IMG/VR virus record: IMGVR_UViG_3300037882_001749
Coordinates: 1 to 44,784 of that record
Strand: one strand, 5' to 3'
From: a virus
Length of the DNA stretch: 44,784 nucleotides
Shown in pieces: positions 1-44,784 of the stretch. The notes under the pieces are model-generated. The model saw nothing but the letters and a program-made list of their open reading frames with translations. It was not told the DNA's origin and did no database searches. A program made the translations under genes and the position numbers. Within the stretch, counting starts at the first letter, position 1; every line of letters begins with the position of its first letter.

Positions 1-1
1 C

Positions 2-319
2 TATGCCGTCATGGGCAATCCGATCTCGCATAGCAAATCACCGCAGATTCATGCCTTGTTTGCGCAGCAAACCCGGCAGCACATGGTCTATACCGCATTG
101 CTTGTTGAACTGGATCAATTCGAGCACGAATATCTTCCGAAAACACTCATCGCGCCGTTCTCGGAATACCCGGCGCTTGCCTACACGCACAAATTCGACG
201 GGCTCTGCATGAACCGGCTAACGGCGGAATGCTGGAAGCGCGGAATCTTCGTGTGGGTCTGCGACAACGGCCACGCGGAATACATGAACGAAAACACCGA
301 GCCGGTCTCTTTGTCCTAA
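2..319 (+). CDS. Partial ORF: AroE-like N-terminal scrap joined to an unknown C-terminus
   Basis: The reading frame enters from the left edge. The first ~38 residues ([17 protein letters not shown]..., then an FAQQT stretch) look like the N-terminus of shikimate dehydrogenase, where the SHSKSP motif binds shikimate. From about residue 42 the match stops: the expected NVTVPFK motif of AroE is absent and an unrelated sequence follows ([21 protein letters not shown]...[19 protein letters not shown]). The stop codon TAA lies inside the TCCTAAC box that opens the attC-like site at 314-425, as is common for cassette genes. I read the downstream part as the end of a cassette/phage gene of unknown function, and the AroE part as either a chance or an assembly chimera near position 115-125. 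The whole is not a functional AroE: it is too short and lacks the NADP-binding domain. Confidence 0.45.
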
Positions 320-425
320 CAAATAAGATGACACACGACCCCGCAGAAAACTCAGTGGCTATGCTCGACGAAAACGCGCCGAAAAAGGACGCGCCGGGGT
401 CGTTGTGTCTGGCGCCTGGTTGGGC
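314..425 (+). repeat. attC-like cassette site A
   Basis: Imperfect inverted repeat of about 112 bp. The left arm opens with TCCTAAC (314-320) and runs into ACACACGACCCC; the right arm GGGGTCGTTGTGTCTG ends with GTTGGGC (419-425), which fits the integron R' consensus GTTRRRY. The reverse complement of the right arm aligns with the left arm, with extra bases in the right arm. It lies between the stop of the preceding ORF and the conserved part of the methyltransferase gene. Confidence 0.6.
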
Positions 426-1095
426 GTCTGGGTGTGGCCGCGTGATCCTCTATCGCGCCGACTGCCGTGACGTGCTGCCAACGCTTGCGCGTGCCGACGC
501 GATCATCACCGATCCGCCCTACGGCATCAGCTTCGCCGCGCAGCCCACGAAATGGCAGCGCCTCGCGGGCAAGCAGGCCGAAGCATGGGACGACGTGACG
601 GTGCCAGACGTCGTGCTCGCGCTGCCCGCGCTGGCCCCGCTCTGCGTGGTGTGGGGCGGCAACTACTACCCGCTCGCCTGCACGCGAGGCTGGCTCATGT
701 GGCGCAAGCCAGACGCGCCGCCGTCGATGGCGCACGGAGAGCTGGCATGGACGAACCTCGACCAAAACCTGCGCGTGATCGACTGGAGCATCAGCGCCAC
801 CAACGCCGAGCGCGTGGGACACCCGACGCAAAAGCCGGTCCGCGTGATGAGCTGGACCATGGAGCAGGTGCGCGTGCCTGATGGCGGAACGGTGCTCGAT
901 CCGTTCATGGGCTCGGGATCGACGGCAATCGCGTGCATCCGCAGCGGGCGCAAATTCGTGGGGATCGAGAAAGACCCGGCGCACTACCAAACGGCGTTGG
1001 AACGCATCCAGCGCGAACTCTCACAAGGCGACCTCTTTCTGGATTCGCCCAACCATGTGATAGCACAATCTCATGAGAATCCACGGAAACCTTGA
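328..1095 (+). CDS. DNA (adenine-N6 or cytosine-N4) methyltransferase, beta-type
   Basis: Predicted 255-residue SAM-dependent DNA methyltransferase. The catalytic motif DPPYG is at residues 62-66, HPTQKP follows a short middle region, and the SAM-binding motif DPFMGSGST is near the C-terminus, followed by FVGIEKDP. The catalytic-before-SAM order is that of beta-class enzymes such as the D-N6/N4 type. It could protect phage DNA from restriction or be an orphan modifier; the target sequence cannot be read. The ATG at 328 lies inside the attC-like site, so residues 1-~37 (including PGSLCLAPGWASG) are site-encoded. The conserved domain begins at GRVILYRADC, so an in-frame GTG near 442 downstream of the site is an alternative start. 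GC content is clearly higher than in the phage core that follows, consistent with a mobile cassette. Confidence 0.85.
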   Translation: MTHDPAENSVAMLDENAPKKDAPGSLCLAPGWASGCGRVILYRADCRDVLPTLARADAIITDPPYGISFAAQPTKWQRLAGKQAEAWDDVTVPDVVLALPALAPLCVVWGGNYYPLACTRGWLMWRKPDAPPSMAHGELAWTNLDQNLRVIDWSISATNAERVGHPTQKPVRVMSWTMEQVRVPDGGTVLDPFMGSGSTAIACIRSGRKFVGIEKDPAHYQTALERIQRELSQGDLFLDSPNHVIAQSHENPRKP

Positions 1096-1390
1096 GCGCG
1101 CGAAATCCAACCTCGCCGCTGGCCGCGAACGCTCACGCCTCGCAGCCGTTGATTATCGCGGTGCGCTTATCCGTCCGCCGGAACGCGGCACTCTTCTCAA
1201 AACCATCCGCGTTACCGACCACATCAAGGGCGTATCCTATAAGATCACGCTCCACCAAGGCGACCGCCTCAATAACATTGAGCCGCGCCTTCACGGACAG
1301 CCCTTCCTTCGGTCGATCACCTGCGGCTTCGATGAACTATTCCGGGCGCTGCGCAAACGATGGTCGCTGCGGTGGCTAATCATAAACTAA
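1073..1390 (+). CDS. Hypothetical basic protein, 105 aa
   Basis: Overlaps the end of the methyltransferase gene by 23 bp in another frame. The 105-residue product is basic and Arg-rich (RAKSNLAAGRERSRLAAVDYRG, KTIRVTDHIKG) and ends with FDELFRALRKRWSLRWLIIN. I do not recognise a family. Composition still resembles the GC-rich methyltransferase gene, and the switch to AT-richer phage-core composition occurs just after its stop. It may be the last gene of the left cassette block, although I found no clear attC-like site between it and the exonuclease gene. Gene status is fairly likely because no other frame explains this interval. Confidence 0.55.
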   Translation: MRIHGNLERAKSNLAAGRERSRLAAVDYRGALIRPPERGTLLKTIRVTDHIKGVSYKITLHQGDRLNNIEPRLHGQPFLRSITCGFDELFRALRKRWSLRWLIIN

Positions 1391-1398
1391 AACCAAAC

Positions 1399-2058
1399 AT
1401 GAAAGGTATTTGCTATTTTGACATAGAAACAGGGCCTTTAAGCACGGCAGTTTTGCAACGAAGGCTTGCTGCAATAAGGGCTCCGGCAAACTACAAAGAC
1501 CCTCTCAAGATAGCCGAGTACATCCGTGAAGAGCATGAAGCCATGCTCGATAAAGCCGCTTTGTCTCCACTTACAGGCCGGGTTTTAGCTCTGGCGCTTT
1601 TGAAGCCTGCAATGCAAGCGGGGGATAGCTTAGAAATCGTTTCGTGTGAGGACGAAAGCTGCATATTGTCGCGGTTTTGGGAGCTGTGTGAATTGGCAGC
1701 CAATAACTCTAAGTTTCGGCTATGCGGTTTTAACATCCATGAATTCGACATCCCTTTTCTTGTTAAAAGGTCTTGGGCTCTTGGAGTTAGAGTCCCTCAT
1801 CAATTAACTGGTGATGGCTGGTCTCGCTACCATTTTACATGGTGGCTTATCGACTTGCGTAAAATATGGGGGATTTCTGATTATCGACCAGAAGGATCAC
1901 TTAACGATATTTGCATTCACCTTGGGATAGGCGAAAAGAAGGGTAGTGGTAAGGACTTTGCAAAGCTGTGGGCATCCGACCGTAAAGCTGCTATCGCCTA
2001 CTGCACCGACGAAATCTACAAGATTGAGCAAGTTGCACAGCGTTTAGGAGTATCATGA
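1399..2058 (+). CDS. DEDD-family 3'-5' exonuclease (RNase H-like)
   Basis: A 219-residue protein with the three exonuclease motifs of the DnaQ/PolB-exo fold: YFDIETG (Asp8, Glu10), CGFNIHEFDIPFL (Asn112, Asp117) and YCTDEI (Tyr201, Asp204). These acidic residues would hold two metal ions. There is no polymerase domain, so it is a stand-alone nuclease, perhaps acting in replication or recombination. The ATG at 1399 is preferred over upstream alternatives because the first motif starts six residues in, as usual. Its last four bases overlap the helicase start (ATGA), implying translational coupling. Composition is AT-richer than the genes to its left, marking the start of the phage core. Confidence 0.82.
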   Translation: MKGICYFDIETGPLSTAVLQRRLAAIRAPANYKDPLKIAEYIREEHEAMLDKAALSPLTGRVLALALLKPAMQAGDSLEIVSCEDESCILSRFWELCELAANNSKFRLCGFNIHEFDIPFLVKRSWALGVRVPHQLTGDGWSRYHFTWWLIDLRKIWGISDYRPEGSLNDICIHLGIGEKKGSGKDFAKLWASDRKAAIAYCTDEIYKIEQVAQRLGVS

Positions 2059-3461
2059 CAATGGCTAAAAACAAAACGGACCTTCCTAATTCGTCAGAAT
2101 TTGAAAAGTTGTTTTTATCAACCGTTGTTTTTGAAGGCGCTCCCTGCCTTTCTAACTGCATCACGCTAGGCGTTACGCCAAAAACCTTTTTCAACCCTGC
2201 TAACCGGATTCTTTGGGGGGTCTTAAATGCCCTTATGTCGGAAGGCTTAGAGGCCTTTGACGCCAACTTGATAATGGCTAGGATGCAGAAGGATGGGGTA
2301 TTTGACACATTTGGTGGATTAGAGCCACTGCTAGAAGTTACAAAACACACATGCTCCTCTCACGGCGCTTCTTATTTAGCGAAAGAGCTTCTTTCAGTTC
2401 AAATGCGAAGGGAGACAGTTATCGAATGCAGGGAGCTAATTGCAAAATGCCAAGAAGATAGCGACGAAGATGTTTCGACCGGAATAGGTAGATCACTGGA
2501 ACGGTTGTCTAGCATTGTAACCTCTAACAGCACGGAAAAAGAGCCTAGCTGGGAAGAGCTTGTTGAAGAAGCTCATAAGATTCAGGTGGCTTACTGCGCT
2601 GATGGAGGCAGGCCAAAGGAATCGATCATCAACTTTCCATTCCCTGAGATGGATGACGCATTTGAGCCAATGCAAAGAGGTCAGCTTGTTATCATTGGGG
2701 CTACGCCTTCTAGCGGTAAATCATCGCTTTTAAGGCAAGTAGCAGCACAGGCTGCTTACGACGGTAAGCGGATTTACTTTGTAACTCTTGAGGTTAATCC
2801 AGTACAGGTCGTTTTACAGTTAGCTGCTACCGCATCCAGAGTAAGCGTTAGGGCGCTTGGTAAGTGCGGTAAGGATCAAGTCGATTCATTCACCCAATCT
2901 CTTAAGGGGCTAAAGAAACTTGGGATTACAATTTCTAAGAAGGACAGAACGATTGCTCAGATAGTCAGTAAAGCCAAAGCCCTTCACGCAACTAAGCCAT
3001 TAGACCTTATCTGCATCGACTACGGAGGTTTGATTGAGGACATTGCCAATTCCTCAAAGGAGGAAAAGGTGGCCTCAATAGGTAGAGTTCTTAAAGCATT
3101 GAAGCGGATAGCCGTGGAGTTGAACTGCGTTGTCGTTGTACCTTGGCAGTTAAACCGTAATTCTAGCCACGAGAACCGGGAGCCAAGACTATACGATTTG
3201 CGCGATTCTGGTGATGCGGAACAGGATTCAGACAAGGTAATCTTCATTCACCGCCCTGCCGAGAATCCACTCACAAAACAGCCGCAGGACAACACCTCAC
3301 CTAAGAACGTAACCCCGCTATTTTACTGCGATCTTATTCAAGCCAAAGGAAGAGATGACGGTGCAGGACGGGTAGGAATAAACTTCGTTCGTGCCATAGC
3401 CTCATTTGAGCCTATTACTGCACCCCCTACTCAAAAGCAGGCATGGCAAGGAAGGTTTTAA
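2055..3461 (+). CDS. dnaB-like: Replicative DNA helicase, DnaB-like
   Basis: A 468-residue SF4 helicase. An N-terminal DnaB-type helical domain (about residues 10-110) is followed by a RecA-like core. Walker A is GATPSSGKSS (residues 215-224), the Walker B region is LICIDYGG, and the sensor-like stretch VVVPWQLNR is followed by RLYDLRDSGDAEQDSD, typical of DnaB. It would unwind the phage replication fork as a hexamer, probably recruiting host polymerase and primase since none is visible here. The start overlaps the exonuclease stop; the ATG at 2061 (MAKNK) is an alternative. Its 3' end overlaps the convergent lipoprotein-like gene by four bases, leaving no room for a terminator between them. 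Confidence 0.92.
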   Translation: MTMAKNKTDLPNSSEFEKLFLSTVVFEGAPCLSNCITLGVTPKTFFNPANRILWGVLNALMSEGLEAFDANLIMARMQKDGVFDTFGGLEPLLEVTKHTCSSHGASYLAKELLSVQMRRETVIECRELIAKCQEDSDEDVSTGIGRSLERLSSIVTSNSTEKEPSWEELVEEAHKIQVAYCADGGRPKESIINFPFPEMDDAFEPMQRGQLVIIGATPSSGKSSLLRQVAAQAAYDGKRIYFVTLEVNPVQVVLQLAATASRVSVRALGKCGKDQVDSFTQSLKGLKKLGITISKKDRTIAQIVSKAKALHATKPLDLICIDYGGLIEDIANSSKEEKVASIGRVLKALKRIAVELNCVVVVPWQLNRNSSHENREPRLYDLRDSGDAEQDSDKVIFIHRPAENPLTKQPQDNTSPKNVTPLFYCDLIQAKGRDDGAGRVGINFVRAIASFEPITAPPTQKQAWQGRF

Positions 3462-4135
3462 TCTTCCTTCTTCACTTTTTGAAATGCATCAGGGATAAAG
3501 TCTCCATTCTTATCCCACTCTGCACGCTTGTACCCCAGCACAAGCAAACAGACAAGTAGCACAGGAATAATGGAAATCCACCAAGGTATTTCTGAGAATT
3601 TCCATGCTAGGAACAGAATTGGTGATGCCGCAAACAGGCCCATAGGCAACGATGGCCATGCAGGAACTAATGCTTTCACCACAATTCCTGCTAACAAGCA
3701 CCCGATAGATGCAAAAAGCAGTATCCTTCGGTCTGCATTGGCTAGCTTTTGAAGCTCAACGGTCTGGTCTGGTTTTCGGGAAGGTGAAACAGTAGCTTCT
3801 TTAACTGTTGTCTGAGTTGATAGGAGGCTGTCCTTTGGCCAATAGATCGAATTTAAGGCACTTTGACTTGCCGTAGTAAGGTCAGGCATAGGGAAAGCAG
3901 TTATCGTGGTTCCTGCGGGTATTGGTAGCGTAGTGCTTGTTACCGTCTCTTTGATGCTTGAAGGGCTTTCTGCATCTTTAGGAGCAACGACTTGATCCGC
4001 TCCCATACGAATCTTCCCTTTTGCCGGAAAGGAACACCCTGTCGTAAGGCATAACGCAATGAGCGAAGCTAGAACGACAAGCATAGTTACAAGAAAACCT
4101 GATCTAAAAGAAATGACTTGCATGAAGGAACTCAT
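3458..4135 (-). CDS. Lipoprotein-like membrane protein
   Basis: A 225-residue protein with a hydrophobic N-terminal signal (MLVVLASLIALCLTTGCS); Cys34 sits in an imperfect lipobox (LTTGC, with Thr at -3). A low-complexity Ser/Thr/Pro-rich middle follows. About residues 135-200 contain three closely spaced hydrophobic segments (ILLFASIGCLLAGIVV; LPMGLFAASPILFLAW; WWISIIPVLLVCLLVLG), then a charged tail ending KVKKED. It is the last gene of the leftward late region, a position where phages often keep lysis genes, so a holin- or spanin-related role is possible but unproven. It is convergent with the helicase gene, overlapping it by four bases. Confidence 0.7.
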   Translation of the reverse strand: MSSFMQVISFRSGFLVTMLVVLASLIALCLTTGCSFPAKGKIRMGADQVVAPKDAESPSSIKETVTSTTLPIPAGTTITAFPMPDLTTASQSALNSIYWPKDSLLSTQTTVKEATVSPSRKPDQTVELQKLANADRRILLFASIGCLLAGIVVKALVPAWPSLPMGLFAASPILFLAWKFSEIPWWISIIPVLLVCLLVLGYKRAEWDKNGDFIPDAFQKVKKED

Positions 4136-4162
4136 GGAGTATTTTGTTAGAAAGCTAAAGCA

Positions 4163-4176
4163 GTTTTGCGCAAAAC
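4163..4176. promoter_or_regulatory. Perfect 14-bp palindrome upstream of the lipoprotein-like gene
   Basis: GTTTTGCGCAAAAC is a perfect dyad in the 108-bp gap between the 142-aa gene and the lipoprotein-like gene (start 4135). The position suits an operator or a small transcript hairpin. No terminator T-run follows it on either strand. Confidence 0.35.
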
Positions 4177-4243
4177 CCCCTTGGGCGTTCTAGCTCAACC
4201 CGCGTATCGGTGGTCAATGGCCCGAATACCCAATGGGAAATGC

Positions 4244-4672
4244 TTAGTTGCGGAAGGTGATCGTGAAAGACTTTGGCTTGTTTGCAGTTTTGTTCAGATA
4301 TGCCTCCACAAGCGCAACCACTTCTTCGTCTTCAATGGCAATACGCCGCGCCTTTTTCGGGTCTCTAATAACCGTAAGTTCGCCATAAGCATAACTGTCC
4401 AAAGTCCCCGTCGCCTCAATCTCAACAACCCGAGAGTCTGAAAGAAGCCTTAACGCTCCAGTTCCGTCGCATCTTAAGACACACCGGCCCTCAAGCTTTA
4501 CGATTCTCTTGGATGGTTTTGCCCGTGGATTACTGCCCCCACCGCCTCCTCCCGGAATTGGCGGGATAGGCGGAACAAGTACTAACGGGCCATAGTAATT
4601 AACCTCCCTTGAAGGGGGTTGGTAGTTCAGCGGGAAATGCTGCGAGAACCAGTATGTTGTACGGTAAACCAT
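4244..4672 (-). CDS. Hypothetical protein with Pro/Gly-rich linker, 142 aa
   Basis: The N-terminal ~35 residues are aromatic-rich (TYWFSQHFPLNY). A flexible linker of prolines and glycines (VPPIPPIPGGGGGGS, about residues 34-48) separates them from a predicted beta-rich domain (KRIVKLEGRCVLRCDGTGALRLL...VVEIEATGTLDSYAYGELTVI). The form suggests a virion or tail-decoration protein with an anchor and a head, but I do not recognise a family. It lies downstream of the fibre cluster in the late operon, 13 bp after the preceding gene. Confidence 0.65.
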   Translation of the reverse strand: MVYRTTYWFSQHFPLNYQPPSREVNYYGPLVLVPPIPPIPGGGGGGSNPRAKPSKRIVKLEGRCVLRCDGTGALRLLSDSRVVEIEATGTLDSYAYGELTVIRDPKKARRIAIEDEEVVALVEAYLNKTANKPKSFTITFRN

Positions 4673-4685
4673 TTCCGTTCATAAT

Positions 4686-5030
4686 TTACTGGCTGGGATC
4701 AAGGCTCACTACTGTACGTTCACCGTTCGCATTTACGTCAGCAAGCACCCTTGTCTTGTCGTCCAATGTATTTCTAAAAGAAATCGTAGATGCCGCCAGA
4801 CTTCCAGATACCAATGTCTTTCCTGCGGAAACTGCCAACATCAGTCGAATCGCATCTCCAAGGGTTAGCGTTCCTTCAACCAACTCATCCAATACATTAC
4901 CGGTGGTAACGGGACAGTTGATGTTGGCCCCGCAAGCACCTTCGATCAGGACAACAACGCCTACCAGGGGCGCTCCTGCTTCGGAGCTTGCTAGCACCGT
5001 TGAGCCTAGAACATTGCTGCCACCAATCAT
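4686..5030 (-). CDS. Phage tail-region protein of unknown function, 114 aa
   Basis: Starts at an ATG that overlaps the stop of the preceding gene (ATGA, 5027-5030), which decides the start over an upstream alternative at 5078. The second half (ELVEGTLTLGDAIRLMLAVSAGK, then TISFRNTLDDKTRVLADVNANGERTVVSLD) matches a pattern I know from many phage tail-region proteins: a helix with an (A/R)LMLA...AGK motif followed by a strand pair ending in D-x-x-G-x-R. Function is unknown; it is usually encoded close to tail-tip genes, as here next to the fibre. Confidence 0.7.
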   Translation of the reverse strand: MIGGSNVLGSTVLASSEAGAPLVGVVVLIEGACGANINCPVTTGNVLDELVEGTLTLGDAIRLMLAVSAGKTLVSGSLAASTISFRNTLDDKTRVLADVNANGERTVVSLDPSQ

Positions 5031-5311
5031 GGGAAGAGATCGAGTAACCGCATAATATGCGGACCTCGTGAGGCCCACCCACAGGCGTCAATGCACGCTT
5101 TAGCAGTCTGGTAGTCCTGATCTTCAAAAAGAATGTCTTCTTCGCCATTTATGCCTTTTAAGGCGTCGTCAACGCGGGAGCGCGATTTTATTACCCCGCG
5201 AGTAAACCCTCCTTGTGGCATTTGATCTAATGCGGCAACGATTAGGTCTTTTACGTAAACTGATTTCCCGTTTTCAATTTCTACCAGTAGCTCGTTTTTC
5301 ACTGTTTTCAT
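5027..5311 (-). CDS. Hypothetical small phage protein, 94 aa
   Basis: A 94-residue acidic/mixed protein (MKTVKNELLVEIENGKSVYV...DDALKGINGEEDILFEDQDYQTAKACI...). A good ribosome binding site (AAAGGA) precedes the ATG by about six bases. The stop overlaps the next gene's ATG, so the two are probably translated together. No known domain recognised. The position directly after the tail fibre suggests a small virion or fibre-assembly role, which is inference only. Confidence 0.7.
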   Translation of the reverse strand: MKTVKNELLVEIENGKSVYVKDLIVAALDQMPQGGFTRGVIKSRSRVDDALKGINGEEDILFEDQDYQTAKACIDACGWASRGPHIMRLLDLFP

Positions 5312-5336
5312 AAAATTCCTTTGGTCTTCGAAAAAG

Positions 5337-7265
5337 TTATGCCAGTGTAATACTGGCTGATCTTACCGTACCATCAGTCCCTTTTACCTTAAAGGTAAGT
5401 GAAGTATTTGAGGTAAGTTGAAACATTAAATCGCTATTGTTTGCGGGCGTTACCGATGACGTAAGCCCGATGTATGTCCCTGATGCTAAAGCTGCGGTCC
5501 ACCGGTTGGAAGCGACTCCGAGTGCTGAGGCATTGACCAGTGGTACAAATCCGAGAGAATTTGCCCCCATTATGACATAAGCAGAAGGGCCTGAATCAAA
5601 AATCATGCCACCGTCGTTGGTAGAAAGCAGGCCGTTTGTGCCGTCGTGCGAAAACCCATAATATTTGGTTAGGTCAGAAGCGTACGCGCGAACATTTGTA
5701 CCCCACCCAGCGATTTCCTCTCGGCTCAGAACTCCAAATTTACGGGCTCCGCCCAGAAGCTCGTAGCAATAAAAGCCAACATTGACTCCTTCGTTGAGTG
5801 CTGTCGTGCCGTTGGTCGTTATATTGCCACGCGAGACAGAAAATGCCGCCATCGTGCCTGAGAATGTTGAACCTGTAAACAGAGCATCACCCACGACGGC
5901 AGTGTATGCCGAACACGCGGTGCCAAACCCCTGAACTTTACCCTCTACGCCGATGAGCGGTGTCTTTGATCCTGCCACGTCTTGCGCATTACCGAGCAAA
6001 GCCGCTCCGTGTCGTCCTGCGTCAGGAGTTGCGGTGCCGTTGTTAGTCAGGTCGATCCGGATACCAAAAGGATAATCTGCGGCAAGCGCGGAGCCGGTGA
6101 TCGTGAAGGCGAAGGCGTTTGAAATTCCTGCTCCAAATCCTGTTTTTGAAAAAGCCCCTCCCCCCGTTACAATAGGTGCCGTAATAGTTGGCGATTCTGA
6201 AAACACTAAAGACCCCGATCCTGTTTCATCAGTAACCGCCGTGGCAAGATTGGCAGAAGAAGGCGTTGCCAAAAATGCAGCCACTCCAGTTCCCAGCCCA
6301 GCAATGCCGCTGCTAACAGGTAGTCCTGTGGCATTGGTCAGCGTTCCGCTAGAAGGCGTTCCCAACGCGCCCCCATTTACAACCGGAGCACCCGCGCTTC
6401 CTACGTTGACCGCAAGGGCAGTTGCAACTCCTGTTCCCAATCCTGTAATACCAGTGCTTACAGGAAGGCCCGTAGCGTTCGTTAAAACTAGTGCTGTTGG
6501 CGTGCCTAGTGCTGGCGTAACAAGGGTTGGAGATGTGGCTTTAACGTAGCTTCCTGAGCCGGTAACGGCAACTCCTTGAATCGTTGTGGCATCTGTCCAT
6601 TCAGCTGCTTGCCCTGCGGTTGGAGTCCCTGAATTATTGACGTTTCCGCCTCCGGCTGGAGCCGCCCAAGCACCATCTGCCCTTAAGAAGTTAGTTGTGC
6701 CACCGCCAAGTTTTGGAAGAAGGCCATGGCGACTGGTTGTGGCGTTAAGCGTGGTCGTGTCCGAAGGGACACCTAAAGTATCCAATGGGATTTCATCACT
6801 GCCTCCATCTTCATGAGTTGACGCGTGAGCTGGAACATCCGCTGCCACAAGTGCCCTAAACGAAGGTGCAGCCGATCCGCCGCTTCCCGGACCAGCGTAA
6901 ACTTGGTTTGGGGATTGATTGGCAAATATTGCTGCAATGGCCGCCATTGTCAGATCGGTAACACCGCCAAGGATCGAATAGGTTTTGCCTGACGTGTTTA
7001 GGTTTACCGCAGTAGTCCCTTCCTGCCCTCTGGTAATTGTGAAGGTGTCCGTTGAGATGTTTGTCACCCTGACAATCTCAGCCTGCCCTGCCCAAAAAGC
7101 TTCATAGGCTGAGGTGTAATCGGTCGACTGCCAGATGGTGGCATTAAACGAAGGCGTGGCAAATCGAGCACCTTGTCCTGATTGCACAGTTAAAGACGTA
7201 GCACTGCTGTTAATGCCTGCCGTCAATGTTGAAACTGCAAAGTTTTTGAAATCGTCGAGGGCCAT
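5337..7265 (-). CDS. Tail fibre / receptor-binding protein
   Basis: A 642-residue Gly/Ala/Thr/Ser-rich protein. The N-terminus (MALDDFKNFAVSTLTAGI...ATSLTVQSGQGARF...AEIVRVTNIS...TFTITRGQEGTTA) is a common phage fibre N-terminal module. The middle has low-complexity beta repeats; two copies of a unit containing TNATGLPVS and GLGTGVA lie around residues 258-330. The C-terminal ~250 residues look globular and end ...KVKGTDGTVRSASITLA, suitable for host recognition. Its ATG overlaps the stop of the upstream gene by one base (TAATG), indicating coupling. The fibre is the likely contact with the host surface glycan. Confidence 0.8.
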   Translation of the reverse strand: MALDDFKNFAVSTLTAGINSSATSLTVQSGQGARFATPSFNATIWQSTDYTSAYEAFWAGQAEIVRVTNISTDTFTITRGQEGTTAVNLNTSGKTYSILGGVTDLTMAAIAAIFANQSPNQVYAGPGSGGSAAPSFRALVAADVPAHASTHEDGGSDEIPLDTLGVPSDTTTLNATTSRHGLLPKLGGGTTNFLRADGAWAAPAGGGNVNNSGTPTAGQAAEWTDATTIQGVAVTGSGSYVKATSPTLVTPALGTPTALVLTNATGLPVSTGITGLGTGVATALAVNVGSAGAPVVNGGALGTPSSGTLTNATGLPVSSGIAGLGTGVAAFLATPSSANLATAVTDETGSGSLVFSESPTITAPIVTGGGAFSKTGFGAGISNAFAFTITGSALAADYPFGIRIDLTNNGTATPDAGRHGAALLGNAQDVAGSKTPLIGVEGKVQGFGTACSAYTAVVGDALFTGSTFSGTMAAFSVSRGNITTNGTTALNEGVNVGFYCYELLGGARKFGVLSREEIAGWGTNVRAYASDLTKYYGFSHDGTNGLLSTNDGGMIFDSGPSAYVIMGANSLGFVPLVNASALGVASNRWTAALASGTYIGLTSSVTPANNSDLMFQLTSNTSLTFKVKGTDGTVRSASITLA

Positions 7266-7612
7266 TAGTAGAGGGTAAATCTAAGTTTCCCGGCTTCAAA
7301 CCGGACGGTGTCGTTTACGTTTACAGTTTTAGGTTCTATCAAAGCGCATCCCCAAAGAAAGTTTCCTCCGCTGGAAGCATCCCATGTTCCGTAATACTGA
7401 ACGACACACGCGGGCATGTTCGAAAAATTTATGTCGGCAATGTTCTGTTTATTGCCAGACGACGCGGGTCCAAGGTTTTCAGCCTGCCTTCCATATCCGT
7501 TACCAGAAACTTCGTTGGCGCCGTTTAACCCTGGATCATCTGTATGCAGAGAAATCCAGCACCCATCGAGGGTGTCTAGCATGGTGTTTCGTTGTAGTGC
7601 GCTACAGCCCAT
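7265..7612 (-). CDS. Tail fibre-associated protein, 115 aa
   Basis: Contains the pattern ISLHTDDPGLNGANEVSGNGYGRQ, which I recognise from a widespread phage tail-fibre/tip-associated family (usually SLHTADPG...GANEV). The rest is predicted beta-sandwich (VVQYYGTWDASSGGNFLWGCAL). The ribosome binding site GAGGAA lies just upstream, inside the end of the preceding 1829-codon gene. Alternative start at Met11 (MLDTLDG) is possible because family members often begin close to the SLHT motif. It is translationally coupled to the fibre gene. Confidence 0.72.
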   Translation of the reverse strand: MGCSALQRNTMLDTLDGCWISLHTDDPGLNGANEVSGNGYGRQAENLGPASSGNKQNIADINFSNMPACVVQYYGTWDASSGGNFLWGCALIEPKTVNVNDTVRFEAGKLRFTLY

Positions 7613-7615
7613 TGG

Positions 7616-10600
7616 TTATTCCTCTTCTTCCACTCCGGTTATCTTGCCATCGTTATCGCGGTTTATTTTCAGCTTACGCTTGGTCTGCGATCCACTCATG
7701 GAAATCTCAAGTTTAATAGGTTCGGGCGCCTTGGTTTGAGACTGAGTGGCACTGGCTTGCTGTGAAGGTTGCGTAGGCGCTTGCGATGCCTGTTGGTTCT
7801 TCTGGGCCAGAATTGCCAAGACCTGCTCATAGACCGGCTTGCTCATCGCATCGCCGGGAAGGCTTTGAAGGAATTTAACCTGTTGTTCCCGTGTCTTTCC
7901 AAAAAGCTGATCTGCAATAAACTCAGCCCTATTTGCGTTTTCAACTTTAAGGTTCAGCACGGGTTGCATAGCTACCACCGGAGTACGGTTATCTTGGCGT
8001 TTAATGCCATCAACCACGTCTTTTATGCCTAGCTCGGATAGGCCGTAAGCTTGTGACCGCTTGGTCACAATGGCCAATTTGTCCTGCGGTTTTACCGCAG
8101 TGTTGCGCATGGTAGCCATGTTTTCAGCACGGAGCTTCTTGCGCTCAATCTCCTCAAACGCTTGTTGCTGCAAAGATTTGTCCAAAGCGTCCGTTGACTC
8201 AGTAGAAATCTGAGGTGCATCGTTTGGCACGAACTTGATGAATGACGCCAGAATCGGCATGGTAGCAGCACCACGCTGTTTCTTTTTCTGATCCTCGGTC
8301 TTTTGCATTTCGCCGACAGCGTCCGCTGCCTGTAAAGCCGCAGCGGCAAGGCCACCACCGTAACCACGCACAAGGTACAGGATCGACTCAGGGCTTACGT
8401 CGTAGCCTGTCATCTCTTTCAAAGTCTTGGCTGCTTGAACAGCCCCTACACCGGAAGCCGTGGTAAGGGTCCGGTCCTTGACTTTCTCAATGTCTAAGCC
8501 GGTGGTTGAAAACCGAGGGTAAACCGTGCCACCGGTAAACGAGACGTTGCGGCCTACATCCATTGCCGGATCGGCCAACGTAGGTGTCAATGCTTGCGTG
8601 ATGTCACCTGCCCCAAGCGGGTTCATGGAATCGGCAAATACGTCAGCCATGCGCTTTGCGGCGGCATCGGGGCTGTAGCTCATTCCTGAGCCAATGTCGC
8701 TGATGGTATCCATCACTCCTTTGATAGGGCGTACAGACTGAGCAACCGGAATGTTGTAGTAGTACACTCCGCCATCTTTACCTTCTTCTTTTCCGATGGC
8801 TACGGGAATCCCAATTCTTCGATAAAAGTCTGTTTGTTTTTTAAGCTTCCAATCCGGGTCCATGCTGGAGTTCCAAGCGTCCAAAGCCAAAGCAGCTCCA
8901 GCAAAACCTCCGGAAATCTCAATGATGGTTTGTGGGCTACGAATCACGTTTTTAGCCGCAATGCCTGTGCTTTGGATGGCAGGTCCAATAAACCCATACA
9001 AAGTGCCGAGAGATTTGATCGTGGAGCTTTTAAGGTTAAAGTCTATAGACGCTTTTCGAGCCAGCATTGCCGCCTCTTTACGAGAGGCTCCCAACTTCTT
9101 TGCCCGGTCGTAAACACGCAGGTAATTTGAATCGTTGGTAACGTCGTTCAAATAATCAAAAACGCCGACAAAGGCACGTCCTGCATCTCCAAGCCTAGAC
9201 CTATCCATAGAAACGCTTTTAAGCGCCTTCTCGGAGGCTTTGCGGGTGGCATTGGCGTAGCCGCCACTAAACGCTCCGTCTAACTCCGCCTCAGTGTACA
9301 TTTTGCCAAGCGGGGTATCTTCCCCTAGCTTTGCATCATGCACTGCCTTCATGTAGCGAAATGGGTTTTGAAGGATGCTTGTCTTGGCCGCTTCCCGCAG
9401 ATCATCTGATGCCGCAAGGTTAAAAAATACTTCCTGACGGTCACGGATTGGATTGTTCGCCAAAAAGAATGACGGCGAGAACCGAGTGTAGATTTGAGTA
9501 AGCAGGTTTGTTCCTGCGCCTACAGCCCGCATAATCGGGTCTTTCAACCCAGTACCCATGTTCCTAAGGCTGTTCGCAAGGAGCTGGTCATCGAACTCCA
9601 CCCAGTCAGTCTTGTTAACTCCGCTCTCGTTATATCGTACTGCAATCGCGTTTTCTGGCAATTCACCAGCCGTCGCACGTTTTACCGTAACTCCAGCGTT
9701 CGGGTACTTCTTATAAAAGTTACGAACGGTTTGGGCAACGACATTTCGCTCTCCACGAATAATGGCGTCTTTGAGATTGGTCAAAGAAGACGTAAGCGGA
9801 TCGGACACTTCCAACTCAGAGCCCTTTCCTGCTTTAAGACCAGAACTGCGTGAGCTAAAGCGAGGTGTTCCATAAACAGCACCTAATGAGTCTTCTGTTT
9901 CAGGGATTTCTCGATTCAGTGGAATGTGCTCAGGGAACTCCTTGCGCAACGCCGCTGCTCGGTCTGGCCCGACTAGGCCGGTATCAACACGGACTTTAAG
10001 CGCAAGGTCACTTATTTCCCTTACCTGCTTTCTCAGGTCTTCAAACACAGGCTCAATGCCACGATCCTTGATGTTTTGGATAATGTTGTCTGCTTCGTCA
10101 TCGCTCATGCCAGCCGCAGGACCACGATCAAAGTCAGCATGAACTCGGTTGTAGTCCTTGGCCGTCTTTGCGACCATGTAGTTCTTAAGCTGATTGATAT
10201 ACTGCTCTCGTGGTATGCCAGAAGCCTTTGCCAAGGTAGTCAGGGATACGTCGATGTTCTTTTGAATAGCTTGCCCTGCTTGCTCGGCCATAATCCTAAC
10301 CTTGGCATCAACAACACCCGGATACAAAGAAGCAGCAAGATAGGCATTTGCGTTTTCTTCAACCTCTCCAGCCGTACGCGCAACTTTACCAACGTCACGT
10401 TTAAGACGTGCCCAAGGATTGTTTCCAAGCGTTTCCCGGAACCGAACTAGAGGCTCTAAGTCCCTAGTTTTTAAAAACCATTCTGGAAGGCCCTCTGTTC
10501 CTTTTGCTGTTTCCTTGGCAAAGGCTGCTAAATTTCGTCCGGGTATGGCAAGGCGTGCTCCAACGGATGCGGCACCGCCAAACATAACTCCGTACTTGGC

Positions 10601-13105
10601 GGCATTGGCAATGCGCTCTTGTGGCGTATCCCCTTCGCTAAAGCCGTAAAGACTTCCTCCGACAAAGCCGCTAAGAGGAGCGCCTACATTTCTTGCAAAT
10701 TGCAAGTCAACAGCTCCCCGGCTAACGCTGTTTGCGTATTGGTCGCCAAGGGTCTGTCCTTGCGTTAGCGGCCCTTCGCCACCGGCATCGTCTTGACGGT
10801 TTTGAGCCATTTCTGACTTCCCGCCATTGAACGTTTCAGTGCTTCCGGTTTCTTGCACGGAGGATGTCCCGATGCTTTCATTGATTTGTTTTTCATTGGA
10901 TGGTATTAGTTCTGAGTATTGGTAACGGCCTTCATCAAGATTTTGAGGAAGGTTAAAGTCATAGCCTGCCGCCCTAGCGTCTTCGACTGACCCTGAGAAA
11001 CCGGGACGTGAATTGCTTGTGCTTGGTATATCCACTTGCACCGCAGTCCTGCCACCCATTTTCATGACGGTAATCTGAGCGTCAGGAGGAGGAACTGATT
11101 GCGGGAGAATAGAAACTTCGCGGATACCCTGCGCCCACTCTTCTCCGGTTGGAATTGCGGTGATGATTTCTTCACCCTCTTTAAGCATGCCGTGTGACCA
11201 CCCGGCATCTGTCTTTCGTCCCACGCTAGCCATAAACCCGTCAGGAAGCTCGTAATAGCCGTTCATGACAGCAGGGTACACCTTACCATCAACTCCTTGA
11301 ATTTCTACGGGAATTTGGCCTCTAGGCGTACTTGCAAAGACATCGGGGTACTTTGCCACAACCGCAGAAGGGGCTTTGCTTAAAGCAGCATCCATTTCAG
11401 CCGCTACGATTCTTGCCTCAACTTTAGCCAAGGTCTGCGCTAACGTAGGGGAATCTGTTTTTGCTGCCTCGTTACGGATATAGGCTTTAATCTCGGCTGG
11501 AGATTTACGCGATAGGGCTTTGATCGTTCCTGCGGCTACGCCTGCCCCGGCTAGGAATCCTAGGGCAGTATTTTGAACCCGCTCCTCAATCGTGTCGCCT
11601 TGAGTCGATCCGGCAACAGCTCCAACGCCTCCACTGCCAAGGGTTGAAACAACCGCCATACGCGCTCCGCCAAACTCATCGTACATACGTTGCGCTTGTG
11701 GAGATAGCTGCGCTTTGATTGCCGTGGCCTTTTGCGCATCAAGCTCCCGAATCTGCCTAGCTGCCTGCTCTTGCAGATCAATTAGCGGCATTTCTTCACC
11801 CGGCTTTGAAAGCTGGTTGTTGCGAATAACGCCTTCCAAATTGCGGCCTGCCGCCTCATCAGCTTCCGCCATGACCTGTTTTGTCGTAGCCACACGCGCC
11901 GCTTCTTTTGCCTCTTGGTCAAGTTGCTGAGACAAAGCCTGCGCTTGCTGAGGAGAACGAGGTGTTTCTAGTGCGCTTTGCAGTTTTCTTAGCTCTACCT
12001 TTTCAGCCTCTGGCATCTTCGTATTGGCCAGCATCTCAGAAATAGATGAGGTCATTTGCATGGGGGTTTGCCCCATCAGACGTGCTTTTACCGCAGAGCT
12101 AAGATTAGCAATGCCGGTCTTAATCTCTCCGATTCCTTGAAATCCAGCACCGGCAACAGCACCAAAACCAATAGCATCATTGAGTTCAGTCAGCGAATAT
12201 GGTTTATCCGTAAACAGTGCCTGATTGATGATATTCTGACCCCCTGAAAGCACGGCTCCTTCCGTAGCCCTAGTACCAAGGCGCATAGCCAGTCCTGCAC
12301 CGGGAGCCATCTTTACTGGATTAATGGCTGCAAAGGTGACATTCAGCAGTCCCTGACCTACGTTGTAACGTTCCCTCTGGCCTAACTGCATTTCGAGATT
12401 CTGCGCCAACGGCTCGACGGCAAGAGCACCGCCTGCTGAACCCGCAGAAATGCCCGCTAATGGGCCTACAGGACCGGTTCCAAGCACGCTAGGAGATGAA
12501 GCCGCACCGCCCATAAGACCACCAGCTACTGTTCCACCAACTCGTACAGCAGTAGGCGCTAGCTGCTTAAGATATTCCTTGGTCTGTTCCCAGCCGGAAG
12601 GGGCATCAACAACCGTAAGATTCTCCTCATCTACTTCATCTGTTTTAAGGATGTCATTGATATTTCCATATCGCGACCGCATCAAAATTCGGAATGGCTT
12701 TACTTTTGCCGGGTCATCTTTGATTGACTCGTAAAATGCATTTAGACGCTTACGCCCTTCCGTATTATCTGGGCTTACCTCAGCAAGAATCTGTTCTGTT
12801 TCCGCATCGGCTACAGGTACAGTAGCCTCTCGCTCCTTTAAGAATGGATATGCGTTAGTACCTTCTTCTTTTACAAACGTGTAGCCTTTGGTCGTGAAAG
12901 CATTTGGAAACTGCGTCTTAATTGACGTGCTCCAATCGTCATAAATCTTCTGCCTACCCGCCAAATCGGTAGTCCGCATCGCTTCCTCTATCTGCGGATA
13001 TTCCTTTAGCGTCAGAGCAAACAACTCAGGTCGGGAGTTTGCTTTTTCTAATGGCGTTTTGTTCTGCCACTCAGGGGCGTCTAGAATGTCTGCAACAGCG
13101 CCCAT
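7616..13105 (-). CDS. Giant internal virion / DNA-ejection polyvalent protein
   Basis: At 1829 residues this is by far the largest product. The N-terminal ~200 residues are helical and charged. Gly/Ala-rich hydrophobic stretches occur at about 170-240 (VGGTVAGGLMGGAASS), near 480-530 (GGVGAVAG...FLAGAGVAAG) and near 810-850 (FVGGSLYGF...GVMFGGAASVG), as in membrane-crossing ejection proteins. About residues 1210-1500 (NNPIRDRQEVFF ... ARKASIDFN ... FIGPAIQSTG ... LALDAWN) resemble the LPD38 region of phage polyvalent proteins. The C-terminus is Gln/Pro-rich then acidic (GKITGVEEEE). I infer that it is injected with the genome, a counterpart of T7 gp16. No lytic transglycosylase motif was seen with confidence. 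Confidence 0.8.
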   Translation of the reverse strand: MGAVADILDAPEWQNKTPLEKANSRPELFALTLKEYPQIEEAMRTTDLAGRQKIYDDWSTSIKTQFPNAFTTKGYTFVKEEGTNAYPFLKEREATVPVADAETEQILAEVSPDNTEGRKRLNAFYESIKDDPAKVKPFRILMRSRYGNINDILKTDEVDEENLTVVDAPSGWEQTKEYLKQLAPTAVRVGGTVAGGLMGGAASSPSVLGTGPVGPLAGISAGSAGGALAVEPLAQNLEMQLGQRERYNVGQGLLNVTFAAINPVKMAPGAGLAMRLGTRATEGAVLSGGQNIINQALFTDKPYSLTELNDAIGFGAVAGAGFQGIGEIKTGIANLSSAVKARLMGQTPMQMTSSISEMLANTKMPEAEKVELRKLQSALETPRSPQQAQALSQQLDQEAKEAARVATTKQVMAEADEAAGRNLEGVIRNNQLSKPGEEMPLIDLQEQAARQIRELDAQKATAIKAQLSPQAQRMYDEFGGARMAVVSTLGSGGVGAVAGSTQGDTIEERVQNTALGFLAGAGVAAGTIKALSRKSPAEIKAYIRNEAAKTDSPTLAQTLAKVEARIVAAEMDAALSKAPSAVVAKYPDVFASTPRGQIPVEIQGVDGKVYPAVMNGYYELPDGFMASVGRKTDAGWSHGMLKEGEEIITAIPTGEEWAQGIREVSILPQSVPPPDAQITVMKMGGRTAVQVDIPSTSNSRPGFSGSVEDARAAGYDFNLPQNLDEGRYQYSELIPSNEKQINESIGTSSVQETGSTETFNGGKSEMAQNRQDDAGGEGPLTQGQTLGDQYANSVSRGAVDLQFARNVGAPLSGFVGGSLYGFSEGDTPQERIANAAKYGVMFGGAASVGARLAIPGRNLAAFAKETAKGTEGLPEWFLKTRDLEPLVRFRETLGNNPWARLKRDVGKVARTAGEVEENANAYLAASLYPGVVDAKVRIMAEQAGQAIQKNIDVSLTTLAKASGIPREQYINQLKNYMVAKTAKDYNRVHADFDRGPAAGMSDDEADNIIQNIKDRGIEPVFEDLRKQVREISDLALKVRVDTGLVGPDRAAALRKEFPEHIPLNREIPETEDSLGAVYGTPRFSSRSSGLKAGKGSELEVSDPLTSSLTNLKDAIIRGERNVVAQTVRNFYKKYPNAGVTVKRATAGELPENAIAVRYNESGVNKTDWVEFDDQLLANSLRNMGTGLKDPIMRAVGAGTNLLTQIYTRFSPSFFLANNPIRDRQEVFFNLAASDDLREAAKTSILQNPFRYMKAVHDAKLGEDTPLGKMYTEAELDGAFSGGYANATRKASEKALKSVSMDRSRLGDAGRAFVGVFDYLNDVTNDSNYLRVYDRAKKLGASRKEAAMLARKASIDFNLKSSTIKSLGTLYGFIGPAIQSTGIAAKNVIRSPQTIIEISGGFAGAALALDAWNSSMDPDWKLKKQTDFYRRIGIPVAIGKEEGKDGGVYYYNIPVAQSVRPIKGVMDTISDIGSGMSYSPDAAAKRMADVFADSMNPLGAGDITQALTPTLADPAMDVGRNVSFTGGTVYPRFSTTGLDIEKVKDRTLTTASGVGAVQAAKTLKEMTGYDVSPESILYLVRGYGGGLAAAALQAADAVGEMQKTEDQKKKQRGAATMPILASFIKFVPNDAPQISTESTDALDKSLQQQAFEEIERKKLRAENMATMRNTAVKPQDKLAIVTKRSQAYGLSELGIKDVVDGIKRQDNRTPVVAMQPVLNLKVENANRAEFIADQLFGKTREQQVKFLQSLPGDAMSKPVYEQVLAILAQKNQQASQAPTQPSQQASATQSQTKAPEPIKLEISMSGSQTKRKLKINRDNDGKITGVEEEE

Positions 13106-13108
13106 AGA

Positions 13109-14053
13109 TTACCGAAAGTTAATGCCTTCAAATACGTTTACAGTTGTTGGTGTCACCTGAGGCTGTGTTGTCTGCGTATTTGGAGTGCTTGGTGCAGGGT
13201 TTGTGGCGTTTTGAGTCCCAAGGAACTCGGCAAGCTGCTGCAAGTAATTAGCTCCTCCAGAACCACCTTTGGAAAGTGATTCCGCACGCTGATCTAGCAT
13301 AGCTGCTCCTTGCGGGTCAGTAGCACGTATTTCATTTGCTTGCCTACGAAGGTCTAAAATTGAGTCGCCGGGCCTACGTACAGCCGCACTACGCTTGGCA
13401 ATAACGCCGTCCAAAATAGCCGCAGTTTCCGTATCTCCAACATCCAAAGCTTCATCCCGTGATTGTATCAGCCCTTGCACAGAAGATGATGCCGCAGGCC
13501 GTTTTTGACGTTCTTTCTCCAAATCAATACGCCCTTGGTTTTGTACCCCTAGCTTTTCCAGCTCTTGAGCATACTGAATCTTTGAAAGTTCTGTCCTAGC
13601 CTTTATTTCAGTATCTGTAATGGCAGACTTAAACGCCATTGCCCTGCTTTGGTTTAGTTGATCTACAAACGGCTTACCTTCGTCAAGTTGAGACATCCAC
13701 GTGTACTTAGGCTGAATTCTAGCCAGCGCCTTTTCCTGCTCCTCAAACGTAGGAAGCTGCATAGCAGCCTGATACTCAGCATTAGCAATAGGCGCTTCTT
13801 GAGCCAATCGCTTTTTAAGCATTTCTTGCTGAGTAATAGTGGAAATAGTCGCCCGAGCGGATGCTAACGTTGCTTCCTGCTTTGCAAGAAATACAGGTTC
13901 TACAGCTCTCCGAATTTCTTCATCTCGCGCACGATCCTGCGTTTCCCACTGGATGCGCTGACGGCGCTGCATGAAACTTTGGCCAAAATCGGCACCACGA
14001 TAAAACTGCCCTGCTGGGTCAGTTTGTGCAGGCATGAATTGCGCTTCGGCCAT
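13109..14053 (-). CDS. Helical internal virion protein, 314 aa
   Basis: A Gln/Ala/Glu-rich, largely alpha-helical protein with probable coiled coil at about residues 25-200 (FMQRRQRIQWETQDRARDEE; ELSKIQYAQELEKLGVQNQG) and a disordered Thr/Pro/Gln C-terminal tail. It sits between the giant ejection protein and the Gly-rich membrane protein, mirroring the gp14-gp15-gp16 order of podoviral internal cores. I therefore infer an ejectosome component. No enzymatic motif is visible. Confidence 0.7.
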   Translation of the reverse strand: MAEAQFMPAQTDPAGQFYRGADFGQSFMQRRQRIQWETQDRARDEEIRRAVEPVFLAKQEATLASARATISTITQQEMLKKRLAQEAPIANAEYQAAMQLPTFEEQEKALARIQPKYTWMSQLDEGKPFVDQLNQSRAMAFKSAITDTEIKARTELSKIQYAQELEKLGVQNQGRIDLEKERQKRPAASSSVQGLIQSRDEALDVGDTETAAILDGVIAKRSAAVRRPGDSILDLRRQANEIRATDPQGAAMLDQRAESLSKGGSGGANYLQQLAEFLGTQNATNPAPSTPNTQTTQPQVTPTTVNVFEGINFR

Positions 14054-14058
14054 AGGTT

Positions 14059-14889
14059 TTAAGAGTAAAGTCCACTGCCACCGCCGTATCCAGAGCTAAA
14101 CGGCATTGACGCCCCAGTTCCACCATACCCTCCGCTTACAGCAGACGGGGCATTACTGAATCCTGAATATGGTGCTGTACCTGAGTATCCTCCGCCACCG
14201 CCAGCAGCAGCTCCAGCCCCTGCGCCATACATTCCTCCAAATACGCCAGCACCTGCTGCTAATCCCTCCCACGGAGCAGCAGCTTTCTGATTCGCAGCAG
14301 CTTGCTGTGCATTCATGTATGCTTGCTGTGCAGACCTGTTATCCGATGCCGCTTGAATGGCGTTCTGCGGAGTAACATACATGGACAATGGACTAAGCGG
14401 GTTTACTTTCGCTAATCCTGCAAGCGTCCCTAAAATTGACTGACTGCTAGCAATTTGCTGCTGTCCGTATTGCAGACTGTTAACTCCAAAGTCTCGCAAT
14501 AGTGAAAAATCACCGGCTTGTCCACGTACTCCCGTGTTAATACCTCGCTCGGCTGCTATGCGCGAAAGATTATCCTCAAACTCTTGAGGTAAGGCATAGG
14601 GATTTGCACTAGCTTGCTGGGCTTGCCTACTTAAGTTCTGGGCTATTTGGTCATACCCCGGAATGGCTCGATTCAACAGACTAAGGTTTTGATCCTGCGT
14701 AAAAGTATTTGCACGCCGCAACAATGCCTCAATCTCAGGGGTATTTTGGTTGTTTGCTCGAATGGCTTCAGAAGCTGCACCCCCAACGTCAACAGCAGCA
14801 GCTTGCCCCGGAGCCTTTGCTCCTTTGCTTTTTGCCATGTAGGTGCTTCCTCCTACAACAACCGCTGCTCCAACGGCAATCCAACTCAT
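14059..14889 (-). CDS. Gly/Ala-rich internal virion protein, gp14-like
   Basis: A 276-residue protein beginning with a hydrophobic segment (WIAVGAAVVVGGSTYM) that could insert in a membrane. A helical Gln/Asn-rich centre follows (AAERGINTGVRGQAGDFSLL; QQAYMNAQQAAANQ). The C-terminal ~75 residues are extremely Gly/Ala/Ser/Tyr-rich (GAGAAAGGGGGYSG). Short N-terminally hydrophobic proteins at this place in podoviral gene order form the outer-membrane part of the ejection channel. Assignment rests on position and composition, not on sequence identity I can verify. The start overlaps the end of the next upstream gene by four bases (ATGA). Confidence 0.68.
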   Translation of the reverse strand: MSWIAVGAAVVVGGSTYMAKSKGAKAPGQAAAVDVGGAASEAIRANNQNTPEIEALLRRANTFTQDQNLSLLNRAIPGYDQIAQNLSRQAQQASANPYALPQEFEDNLSRIAAERGINTGVRGQAGDFSLLRDFGVNSLQYGQQQIASSQSILGTLAGLAKVNPLSPLSMYVTPQNAIQAASDNRSAQQAYMNAQQAAANQKAAAPWEGLAAGAGVFGGMYGAGAGAAAGGGGGYSGTAPYSGFSNAPSAVSGGYGGTGASMPFSSGYGGGSGLYS

Positions 14890-15347
14890 ACGCCACCCCC
14901 TTCATTAAGTTTCTTTTTCATGGGAATATCGTGTGGGTAGATTAGTTGTTCCTCTATCTTTTTAAGGTCGGTTTCTTCGGTTGGGTGAAATGTTATCCAT
15001 CTGCAATCTTGCTCAATGTAAAGAATCCTTCGTGTCCCCGGTTTGGTAATGCCAACGTAAGGGGCTTGCAACGTAACAACGCCTGCTTGTTCAGTCCACA
15101 CGTGGGCAATGCCTTCTGTTATGACGTACTGATGCTCCGTCATGTGAATCTTAGACGTAAGCAGCGTTCCTTTTGGCATCAGGATTTCGCGGGAATACAT
15201 TCCCGGCGTAAACCTATGCGTAACTTGGCACTGATGTGGGCTTTGTTCAGCCAAAGATGCAATCATGGCTTCAACCTCATTTACCCGGCCATTTTCCTTG
15301 GCCTGAACAGCAGCTTTAACCGGACATAATGTGGCTATTTTACCCAT
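14886..15347 (-). CDS. Cupin-like small phage protein
   Basis: A 153-residue protein starting MGKIATLCPVK, immediately after the preceding stop (TAATATG). I chose this ATG because the in-frame upstream alternative is TTG. The middle (SREILMPKGTLLTSKIHMTEH, then ITEGIAHVWTE and APYVGITKPGTRRILYIEQDC) has the spacing of a cupin beta-barrel, with His residues in the first motif. Similar barrel proteins occur among structural genes of many phages, with unknown role. It sits between a putative tail protein and the internal virion proteins. Confidence 0.68.
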   Translation of the reverse strand: MGKIATLCPVKAAVQAKENGRVNEVEAMIASLAEQSPHQCQVTHRFTPGMYSREILMPKGTLLTSKIHMTEHQYVITEGIAHVWTEQAGVVTLQAPYVGITKPGTRRILYIEQDCRWITFHPTEETDLKKIEEQLIYPHDIPMKKKLNEGGGV

Positions 15348-15348
15348 A

Positions 15349-16188
15349 TTAGACCGGTGAGTAAATGAATCCAATTAACCAGAAAGAAGAGTTCATGTTT
15401 GCTGGCCCACCTTGGTTAACGGCATGTCCATAGATAATAGTCTGCCCTCCAGACATTGGAATGTAGCCAGTAGTTGTGTTCTGGGCTGCTGTGCTACTGT
15501 CGTCGCGCGCCCCTTCTGCGGTTACAGTTACGACATCCGTAGCGGCAGTGCTAACCAGATTGCTACCCCACATTTTACCAGTGTAAGAAAAATACTGAGC
15601 GCCACCAAAGCCAACAGGTCCAAACCGAACGTCTATTCGCACGATAGCTGCAATAATGCTGCTAGCTGCTAGGCTAGCACTACTAATGTAAGACGATATA
15701 TCTAGCGGATTCCACCCAGCCCAGTCACCTCCTTGGGTTGCTAAACTTTGCGCCGAACTAAAGAAATAGAACTTATCTCCAACAAGGTCTTCACTGGCTG
15801 CTGGGAACCCCCATTCCCAAGCATTAAGACTTTCAACGTATGTGGAAATACCTGTTCCTACTACGTGCCACAGCGTTCCGTCTTGAGGATTCGGCAACGC
15901 ATCTCGCTCAACTTGAGTTCCAACAAACGCTTTAGCTGGGAGGATTTCCCACGCAGCCCCCGTCCAAACATACCATCCAAGAAACAACCCGCCGCCATCT
16001 GTCCTAAGCCATGCTTTGTCTCGATCCGCAGGGTCGGGAGTTACTGATCCGTAATTTACTCCGTTAAAATTCTCTAGCCCGATGATTTCTTCATACTCGC
16101 TAATGAGTTGAAGCAGCCCCTGAACGGTGCCCGGAAACTCAGTGCCGGAGGGCACAAGCAATGGGTTAAGTTGAGCGTTTAGCGGCAT
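15349..16188 (-). CDS. Putative virion/tail structural protein, 279 aa
   Basis: The N-terminal third has a recognisable phage-tail pattern (TPDPADRDKAWLRTDGGG, LGWYVWTGAAWEI) seen in proteins that decorate tails or carry fibre-attachment modules. A second module follows (TQVERDALPNPQDGTLWHV). The C-terminal ~130 residues are Ser/Gly/Thr-rich beta-type sequence. No catalytic residues are evident. It lies between the glycosyltransferase-like gene and the cupin-like gene, within the late operon. The function is inferred from context and pattern only. Confidence 0.7.
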   Translation of the reverse strand: MPLNAQLNPLLVPSGTEFPGTVQGLLQLISEYEEIIGLENFNGVNYGSVTPDPADRDKAWLRTDGGGLFLGWYVWTGAAWEILPAKAFVGTQVERDALPNPQDGTLWHVVGTGISTYVESLNAWEWGFPAASEDLVGDKFYFFSSAQSLATQGGDWAGWNPLDISSYISSASLAASSIIAAIVRIDVRFGPVGFGGAQYFSYTGKMWGSNLVSTAATDVVTVTAEGARDDSSTAAQNTTTGYIPMSGGQTIIYGHAVNQGGPANMNSSFWLIGFIYSPV

Positions 16189-16234
16189 AAGTTGTCAGTT
16201 AGTTGATGCTTGGATATAAATCAAGTGAGGATTG

Positions 16235-16771
16235 TCATGGATGCCGAAAACTTGCAAACACAGGCGCATTGTACCTTTTAAGGCCGCAATGAAAATCTAG
16301 CCTGTCTTGAACATCTAGCTCTAGTTTGAGGAAAATAGCCCGTAGAACGATCTCTTCGTTGTAGTCGTCTCTTGTCGTTGGGTAGTCCACGTACTCTGGT
16401 TTTACCGCTTCTTTAGCTATTCTAATGGCAGACTTGCGGCTAAACCCTATGACGCCTGCATGCGGCATATATCTTCGGCTTTCATTGCTTGACCGCCATT
16501 TCTTTGCACAAAATACGTCGCCGTCAAAAGGAACCTTTGCCTTTGCCAGCACTTCTGTGTCTGGGTCTATTTTTACAATTAAGTCTGTTGATAGTGCTGT
16601 TAGGTATCTGGCAATCCATTGCCCTACCGTGTCAGTCTTTTTAAGCCTTGGATCATCTTTGATTATGATTATCTCAGAATCAGGGTAGAAAAACTTAATC
16701 CTTAACGGCAGGTGATTTGCCAAAGCCTCATCTTTTTCCGTACAGTTAATAACGAATCCAAGCGTTTTCAT
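16235..16771 (-). CDS. Glycosyltransferase-like protein (GT-A fold), 178 aa
   Basis: Starts MKTLGFVINCTEKDEALANHL and has a Rossmann-like nucleotide-sugar region, a strand-DD stretch (EIIIIKDDPRLK) and a canonical DxD-type metal motif VKIDPDTEV (about residues 66-74). The latter part (MPHAGVIGFSRKSAIRIAKE; DDYNEEIVLR) resembles acceptor-side loops of small GT-A enzymes. It is separated from the main glycan island at 26-31 kb and lies among tail genes, so it may modify a tail protein or the host surface. Substrate unknown. Confidence 0.65.
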   Translation of the reverse strand: MKTLGFVINCTEKDEALANHLPLRIKFFYPDSEIIIIKDDPRLKKTDTVGQWIARYLTALSTDLIVKIDPDTEVLAKAKVPFDGDVFCAKKWRSSNESRRYMPHAGVIGFSRKSAIRIAKEAVKPEYVDYPTTRDDYNEEIVLRAIFLKLELDVQDRLDFHCGLKRYNAPVFASFRHP

Positions 16772-16774
16772 TAG

Positions 16775-18967
16775 TTATACTTGGGTAAACTCAAATGTAG
16801 CGGACGAATTGAGATAGTCGTTAATAATAATAGTTTGCACTGTATCTCCATTGAGCCAAATGTAAAAGGCTGGATCGAGAGGAACCCCGCTCCACGAGTC
16901 TATTGTAAAAGGGCCTCCGGTGTCTGTTCCACTTACAACATTAAGGTTACAAGCTATCTCAACATCACCAGTAGTATCTGTGGTTGAATTAGTTACAAGT
17001 ATTTCCCTAGTAGTTCCTGACGCTACACTTATAGGTGGAACTTGGAAATAAGTTGTTATGTCAATTATGTCTCCGGGCGTGTACGAATCAAATTGTGCAA
17101 CCAAAACACGTGAGCTCGTTCCTGTTCTAAGCCATAGGTAAATAGGTTCTCCAAAAGCCCCAGTTGTATCTAGCAAATACTCCATTAGTTGCGGAGGAGC
17201 TTCGCATGCTTGAGGCTCTATTTTGTAAACGATCTCGTTACCAGTTACGTCGTTGTTTCGGCACGCCGCAAAGCTGTTATCTCTGTCAGCAAATTGAGTT
17301 TGATTGATTGGCTGTGCATAGACGTTTATGCCATGTACCTTAGCTTTTCCAATAACCACCGTTCTAATTTGGAACTGGAATCCTATCTTTTGCGCTTTGT
17401 CGGTAAGCAAATTGCGCTCATCTGTGATTGAAAACGTCTTAATCTGTGGTCTTTCTTGCCCGAGCAGGTTTTTCCATACGTGAGGCGTTGTTCCTTCGGG
17501 GTCGGTTACGTTCGCGCATACCTCAATCCTATCCCAAAATATCCATCTTTGGGAATTATCCGGCCTGAAATAAACTGCTACAGTGCATCCTCCTTCTATG
17601 TCTGAAAGGAAAACATCGCACCTTTGCAGTTCTTTAGGCTCTGTTGCGTTACCCCATGCCCTTACCGGATACTCGGCAATCATGGGCACTGCGGATTCTG
17701 TTAACACAGCTGTACCCGCACACGTGTAAAAAGTGTCTGTTTCTTGCCCTTCAACAAATTCCCACAAACGGTTTTGACCGTCATAGTCAGTAGATATGAC
17801 AAACCCACGTTTTTGCCTGTTAAATTTTCCGGTCAGCAATAGATCAAAAAGAAGGCCGTCCCATTCACCGTCATAGGAAGGAAATGACTTTCCCCTCATG
17901 CTTGAAATAGGAGAAAAATCTAACGCAATTAAGTCACGGAAAGATGTTTGCCCGTACTTGTTGATGAACGGGGACGCCGTCATTATAAGACGGTTTCCAA
18001 AGTAAATGGCAGAACAGTTTGGAAGCCTGCTAACAGACTCGTATTCTGTGATGCGCGATACCTCTTGTGAAAGCGGCGTTAGACCCGGACCTCCAGTTTC
18101 GTCAGCAATGGCCGTTCTGATTGATCTAATGCCCCCATCTCCGTCTCTCCAGTACAAGTCTTGGTTTACCTCGCAAATCCCGTATTGGCCAATAGAACCG
18201 GTACTAAGAAGTAACGGTTGGATAAACCCCGGCATCGTAGCCCACAGGTCACGGTAAGCAATGTCTGCCCTTACCATGTCAGTTCGTTCAAGCCCAAATA
18301 CCGCTAGTGATCCGTACCCAGCAGCTCCGCTGGATGGTAGAAACCGCAGTCCAGTAATTTCCGTTGGAAAATAGAATGCTCCTCCGCCTTGGAAATACTG
18401 CGTTTCCGTAAACTTAAGTTCGGACTGGAATATCTTGGTTTTGATGTCTCCGGCAACCACCTCGTTTGTGTTGATTGCCACCCATAGGCGACCATTCCCG
18501 TACCCCATCATCCGGCCTAATGGAACCTCGCTCTTGAGCGGGTCAGCCCTACGGGCTGTAGAACCGTCATAGATTATTGCGTTTGATTGCCCATCTTGGA
18601 TTACCAATGACCCATCAGTTTCAACCATCCATGCTGTTGTAAGCACTGGAGAGTTGATAAAGGTAAGCGGGATTTCCTCATAGGAAAAATCTGAATCTCT
18701 AACCCCTACGCGAATCCGGTAAATTCTTCCACCAATCTGAACAACAAGCATTCCGTTCTGAATCGAAAAATATGAGCCTCCTTGAACTAGACCTTCTGGC
18801 AAAATAAGGCGCTCACGCATAAATGGACGGGTATGCTGCTTGCCGCCACGTATGCGCCCATTGCGCATCCATGCCAGTTGGTTCTGCGGGATAAGCTCAG
18901 GGTCTAGCGCACTTGAAACGCCTGCCTCACACGTGCTGAATTGCTCAACTAGCCATCCGGGTTGCAT
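16775..18967 (-). CDS. Tail nozzle / tubular protein B-like (gp12-like)
   Basis: A 730-residue beta-rich protein. The N-terminal stretch (EAGVSSALDPELIPQNQLAWM, then NGRIRGGKQHTRPFM) has the pattern of podoviral nozzle proteins, where a D-x-P-x-x-A/Q motif precedes an Arg/Gly-rich loop and R-P-P/F. The next ~400 residues show repeating strand patterns of a beta-propeller. In T7-like virions this protein forms the tail tip below the adaptor. Its position two genes downstream of the adaptor-like protein supports this. Confidence 0.78.
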   Translation of the reverse strand: MQPGWLVEQFSTCEAGVSSALDPELIPQNQLAWMRNGRIRGGKQHTRPFMRERLILPEGLVQGGSYFSIQNGMLVVQIGGRIYRIRVGVRDSDFSYEEIPLTFINSPVLTTAWMVETDGSLVIQDGQSNAIIYDGSTARRADPLKSEVPLGRMMGYGNGRLWVAINTNEVVAGDIKTKIFQSELKFTETQYFQGGGAFYFPTEITGLRFLPSSGAAGYGSLAVFGLERTDMVRADIAYRDLWATMPGFIQPLLLSTGSIGQYGICEVNQDLYWRDGDGGIRSIRTAIADETGGPGLTPLSQEVSRITEYESVSRLPNCSAIYFGNRLIMTASPFINKYGQTSFRDLIALDFSPISSMRGKSFPSYDGEWDGLLFDLLLTGKFNRQKRGFVISTDYDGQNRLWEFVEGQETDTFYTCAGTAVLTESAVPMIAEYPVRAWGNATEPKELQRCDVFLSDIEGGCTVAVYFRPDNSQRWIFWDRIEVCANVTDPEGTTPHVWKNLLGQERPQIKTFSITDERNLLTDKAQKIGFQFQIRTVVIGKAKVHGINVYAQPINQTQFADRDNSFAACRNNDVTGNEIVYKIEPQACEAPPQLMEYLLDTTGAFGEPIYLWLRTGTSSRVLVAQFDSYTPGDIIDITTYFQVPPISVASGTTREILVTNSTTDTTGDVEIACNLNVVSGTDTGGPFTIDSWSGVPLDPAFYIWLNGDTVQTIIINDYLNSSATFEFTQV

Positions 18968-18970
18968 AGG

Positions 18971-19426
18971 TTATTTGAGGACTCTGAATTTCCAAAGTCC
19001 AGAATCTACGGTTTGAATTGTTGTTCCGAAGTTTGAGAGCGTAACCCGACCCCTATTAGGTGCAACTATTTGCGATTGGATAAGAACGGAGGTTCCTATG
19101 AAATTAGGTACTCCGTAAATAATCTGATCTCCAAATGAAGCCCCATTTATTGTGAATTCCTCCGAAACTTGTTCGCCTCCCGGAATTGGGTCTGGATTCC
19201 AATTAAAAGACGTAGAGATAAACGTAGGAATTGAGCTTGGTAGCACAAATACTGGCAACGCTACTGGAACAAAACGGGTACCGTTCCACAGAGGAACTTT
19301 GTTAGCTTGAACTGATGACCATGTGATTTGAGACAAATCAGTCGGCTGTCCTATGCCAGCAGGTTTGCCCGTTATTCCATTCCAAGGAACCGAAGCTGCC
19401 CAGTCTGCTACAGGTACGCGGTTCAT
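18971..19426 (-). CDS. Small putative tail protein, 151 aa
   Basis: The N-terminus (RVPVADWAASVPWNGITGKPAGI) contains the PWNGITGKP-type pattern found near fibre and tail-attachment segments of many phages. The rest is predicted beta sandwich (FTINGASFGDQIIYGVP, VTLSNFGTTIQTVDSGLWKF), similar in feel to a small receptor-binding or tail-decoration domain. It sits between adaptor and nozzle genes. Function not established. Confidence 0.65.
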   Translation of the reverse strand: MNRVPVADWAASVPWNGITGKPAGIGQPTDLSQITWSSVQANKVPLWNGTRFVPVALPVFVLPSSIPTFISTSFNWNPDPIPGGEQVSEEFTINGASFGDQIIYGVPNFIGTSVLIQSQIVAPNRGRVTLSNFGTTIQTVDSGLWKFRVLK

Positions 19427-19431
19427 CAGGC

Positions 19432-20520
19432 TTACCTTACATACGGCATAGTGCCAAACGTTGAACCACCCATAACGGTAATTGGGGGAGTGGTTGTCTT
19501 TCCTCGATAGCTTGCGGCTTCCTTTTGCATGATGTCGATGGCGTTAATCTTATACGCCGCATACCCTTGAGGATCGCTTTGTTCACGCTTGATAAGCGCC
19601 ATCATCATAGCGATCAGTGCAGGAAGGTTAGAAATTATCAGAAAGTCATTGTCGTTAAGGACTGGAATAAACCGTTTCCGACCTCGAACCAAAACCCTAA
19701 GCTCGCCGTTGTTTTGAACAGCATTATTCCCGGTAGTTTCGCTTCCGCAACATGACCAACAAGCAGACACTCCAATAAGGCACTCTTTGAGAGAAGGAAG
19801 AAAATAGGCGTGATAGCTAGGAGCTGTTTCGTTCGGGGTGTATGTCGCCAAAAGAACATCATCGGCAATCGTTCCATTCGATGCCCATAACTTGATGTAC
19901 CCATTCGTAAGAGGCTTAATAACTCCTGTTATGCCTGTAAATACTGCGGTTCCGTAAGTGATGTAAGGCGTAACCGGGTCTAACTCAAACTGCTCTCCCC
20001 ACGCATACGAGGTACCATGCATTGTTCTGACCTGACGGCCATTAGGCGCATTACCTTGAACAATCATCTTAGCCGGAATAATCGCGGTGCCTGAAACTGT
20101 TCCTTCTTCTACTTCTGCCTCAATAAATAAGTTCCACGGGCCATTAGCCTCGTTTGGGAAAATAGTTTGAATTGGTATTTCACCCCTGTCCAAGACGTTA
20201 TCGACCCACTTGCAGGTATTGTCGTTTTGTGGCCCCGGACCGTATTCAACAAACTCAAACCAAGGCGACCGCATCGAGTACGGTCTGTCGTTAATTGCCA
20301 CACCCATGATCCTGTCCAAAAAATACGGCAAAATGATGTGATGGTTTTGAGTCACGAAGTAATACCTATCAACAACCCCCGGCCAGTCTCCCTCATTCAT
20401 CAGCTCTTCTGTAGCCTGATTTAAAAGCATACGGGTACGGTCATCCGTCATAGGATAACCAGTAGTCCCGGCTATCCGGGCCAACTGCTCTTTAACTTGG
20501 GAGAATGTCCGTTGGATCAT
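19432..20520 (-). CDS. Head-tail adaptor / tail tubular protein A-like (gp11-like)
   Basis: A 362-residue protein. The N-terminal helical part (RTRMLLNQATEELMNEGDWPGVVDRYYF) has the typical pattern of podoviral gp11-type adaptors, in which N-x-A-x-x-E-L-x-x-x-G-x-W is followed by an aromatic strand. The C-terminal part contains a helical segment (ALIAMMMALIKREQSDPQGY, AYKINAIDIMQKEAASYRG) that closes the ring. It would bind under the portal and seat the nozzle. The start overlaps the stop of the small membrane protein gene (ATGA at 20517-20520). Confidence 0.78.
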   Translation of the reverse strand: MIQRTFSQVKEQLARIAGTTGYPMTDDRTRMLLNQATEELMNEGDWPGVVDRYYFVTQNHHIILPYFLDRIMGVAINDRPYSMRSPWFEFVEYGPGPQNDNTCKWVDNVLDRGEIPIQTIFPNEANGPWNLFIEAEVEEGTVSGTAIIPAKMIVQGNAPNGRQVRTMHGTSYAWGEQFELDPVTPYITYGTAVFTGITGVIKPLTNGYIKLWASNGTIADDVLLATYTPNETAPSYHAYFLPSLKECLIGVSACWSCCGSETTGNNAVQNNGELRVLVRGRKRFIPVLNDNDFLIISNLPALIAMMMALIKREQSDPQGYAAYKINAIDIMQKEAASYRGKTTTPPITVMGGSTFGTMPYVR

Positions 20521-20837
20521 GGCTTGTTTTTCCCTGAATCTTTGTTGTTTAGGTATCCTCTAATCCACTCTGTATCTCGGCTTACTTTTACAACCTCTGC
20601 AATGAGCTGATTGGTTGTTTGTTCGTTTCGCTCTACGCGGACAATCAAATTTGTAAGCCGTTCTTTTTGTTCTTCTGCTTTGCTTGAATATGCTCCCCAC
20701 GTAATTCCGACCGTACCAATGAAGAGACAAGCAACGATAAAGTCTTTGATGTTTACTCGTTGCCGTGTGATTTCAAAAGGCGATGTACTGTCTGAGCTAT
20801 AGCGGGATTTACCCTGTTTTTCTGTGTGTGATTCCAT
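20517..20837 (-). CDS. Small membrane protein with coiled coil (holin/spanin-like topology)
   Basis: A 106-residue protein with a basic N-terminus, a single transmembrane segment (IVACLFIGTVGITWGAYSS, about residues 34-52) and a charged coiled-coil tail (EEQKERLTNLIVRVERNEQT). This topology fits i-spanin-like (Rz) or XhlA-like lysis proteins, but no endolysin lies nearby, so the role is uncertain. It is located just after the capsid terminator and is coupled to the adaptor gene by an ATGA overlap. Confidence 0.65.
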   Translation of the reverse strand: MESHTEKQGKSRYSSDSTSPFEITRQRVNIKDFIVACLFIGTVGITWGAYSSKAEEQKERLTNLIVRVERNEQTTNQLIAEVVKVSRDTEWIRGYLNNKDSGKNKP

Positions 20838-20851
20838 GAATTGAAGCTGTG

Positions 20852-20898
20852 GAAATAAGAAAAGCCACCCCTCAGCGTTAACTTAAGAGGTGGCTTTC
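20852..20898 (-). terminator. Rho-independent terminator after the capsid gene
   Basis: On the minus strand AAAGCCACC...GGTGGCTTT forms a long stem, followed by TTCTTATTT. It lies just past the capsid stop (20922) and before the small membrane protein gene. Confidence 0.8.
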
Positions 20899-20921
20899 GT
20901 TGAGGGTTAACTAATCTGCAA

Positions 20922-22112
20922 TTACGGGCCGTCGTAAGCAATCGTCAGACCGGCAAAGCCGTTTTCTGGGAAGATTGGCTTTGCAGCAACCCGAATATCC
21001 ATGCGATAGAAACCGTTGTTACCGAGCTGATTGTTGCACATATCGCGGTTGTTAATCCACTGAACTTCGCCAGCGTAGTTCTGAGGATTAAACGAAGCAC
21101 CGGAGAACTGGGTAGGACCACCGGGAGCAACGCGGACTTCATAAATGTCACGAGCCGTAACAGAAAACACTTCGTAAGTAGCGTTACCGCCACGGGAAGG
21201 AGTGTAATACGCAGGGTTAACCTGAAACTTACGGCCTTTGGTTGTGTTAACGTTGATGAACGGAGGAATGAGGCGAAGGGAAGCGTCATACCGTGGGATG
21301 TACTGGTCAATGTTGGGAACAAAACCGTTGATCGAGGTATTGATACCACGGGCGGTAAAGTTCTCAAACGCATCACCCCAGTTAACCGTTTCGCGGGTCA
21401 GGCTGTCAGACTGCCACAGCTTGCGCTTGTAGCCGGGGCCTACGTTAAGGGCATAGGTAGGAGCGCCGCCAGCCATACCAACAGCAAACTGTTCGCCGCC
21501 AACACGGGCAAGCTGGTCATACAGCGAATTCAAATGACACCAGTCAAGCTGGGCCGTAGGAAGCGTAAGGCCCACATCCGCATAGTTATAATCCTGATTG
21601 GTAACTTGATCCAAACCGCAGTTAGCAAGCGTCGATACCTTGGTATCAATCATGCCAATATTCTGCATCTGGTACCACATCGACCACCAGCGGGTACTGT
21701 ACTGGGTCAGGCCTTCTTGAAAAATGCCAAGCTGCTGTTCGGCTTCATAGTCAAACTGAAGGTCGGTCAAACAGATCGTGTTGGTACGAAAAGCGGTGGT
21801 CTGGAGCTGATAGTTACGCTCCTGATAACCGTTCTGCACAAGAGTAGGATCAGGGGCACAGAAATTGCCAGTACCGCTGTTGACGGTGATAGAGCCAATA
21901 GCCGTACCAATAGGGTAATCGGTAGGAAGCTCATACGTGCCAGTAAGCACGCGAGGAATACGGCCTTCGGAGTAATCGTAGGCCATACGTGGGAACATGG
22001 ACATGTAGGGATTATCCATGTAAAACTTGCTGTAAATTCGGCGGTCAAACTGGTTGATCGTCGAAGCAAAGAGATTATTAACGTCTGTCAGTGAGGGGCA
22101 GTAGGATGCCAT
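20922..22112 (-). CDS. Major capsid protein
   Basis: A 396-residue protein without enzymatic motifs, with an aromatic- and Pro-rich N-terminus (RRIYSKFYMDNPYMSMFPRM), a conserved-looking core (QERNYQLQTTAFRTNTICLTD) and a predicted beta-rich C-terminus (FYRMDIRVAAKPIFPENGFA). Position right after the scaffold-like gene and before head-tail genes is the standard place for the capsid gene, and its length fits HK97-fold capsids. It stands alone between two terminators, as expected for a highly expressed product. Identity is inferred from context and composition. Confidence 0.8.
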   Translation of the reverse strand: MASYCPSLTDVNNLFASTINQFDRRIYSKFYMDNPYMSMFPRMAYDYSEGRIPRVLTGTYELPTDYPIGTAIGSITVNSGTGNFCAPDPTLVQNGYQERNYQLQTTAFRTNTICLTDLQFDYEAEQQLGIFQEGLTQYSTRWWSMWYQMQNIGMIDTKVSTLANCGLDQVTNQDYNYADVGLTLPTAQLDWCHLNSLYDQLARVGGEQFAVGMAGGAPTYALNVGPGYKRKLWQSDSLTRETVNWGDAFENFTARGINTSINGFVPNIDQYIPRYDASLRLIPPFINVNTTKGRKFQVNPAYYTPSRGGNATYEVFSVTARDIYEVRVAPGGPTQFSGASFNPQNYAGEVQWINNRDMCNNQLGNNGFYRMDIRVAAKPIFPENGFAGLTIAYDGP

Positions 22113-22148
22113 TGTAGTAAAAAATTAAGGTTAAGTTAAACGTAATCA

Positions 22149-22182
22149 GAGTGCGTGTTAATGGCTGGGCCATTACCCACTC
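22149..22182 (-). promoter_or_regulatory. Stem-loop in the capsid gene leader
   Basis: GAGTG(22149-22153) pairs with CACTC(22178-22182), and the inner stem TAATGGC/GCCATTA is perfect. It lies about 40 bp upstream of the capsid start with no T-run, so it is more likely an mRNA leader structure or processing site than a terminator. Confidence 0.45.
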
Positions 22183-22282
22183 TCGCTAGGCGTCACCTTG
22201 CGTTTAAGACTTGTCGTTCCGGTAGGCCAATGCCGGTTAAGCCTGTGCCCAAATAGTTTGTTCAGTGTTTTGCATTTGGCAA

Positions 22283-22319
22283 GAAAAAACCCGACTCCTT
22301 GTAAAAGAAGCCGGGTTCT
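22283..22319 (-). terminator. Rho-independent terminator after the scaffold gene
   Basis: On the minus strand GAACCCGGCTTC...GAGTCGGGTT forms the stem, followed by TTTTTTC. It ends transcription after the scaffold-like gene, so capsid transcription either reads through or restarts here. Confidence 0.85.
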
Positions 22320-22389
22320 CACCAGAATCACTTAGTTTCTATGCCTATGAACACATGAGCATCAGCCAGGGGCTGATTCACGTTAAGAT

Positions 22390-23784
22390 TTACTGGCGAC
22401 GATAGGTTTGTCTAACCATTTCTTTAAGCGATGAAGGTTTCTCTGTCTGCTGACTGTTTGAACTTGGTGCCGTAGCTGAGTCAACAATCCCGGGACGCTT
22501 TGCCTGTAATTGCTTCAATTTGTCGGTCAATTCTGCAATCGTAGCCTTAGCATCTTGGTAATCCTTTACCATTCGTGGGATAGCATGATTAGTGTAAAGG
22601 TCGTACTGCGCTGCTTTAAACGCGAGCGCCGCAGACGTCTTTTCATCGGACGGAGAAAATGCGTATCGTTCTGCCTGCGTCTTAATCTGAGATACGGCCT
22701 TGTTAAACTCTTCCAGCGACTGCTTTTCCTCGGGATCAAGGCTTTCAGGAATCTCGTATGGCTTAAGCATCCAAGATTTGTTTTCTTTTACAACTTCCTC
22801 AAATGCCTGCCGACTCTTGATTTCAGACTGTTGTTTGAGTGCCTGAGCCATTTCACCGTATTTACCAACGGCTTGCTTCGATGCTTCGGTGACTTTTTGA
22901 AGGTCTCGCATGGTAGCACGGATTTCTCCGGCATCGTATGAGTTAAGGCGATCCTCAAGCTCACTCATCGCTTTTGCATACTCGCCACGGGGCTTAGAAA
23001 GCATTCCATCAATGTCCACGCCTTCAACTCCGTTATCGGCTAGTATTTGGATTACCTGCGCCTTAAGCTGTTCCCGAGGCTCTACAAAGTTCTTACGATA
23101 CTCAGGGTGTGACTGGTAATCGAGTAGGGCAAGTCGGTCTAATGCTTTACGGTGTTCTTCCTTGAGGCGGTTTACTTCGGATGGGTCAGCCGTTACCTCG
23201 CGGTACTTGTTCAATTCCTCAGCAGCTTTCTTCTCTTTTGCCTCAAGGTCTTGAATCTTCTTTGTCAGTTCTTCCTGCCGTTGTTTTGCCGCCGCTTTTG
23301 CCGCTTTCCAGTCGTTTTCTTTGGCATTTGCAAACGGGTCTGAATCTGATGCCTCTGCCTCTAAGGCAGGCGTTTCTTTTTCTGATTTAGCAGGTTTATC
23401 GGTTTCTTTTTCAAGCTCGTTAGCCGCAGGTAGTTTAGACCATACATCAGTAACGGACTTCTTTAGTTCGTCTTTTCGAGTAACCCGAGGATCAGGTTTC
23501 TTTGACTTTTCCTCGTTAGATTCTTTTGCCGCAGGATTTGCTTCTGCTTCAGGTTCTTCTGCCCGCGTATCCCGGTTAAGAATTGTTGGCTTAGTCTCGC
23601 TTGGAATTGTAGAAGGACGCGGTTTAAACGCATTCTGAACAATGTCTCCAAGGCTGGGCTCAGAAGCAGGAGGCGTTGAAGCCTTTTGGTCTTTAGAAGA
23701 AACGTAAGGAGTTCCGTTCTTAACGGACTTAGGAGAACTTTGCTGGGCTGGCGCATCTGTGGCCATCATTGAGTCTATATTCAT
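22390..23784 (-). CDS. Capsid scaffold-like protein
   Basis: A 464-residue, highly charged, Lys/Glu/Ala/Pro-rich protein. The first ~170 residues look disordered (SKDQKASTPPASEPSLGD; ESNEEKSKKPDPRVTRKDEL). A long coiled coil follows (KIQDLEAKEKKAAEELNKY; ATMRDLQKVTEASKQAVGK). A short basic end (VRQTYRRQ) could bind the capsid shell, as in known scaffolds. Its place between portal and capsid supports scaffold function. The start overlaps the previous gene's stop (ATGA). Confidence 0.78.
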   Translation of the reverse strand: MNIDSMMATDAPAQQSSPKSVKNGTPYVSSKDQKASTPPASEPSLGDIVQNAFKPRPSTIPSETKPTILNRDTRAEEPEAEANPAAKESNEEKSKKPDPRVTRKDELKKSVTDVWSKLPAANELEKETDKPAKSEKETPALEAEASDSDPFANAKENDWKAAKAAAKQRQEELTKKIQDLEAKEKKAAEELNKYREVTADPSEVNRLKEEHRKALDRLALLDYQSHPEYRKNFVEPREQLKAQVIQILADNGVEGVDIDGMLSKPRGEYAKAMSELEDRLNSYDAGEIRATMRDLQKVTEASKQAVGKYGEMAQALKQQSEIKSRQAFEEVVKENKSWMLKPYEIPESLDPEEKQSLEEFNKAVSQIKTQAERYAFSPSDEKTSAALAFKAAQYDLYTNHAIPRMVKDYQDAKATIAELTDKLKQLQAKRPGIVDSATAPSSNSQQTEKPSSLKEMVRQTYRRQ

Positions 23785-24131
23785 GTTCCGGGTTCTTGAT
23801 ATTGTTCAGTTACTACTTGGGTTGGTTTGGAAATTCGTTCCTCTGCCTGCCTAAAAAATGCCGCTTCAAACATTTCCCATCCTTGAAGCTGATGTAGTCG
23901 GTTTACCGACATTGCTTGAGCGTGCTCATTCCAGTTCGATACGCCACCCGGAACAACATTGGTTGAAGGTTTATCGCAATAGGCATTCTTGATTAGCTTT
24001 ACTCCAAGAGGTGAAGTTATGAATTTCCTGAATTCTTCGCGTTCTTTAAGGCTTAAAGCTTCGCGCGGATAAACCGGGAAAAGCCGTGGCGGATCGTAAG
24101 GTTTGATCGTTTCTTTCTTAGGTCGTGGCAT
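23781..24131 (-). CDS. Hypothetical head-region protein, 116 aa
   Basis: A small basic/aromatic protein (MPRPKKETIKPYDPPRLFPVYPREAL...LKEREEFRKFITSPLGVKLI). The central helix and QGWEMFEAAFFRQAEE segment have no motif I recognise. It lies between portal and scaffold genes, three bases after the portal stop, and overlaps the scaffold start by four bases. Likely head-assembly related by position; function not known. Confidence 0.7.
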   Translation of the reverse strand: MPRPKKETIKPYDPPRLFPVYPREALSLKEREEFRKFITSPLGVKLIKNAYCDKPSTNVVPGGVSNWNEHAQAMSVNRLHQLQGWEMFEAAFFRQAEERISKPTQVVTEQYQEPGT

Positions 24132-24134
24132 AGA

Positions 24135-26210
24135 TTACATGGGTGGCTGTTGTGACATTTGCGCCATAGCCGCCTGTTGCTGTTGATTCTGGGCTTCTGC
24201 CTGCTGATTTTGCATCCGGGTAAGGATACCCCTTGCAATGCTTTGAATGGCCGTAAAACGCGGCCAAAGGGCCTTGTAGGCGTCTTTCTTGGTCGTGTCT
24301 GATTTAAGGTACTCAAAGTGTTTCCCGGTATGCTCAAGAGAGATGACCATTGCAGGAATTGTCTCTTGGTTAATCTGCCCTCCACTTTGCGTGTATTGCA
24401 GCACAATCTGGTCAAGAGGCTTAAGGTGCTCGTCAATGTGTTCTGGATGCGCGTCAGACGGATCAACCGGCAAATCCATGCCTTGACCAAAATCACCATT
24501 CTCCATCATGGCCTGACGGCGCTGCATCGGATTGCTGTCAACGCCGACAGGAAGAAGGGCGTTACCGGGGCGGGCTGCATCAGCGCCAAACTCGTTACTG
24601 ATGTAATTTTCCAAGAACCAACGTCCATTTACGCCGGGAGCACCGGAAAGTGCCATAGCTTGCTGAAACTTCATCGCCCGTACCGCAGGGTTAGCAAGAC
24701 CCGCAGAAGCACCCGTTGTTACGGTCATGAAGGATTCCTCAATGACTTTCTTTGGCACACCACGTTCAATGCATCGCTCTTTGAACCGTTTAGCATCTTC
24801 GTGTTGATTACCCTTCTTGCAAAGACGCTTAAGGCATTGACCAAAGATGTTTTCACCTACTTGCGATAGATAAATAGCCATAGATGCCTCCATGACCTCT
24901 CCTTGCATTGATGCGAGAATCTTAGCCTGCGTCGCAGTATCGCTCTGGTTAATTTGCTGTTGTTGCTGGCGATAAACAGAATTGTTGCTGGCATTGTTCT
25001 GTTCTAGCATTTCCAACACTTGCAAGCCCTGCGAATACTGAGGATACGTCGTAAGCTGGGTTAGCCCATTAGGGAAAAGGTTTACGCCGCCGTACTGCTC
25101 GATAGGAGGCGTTTCATCCGGCGTATTAGACGTACGCACAAAGTTAAGGCTCATGGCCATTGAAGCGCCGTCAACCATGCGGCTCTTCATGCGATTAAGC
25201 AAGATGCTGTAATGGTAGTTCTTAACCCCAAACCCTTTGATCGAGTGAATCATTGAGCTGCTTCCGGTATCGTAGAACACACAGCCAATGATGTCCTGAA
25301 AGTTTTCCGCGTATTCCTCACTGCAAAAGATGAAATCATCATCCGATCCTGTGCTCTGAATCGTGAATGCGTAACAACCAATCTTGCCGTTAAACTGCTT
25401 AACAAACAGCCAAACTATGTCGATAGGCTGCATTTCGGAGCTGATAACAATGTCGTTGTTAACAAGCATGTCCTGATACTTTGTAAAATCACGTCCATCC
25501 CATGCCACTCCATCTTTGGCATAAATAATTGCCGATTTGATCGCATTGGCATTCCAACCCACGTATTCCGATTCCTTACGTGTCTTTGAGTTGCGAATCT
25601 TGGAATACAAATCAGTTGCTGAAGTTCCTTTAACCAAAGCCACGCATTCCCATTCGTCTTGGCTCATCTTAGCATCCATCGGGAAATATACCCGTTGAAC
25701 GTTAACGGCCTTAAACCGTGGATTGTTTGCATCTTCCCACATGACCATGCCGGGACCAAAGTCCACAAAGTCCTTAGCCATCCGCATGTACTGGACAAAG
25801 TAATCCTGATGCCACCGCTTTACCCAACGGTTAAATTCCTCCTCAATTACTCCCTGCCAAAGATTAGTATCGGTAGATGTCTCGTCTATCTGCACCGAAA
25901 TAAGGCGAGGGGCACTGTTCACACCGCGCCAGTAAGGAAGAAGTGTCCGATCTCGTGCCGCCTGAGCATCGCCAAAGTTAACATTGGTCTGCCAGCCCAT
26001 GCCTTGTTTGATTAGCTCTTGAGGATTGTACGGCCTTCCTCCCTCAAGCTGGTTGCGGGTATTTGCAAAGGTAGATGACCTAAGCGTATTTTGGTAAAGA
26101 TACTTGGTGTAAAGCGAACGTGCGTCAGCAACGGATTTAATGCGGCGCTCATCTTCGACCTCCGTAAATTGTTGGTCGATCATAGGAGCAGGAGTGGTAG
26201 GCTTTGCCAT
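24135..26210 (-). CDS. Portal protein
   Basis: A 691-residue protein of the size of podoviral portals. It starts with a disordered tail, then helical segments (DARSLYTKYLYQNTLRSSTF; LIKQGMGWQTNVNFGDAQAA), a wing region with mixed strands (PGMVMWEDANNPRFKAVNVQ), and a C-terminal helical crown with a Gln-rich end (QQAEAQNQQQQAAMAQ). The NVNFGD and DFVDFGPGM patterns are familiar from large phage portals. It would form the dodecameric DNA channel to which terminase docks. Glycan-island genes separate it from terL, an unusual interruption. Confidence 0.82.
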   Translation of the reverse strand: MAKPTTPAPMIDQQFTEVEDERRIKSVADARSLYTKYLYQNTLRSSTFANTRNQLEGGRPYNPQELIKQGMGWQTNVNFGDAQAARDRTLLPYWRGVNSAPRLISVQIDETSTDTNLWQGVIEEEFNRWVKRWHQDYFVQYMRMAKDFVDFGPGMVMWEDANNPRFKAVNVQRVYFPMDAKMSQDEWECVALVKGTSATDLYSKIRNSKTRKESEYVGWNANAIKSAIIYAKDGVAWDGRDFTKYQDMLVNNDIVISSEMQPIDIVWLFVKQFNGKIGCYAFTIQSTGSDDDFIFCSEEYAENFQDIIGCVFYDTGSSSMIHSIKGFGVKNYHYSILLNRMKSRMVDGASMAMSLNFVRTSNTPDETPPIEQYGGVNLFPNGLTQLTTYPQYSQGLQVLEMLEQNNASNNSVYRQQQQQINQSDTATQAKILASMQGEVMEASMAIYLSQVGENIFGQCLKRLCKKGNQHEDAKRFKERCIERGVPKKVIEESFMTVTTGASAGLANPAVRAMKFQQAMALSGAPGVNGRWFLENYISNEFGADAARPGNALLPVGVDSNPMQRRQAMMENGDFGQGMDLPVDPSDAHPEHIDEHLKPLDQIVLQYTQSGGQINQETIPAMVISLEHTGKHFEYLKSDTTKKDAYKALWPRFTAIQSIARGILTRMQNQQAEAQNQQQQAAMAQMSQQPPM

Positions 26211-26258
26211 AAATAGTGGGTGTTGTGCCGCTAGTCGTTGTTTGTTTCCCTAGGCAAG

Positions 26259-26831
26259 TCAACGCACCCGTTTAGCAACAAACAGGATGTTGTAATCCTC
26301 TGGAACTACTTTTGTTAGTTCGTCCTTGATAATTTCATAATGCCCAAAGAAGTTTTTAAAGAATTGCGTAAGTTCCCCAGGATAAGACTCATGTCGATGT
26401 TCACAATTAGGCGGTTGCCCTCGGTCTAAAGCTGCTTTCCAAAGCGTTTTGTCAGGGAGCAAGACTACCATGTAGCCTCCTATTTTAAGCACTCGATCCC
26501 ATTCTTTGATTACCGGAGTCCAATCTAGCACATCCTCGATGTAGTGCGAACTGTAAACAAAATCCAAAGACTTATCTTCAAACGGTAGCTTTTCAGCAAA
26601 CCCTCTTAGCTGCAATGGCCCTTTGGGCGGATTTCCATTTGAGTAAAATGTAAATTCCTTGTGCGGAAGATCGTATGATACAGCCCACGGAACTACAGCC
26701 ACACCCTGCGAAGCTATGTCCACGCCTACACCTGCCAAATAAGGCACGGTCGCATACCGGTACCTCTCCGTTTCAGAGCCAAATTTATGGAATTGCTCTG
26801 CGGTTGGTTTAGGGAAAGTGATGTAGCTCAT
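26259..26831 (-). CDS. Class I SAM-dependent methyltransferase
   Basis: A 190-residue Methyltransf_11-type enzyme. The SAM-binding glycine loop region reads AGVGVDIASQG. It is followed by FEDKSLDFVYSSHYIEDVLD and by the post-core motif EWDRVLKIGGYMVVLLPD, all typical of this family. No DNA-target motif (DPPY) is present, so a small molecule, sugar or protein is the likelier substrate. Its ATG overlaps the upstream glycosyltransferase stop (ATGA), tying it to the glycan island, so methylation of a sugar is a reasonable inference. Confidence 0.82.
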   Translation of the reverse strand: MSYITFPKPTAEQFHKFGSETERYRYATVPYLAGVGVDIASQGVAVVPWAVSYDLPHKEFTFYSNGNPPKGPLQLRGFAEKLPFEDKSLDFVYSSHYIEDVLDWTPVIKEWDRVLKIGGYMVVLLPDKTLWKAALDRGQPPNCEHRHESYPGELTQFFKNFFGHYEIIKDELTKVVPEDYNILFVAKRVR

Positions 26832-27598
26832 ACGCTGTACCCCCGTTCACGTAGCCAAGGCTTGATGATTTCTGGATGCCTTCCGTTAAAGTCCCGCAAC
26901 GGTTCACCATCAAAGTAATCGCGTACGTCGTACCACGGACTTGTTGCGCTTTTTGCAGCAACTAACCTTTGGTCAACAGACCCAAAGAATGCGTTCTGCA
27001 CTACGTCGGACTTTTGCAAGAACTTACCCGGTTCACGGATCATCCCGTAATGGTAGATATGCAGCTTAGGCATTTCTTCTGCAACCTCGCGAATATTAGG
27101 ACGCTCTGCTGGGATTGGTTCGTCTGAGGGGAGGTACATGTGCCCCGGCCCCATACGAGCAACCATTTCGCCACAGCACTTATTGAAAGGAACCAAATGC
27201 TGTGGGTCTTTCCAAAACGTAAACCGCTTAAACATCAACGCCCCAAGAGGGTTATTTAACCCTTCGCGAATAGGTTCATAGCTTTCAGGTCCGATAACCT
27301 CATCTGCATCAAGCTGGATAAACATTTCCCCTTTAGAAATGAACTTCTTTCGCGCATAGTTTAACGCCTTAACCCACCAGTGTGGATCATTATGGGGTTT
27401 CTCCCAAGGCTGAGTTTCAACAATAACGGTGTTATATCCTGCAAGTTTACTTTGAAGGTCTTGATATGACCCGTCATCAGATTCCATGTCTGCCACAATT
27501 ACAGTGTCGCACACAGGAACTAGTGATATTGCTGCCTCAATAGGGCAATAATCTAACGATAAATGGTTTCGTACTACGACTAATCCAACAAGTTTCAT
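26828..27598 (-). CDS. Family 2-like glycosyltransferase
   Basis: A 256-residue GT-A fold enzyme with an N-terminal nucleotide-sugar site (LVGLVVVRNHLSL; DTVIVADMESDDGS) and a clear metal-binding motif FIQLDADEVIG (LDADE). The later part has several Trp/His residues (EKPHNDPHWWVKAL; MPKLHIYHYGMI). It would transfer a sugar from an activated donor. It lies between the GT2-GT9 fusion and the methyltransferase gene, with a 4-bp overlap to the latter. Confidence 0.8.
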   Translation of the reverse strand: MKLVGLVVVRNHLSLDYCPIEAAISLVPVCDTVIVADMESDDGSYQDLQSKLAGYNTVIVETQPWEKPHNDPHWWVKALNYARKKFISKGEMFIQLDADEVIGPESYEPIREGLNNPLGALMFKRFTFWKDPQHLVPFNKCCGEMVARMGPGHMYLPSDEPIPAERPNIREVAEEMPKLHIYHYGMIREPGKFLQKSDVVQNAFFGSVDQRLVAAKSATSPWYDVRDYFDGEPLRDFNGRHPEIIKPWLRERGYSV

Positions 27599-27603
27599 TT
27601 TGT

Positions 27604-29184
27604 TTAGAGTTTTACTACCAATGGAAGAAATTTGCCAACAGCACTTAGCACCTGCGCCACTGAAATGCTTCGCATTGCCGCGCCGTCTGACATGACATCT
27701 ACCTGTCCGGGGCGTAAATGCCTAATGCCGTAATCGGATAGTGTCTTGTCGCCTGTAACTCCTATGGCGTTGTTACTTGGAGTAAGAATCATCTCAGGCT
27801 TGGTGACTCCAAAAAGTCCGATTGCTGGTGTTCCTACGGCTTGAGCGCAGTGAAGTGGGAAGCTATCAAGTCCTATAAACAAATCGCACTGTTGGAGAAG
27901 AGCGGCTGTCTTGTGGTGGTCTGTAGTTCCCCGTGCATCTCGGTCACATGGCAAAGGCGTTGTTTCATTGTGACCTATCAGAAGGATGTTTGCGTTGTAC
28001 TCCTTTTTGAGTGCTTTCAAAAGCTCTGTCCACCGCTCAAACGGCCAGTTTTTTCCTACCCAAGTTGTAGGACCTGCATGAATTGCTACCCACTTTGTCT
28101 CTTTTGTTGCTGATTGCTTTGGACGCCCAACTGTTTTGGCAACCGGTTCAGCTTTCAAGAAGTCCTGAGCCCACTGAATTTCTTCGGCGTTAGGATAAAT
28201 CGAGGTTTTGTCATGTCCTTTTGGAACTTCTGCTGTTTCAGCGTATCCATCCAAGATAGGAAGCAGGTTTTTGTTTTCATAGGCCATATCTAGGTTGATA
28301 TAGCGCATATCAAAAGTCCGCTGTCCTTTTGTGGTTGCTTGCGCAACATCAGGATTATCCCTAAATATGTCAGGGAATGCCGTTTCTACAATGATTGGGC
28401 TTAGTGGGTTTTGCTCTTTGATCTTTTTAATTGTCGCTGTGGAAATAAGTACATCTCCACGCGCAGCCCATCGGCGAACAATGATCGGGAAATCAAACTT
28501 ACGCACCCGCAGATAATGCCCCCACTTCTTGCGCAAAACGGCATGGTTTTTAGCCTGAATTTGCTTAATTTGAGGCACGTGCATGGCCGTTTGTGCCCGC
28601 ATGTGCTTCAAAGGCATGTCAATCTTGTGAAGGGTATATCCCAACTGACGCATACGCAGGCTGAGATCAGAGTCTTCGCCATAAGCAAACTCTAGGTAGT
28701 TGGAAAACAACCCATGTTTCTTAACAATATCTGTTTTGCACATCAAACATGAGCCTTCAAGGTACTCAAAAGCTCCATGTGGCCGCCCGTTAAAGTCTTC
28801 ATTAAGAGACTGACATCCACCAGAAAGTCCCGATAACGCCGCTTTGGGGTAAATGGTAAACGGTTTCTCTAATTCTTCAAGCCACCCACGAGGCACCTCT
28901 GCATCGTCATTAAGCATGACGAAGTAGGGCGTCTGCGTCATAACTAGGGCATGGTTATTTGGACCGATAAACCCTTTGTTTTCAGTGTTATGAACTACGC
29001 GAACGCAATCGGGGTACTTGGATTGCAGTTCGTTGAAATACTCGGCTGCACCATTGGTATTTCCGTTGTTGGTAAGGATTAAATCAAACGTGCCCGGCGT
29101 TGATCCTTCAAAGATCGACTGAATGCAGGCTTTTACCAGTGGATATGCTCGGTATGTCAGGACAGATATGGTGTACTTTTTCAT
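27604..29184 (-). CDS. Bifunctional glycosyltransferase: GT2 plus GT9 (heptosyltransferase-like)
   Basis: A 526-residue fusion. Residues 1-~200 form a GT2 domain: start KYTISVLTYRAYPLVKACIQS, the ENKGFIGPNNHAL pattern, and the metal motif MLNDDAEVPRGW (Asp93, Asp94). The second half is GT9: WVAIHAGPTTWVGKNWPFER, ILLIGHNET and the donor-binding stretch CDLFIGLDSFPLHCAQAVGTP, as in ADP-heptose:LPS heptosyltransferases. It could add two sugars in sequence. The neighbour upstream is another GT9 gene, overlapping it by four bases (ATGA). The acceptor may be a virion protein or host lipopolysaccharide. Confidence 0.83.
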   Translation of the reverse strand: MKKYTISVLTYRAYPLVKACIQSIFEGSTPGTFDLILTNNGNTNGAAEYFNELQSKYPDCVRVVHNTENKGFIGPNNHALVMTQTPYFVMLNDDAEVPRGWLEELEKPFTIYPKAALSGLSGGCQSLNEDFNGRPHGAFEYLEGSCLMCKTDIVKKHGLFSNYLEFAYGEDSDLSLRMRQLGYTLHKIDMPLKHMRAQTAMHVPQIKQIQAKNHAVLRKKWGHYLRVRKFDFPIIVRRWAARGDVLISTATIKKIKEQNPLSPIIVETAFPDIFRDNPDVAQATTKGQRTFDMRYINLDMAYENKNLLPILDGYAETAEVPKGHDKTSIYPNAEEIQWAQDFLKAEPVAKTVGRPKQSATKETKWVAIHAGPTTWVGKNWPFERWTELLKALKKEYNANILLIGHNETTPLPCDRDARGTTDHHKTAALLQQCDLFIGLDSFPLHCAQAVGTPAIGLFGVTKPEMILTPSNNAIGVTGDKTLSDYGIRHLRPGQVDVMSDGAAMRSISVAQVLSAVGKFLPLVVKL

Positions 29185-30254
29185 TTCTTTAATTCCAAAG
29201 CAGACGAGATTGCCGCAAGTACGCGGGATACTTTGATTGATGCCATGACTTCACACCGGCCGGACTTTGCACAAGGGCCGTTAGGTGGGAAATGCATGTG
29301 ATTTCCTTGGCCGTGGTAAAAGCATGGGGCTAGATCGCATCCAGAATGTCCTTGGATTGCGTGAACTGAGTGCGCGTAGGCTGTCCTCAACTGCCACGGG
29401 AAAGGGCCGTAAAGGGCAACGGCAGGCATGTTAATGGCCCCTGCAATGTGAACCATTACGGAATCTGGACCTAGTACTACGTCACAAGTAGCCATTGCAG
29501 CTACTGATTGGCGAAAGTTAAGGTTTTCCATCGTGAGATTACGGATGTTTCCGGGTGTCTTTCCATTGACCTCTCCCGGATACCCAAGCAAATAGACTTC
29601 TTTTCCTTGTTTAGCCAACGTGGTAATAACCTCGGTCATCAAAGATGCCGGGTAATTACGCGCTTTGCCTGATGCTGTTAGCTGAACAGCTACACGTTTC
29701 TTATCGTTTCTAGGGTACCGAGCTGCTGCCCATGCGACTTCCTCTTCCGTAAACACGTAATCGCAGTGTTTGTCTGTAAGCAATGAAAGTCCAATATGCT
29801 TTGAACTAACATCAATCGCGTGCTCTTTCTCTGCCAGAGGATTTGCCTCAATGCTGTTCTCCATAAAAACAACGGCATCAAAACTGTTTACCTGTTCTAC
29901 CGTAGGTGGGTAGGAAATAATGGACTCTACGTTAGCTGTTTTAAGAATGCTTTGAAACAGACTGTAAACCGAGACGTGGATTTCTACCTGCGGCCACCGG
30001 CGACGAATTTCGCGAAACGATGGCGTAAGGAAAAGAAGATCGCCGAACCCTCCTGCACGCACAAATAGGATTTTCTTTCCATTCCAGTCCTTTGTTTCGT
30101 CAAATGGCTTATATTCTCGGGTAATTGATTGCAGCGTGATAGACCCACGCGGAGCCATTCTAAGAATGTCGGCTGCGTTTAAATCGTCGGCAATGTACTG
30201 GCCTTCCGGCAACTGATACAAATCTATGCCTTTTGTTGCGTTTACGATAATCAT
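29181..30254 (-). CDS. GT9 family glycosyltransferase (heptosyltransferase-like)
   Basis: A 357-residue GT-B enzyme. The N-terminal domain shows ILFVRAGGFGDLLFLTPSFREI, the GT9 signature (R-x-GG-x-GD-x-L/V-x-x-P). The donor-side region reads VAVQLTASGKARNYP, YLLGYPGE and CDVVLGPDSVMVHIAGAINMP. A Cys/His-containing C-terminal stretch (HSGCDLAPCFYHGQG, CAKSGRCEV) follows. Predicted role is sugar transfer to an outer glycan. The gene overlaps both neighbours by four bases, so it is part of a tightly coupled operon. Confidence 0.85.
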   Translation of the reverse strand: MIIVNATKGIDLYQLPEGQYIADDLNAADILRMAPRGSITLQSITREYKPFDETKDWNGKKILFVRAGGFGDLLFLTPSFREIRRRWPQVEIHVSVYSLFQSILKTANVESIISYPPTVEQVNSFDAVVFMENSIEANPLAEKEHAIDVSSKHIGLSLLTDKHCDYVFTEEEVAWAAARYPRNDKKRVAVQLTASGKARNYPASLMTEVITTLAKQGKEVYLLGYPGEVNGKTPGNIRNLTMENLNFRQSVAAMATCDVVLGPDSVMVHIAGAINMPAVALYGPFPWQLRTAYAHSVHAIQGHSGCDLAPCFYHGQGNHMHFPPNGPCAKSGRCEVMASIKVSRVLAAISSALELKK

Positions 30255-30874
30255 TTAATTTCTGATTCTAGTGTTACCCAGCAATGATTTGGGTAAGTAA
30301 GGTTACGGCCTTCATCTGCTTTGTTGATAGTGTCCATTGTGGCGTTTACCTTAAGTTGCAGGCCACAGCCACATGCTGCGCAGGTTTGCAGCCCTTCTAG
30401 GCGGCGTTCTTTGGGGAGAATTTTGGCTGTCATCTGCATAAGAGATGAACAACTGCCACAGCCTTGAAGTGGCGTGTTTAAATGGCATCCACGGCATATT
30501 TCAGCACGTTGTTTTACTTGCTCCAATGGTACTTGCTCGGTGCCTTCTGTAAGAAAATCGATAAAAGCTTTAGACCCGGCAAGAACAGTAGATGCGCTTA
30601 AACCTGCCGAGTAATCGGTTTTAAGCCAAAACGTCCCCGAGGGCATATCACGGCAATGCTCTGGTCCTAAACGCTCGCAGATTTGGTTTTGGACATCCTC
30701 TGCCGTTTCCCTTAAAGACTGACGTTGCAGTTTACGATACTGCCTATGATGGGCAATTCTTTCAACCATGTCTTCATAGCCTTGGTCGTCGCCATTGAAC
30801 CATAGCCGGGTTTCAGGCTGGAAATATCTCCATCCTCCCGGGGGAGTGGTGTTTGGCATTTTAAGGAAAGGCAT
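30251..30874 (-). CDS. Cysteine-rich putative zinc-binding protein
   Basis: A 207-residue protein. The first half is helical and basic (VERIAHHRQYRKLQRQSLRE). The second half carries many cysteines: EICRGCHLNTPLQGCGSCSS and LQTCAACGCGLQLKV, then NHCW, which look like two treble-clef or zinc-ribbon units. It overlaps the GT9 gene by four bases and opens the glycan island. Function unknown; an accessory factor for the glycosyltransferases is an inference from position. Met6 is an alternative start. Confidence 0.72.
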   Translation of the reverse strand: MPFLKMPNTTPPGGWRYFQPETRLWFNGDDQGYEDMVERIAHHRQYRKLQRQSLRETAEDVQNQICERLGPEHCRDMPSGTFWLKTDYSAGLSASTVLAGSKAFIDFLTEGTEQVPLEQVKQRAEICRGCHLNTPLQGCGSCSSLMQMTAKILPKERRLEGLQTCAACGCGLQLKVNATMDTINKADEGRNLTYPNHCWVTLESEIK

Positions 30875-30882
30875 TGGTATTT

Positions 30883-31137
30883 TTATTTTAAAGCAGCCAA
30901 ATAAACCTGTGCGTCTTTTTCACTCCACTTACTGCGTCCTTGTTCTAGTCGCCACACCCGAGCCAACGGAATTTGAGTAAGTTCCTCCATTACGCGTAAT
31001 GGTTTACCGGCTTTCCCTCGAAGATATGCCATGTTTTTTCCGTAATTTTTGTGCCATTCTCTATCTTTTTCAGGGTCAACTGCCTCCAGTCGCTTTTTAA
31101 GGATTTCCAAGAGTTCGTCGTGGGATGCTACAGGCAT
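30883..31137 (-). CDS. Helix-turn-helix (Xre-like) regulator, 84 aa
   Basis: The C-terminal half (MAYLRGKAGKPLRVMEELTQ, then IPLARVWRLEQGRSKWSE) has the spacing of a Cro/CI-type helix-turn-helix: L-R-x-x-A-G-x-x-L-R-x-x-x-E-L-T-x-I-x-x-x-x-x-x-R-L-E-x-G. The N-terminal half is charged helix. It lies between terL and the glycan island, so it might regulate that island. It could also be a remnant DNA-binding adaptor. Confidence 0.65.
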   Translation of the reverse strand: MPVASHDELLEILKKRLEAVDPEKDREWHKNYGKNMAYLRGKAGKPLRVMEELTQIPLARVWRLEQGRSKWSEKDAQVYLAALK

Positions 31138-31195
31138 AGATCAGTATGGACTTAGGTTGTTTCACTTACTGAAACAAGATCAAGAAGAAAGTTTA

Positions 31196-33025
31196 CTACC
31201 AAACGTCAGCATCTATGATGTCTTCACGGTAAAGTTCGCTACCACGTTTGGCTATTTCGCGATGCTTTGACCATGCAGTTTGCATGGGTATGTCTGCGCT
31301 CTCGCCACCCATGCGTTTTCCGTCGATGATCCCACCTAGACGGCAAAGTAGTTCAGCAAACTGAACAAAGGCGTCACCGTAATCAGGGGAACGGCCTAGA
31401 CGGCGTTTCATGTCGTCTTTGGTTTCCACCTCCATCAGTGAACCGCGCGTAGTCTGTTTACGTTCGTATCTGCGGCTGGATAAATCCTCAATGGTTAAAG
31501 GAGCAATAGAGCTAAGACCTCCAAGTATTCCGTCCTCAATAGCGTATCTAGCCCTAAACCAGAGTTCTGAAACGTATTTTTTGACTACGTCACAGGCCAA
31601 ATCTGTTTCACCTAAGCGAAACACCCGTTCTGTAGCCTCGGCTCCATAGCTGATACCTTGGACATCCATAGACCAGTTCTTTTGCAAGATGGCAAAAACG
31701 CCGCGTCCGTTGCCTGACTTGTCCATGATGAAATGTTTTGGGGAAACGCCTTCTTCTACGCAAATATCCATAACCATCTTGGCTATCTGGTAATCCTTTG
31801 GATCGCTTGAACTAGATTCCACAGGCTTTAAACGATGCGTTTTTGTGCAGGAAATAGCTGCTGTCTTATTTCTTAAGTACCCCAGTTCTCCCAAGTGAAG
31901 CACGCAATCATCATGCTCAAACGCTGGGTCAAGTGTGGCGCAAACAACTGGCACCCGGTCAAACGCAATGGCAGGCTTCCCCTTTTCAATGACACTTGTA
32001 GGGAATACCCGGCTAACCATGCCCTCAGGTGGAAAAAACCCTCTCACCATACACCACCACTCCTTAGAATCTTCTCCAAACTGCTGTCTGATTCTGTCTA
32101 TGCGTACAGAATCCAGCATGTATGGGTAAAGGGCCGTACCGTCCTTTCTAGTCTTACCCTTCATGTTTGGGTTCTGCAACCCATCCAAATGGATGCACAC
32201 GCCTTTGTCCTTCGTTTCCCAGAATAGCTGGGAATGGTCAATATCACCCCACCCATCCTTAGGAGTACACGCCTTGCCAAAGTTACTCAGTTTATCCACG
32301 GCGTTACTCATATCCACAATCTTAACGTCCGGGTCCGTCATGATGTTGCCAAACGCATCATAAATAGCCGTAGGCATGTCGTCGGCCTCATCCAAAATCA
32401 CCCTTCTCCTAGGGGCGTGCTTACCACGTATCTTACCAACCGAGTTCTTGTCCCGGCTCACAGCCATCCCCTCGATCATGAACTTATCCGTACCGGCATT
32501 ACCCACCCCATCCCCCAACATGATCTGCATTCGATTAGCCGCGTTATACACGCGAATCAATGCCCTGATCTCGTTAGGCAACTCCTCAACCGCCCTCATC
32601 AAATCTCCCCACATGCGCAGTCTCAAGCCCTCCGCAGTCACCGTTGCCAAACTGGTCATCGTCCTGTCAGGGGCAGCCAACCAATCTAAAAATGCTATCC
32701 GAGCATGGCAAAAAGTCTTACCTGCGGCGGCATGGCCCATAATCGAAACCCTCCCATACTTGCACCATCCTTCCACCATCAACCTCGCCCACTCATTCCA
32801 CTCAAACCTCGGCCACACCAAATTCCATGCATTCACAAAATGTCCATACGCACCTAATCCCCCATCCTCCTCCTTATGCCCCTTCACATAACACGCCAGT
32901 TCCAAACTCAACAAACTCTTCCCCCTAGGCCATCCATACCCATACACCCAGTCCATCCCCTCAGGAGGCTCATTAGCCACCACTACCTTCTTCTTCTTTT
33001 CCTCTTCCTTAGGATTCTTACTCAT
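31196..33025 (-). CDS. terL: Terminase large subunit
   Basis: A 609-residue packaging ATPase-nuclease. Walker A GHAAAGKT is at residues 97-104 and Walker B VILDEADD at 209-216. The RNase H-like nuclease shows acidic residues in CATLDPAFEHDD (Asp367), FIMDKSGNGRG (Asp435) and RSPDYGDAFVQF (Asp548, Asp551). The first ~25 residues are Lys/Glu-rich. It cuts and translocates concatemeric DNA through the portal. The 5' third has a strongly G-rich coding strand (plus strand C-rich), part of the skew anomaly at 32.7-33.4 kb. Confidence 0.92.
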   Translation of the reverse strand: MSKNPKEEEKKKKVVVANEPPEGMDWVYGYGWPRGKSLLSLELACYVKGHKEEDGGLGAYGHFVNAWNLVWPRFEWNEWARLMVEGWCKYGRVSIMGHAAAGKTFCHARIAFLDWLAAPDRTMTSLATVTAEGLRLRMWGDLMRAVEELPNEIRALIRVYNAANRMQIMLGDGVGNAGTDKFMIEGMAVSRDKNSVGKIRGKHAPRRRVILDEADDMPTAIYDAFGNIMTDPDVKIVDMSNAVDKLSNFGKACTPKDGWGDIDHSQLFWETKDKGVCIHLDGLQNPNMKGKTRKDGTALYPYMLDSVRIDRIRQQFGEDSKEWWCMVRGFFPPEGMVSRVFPTSVIEKGKPAIAFDRVPVVCATLDPAFEHDDCVLHLGELGYLRNKTAAISCTKTHRLKPVESSSSDPKDYQIAKMVMDICVEEGVSPKHFIMDKSGNGRGVFAILQKNWSMDVQGISYGAEATERVFRLGETDLACDVVKKYVSELWFRARYAIEDGILGGLSSIAPLTIEDLSSRRYERKQTTRGSLMEVETKDDMKRRLGRSPDYGDAFVQFAELLCRLGGIIDGKRMGGESADIPMQTAWSKHREIAKRGSELYREDIIDADVW

Positions 33026-33064
33026 AAATAATTGTGTACATCCGTGCAGCAGTCAACTGACACA

Positions 33065-33304
33065 TTATGCCGCATCCTTCCCGATCTTCTTACCATGCCT
33101 CAACCAACATGCCTCTTTCCTCCTCCTCACCTCACCACCTCTTCCCTCCACCCACAAATAAACACTCTTAGCATGAACCCCATACTTACCCCCTACCACA
33201 CACGCACTCTCCCCTCCAAGGTACTCCTCCACACACTTATTCCTAACCTCTTCACTCACCCTGCTCCCCTGCCATCCTCCCTTAACATTAGGCTTTCTCG
33301 TCAT
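33065..33304 (-). CDS. Small HTH protein upstream of terL, 79 aa
   Basis: MTRKPNVKGGWQGSRVSEEV... and CVVGGKYGVHAKSVYLWVEG form a homeodomain-like helix-turn-helix (V-x-x-K-Y-G-V-x-x-x-S-V-Y-x-W), as in transposase or small-terminase N-termini. It precedes terL, and a second HTH protein (33974-34495) lies further upstream, so either could be the packaging recognition subunit. The coding strand is extremely G-rich and C-poor, giving Gly and Val an unusually high share. Confidence 0.6.
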   Translation of the reverse strand: MTRKPNVKGGWQGSRVSEEVRNKCVEEYLGGESACVVGGKYGVHAKSVYLWVEGRGGEVRRRKEACWLRHGKKIGKDAA

Positions 33305-33370
33305 ATCCCTATCTAAGTTTCCTTTTACAACTCCACTGTCAACATCACTTTCTTCTCCTACCCCATTCCC

Positions 33371-33429
33371 ATTGTTTCCTCCTCAGTTCTCCCACATTGT
33401 TTCATACCTTGCTCCCCCACACATTGTTT
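33371..33429 (-). repeat. Three iteron-like direct repeats (AAACAATG)
   Basis: On the minus strand the core AAACAAT occurs at 33371-33377, 33396-33402 and 33423-33429, each followed by G and G-rich sequence (AAACAATGTGGG in the middle copy, AAACAATGTGTGGG in the third). Starts are 25 and 27 bp apart, not far from helical phasing. They may bind a small terminase or replication initiator. Confidence 0.5.
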
Positions 33430-33819
33430 TACTCTTTGCTGTGAAGATGGGCAGAGTGAAAATGACGGTGGGGGCTAAGGCGGGGGTAGAGGGGTGGGTG
33501 TGGGTGAGGGTAGGTAAGGCAAGGGGAGGAGGGACGTGTGGTGGTTAGATGACTTATGTAAGTTGGTACGGTGAGCACATGACACTTATTACCTATGAAA
33601 GCGGAAATGTGGGTACTTTTGTAAGTTGATTTGGAAAGGGGTATTTTGGCAGGGGGAATGGGGCAATGGAAGGGAGGCAGGGGGATTAGAGAAGGCAGGA
33701 ATGAGTACCGGAAATGCCCTAGAAATGAGGGGTATCATAAACATACGGGTTAGGTTCCCTTGCTGGAAGGCCCTTTAAACGCCGTCCTATGCCCCTAGAA
33801 CGCATTATCTCTGCACGGT

Positions 33820-33835
33820 CTATACGTAGGTATAG
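33820..33835. promoter_or_regulatory. Short inverted repeat CTATACGTAGGTATAG
   Basis: Perfect 6-bp arms (CTATAC/GTATAG) around GTAG in the gene-free G-rich stretch. Possible operator; no other support. Confidence 0.3.
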
Positions 33836-33969
33836 GGTGCCATATGTTTTAAGGGATCAGGGAAGCATTAAATCACGATGTCCCGCAGAGAAGCACGTAA
33901 GCATTAAGGGAGAGGGAGGAGTGGGGTGAGTTGAGGGTAATGACTTGGAGAAAGTGGGTGGATGGGGAG

Positions 33970-33985
33970 TGTTCTACGTGGAACA
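33970..33985. promoter_or_regulatory. parS-like 16-mer, copy 1
   Basis: TGTTCTACGTGGAACA is one base off the palindrome TGTTCCACGTGGAACA, which resembles bacterial ParB-binding parS sites. It overlaps the terS-like stop codon. The same 16-mer occurs in inverse orientation at 38144-38159. A second chance copy of any given 16-mer in a window of this size is not very unlikely, so this is tentative. Confidence 0.3.
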
Positions 33986-34495
33986 GGGGAGCGCGCGAGG
34001 AATGGGGGCGATGTTTTTGGGAGCTGAGGGGAGAGAGTCTAGGTTGACGGTTAGGGAGATGAGGGAGGACTGTTGTGTTGAGGAGGTAGAGCGAGCTAGG
34101 TCTGCGAGAGTTTTAGCTGATGATGCTGCGTACATGAGGGACTTGGAGTCTCCGTCGTTGATGTGTTGTTCAGCTAGGTCTAGGGATTTGGATGCTAGGG
34201 ATGCGGATTTGACTCCTATTTGGTCTAGGTTGTCTTGGATGAATCTGTCGCGTAGTTGTTTGTCTGACTCGGCTGTGATTGCTGCGGATGCTTGTTCTTT
34301 GAGACTGGCCCATCCGTGTATTCTTATCCACGAAGCTACTGTTTCTGGGCTTACTCTTAGTTGCTTGCCAATGGCTTCTTTGTTTTTGGCTTCGTAGAGG
34401 TAGAGTAGTTTTGCTTTTGCTATGGTTGTAGGGGAATGGATCACCACGGTTGAGCCCGGCTTTCTCCCTCTTTTATTTGGTGTAGGTGTTTCCAT
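33974..34495 (-). CDS. terS: Terminase small subunit-like HTH protein
   Basis: A 173-residue protein with an N-terminal helix-turn-helix: IAKAKLLYLYEAKNKEAIGK then LRVSPETVASWIRIHGWASL, the pattern of small terminases, which bind packaging sites. A helical oligomerisation region follows (DNLDQIGVKSASLASKSLDL). It is the first gene of the leftward late region, upstream of terL, with a small HTH gene between. The 3' part has a C-rich coding strand, opposite to the terL 5' end, reflecting the skew switch. Confidence 0.72.
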   Translation of the reverse strand: METPTPNKRGRKPGSTVVIHSPTTIAKAKLLYLYEAKNKEAIGKQLRVSPETVASWIRIHGWASLKEQASAAITAESDKQLRDRFIQDNLDQIGVKSASLASKSLDLAEQHINDGDSKSLMYAASSAKTLADLARSTSSTQQSSLISLTVNLDSLPSAPKNIAPIPRALPCST

Positions 34496-34608
34496 TAGTT
34501 GTTTTGATGTGTTTCCCCTATTTTAAGTTAACTGGAATTGAGTTAATGTGGCGGCAAGTCAAAGGCACTTTGCCCTTGGCTGTCAATAACCGCAAATCAG
34601 TTAACAAA
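34496..34608. promoter_or_regulatory. Divergent intergenic region with repeated AGTTAA boxes
   Basis: 113 bp between the leftward terS-like gene and the rightward small-gene operon, so it should hold promoters for both. AGTTAA(C/T) occurs three times (AAGTTAACTGG, GAGTTAATG, CAGTTAACA). No confident -35/-10 pair could be assigned. Confidence 0.35.
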
Positions 34609-34917
34609 ATGAACACACCAGAACACAAGATCGCAGTCACTGTCCGTTATCTAGGGCCAACTAACTTCAGGGAATCACGCGTTGCTCTCAATCTTCCACG
34701 GTGGGATGCCAGAAAGGTTGTCGCATGGAATTACGAAAACGTCGCATGGAATTACGAAAACGACACTGACAGTTCAAAGCAGGCTCTTGCTTGGTTTGAG
34801 TCTCAATCTATCACTCCTGATACTTACCTTGAGTTGCCGGAATGCTATGTCTTTGCCTTTCCTTGGTCTCAGCTCGACGCAGTCTTAAAAGCTTTCGGCG
34901 TGGAGGTTGCCAAATGA
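34609..34917 (+). CDS. Hypothetical protein with tandem-duplicated AWNYEN, 102 aa
   Basis: Starts MNTPEHKIAVTVRYLGPTNF. A 21-bp unit is exactly duplicated at 34720-34761, giving VAWNYENVAWNYEN; the rest reads DSSKQALAWFESQSIT and ends WSQLDAVLKAFGVEVAK. It is the first gene of a six-gene operon in which adjoining genes overlap by a few bases. I do not recognise a family, though the general pattern of small phage proteins with a repeated aromatic unit is common. The duplication looks recent because both DNA copies are identical. Confidence 0.72.
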   Translation: MNTPEHKIAVTVRYLGPTNFRESRVALNLPRWDARKVVAWNYENVAWNYENDTDSSKQALAWFESQSITPDTYLELPECYVFAFPWSQLDAVLKAFGVEVAK

Positions 34918-35189
34918 GCACGACACAGCACACGCCCGGACCTTGGCTGTGCGCGCGGACGGGAAACGTCTTAGATCGTCGCGGGTGCATAGTCGCACAG
35001 ATCAAGCCAATGCCCGGCAACGACCCGGAAGAGCAAATAGCCAACGCCCGCCTGATTGCAGCCGCGCCGGAGCTTTTAGATGCCTGCAAGCGCATGGCAT
35101 CTTTTCTTCAGCAACACAGCTTCCCAGAAATTCAGGGGATTGCTTGTGATGTATTTCAGGCAATAGCCAAAGCGGAGCGTAAAGCATGA
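34914..35189 (+). CDS. Small phage protein of the HTPGPW family, 91 aa
   Basis: MSTTQHTPGPWLCARTGNVL followed by NARLIAAAPELLDACKRMAS: the N-terminal HTPGPW and the ANARLIAAAPELL motif are characteristic of a very common phage and prophage family of unknown function. The ATG overlaps the previous stop (ATGA), deciding the start over a longer frame. Its TGA overlaps the next ATG. Confidence 0.85.
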   Translation: MSTTQHTPGPWLCARTGNVLDRRGCIVAQIKPMPGNDPEEQIANARLIAAAPELLDACKRMASFLQQHSFPEIQGIACDVFQAIAKAERKA

Positions 35190-35392
35190 GCGTTAATCAG
35201 CCTCCTAAAACCTGTTTTTCGCTCCTTCCTGAGTCTCAGGAATGGGAGGAGCTTAACCAACTAGCCAAGCTATGCGGACACGAATCTATAGTTCGTTATC
35301 TCCATAATTCCCTAAAATGGGCCTCCCCCGTTTCTGCGGTTCGCTCCGAACTTATTTCAAATCTTAAATCATCAAACAAATCCCATGCCTGA
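35186..35392 (+). CDS. Hypothetical small protein, 68 aa
   Basis: MSVNQPPKTCFSLLPESQEW... helical, with Trp and Leu-rich segment (ELNQLAKLCGHESIVRYLHN). No known family. It overlaps both neighbours: ATGA with the upstream gene, and eight bases with the downstream short membrane protein. Coupled translation is likely. Confidence 0.7.
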   Translation: MSVNQPPKTCFSLLPESQEWEELNQLAKLCGHESIVRYLHNSLKWASPVSAVRSELISNLKSSNKSHA

Positions 35393-35516
35393 CATCATCC
35401 TTATTGCCCTAGGTTTTTTCCTAGGGATATGGGCTCTCAAAGCCTTCAACTCATCTACTCAAGATTACCCAAACCCAAACACCCGCCATTTTGGCGATGA
35501 TCCATCCCAAAAATGA
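35385..35516 (+). CDS. Tiny single-pass membrane protein, 43 aa
   Basis: Reads MPDIILIALGFFLGIWALKA and then a hydrophilic tail FNSSTQDYPNPNTRHFGDD. One transmembrane segment covers about residues 4-18. The ATG overlaps the previous stop (ATGCCTGA) and the TGA overlaps the next ATG (ATGA), so the overlap chain of the operon supports its reality despite the small size. Function unknown; a membrane-targeted small phage effector is possible. Confidence 0.7.
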   Translation: MPDIILIALGFFLGIWALKAFNSSTQDYPNPNTRHFGDDPSQK

Positions 35517-35875
35517 ACATGAATTCCACTTATTCCGTTACCGAAAAGGCTCTCAACCTAATCGCTGCATTAGAAAACGATCCTGCTCTTTTACGAGAGC
35601 TTCAATTTTACCATTCAGATCGTTGGCTAGCAGCCTGCGGAGCACAGCGAGAAATTGATACCCTTAAAAAGGAGGTTGATGCGCTTGAAGACGAAGCAGC
35701 TAAAAAAAGCGACATCATCGATGAGTACGAGCACTTAACCGGCCCTAACCTCATAAGCCTTTTGGGGTATGCCAAATTCCACCTTGAATCTGTTGGATAT
35801 ACGGAAATGGCCAAACATTTCGATAAAGCTATGAATCAGCTTCATTTCCATAATCCAAGGAATCATTCAAAATGA
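35513..35875 (+). CDS. Helical hypothetical protein, 120 aa
   Basis: Begins MNMNSTYSVTEKALNLIAAL. A coiled-coil stretch occupies about residues 45-72 (REIDTLKKEVDALEDEAAKK). The C-terminal part is rich in His and aromatics (YAKFHLESVGYTEMAKHFDK). No family recognised. Overlaps both neighbours by four bases. Confidence 0.75.
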   Translation: MNMNSTYSVTEKALNLIAALENDPALLRELQFYHSDRWLAACGAQREIDTLKKEVDALEDEAAKKSDIIDEYEHLTGPNLISLLGYAKFHLESVGYTEMAKHFDKAMNQLHFHNPRNHSK

Positions 35876-36213
35876 GCGAACCTAGCGAATCCAAAGGGGA
35901 GATATTGTTTCACTCGCTTTCTCCGCATGAAAAGCAATTAGTTGCTAAAGCTGCATTGCGCGCTTTTTTAAAAGAGCGACAAGCTAGATCGACTCCAAAA
36001 AAGACAGAAGGGAACAGACTACCGTCAAAAAGGGAGGCTATCAAACGAGGAATAGCCGCCTATTGGGAAAAAGAAATGGCCAGACGAGCAGAGGCTAAAG
36101 CTAGTGGCCTTGCAGATTGCGAACGCCTTTTGCGTGGCGCTGACCGGTTAGCGGAATCAGAAGCCATATTTAAAAATATGGTAAAAGCCAAAGGCTATCC
36201 ATTGGTTGACTAA
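35872..36213 (+). CDS. Basic helical hypothetical protein, 113 aa
   Basis: Lys/Arg/Glu-rich (KAALRAFLKERQARSTPKKT; REAIKRGIAAYWEKEMARRA). No catalytic motif. It closes the rightward operon and abuts, convergently, the HNH gene with no intervening bases. A nucleic-acid-binding role is possible from composition only. Confidence 0.7.
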   Translation: MSEPSESKGEILFHSLSPHEKQLVAKAALRAFLKERQARSTPKKTEGNRLPSKREAIKRGIAAYWEKEMARRAEAKASGLADCERLLRGADRLAESEAIFKNMVKAKGYPLVD

Positions 36214-36480
36214 CTAGACGAGCAACCCTAGCTTTCTTGCTTTTGATGGATTCGAGTGAATCCAATCATGGCACGGGCGGCAAACAGCAATCCAAGTCTC
36301 TTCATTGAGATAATTGCCGTTTAGCCGCCCTTTTTTATGATGTACGTCTCTGGATTTTGAAACTTTGCATATTTCGCAGAGCGCATTTCTATCTAAAAAT
36401 AGACCGCGCTTTTTGCTGTAAACTTTAATTTCTTGCGCGCGTTTTTCAGAAACCCTGCGCAATGGTATTTTGCGTTTCAT
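36214..36480 (-). CDS. HNH endonuclease-like protein, 88 aa
   Basis: Compact HNH fold: CEIC knuckle, DVHHKKGRLNGNYLNEETW (double His of the HNH motif), then VCRPCHDWIHSNP with the second Cys pair and the final His. The N-terminal ~30 residues are basic. Phage HNH proteins nick or cut DNA, often aiding terminase; here it lies apart from the terminase genes, next to the cassette block. Whether free-standing homing-type or packaging-related cannot be told. Confidence 0.85.
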   Translation of the reverse strand: MKRKIPLRRVSEKRAQEIKVYSKKRGLFLDRNALCEICKVSKSRDVHHKKGRLNGNYLNEETWIAVCRPCHDWIHSNPSKARKLGLLV

Positions 36481-36515
36481 GTGACTTGTCTTTTAGACTT
36501 GGCAAGTAGTGCGAA

Positions 36516-36800
36516 CTATTTGTTCGGCAAAACCACATGCTTTCCGTGATTGTCAGCAGGACCGATGAGCTTGGCTTTTTCCGCGATTTCAAGGAGCGCG
36601 CATGCATGGTTGTATCCGATGCGAAGCTTTAGCTGGATTCGCGAAACGCCGACGGCAGTTTCTCCATTTATCACATCCAAGAAGGCGGGCGCACGCTCTA
36701 CCGCATCGCGTTCGCGTGGGCTTAAGTCGATCCCGCCGAACCAGTCGCTAGTGACAACAGCGGGGATTGTCCCGCGGGCTTGAGTTGATGGTGTATTCAT
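36516..36800 (-). CDS. Stand-alone FtsK gamma-type winged-helix protein on a cassette
   Basis: A 94-residue product. The C-terminal half (AVGVSRIQLKLRIGYNHACA then LLEIAEKAKLIGPADNHGKH) matches the FtsK gamma domain pattern (S-x-x-Q-R-x-L-R-I-G-Y-N-R-A-x-x-L-x-x-x-E-x-x-G-x-I-G-P), which reads KOPS sequences in chromosome translocases. No ATPase is attached. The N-terminal ~25 residues (to SDWFGGI) are encoded by attC-like site D. It may compete with host FtsK or act in phage gene control; unknown. Confidence 0.75.
   Translation of the reverse strand: MNTPSTQARGTIPAVVTSDWFGGIDLSPRERDAVERAPAFLDVINGETAVGVSRIQLKLRIGYNHACALLEIAEKAKLIGPADNHGKHVVLPNK
36522..36528 (-). repeat. Half attC-like box at the end of the middle array
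   Basis: GCCGAAC on the minus strand (plus GTTCGGC) directly at the end of the FtsK-gamma gene. The second arm is missing before the HNH gene, so this looks like the border between cassette array and phage core. Confidence 0.4.
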
Positions 36801-36863
36801 AGTTTTTGAGCTGATTGAGATTATTTGTTTTCGCCCCGCTGCGTCACACCTTGGGTGTTCGGC
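36735..36863 (-). repeat. attC-like site D (between 104-aa and FtsK-gamma genes)
   Basis: Minus strand: GCCGAAC...GACGCAGCGGGG pairs with CCCCGCTGTTGTC...CGACTGGTTCGGC. 129 bp. The start codon of the FtsK-gamma gene (36800) lies in its loop. Confidence 0.65.
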
Positions 36864-37135
36864 AAAGAAGGCCACGGTTGCCAGCGGCGCAGGTCTTCCG
36901 CGCTTTCGTATTCCGTCTCGAACCACGCATCGACCGCGACGCCGTGCCCGTCGCTTTCGCGCTGCACAGACACAGCTGCCCATGCGTTGGATCGTTCACA
37001 CCACGTCGCCATGACCGGCCACGGCCACCCAAAGTCTGCGAGAATCAGCGGGCCTTTCGGAGCCGTATGCGCGGGCTGCCAGATTGCCGAATCAGACGGC
37101 ACAGACAACGCTCGGGACTCGGGGGTATTGTTCAT
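36821..37135 (-). CDS. WQP-type small cassette protein (DUF551-like), 104 aa
   Basis: After the leader MNNTPESRALSVPSDSA come IWQPAHTAPKGPLILADFGW and DAWFETEYESAEDLRRWQPW, the pattern of a common phage family whose members start W-x-P-I/A-x-T-A-P-K and end with W-x-P-L/W-P (DUF551-like). The leader is encoded by an attC-like site and occurs again, nearly identical, at 42267 on another protein. The C-terminal tail (LPNTQGVTQRGENK) is also site-encoded. Function of the family is unknown. Confidence 0.7.
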   Translation of the reverse strand: MNNTPESRALSVPSDSAIWQPAHTAPKGPLILADFGWPWPVMATWCERSNAWAAVSVQRESDGHGVAVDAWFETEYESAEDLRRWQPWPSLPNTQGVTQRGENK

Positions 37136-37199
37136 GATTTATCTCCGCTCTTATCGTGTTGGTTGTTCGCCGAGCGCGTCTGACCTTGGTCGTTCGGGC
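37086..37199 (-). repeat. attC-like site C (stop/start overlap inside)
   Basis: Minus strand: GCCCGAACGACCAAGG...CAGACGCGCTCGG pairs with CGAGCGTTGTCTGTG...TCTGATTCGGC; R' is degenerate (ATTCGGC). 114 bp. The stop of the upstream gene and the start of the downstream gene (ATGA, 37132-37135) are both in its loop. Nearly the same sequence occurs at 42205-42316. Confidence 0.65.
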
Positions 37200-37533
37200 A
37201 AAGAAGATATACTTGGTGATCGCACCATTCTCCGTGCCCATGATAGGTGTATTCCGTTTCAATGCGTAGCACGCCGCGCTTCACGAGAGCGTCGAGAGTC
37301 ACCATGCGGATTTGCGGCGTGTCCCACGGAAGATCATCGTTCATCCATCGTCCGCAGGAGTTGAAGCCTTTGCGCCATTCTGCTTCGATTTTTCCGTAGT
37401 GCTGGATTAGTTCCACGGCTGTTCGCATTGCGCACGTTAAGCCCGAACAATCGGTTACAGACAACGACCCGCGCTGTCCGGCTTGCGCCGTTTCAGGGTG
37501 GGCCAGAGTCACGGTTTCAGGATGGAAGGTCAT
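37132..37533 (-). CDS. Cassette protein, 133 aa, winged-helix-like
   Basis: The first ~35 residues (MTFHPETVTLAHPETAQAGQ...) are encoded within attC-like site B. The body may begin at an ATG just past the site (MRTAVELIQHYGKIEAEWRK), the classical cassette layout. It contains PQIRMVTLDALVKRGVLRIE, which looks like a winged-helix recognition region, followed by a His/Cys-rich strand pair (YTYHGHGEWCDHQVYLLC). The tail (PNDQGQTRSANNQ...) is site-encoded. Function unknown. Confidence 0.65.
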   Translation of the reverse strand: MTFHPETVTLAHPETAQAGQRGSLSVTDCSGLTCAMRTAVELIQHYGKIEAEWRKGFNSCGRWMNDDLPWDTPQIRMVTLDALVKRGVLRIETEYTYHGHGEWCDHQVYLLCPNDQGQTRSANNQHDKSGDKS

Positions 37534-37572
37534 AGTGGTTCGGCGGGTCGCGTCTGACCCGAGGCGTTAGCC
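37441..37572 (-). repeat. attC-like site B
   Basis: Minus strand: GGCTAACGCCTCGG...GCGACCCGC pairs with GCGGGTCGTTGTCTG...GTTCGGGC. 132 bp. The end of the 79-aa gene and the annotated start of the 133-aa gene are inside. Confidence 0.65.
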
Positions 37573-37769
37573 AAGGCACGCATTTCGCGCTCGTAGTCAG
37601 GGTTCAGCCAGTCGCGCCGACCCAGCGGAAGGTCGGTCACTATTTGCCGGAGTAGCCAGCGCATACGGTTGTTTTCGCGTTCTAGTTCGCGGATTTTAGC
37701 CGCAAGAATATACTGGGGAGTGGCGGAGCCTGAGTATTCGCCGAAGGCAAGAGCATGTTCGTAGGTCAT
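37530..37769 (-). CDS. Coiled-coil cassette protein, 79 aa
   Basis: MTYEHALAFGEYSGSATPQY followed by a Leu/Arg/Glu helix (KIRELERENNRMRWLLRQIV), then PLGRRDWLNPDYEREMRAL. The ATG lies nine bases after the GTTAGCC box of site A-minus (37778-37784), the classical place for a cassette gene. Its last residues (ASGQTRPAEPL) are site-encoded. Function unknown. Confidence 0.65.
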   Translation of the reverse strand: MTYEHALAFGEYSGSATPQYILAAKIRELERENNRMRWLLRQIVTDLPLGRRDWLNPDYEREMRALANASGQTRPAEPL

Positions 37770-37777
37770 AAAAAGAG

Positions 37778-37895
37778 GGCTAACCAGACGCCAGAGCCAA
37801 CACGGCCAGCGGTCACTTGATTTTCGGTCGTCATACAGGAAGAGGGAGTCATAGGTTATTCGCGCTGGCCGTGCGGCTCAGCTAGAGTGTTAGGC
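37778..37895 (-). repeat. attC-like site (best inverted repeat, 118 bp)
   Basis: Minus strand: GCCTAACACTCTAGC...GAGCCGCACGGCCAGCG pairs with CGCTGGCCGTGTTGGCTC...CTGGTTAGCC. GCCTAAC is a perfect R'' consensus; the gene stop TAA is inside it, as in typical integron cassettes. The 13-bp inner arms ACGGCCAGCG/CGCTGGCCGT are perfect. Confidence 0.75.
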
Positions 37896-38048
37896 ACGGC
37901 CACTCGGAATCATCGAATTAACTAGCCCGACTACCCACGCGGAATACAGCGCGACACCGAGGCCGTTGTGTCCGGCTTTCCAAAGTTGGTATGCGGCTAG
38001 ACCCATAATTCCTCCGACGATTCCGTTGATAATAGATTGTCTGTTCAT
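37890..38048 (-). CDS. Small Gly-rich membrane protein, 52 aa
   Basis: MNRQSIINGIVGGIMGLAAY... and GLGVALYSAWVVGLVNSMIP give two hydrophobic segments. The start at 38048 is preferred over an upstream one because the longer frame adds an unrelated His-rich stretch. The stop is in the GCCTAAC box of the attC-like site. Probably the first cassette gene of the leftward array; function unknown. Confidence 0.6.
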   Translation of the reverse strand: MNRQSIINGIVGGIMGLAAYQLWKAGHNGLGVALYSAWVVGLVNSMIPSGRA

Positions 38049-38131
38049 TGTATGTATTTTTCTATCGTGTACATGTACTTCATTCGAGTGCCTGAATGCT
38101 ACACTATCTGGCACACTTTGTCTGTAGGGGA

Positions 38132-38524
38132 TTACCCTAAATTTGTTCCACGTAGAACAATTTCATCTACCACGACCTCCGTGCGCTCTTCTTCTTTGGT
38201 TTTAACTTTGATTTGGCTAACCTCAATTTTCGTTTGTCCCGGCGCATCTGTAGGTACGCATCCAGCATATCTGCAAAGGTCAACGTGGTACTTTTCGCAG
38301 AGGTTGTCTTCATCGAGCAACCGCCTTCGATAGCTCGTAACGCGCACAAGAAATCGTCTGCTATTTCCTTCTTTAGTTTTGCCCTTTGCCAATGCCCCAT
38401 CCCCAGAACCGCATTCCAACTTGGGACGGCGTGTTTTACCGTGAGCCTCAAAACAGGCAAGTAAGTCGGCGTTGAGTCGTTTAACTGATTCGGATGCATT
38501 CGGTAGTTTTTTAAGGATGCTCAT
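38132..38524 (-). CDS. RusA-like phage protein, 130 aa
   Basis: The stretch VRVTSYRRRLLDEDNLCEKY then VDLCRYAGCVPTDAPGQTKI and EVSQIKVKTKEEERTEVVVD follows a pattern I know from phage RusA-type Holliday junction resolvases and relatives (L-D-x-D-N-L...D-x-L-R-Y-A-G...D-x). A role in resolving replication intermediates is plausible. Start at 38524 overlaps the upstream stop (ATGA). Its end carries the second parS-like 16-mer. Confidence 0.68.
   Translation of the reverse strand: MSILKKLPNASESVKRLNADLLACFEAHGKTRRPKLECGSGDGALAKGKTKEGNSRRFLVRVTSYRRRLLDEDNLCEKYHVDLCRYAGCVPTDAPGQTKIEVSQIKVKTKEEERTEVVVDEIVLRGTNLG
38144..38159. promoter_or_regulatory. parS-like 16-mer, copy 2 (inverse of copy 1)
   Basis: TGTTCCACGTAGAACA, the reverse complement of 33970-33985, located in the last codons of the RusA-like gene. 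See the first copy for caveats. Confidence 0.3.
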
Positions 38525-38817
38525 TGCGCGCCTTTTGGCAGTGATTTTAGGGCTTCTGACCAAGCTGGGTATATCTCGGTATAGGTTTCAACAAAACTAG
38601 CCGTAAAAGTCTTTCCTGACCGTCCTTTGATTGTCACTAGGCAATCAGGGATTGAGCCTATACCATAAGGCTCCTTCGCTTTTATCTCCACCACCTGCCC
38701 GACTATCGCCTTTTCCCTATCCGCGATTAGGTGGGTAACTGTACCCATAGGCTGCATAACAGCTACCTTGAAAAGCAGGTCTTTGAATGGGCTGGGCAAT
38801 AAATCAGTCTGGCTCAT
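38521..38817 (-). CDS. Hypothetical protein, 98 aa
   Basis: MSQTDLLPSPFKDLLFKVAV then MGTVTHLIADREKAIVGQVV and SIPDCLVTIKGRSGKTFTAS: predicted small beta-barrel, possibly an SH3-like or OB-like fold. No family recognised. It overlaps both neighbours by four bases, in a leftward three-gene operon with the SWIM-like and RusA-like genes. Confidence 0.68.
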   Translation of the reverse strand: MSQTDLLPSPFKDLLFKVAVMQPMGTVTHLIADREKAIVGQVVEIKAKEPYGIGSIPDCLVTIKGRSGKTFTASFVETYTEIYPAWSEALKSLPKGAQ

Positions 38818-39089
38818 ATTCCTTTATCCTTTGGGTTTCGTTTGGCTAGTTCTGTGTAAAGGTGAAATTCGTTGTAAAGTCTGGCTGCTTTGACGTGAGC
38901 ACAGGTAGTAGCTGGGTTACTCCATTTCCCCCCTTCCTTGATAGCTTTGGCAACTCCTGTCTGACTCCATTTGCAGCTACATTCCCCAAATCCTTTTCTT
39001 CCTAACAAATCAACTTTGTGTGGAGCATCGGTTGACCTGCTTTCTACCTCAAAGGTAAATGGCTCTCCTTGTAATGGGGTAACTTTCAT
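38814..39089 (-). CDS. SWIM-type zinc finger-like protein, 91 aa
   Basis: GFGECSCKWSQTGVAK and TTCAHVKAARLYNEFHLYTE give a C-x-C ... C-x-H arrangement as in SWIM zinc fingers, here with ~22 residues between the pairs. The N-terminus is beta-type. SWIM fingers bind DNA or proteins; here probably DNA-related because the next genes include a RusA-like protein. First gene of the leftward three-gene operon. Confidence 0.68.
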   Translation of the reverse strand: MKVTPLQGEPFTFEVESRSTDAPHKVDLLGRKGFGECSCKWSQTGVAKAIKEGGKWSNPATTCAHVKAARLYNEFHLYTELAKRNPKDKGI

Positions 39090-39144
39090 TTTGTTTTGGT
39101 ATATTTCATTTTAAGAATGAGTTATAATTAAGGTTTTGGGTTTT

Positions 39145-39158
39145 GTTTGCTTCCCCGA
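39145..39158 (+). repeat. GTTTGCTTCCCCG direct repeat with hairpin, copy 1
   Basis: GTTTGCTTCCCCG followed by a hairpin (CCCC...GGGG) and GCATG. Repeated 101 bp downstream. Confidence 0.45.
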
Positions 39159-39245
39159 CCGCAGCAGGGGACTGCATGGGCGTTTCCCACGATATATTCC
39201 TAACCCTTTGGAAAGCGGTACGGCGGACGCTTTTTCAGTGTTTCT

Positions 39246-39259
39246 GTTTGCTTCCCCGG
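39246..39259 (+). repeat. GTTTGCTTCCCCG direct repeat with hairpin, copy 2
   Basis: Same 13-mer followed by GGACC...GGTCC hairpin and GCATG. Confidence 0.45.
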
Positions 39260-39414
39260 ACCATTGAGGGTCCGCATGACCTGCGCTATTCAGTCCCAAC
39301 AGCTTCACGCAGGATTTTTGAAACACCTATCCTCTGACGAGTATCACGCCTGACGTTGTGGGCGCACGGCTTCCTTTGTTTCCGGGCATTGGTTCGTTCG
39401 ATTATCGCGGCCAA

Positions 39415-39454
39415 TAAAAAACCCGGCTACAGGGTCTAGCTGTAAACCGGGTTT
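39415..39454 (-). terminator. Rho-independent terminator
   Basis: Minus strand: AAACCCGG, TACAG loop CTGTA, CCGGGTT then TTTTATT. It lies downstream of the leftward 78-aa gene (39592-39828), which it would terminate. Confidence 0.85.
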
Positions 39455-39591
39455 CAAATTGAGCGCAGGCCGCTCGGGAAATTGATTCTCGCTTCACCGT
39501 CTAGACCTCGGGAGCGGGGATAGAAATGCTCGGCATTTAGATTCCTTCAAGTCTTTTTTTCAAAAAACTTCATTTCCACTCTCAAAATAAG

Positions 39592-39828
39592 TTATGGGCA
39601 GTTCGGGAAAGCCGTCTTTTGAAACGGGCCTTGGTTGTTTGGCCCTAGCACCTGACCTGCCCCAGCCGGCGTAGCCGTCTCTTGAAATAGCCCGCGCTGG
39701 CGATTACAGCCACGATCTACCGCCTTGAATGGTGAGGACGCAGGCAGGGGCTTAACAAAGCCAGAAAACGATTGCTGATGTGTCTGTGCAGGCCGGAAAA
39801 GCTTAGAGGTGTAGGCTGGTTTGTTCAT
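39592..39828 (-). CDS. Hypothetical protein with internal repeat, 78 aa
   Basis: MNKPAYTSKLFRPAQTHQQS then PLPASSPFKAVDRG and two similar units, RGLFQETATPAG and QGPFQKTAFPNC, encoded by similar DNA. The gene faces the HTH gene at 39977 across a ~150-bp divergent region, and a terminator follows it. No family recognised. An upstream in-frame extension to 39936 is possible but less likely. Confidence 0.5.
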   Translation of the reverse strand: MNKPAYTSKLFRPAQTHQQSFSGFVKPLPASSPFKAVDRGCNRQRGLFQETATPAGAGQVLGPNNQGPFQKTAFPNCP

Positions 39829-39976
39829 GCAACAACTGTAGGAGCGTTTTTCACAGGTAGGCAAGCCGCAAGAAACCATTGTCAACCCATGGCGATTTGT
39901 AGGGGATTCCCTTATTTTAGCATCATTGTGCAGCATTTAGTTGACGCATTACGATGCAAGTGTCTTCGTCCTGTGC
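39829..39976. promoter_or_regulatory. Divergent control region
   Basis: Between a leftward gene and the rightward HTH gene. It contains TTGTAGGGGATTCCCTTA (39896 on), a partial dyad similar to TGTAGGGGATTACCCTAA at 38123 on. Possible operator; -35/-10 not assigned with confidence. Confidence 0.35.
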
Positions 39977-40234
39977 ATGACCGAAGAAACTATCACGAAA
40001 ATAAGCGATGCAGAACAGGCGCGGATCGAACTGGCGATGATCCATAAAAAGCTAGATTTCGCAATCCGCCTTTTAGCAGATGACCGCAGACCCAACATGA
40101 CCAAAGCAGCCTTTGCAAAAAAGGCCGGGGTTCACCGCGCCACAGTCAATCGGTGGATTCAGAAGGGCCTTCTTCGCATGGTAAACGGGCGCATACCGCA
40201 TGCAGAACTCAACAAAGTCACCACACACAAGTAA
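39977..40234 (+). CDS. Helix-turn-helix protein, 85 aa
   Basis: MTEETITKISDAEQARIELA... a helical N-terminus, then the MerR/excisionase-like unit MTKAAFAKKAGVHRATVNRW followed by IQKGLLRMVNGRIPHAELNK. The W-I-x-x-G-L...G-R-I-P pattern is that of DNA-binding excisionase-like proteins. It begins the rightward operon. The ATG at 39977 is preferred to an upstream TTG. May control the divergent region. Confidence 0.75.
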   Translation: MTEETITKISDAEQARIELAMIHKKLDFAIRLLADDRRPNMTKAAFAKKAGVHRATVNRWIQKGLLRMVNGRIPHAELNKVTTHK

Positions 40235-40235
40235 C

Positions 40236-40505
40236 ATGAAATCCAACAAAGTACCGGAAAACTTAGCTGAGGCACGGCCTTCATGGTGGACAGCAAATCA
40301 TGAGGCCGCTCTGTCGGCGTTAACTAACGGTTGGCAGTCTGTAGCCAATTTGAAGGAAGAACACTGCGTTGGCAGTTTGGCTTTCTGCGATCTTTGGCTT
40401 GCTGGTTACTGCGAAAAGCAGACTGAGGAGTTTACCCATAAAGACCTTCGCCCCGGGGCCCACATCTTTTACCGCCTACCTAGAACGCTGGCATCAATCG
40501 TTTGA
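40236..40505 (+). CDS. Hypothetical protein, 89 aa
   Basis: MKSNKVPENLAEARPSWWTA then ALSALTNGWQSVANLKEEHC and GYCEKQTEEFTHKDLRPGAH. Possibly winged helix (short strand pair at the end: IFYRLPRTL). One base after the preceding stop. Function unknown. Confidence 0.68.
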   Translation: MKSNKVPENLAEARPSWWTANHEAALSALTNGWQSVANLKEEHCVGSLAFCDLWLAGYCEKQTEEFTHKDLRPGAHIFYRLPRTLASIV

Positions 40506-40519
40506 TTTCCATTTTACCA

Positions 40520-40765
40520 ATGAATGCAAAACTAGACTTTGATTTCATTTATCACCCCGTTGCAGACGGGCAGGACTCATATCTATGCGACTGTTGCCGG
40601 GAGCAGTTTTCCAGTGACCTTTCCCTTTTTGAAATACGGCACGAACGCTTTTCTTCCGTTTGTGAAAACTGCAAAGACATGATCGAGATTGAAGCCAAAG
40701 AAGAGGAAGACGAACGCCATGAACGACTCCGCCGATGCGTGGCCATTAATTCCACCAAAGAATAA
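40520..40765 (+). CDS. Small Cys-rich acidic protein, 81 aa
   Basis: CDCC (about residue 22) and CENCKDM (about residue 51) could bind one zinc, followed by an acidic helix (EIEAKEEEDERHERLRRC). ATG at 40520 preferred over a TTG 18 bases upstream. Function unknown. Confidence 0.65.
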   Translation: MNAKLDFDFIYHPVADGQDSYLCDCCREQFSSDLSLFEIRHERFSSVCENCKDMIEIEAKEEEDERHERLRRCVAINSTKE

Positions 40766-40931
40766 GGACTCACTAAGAACAATAACCGGCGACGATTGGA
40801 AACGATCAATCAAACAGTCCAGAAGCCGGATAAACCAAGTATCTCAGCAAATAAAACAAGCAGCTCAAATTTATGGCAAACAAACAAATTCTAACATTAG
40901 GACAAGTAGTCCAGTTGCCTCCGGGCACTGA
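40719..40931 (+). CDS. Overlapping small protein, 70 aa
   Basis: MNDSADAWPLIPPKNKDSLR then DDWKRSIKQSRSRINQVSQQ: basic helical. It overlaps the preceding gene by 47 bp and the SSB-like gene by 59 bp. It fills the otherwise empty 40766-40872 gap, which supports it, but the long overlaps leave doubt. Confidence 0.5.
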   Translation: MNDSADAWPLIPPKNKDSLRTITGDDWKRSIKQSRSRINQVSQQIKQAAQIYGKQTNSNIRTSSPVASGH

Positions 40932-41553
40932 CGATAACCCAACATGGGTAGATGACTTTAAGGCTATCGTGACAGTCGGTCAATCTAAGCAAGGTAAAAC
41001 AGGGAAGACTTACTGGCCAGTTGGACTTACCGACACAGAGTCGGGGGCTACTCTTACGATTAACATGTATGAACGTCCTCTGGATTCATGGAACGGAGCC
41101 GTATGCCGTTTTAGTGGTGGGATGCGTATGTGTTCCTACAACGGACGCCCTGACCTAAAGCTAGGGAAAAAAACACTCATAGCTCCTATGGTTCAATCAG
41201 AACCAAGTGCTTTCCCGACAGCTCCAAAATCCATAGCTCCAAGCTACCAACCAACAAAGCAGACATACCAAGAAATGTCACTATCACCTGCGCCTAGCTA
41301 CAAGCCACAAGGGCAAACGGTAGGCATGGCAATTAACCAAGCATGTGAGTTTTTGAGGCATCAGAATCAGCCATTTTCACAAAAAGCCGTATACCTAATG
41401 GCTAAAGAAATTATTGCCGTTTCCGCAGAGCTTGAGGCTGCCATTTACGAAAAAACTAAGCCCGCTGCAAAGGTAAGTTCCAACCCTGTACCCGCACGGG
41501 TAGAAGCGCCATCAGTTAGTCAGGAAAACCCAGACGAAGACGTTCCGTTTTAA
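40873..41553 (+). CDS. ssb-like: Single-stranded DNA-binding protein-like
   Basis: A 226-residue protein. The N-terminal ~110 residues are predicted OB-fold (FKAIVTVGQSKQGKTGKTYW; TLTINMYERPLDSWNGAVCR). A Pro/Gln linker follows, then a helical part (GMAINQACEFLRHQNQPFSQ). The end ENPDEDVPF matches the acidic C-terminal tip (D-D-x-P-F) with which SSBs recruit partner proteins. The protein would protect single-stranded DNA at the phage fork, working with the DnaB-like helicase. It differs from E. coli SSB in having an added helical segment. Confidence 0.75.
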   Translation: MANKQILTLGQVVQLPPGTDDNPTWVDDFKAIVTVGQSKQGKTGKTYWPVGLTDTESGATLTINMYERPLDSWNGAVCRFSGGMRMCSYNGRPDLKLGKKTLIAPMVQSEPSAFPTAPKSIAPSYQPTKQTYQEMSLSPAPSYKPQGQTVGMAINQACEFLRHQNQPFSQKAVYLMAKEIIAVSAELEAAIYEKTKPAAKVSSNPVPARVEAPSVSQENPDEDVPF

Positions 41554-41946
41554 ATGAACAAGTATACTCCAAAAACAGACGTTAACTTTGCGCGAATACG
41601 CGAATGCTCTTTGCTGTTTCCGGCCGATAAAAAGGCCGGGCTCACTGTGCCGCAGATAGCTGAAAAGCACCGCGTATCCATACCAACAGTTAGGAAGTAT
41701 CTTAAAAACCCGTTACCTTTTCAAACTGCTAAAGAAGTGTTTCTTCCAAATGATGTGGCCCGATGCGACGGAATCGGAAGCGTAGAAAACGGGGTTAAAT
41801 ACTGGAGAGATGGCTGCGACACGTGCCTTAGGCGCACCGCCCAGCGAAAAGAATCGGTATGGATGATGTCACCGCCACCGATAATAGCATTTGAGTGTGA
41901 ATATATTATTTTACCTACCGATAGCAGGGAGCCACGTGGAATTTAA
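41554..41946 (+). CDS. HTH protein with Cys motif, 130 aa
   Basis: KAGLTVPQIAEKHRVSIPTV then RKYLKNP is a resolvase-like helix-turn-helix. RCDGIG ... GCDTCLRR (two Cys pairs) may bind zinc, and MMSPPPIIAFECEYI ends the fold. It begins directly after the SSB-like stop. Its last codons overlap the first attC-like site of the right array, marking the border of phage core and cassettes. Confidence 0.7.
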   Translation: MNKYTPKTDVNFARIRECSLLFPADKKAGLTVPQIAEKHRVSIPTVRKYLKNPLPFQTAKEVFLPNDVARCDGIGSVENGVKYWRDGCDTCLRRTAQRKESVWMMSPPPIIAFECEYIILPTDSREPRGI

Positions 41947-41999
41947 CCCATGAAAAACACCCCTGAGATTGCCCGCGTTGGGTCTGTCGCTGGTTCGGC
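41912..41999 (+). repeat. attC-like site 1 of the right array
   Basis: Weak left arm (CCTACCGATAGCAGG) pairs partly with CGTTGGGTCTGTCGCTGGTTCGGC; R' box GTTCGGC at 41993-41999. Confidence 0.5.
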
Positions 42000-42270
42000 A
42001 GCTCAACGGCCTGACTTCAATCAGCGGCTTTTGACGCTGGGGAACTGGCTTATCTCTCGCGCCAACGCGAAACACAACGAGCTTACGACGCGCTCGATGC
42101 TGCGTAGAAAGGTCGATGACATACTTTACCTGCCCGGTCGAAGCGGCACGCCTGACGTGCAACAGGAGACCGGCTCCGTAGGCACGGGCGGGGACCAATC
42201 TTTTCCGAACGACCACGGTCAGACGCGCTCGGGAGAAAACCTGAGTGCAGAGAGCGGAGAAAAATCATGA
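41950..42270 (+). CDS. Cassette protein, 106 aa
   Basis: The leader MKNTPEIARVGSVAGSA is site-encoded; the body reads FNQRLLTLGNWLISRANAKH then DDILYLPGRSGTPDVQQETG; the tail SFPNDHGQTRSGENLSAESG is encoded by the next site. It could carry a small DNA-associated helix. The stop overlaps the next start (ATGA). No family recognised. Confidence 0.6.
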   Translation: MKNTPEIARVGSVAGSAAQRPDFNQRLLTLGNWLISRANAKHNELTTRSMLRRKVDDILYLPGRSGTPDVQQETGSVGTGGDQSFPNDHGQTRSGENLSAESGEKS

Positions 42271-42316
42271 ACAATACCCCCGAGTCCCGAGCGTTGTCTG
42301 TGCCGTCTGGTTCGGC
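42205..42316 (+). repeat. attC-like site 2
   Basis: CCGAACGACC...CAGACGCGCTCGGG pairs with CCCGAGCGTTGTCTGTG...GTTCGGC. 112 bp. Nearly identical to the minus-strand site at 37086-37199, stop/start overlap included. Confidence 0.7.
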
Positions 42317-42515
42317 GGTGACGGTCCCATGCCCTGAGTGCTACGGAGGACACTTCCGCCCGTGCCAAATCTGCGGTGATTCTGGCTGGATCGAAGTAGT
42401 TCCGGGGCAAGTCCATGCCTGCGACTGCAAGCGCAAGTTTACTCACCTAAATCGCAATAACCACCTGCCGCTTCTGCCGAACGTCGAAGCTCAGCCACGA
42501 GCTGAGAATCAATAA
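42267..42515 (+). CDS. Cys-rich (zinc finger) cassette protein, 82 aa
   Basis: After the leader MNNTPESRALSVPSGSA comes a DnaJ-type Cys cluster: CPECYGGHFRPCQICGDSGW then CDCKRK. Four to six Cys residues could bind one or two zinc ions. The same leader precedes the WQP protein at 36821-37135, showing that the leader belongs to the site. The tail (NVEAQPRAENQ) is encoded by the next site. Confidence 0.68.
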   Translation: MNNTPESRALSVPSGSAVTVPCPECYGGHFRPCQICGDSGWIEVVPGQVHACDCKRKFTHLNRNNHLPLLPNVEAQPRAENQ

Positions 42516-42596
42516 TATGGATACCCACGACACGATCAAAACCTCGACAAAATCGGAGCCAAGTCAGGCTCGTTGCGCTGTAGCGGCTGGTTCGGC
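42476..42596 (+). repeat. attC-like site 3
   Basis: GCCGAACGTCGAAGCTCAG...CACGAGC pairs with GGCTCGTTGCGCTGTAGC...GTTCGGC. 121 bp. Confidence 0.68.
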
Positions 42597-42765
42597 GGCT
42601 CCTCGCGGAATCGAAGAGCATATCGACTGGAAGACTCAGCACGACAAACGCGAAGACCTCTTTCAATCCGATGAAAGCGGCGGGCTTCACTTCCCGTGCA
42701 ACGCCTGCCAGCACGCCACAAAACCGGCCTCATTCTGCCGCGCCTGCAAGCACTACGCGCTATAG
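42517..42765 (+). CDS. Cys-rich cassette protein, 82 aa
   Basis: Leader MDTHDTIKTSTKSEPSQARC is largely site-encoded; the body has HIDWKTQHDKREDLFQSDES and two Cys pairs (FPCNACQHATKPASFCRACK), probably one zinc site. The TAG stop adjoins the next GCCGAAC box. Function unknown. Confidence 0.62.
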   Translation: MDTHDTIKTSTKSEPSQARCAVAAGSAAPRGIEEHIDWKTQHDKREDLFQSDESGGLHFPCNACQHATKPASFCRACKHYAL

Positions 42766-42873
42766 CCGAACAATAAGCTGAGGAACGCGCCCAATGTGTA
42801 ACGAAAACAAACACCCCCTCGCGAAGAAGAAAGCGGCCAGCGTGCGCGTTCCTCCTCAAGCGCCTGGTTCGGC
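42765..42873 (+). repeat. attC-like site 4
   Basis: GCCGAACAATAAGCTGAGGA...ACGCGC pairs with GCGCGTTCCTCCTCAAGC...GTTCGGC. 109 bp. Confidence 0.7.
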
Positions 42874-43075
42874 TCCGTTTTACTGGCCACGCTCAGACCC
42901 TGAGGCCCTCGCGAAATTCGATCCTGACTCGAAAATCTGCACGATGAATTGCGGATCATCGACACACGACCCGCGCTCAAAAAAGGAATGCAAATTCCAG
43001 TGCACCGACTGCATCACCGTTCAGCCGAACAACAAGGTCAGAAACGGCGAGGACGGACCTTCGCCCGTTCCCTGA
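42794..43075 (+). CDS. Cys-rich cassette protein, 93 aa
   Basis: Leader region KHPLAKKKAASVRVPPQAPG is site-encoded; the body contains FDPDSKICTMNCGSSTHDPR and SKKECKFQCTDCITV, five Cys residues suggesting a metal site. Ends in the next site (QPNNKVRNGEDG). Function unknown. Confidence 0.6.
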   Translation: MCNENKHPLAKKKAASVRVPPQAPGSAPFYWPRSDPEALAKFDPDSKICTMNCGSSTHDPRSKKECKFQCTDCITVQPNNKVRNGEDGPSPVP

Positions 43076-43108
43076 CGTAACGCCGTTTTCTGTAACGACT
43101 GGTTAGCC
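43024..43108 (+). repeat. attC-like site 5
   Basis: GCCGAACAACAAGGTCAGAA...CGGCG pairs with CGCCGTTTTCTGTAACG...GTTAGCC. 85 bp. Confidence 0.72.
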
Positions 43109-43119
43109 TCCGAAAAACT

Positions 43120-43404
43120 ATGCAAGCACTCGCACCAACCAAAGACAACATGAGGCTCCGAATCTCGGAGCTTGAAGCGGACAATGCCAAGATGCGGAAG
43201 CAACTGCTTCGCATGGCTGACTGGCTCGCCAAGGTCCGCAAGTCCGCAATCGCGAACGAGGCAAACACTCGTGGTCGATTCGAGTCACTGGCCGACGCGC
43301 ACAAAGCTGACGCCGCCAATGCTGAGGTGATGGAACGCCACTGCCGAGAAGCCGCTACGGCTAACGCCGTGGTCAGCCAACCGCGAGGACAGACGCCCGA
43401 ATAA
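43120..43404 (+). CDS. Coiled-coil cassette protein, 94 aa
   Basis: MQALAPTKDNMRLRISELEA then DNAKMRKQLLRMADWLAKVR: a continuous helical coiled coil with heptads. The ATG lies 11 bases past the GTTAGCC box, the classical cassette layout. The tail (VVSQPRGQTPE) is encoded in the next site. Function unknown. Confidence 0.68.
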   Translation: MQALAPTKDNMRLRISELEADNAKMRKQLLRMADWLAKVRKSAIANEANTRGRFESLADAHKADAANAEVMERHCREAATANAVVSQPRGQTPE

Positions 43405-43465
43405 GGACGGTCCTCGCGCCAACCCCGGAGCTTATCGCGGTTGGCCTGTAGCACCGTGGTTAGCC
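43359..43465 (+). repeat. attC-like site 6
   Basis: GGCTAACGCCGTGGTCAG...CCAACCGCG pairs with CGCGGTTGGCCTGTAGC...GTGGTTAGCC. 107 bp, with an extra inner hairpin CGAGGAC...GTCCTCG. Confidence 0.75.
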
Positions 43466-43495
43466 TCCGTCTTCACTTTCCGAATACAAAAACCT

Positions 43496-43696
43496 ATGGA
43501 CTTCTCATCAATGCCCGGACCGGGCGCTTTTCTGTTGGTCGGCGGCGTGCTCTGTGCGCTCCTCGCAACCGCTCTGGCGGTCGTGCTCAAACTGTGCGGT
43601 GTGCTGCTTCTATCGTGGTGGTGGGTGCTCGCGCCCGTCCCTGCGCTCCTCGTGGTCGTCGTGATAATCGCGGGTCTGTGTGCTCTGCTTGGCTAA
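43496..43696 (+). CDS. Small hydrophobic membrane cassette protein, 66 aa
   Basis: Nearly entirely hydrophobic: GAFLLVGGVLCALLATALAV and LLLSWWWVLAPVPALLVVVV, two transmembrane segments. The start is 30 bases past the R' box; the stop TAA is in the GGCTAAC box of the next site. A holin-like or toxin-like function is possible, without evidence. Confidence 0.65.
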   Translation: MDFSSMPGPGAFLLVGGVLCALLATALAVVLKLCGVLLLSWWWVLAPVPALLVVVVIIAGLCALLG

Positions 43697-43782
43697 CGTA
43701 CCAGATGAGCCACGGCCTTAACTTTATGGACAAGCAAACAGAACAGACACCGCAGGCCGTTGGCTCTAGCGACGGGTTCGGC
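43691..43782 (+). repeat. attC-like site 7
   Basis: GGCTAACGTACCAGATGAGCC...ACGGCC pairs with GGCCGTTGGCTCTAGCGACG...GTTCGGC. 92 bp. Its complement reads PNPSLEPTA, a phrase often seen in translations across environmental attC-like repeats. Confidence 0.75.
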
Positions 43783-43974
43783 GGGCTGCGTCCGCTCGCA
43801 AAGGGCGACACCGTGCAGCGTGGGGACATCTTCATCGACGACGGACGGCGCTTCGAGATGGACACTCGCGGCTTTCTTCTCGGAGTGCGCTGCATCGGCC
43901 AAGTGATCCGCAAAGAAAACGGAGGATGGTTCCGTGCTCCGCCGAACGCCAAGACGAGCCGCGACTGCGCGTAG
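43705..43974 (+). CDS. Small beta-rich cassette protein, about 89 aa
   Basis: Site-encoded leader MSHGLNFMDKQTEQTPQAVG then LRPLAKGDTVQRGDIFIDDG and CIGQVIRKENGGWFRAPPNA. The body starts right at the site's R' box, so translation must begin in the site (43705 or 43726). Predicted small beta barrel; function unknown. Confidence 0.6.
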   Translation: MSHGLNFMDKQTEQTPQAVGSSDGFGGLRPLAKGDTVQRGDIFIDDGRRFEMDTRGFLLGVRCIGQVIRKENGGWFRAPPNAKTSRDCA

Positions 43975-44005
43975 CGCAGGCGTTGGCTCTGGCGACTGGT
44001 TGGAC
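43941..44005 (+). repeat. attC-like site 8
   Basis: GCCGAACGCCAAGACGAGCC...GCGACTGCGC pairs with GCGCAGGCGTTGGCTCTGG...GTTGGAC. 65 bp; GTTGGAC fits GTTRRRY exactly. Confidence 0.72.
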
Positions 44006-44030
44006 TCTGAACTTTAGACTCACGAAAACA

Positions 44031-44784
44031 TGAAACACTCGAACATCGAATGGACTACGCACACCTTCAATCCGTGGATCGGATGCACGAAGGTCTCGCC
44101 CGGCTGCGCTCACTGCTACGCCGAGACGCTGAATAAACGCATGGGCTGGACACAGTGGGGCGACGCGGGCGAACGCTTCCGCACATCGCCGCACAACTGG
44201 AACGAGCCGCGCCGGTGGAATCGCGAGGCCGCGAAAACCGGACAGCGCGCCCGCGTCTTCTGCGCGAGCCTCGCGGATTGGCTGGACTACAAAGTGCCGA
44301 CCGCGTGGCGCGTAGAACTGCTCGACCTGATCGCGGAATGCTCCGAACTCGACTGGCTGCTCCTCACAAAGCGCCCGGAGTCGTGGAGTGCGCGGATGCA
44401 CGAGGCGGCGTCTGGCTCGACGCTCGCGCTCTCATGGCTCAACGGCATGGCCCCGCACAACGTCTGGCTCGGCGTGAGTGCCGAGGATCAAGAGCGGTGG
44501 GACGAGCGCATGAAACTCGCGCTCGAAATACCCGCCGAAGTCCGATTCGTGAGCGGCGAACCGCTGCTCGGCCCGATCACGATGGGTGCGATGCGCCCCG
44601 ACTGGCTAATCGTCGGCGGCGAAAGCGGCACTGGCTCGCGTGAAATGAAGCCGGAGTGGGTGCGGGCGCTCCGCGACGAGTGCGCGGCGACCGGCGTGCG
44701 CTTCTTCTTCAAGCAGTGGGGAGGCGTGAAGAAAAAGGAAGCCGGACGGATTCTCGACGGCGAGACCTTCGATCAACTCCCGGC
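44031..44784 (+). CDS. DUF5131 (phage Gp37/Gp68) radical-SAM-like protein, truncated by window end
   Basis: Starts MKHSNIEWTTHTFNPWIGCT, then KVSPGCAHCYAETLNKRMGW, the signature of the phage Gp37/Gp68 family; the Cys residues C-x6-C-x2-C resemble a radical-SAM cluster-binding loop. Later blocks VFCASLADWLDYKVP, LDWLLLTKRPESW, NVWLGVSAEDQERWDERM and DWLIVGGESGTGSREMKPEW and FFFKQWGG are all family-typical. The enzyme's substrate is not known. ATG lies 25 bases past the last attC-like box. The reading frame is open to the window edge. Confidence 0.85.

Follow-up and report, generated by a model that had tools for sequence, protein, structure and literature searches.

A phage array of attC sites with inverted cassette genes that probably start in their own site and take their tails from a neighbor's

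Introduction

Two genes in one phage genome open with the same 14 residues, MNNTPESRALSVPS, and then continue as unrelated proteins, which raises the question of where such a leader comes from and what the DNA between the genes lends to the proteins on either side. The window (the whole stretch of DNA analyzed, 44,784 nucleotides of IMG/VR record IMGVR_UViG_3300037882_001749) is a phage with about 13 attC sites in two clusters (Table 1). The reading we consider likely is that these are CALIN-like arrays in a phage without an integrase of its own, with attC sites of the Opitutaceae type and inverted genes that start in their own site and take their tail from the neighboring one.

A leader and a trailer encoded by one site

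The leader DNA common to the two genes covers 66 nt at 97% identity (37086-37151 and 42251-42316), and a second block of 37 nt aligns at 86% identity (37161-37197 and 42205-42241). Both blocks belong to one attC site with limits at CCGAAC (R'') and GTTCGGC or ATTCGGC (R'), and homology between the two copies ends with the last base of R'. A whole-contig search recovers the second copy with E = 1.3e-34, and the 3'-arm pattern, allowing up to three mismatches, has eight matches in the window versus none in 100 shuffles. The earlier note had proposed that an attC-like site encodes both the leader and the end of the upstream gene, and this holds; both leader-bearing ORFs also lie precisely at the positions it gave. 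The upstream ORFs end in the similar tails PNDQGQTRS...DKS and PNDHGQTRS...EKS, and the TGA that follows shares bases with the next ATG (ATGA). Since the true R' box of the plus-strand copy is GTTCGGC at 42310-42316, the residues through Gly-Ser-Ala after the leader are also site encoded.

The sites of the window carry R'' and R' boxes as inverted repeats ending in AAC and GTT. Their L'' and L' arms pair, and the resulting imperfect hairpin has its extra-helical bases on one side only, the 3' arm as read from the sequence. Fold z-scores reach -2.9 at 42204-42316, span -2.8 to -3.1 at 43359-43465 and are weak at 37086-37198 (-0.7 to -1.0). The cassettes stand in tandem with unrelated ORFs, as in an integron attC or CALIN array. 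The window departs from the canonical gene cassette, in which the gene follows attC polarity, attC lies at the 3' end and the ORF starts after R'. For at least nine sites the gene behind the site starts within it and reads through the 3' arm; for 4 of the roughly 13 the next gene starts after the site. A search of the window for the Phage_integrase family gave no match, and the window does not form a complete integron (intI plus attI). An Rfam scan for known RNA elements also gave no match.

Table 1. Features of the window, with positions in the 44,784-nt stretch; tails and trailers end at a stop codon
Feature	Position	Strand	Details
attC, contig left end	314-425	+	Next gene is the DNA methylase (to 1095); only usable starts inside site, ATG 328 or 361
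N6/N4 DNA methylase cassette gene	328-1095	+	Fused to attC leader ...SLCLAPGWASG; Pfam N6_N4_Mtase, E 3.4e-19
Cassette ORF, FtsK_gamma-like domain	36516-36803	-	Pfam PF09397, E 1.2e-7
attC	36735-36863	-	Next ORF from inside, 36803 (MNTPSTQARGTIPAVVTSDWFGG)
Cassette ORF	36821-37135	-	Shared leader plus unrelated protein; tail LPNTQGVTQRGENK in following site
attC, second copy	37086-37198	-	Trailer PNDQGQTRS..., ATG 37135, leader MNNTPESRALSVPS
Cassette ORF	37132-37533	-	Ends in attC 37086-37198, trailer PNDQGQTRSANNQHDKSGDKS
attC	37442-37572	-	ORF 37132-37533 from inside (MTFHPETV...GSLSVTDCSG); preceding ORF's tail ANASGQTRPAEPL
attC, R' GTTAGCC	37778-37895	-	Next ORF after site, 37769
First ORF of plus cluster	41950-42270	+	Leader MKNTPEIARVGSVAGSA over degenerate site (R' 41993-41999); ends in attC 42204-42316
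attC	42204-42316	+	R'' 42204-42210, R' 42310-42316 (gene orientation); ATG 42267 in loop; encodes upstream ORF's trailer PNDHGQTRSGENLSAESGEKS and following ORF's leader MNNTPESRALSVPSGSA
Cassette ORF	42267-42515	+	Site-encoded leader plus Cys-rich protein; tail PNVEAQPRAENQ in following site
attC	42476-42596	+	Next ORF from inside, 42517 (MDTHDTIK...AVAAGSA)
attC	42765-42873	+	Next ORF from inside, 42794 (MCNENK...PPQAPGSA)
attC, R' GTTAGCC	43024-43108	+	Next ORF after site, 43120
attC, R' GTTAGCC	43359-43465	+	Next ORF after site, 43496
attC	43691-43782	+	Next ORF from inside, 43729 (MDKQTEQTPQAVGSSDGFGG, other frame)
attC, short loop	43941-44005	+	Next gene after site, 44031; runs off contig end

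Inverted genes on probably mobile sites

Phages and the chromosomal arrays of Opitutaceae carry the same attC arms with opposite gene direction. In eight phage contigs, 38 cassettes are inverted relative to attC polarity, 1 is canonical and 12 are ambiguous, versus 84 canonical, 2 inverted and 9 ambiguous among bacterial cassettes with the same attC type; the counts rest on mechanical gene calls, and the ambiguous cases make up about a quarter of the phage cassettes. With genes running against attC polarity, attC sits at the 5' end of its own gene rather than the 3' end, so in the window most of the cassette proteins start within their own site, and the ends of many lie in the neighbor's. The array of the isolated phage TJE1 reads as canonical in gene orientation, and inversion is thus no rule for all phages. 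The seemingly frequent read-through ORFs in bacterial loci are, by gene direction, antisense noise; L005 and several further pattern-matched loci were chance matches inside ordinary genes, and a second 5'-arm search pattern was too narrow.

On the reading favored here, the phage, without its own integrase, carries attC sites of the Opitutaceae type and their cassettes, which the IntI of the host would serve. In most cassette genes the loop and 3' arm of the site belonging to the gene would contain the ribosome-binding region, the start codon and the first ~15-30 codons. The C terminus often crosses the true crossover box (R'', RYYYAAC, with the crossover before the last base) into the attC of the neighboring cassette, which provides a short tail, a stop codon and in some cases an ATGA overlap, where a restart may couple translation of the two genes. 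A cassette gained or lost beside a gene would then give a new C-terminal tail and leave the N-terminal leader untouched. Co-directional expression in phage operons may be the reason for the inversion.

Ordinary compaction, in which phage genes have come to overlap former attC sites that no longer move and the leader is passive read-through, is an unlikely account, though the strongest of the competing ones. It fits a window without an integrase, the overlapping ATGA starts that are common in phages and the degeneracy of some sites (41993, 37086), but the pattern recurs in phage contigs with little DNA similarity among themselves, and an array at one place distinguishes the related contigs G005 and G008. 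It also fits poorly with contig G001, which has phage tail, amidase and weak portal matches and encodes an integron integrase (TIGR02249, 282 bits). There, a duplicated cassette, 100% identical between copies, adjoins an attI-like site; together with the integrase this implies recent mobility.

Judged by its attC type, the window phage probably infects hosts of the Opitutaceae (Verrucomicrobiota) type and uses their IntI. No relatives by terminase were confirmed in IMG/VR; among GenBank phages, megablast found no near-identical phage and the attC consensus gave weak chance matches only. No attC array was detected near region L115 of an EW11 contig, the IntI of which is 48% identical to the phage one.

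The crossover box and exchangeable ends

The earlier note held that any gene arriving behind the site receives its start codon from it. On such a model the crossover would fall at the 3' R' box, and each site would lend start and leader to the cassette inserted there. Nearly the same attC does precede two unrelated genes of the window, and the frame bias at R' described below also fits. Near-identical attC sites before unrelated genes are, however, normal in chromosomal integrons, as in the Vibrio repeats. In addition, the attC sites of G001 have the same polarity with respect to intI as those of host integrons, and attC is inverted relative to the phage genes. The exact duplication in G001 runs 368 nt from the AAC of one R'' to the GCCGAAC of the next and comprises attC plus the downstream gene; limits at R'' indicate that the two moved as one piece. 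A bacterial pair, L022/L035, has the same duplication limits. The crossover is placed from these duplicates, the window cassettes having none, and the duplicate limits support putative recombination by IntI at GTT, between the G and the TT. A crossover at R'', the 5' box, would normally carry the leader along with its gene, and a newcomer would land in front of the site and receive a trailer and stop rather than a start. In that wording the claim of a lent start codon lacks support, and a crossover at R' seems improbable.

What the neighbor supplies is the C-terminal trailer and the stop codon, and identical genes bear different tails: the two G001 copies end with RKPNTQLRNAGANQSTPDSHE in one context and, by direct reading, with PNNV in the other. 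Among the genes that cross R'', 33/36 do so in one frame (CCG-AAC, Pro-Asn), 12 of them stopping in the site-encoded frame of the neighbor; the antisense bacterial control gives 13/11/4.

Some evidence for exchange near R' exists as well, and it speaks for the reading of the earlier note. The window shares a gene with L119, and L061 with L063, behind different attC sites, with identity beginning at R' or shortly after; the window gene behind attC 43941-44005 (start 44031) follows another attC in L119. A gene and its attC thus do not form a fixed unit: as the two pairs show, genes can gain a different attC, and hence a different leader, over evolutionary time.

Translation of the leader

The predicted RNA fold of the site is a hairpin with the AUG unpaired in the apical loop. 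ORFs of at least 45 codons that run from a loop ATG through R' occur at 29/76 phage sites versus 8/129 bacterial sites. Conservation of the frame across R', suggested earlier as a check, was seen in part: the 29 phage ORFs are biased toward one frame (21/5/3), but the frame is not invariant. In methyltransferase genes of the window, G007 and G009, the motifs follow closely on R' and no later start lies nearby, and homologues of the window methylase without attC start just before CGRVTLY. These catalytic-domain genes have no other usable start codon, which makes translation of the leader a necessity for the methyltransferases at least. In G003 one gene is present in two copies, one starting after its site and the other fused to the site leader. 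An untranslated leader, with non-ATG starts after R' and a frame open through the site by chance, is very improbable: frames of this length are often open in GC-rich DNA and some genes have GTG/TTG codons after R', but loop ATGs with a frame open through R' are only one-sixth as frequent at bacterial sites with this attC type, the methyltransferase catalytic motif comes before any later ATG, and the G003 copy that lost its own ATG lies in frame with the site leader.

Implications for integron biology

In integron theory, strand choice at attC exists to point cassette genes away from Pc. Consistently inverted cassettes in phages, one of which has its own integron integrase, break this rule and suggest that the cassette pools of phages and hosts are separable even though one enzyme exchanges both. 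The attC site becomes a coding element, such that a single recombination event would alter protein ends. The broader proposal, about as apt to hold as to fail, is that Opitutaceae phages keep a separate pool of inverted cassettes in which attC serves as the start and the neighbor's attC as tail and stop. If so, inverted cassettes caught by a host array would stay silent, and an integrase event beside a gene would rewrite the C terminus of a phage protein. This arrangement also gives a testable link to how cassettes arise, i.e., how a gene joins attC.

Comparison with known systems

Phage CALINs and integrons have been described with attC arrays, short ORFs and DNA methyltransferase cassettes, some with intI, and 5/6 tested phage attC sites were active with IntI1 (Qi et al. 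2023, PMC9892861). The window likewise is a phage genome with attC arrays, short ORFs and a DNA methylase cassette. The consulted part of that report calls the TJE1 and PH101 arrays oriented as in bacteria and holds no description of gene inversion, leaders within attC or shared tails (PMC9892861).

The chromosomal integrons of Opitutaceae (Verrucomicrobiota) have the same attC arms and the same attC polarity relative to intI; unlike in the window, their genes are canonical, with attC at the 3' end. In the reverse integrons of Spirochaetota, intI and the cassette genes are co-directional, as in the phage case. What is turned around differs: the integrase gene in Spirochaetota (PMC9668308), and the cassette genes in G001, where intI is in its usual position.

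A precedent for a recombination site that encodes a start codon is ORF-11 / ORF-17 of the class 1 attI1, where the site encodes a Shine-Dalgarno sequence and a start, the ORF extends over the point of crossover, and the cassette gene is translated either coupled to this ORF or as a fusion with it (reviewed in PMC8876359). That case involves attI, once per array, whereas the phage case involves attC, in many cassettes and mostly as the gene's own site. The window arrays are phage-borne attC clusters, a known kind of element, with a new arrangement of inverted genes and own-site starts.

The shared segment is a complete attC site

Two window genes on opposite strands, 5 kb apart, share their first 14 residues, and each is preceded by an ORF with a similar trailer, just as an earlier note had described. 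The DNA common to the two loci comprises 66 nt at 97% and 37 nt at 86% identity, bounded by CCGAAC on one side and GTTCGGC (ATTCGGC in the minus copy) on the other. When one copy was used as a query, the only other match in the contig was its counterpart (E = 1.3e-34). The segment is a complete integron attC site, and chance is therefore excluded. In gene direction, R'' (YCCGAAC) and L'' (GGTCAGACGCG) come first, followed by a loop of ~50 nt and then by L' (GCGTTGTCTGTG) and R' (GTTCGGC). Within the loop, GCGGAGA(A/T)AAATCATGA includes a GGAG resembling a Shine-Dalgarno sequence, the next gene's ATG and the preceding gene's TGA; in the RNA the attC arms are predicted to pair, with the AUG unpaired in the apical loop.

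The window has ~13 sites of this kind. The gene starts inside the attC at 9 or more of them and just after it at the remainder, where R' is GTTAGCC or GTTGGAC. The window is a virus record with genes that include a DnaB-like helicase and HNH, and no tyrosine recombinase was found in it. Because the array overruns the right end (44784), with a further site and a methylase cassette at the left end, the contig suggests a cut circle or permuted genome. One cassette protein carries an FtsK_gamma domain; it is unusual for this KOPS-binding module to stand alone as a small phage protein.

Features of the window and of related contigs
Feature	Sequence	Positions	Strand	Remark
Gene with shared leader	Window	36821-37135	minus	attC 37086-37198
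Gene with shared leader	Window	42267-42515	plus	attC 42204-42316
attC cluster	Window	36735-37895	minus	
attC cluster	Window	41950 to contig end	plus	
attC site	Window	314-425		Left end of contig; may continue plus cluster
FtsK_gamma protein	Window	36516-36803	minus	Pfam E 1.2e-7
Last cassette gene	Window	44031-44784		Radical-SAM-like Gp37/Gp68 type by eye
Same gene	Phage L119	4990-5238		Other attC in front
Integron integrase, ~12 inverted cassettes	Phage G001 (L050)	8300-9271; 9311-14460	minus (first interval)	TIGR02249 above cut-off
Second IntI-like gene	Opitutaceae bacterium EW11 (L112)	G012:C27:697629-698525		
Related phage contigs	L042; L070 (G005/G008)	1-4448; 242-6792		

Phage cassette genes run opposite to attC

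Scans of IMG/VR and GTDB genomes used an attC pattern that distinguishes polarity. The GTDB matches were overwhelmingly from Opitutaceae and other Verrucomicrobiota, whose arrays have the same attC arms as the phages with genes on the opposite strand. Bacterial genes were canonical in 84 cases, inverted in 2 and ambiguous in 9; the phage contigs, each inverted overall, gave 1, 38 and 12. The extra bases that define L'' lie, in phage-gene direction, in the 3' arm. Relative to the attC array, nearby host integrases (TIGR02249) and that of G001, a phage with its own integron integrase, occupy the same side. It is therefore the genes that turned, not the sites.

The G001 integrase shares 48% identity with a second IntI-like gene of EW11, near which no attC array was detected, and is more distant from the chromosomal IntI (37%). 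Two related phage contigs (86-91% identical) differ at one point: a cassette array in one, and just one HTH-like gene fused to an attC in the other.

The leader probably travels with its own gene and the tail comes from the neighbor

A duplicated cassette in G001 (368 nt, zero differences) runs from the AAC of one R'' box to just past the AAC of the next, so that the unit is an attC plus the gene behind it; one copy adjoins the integrase-proximal attI-like site. A bacterial pair (L022/L035) shares these limits, which correspond to the canonical G|TT position seen from the other strand. The earlier note held that the site supplies a start to any newcomer. Limits at R'' argue instead that the leader moves with its own gene's cassette; the site-encoded trailer stands, coming from the neighbor. 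The two G001 copies differ in their C termini (...RKPNTQLRNAGANQSTPDSHE and, by direct reading, ...RKPNNV), and the trailers PNDQGQTRS and PNDHGQTRS are two such neighbor-supplied tails. Phages show hardly any variation in reading frame at R'': the Pro-Asn frame is used by 33 crossing genes and other frames by 3 (13/11/4 at the same positions in an antisense bacterial control), and 12 genes end at the TAA of RYYTAAC.

Translation of the leader

The strongest evidence for translation of the leader comes from enzymes whose first motif begins directly past R'. The window methylase (N6_N4_Mtase, E 3.4e-19) reads ...SLCLAP followed by GWASGCGRVILYRADC, and its nearest later in-frame ATG is 93 codons on. 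Homologues free of attC (L079-L082, 78% identity) begin MDAEPLKPSFVSECGRVTLYQGDC, with their own start a few residues ahead of the homology, a start that the window methylase lacks; another (L083, 67%) is joined to a different attC in a different frame. Two further phage enzymes, named by motif, are a cytosine methylase (G009; APLALAS then GSPLRLLDLFCGVGG) and an N4/N6-type methylase (G007; SLALAS then GSASVFYADEYVTLY). Phage contig G003 has one gene in two copies at 99% identity: one starts after its site (MNTKTARELLG), whereas in the other this ATG is lost and the frame runs on from a site leader, MLKKNTRK...ALALGTCLGYTSKTARELLG. Among all phage sites found, the loop ATG stays open for at least 45 codons beyond R' in 29 of 76 (frames 21/5/3), against 8 of 129 bacterial sites of the same type (1/5/2).

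The attC–gene bond is not permanent. The gene at 44031 is ~97% identical in L119 downstream of R', with the preceding attC ~75% alike (a rough estimate from alignment); the duplicated G003 gene has differing attC sites on both sides; and in the window a single attC type precedes two unrelated genes. These cases point to some process that renews the join at or near R'. Top-strand recombination could do so, as could homologous recombination between repeated sites or an unknown cassette-making process. A start-supplying site may thus operate over evolutionary time, only so far as this join is renewed.

Comparison with known systems

In a full-text literature search covering few subscription journals, no report was found of an attC encoding a cassette gene's start, of tails supplied by a neighboring attC or of a population of cassettes whose genes run against their attC; this silence is not proof of absence. 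In G001, the portal-like, tail, integrase and cassette genes are all on one strand. One possible reason for the inversion is that it makes array, intI and phage genes codirectional in a phage operon; with canonical cassettes, array and intI transcription would oppose each other. A second possible reason is replication. Where the attC bottom strand lies on the lagging template affects its folding (PMC8946536), and inversion changes that relative to gene direction.

At attI1, the site-encoded start of ORF-11/17 couples or fuses to the cassette (PMC8876359). Phages are already known to carry attC clusters and integrons, and sites of TJE1, PH101 and P12002L have been shown to be active (PMC9892861). 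Since the isolated phage TJE1 appears canonical, inversion belongs to this attC family in phages and does not extend to phages at large.
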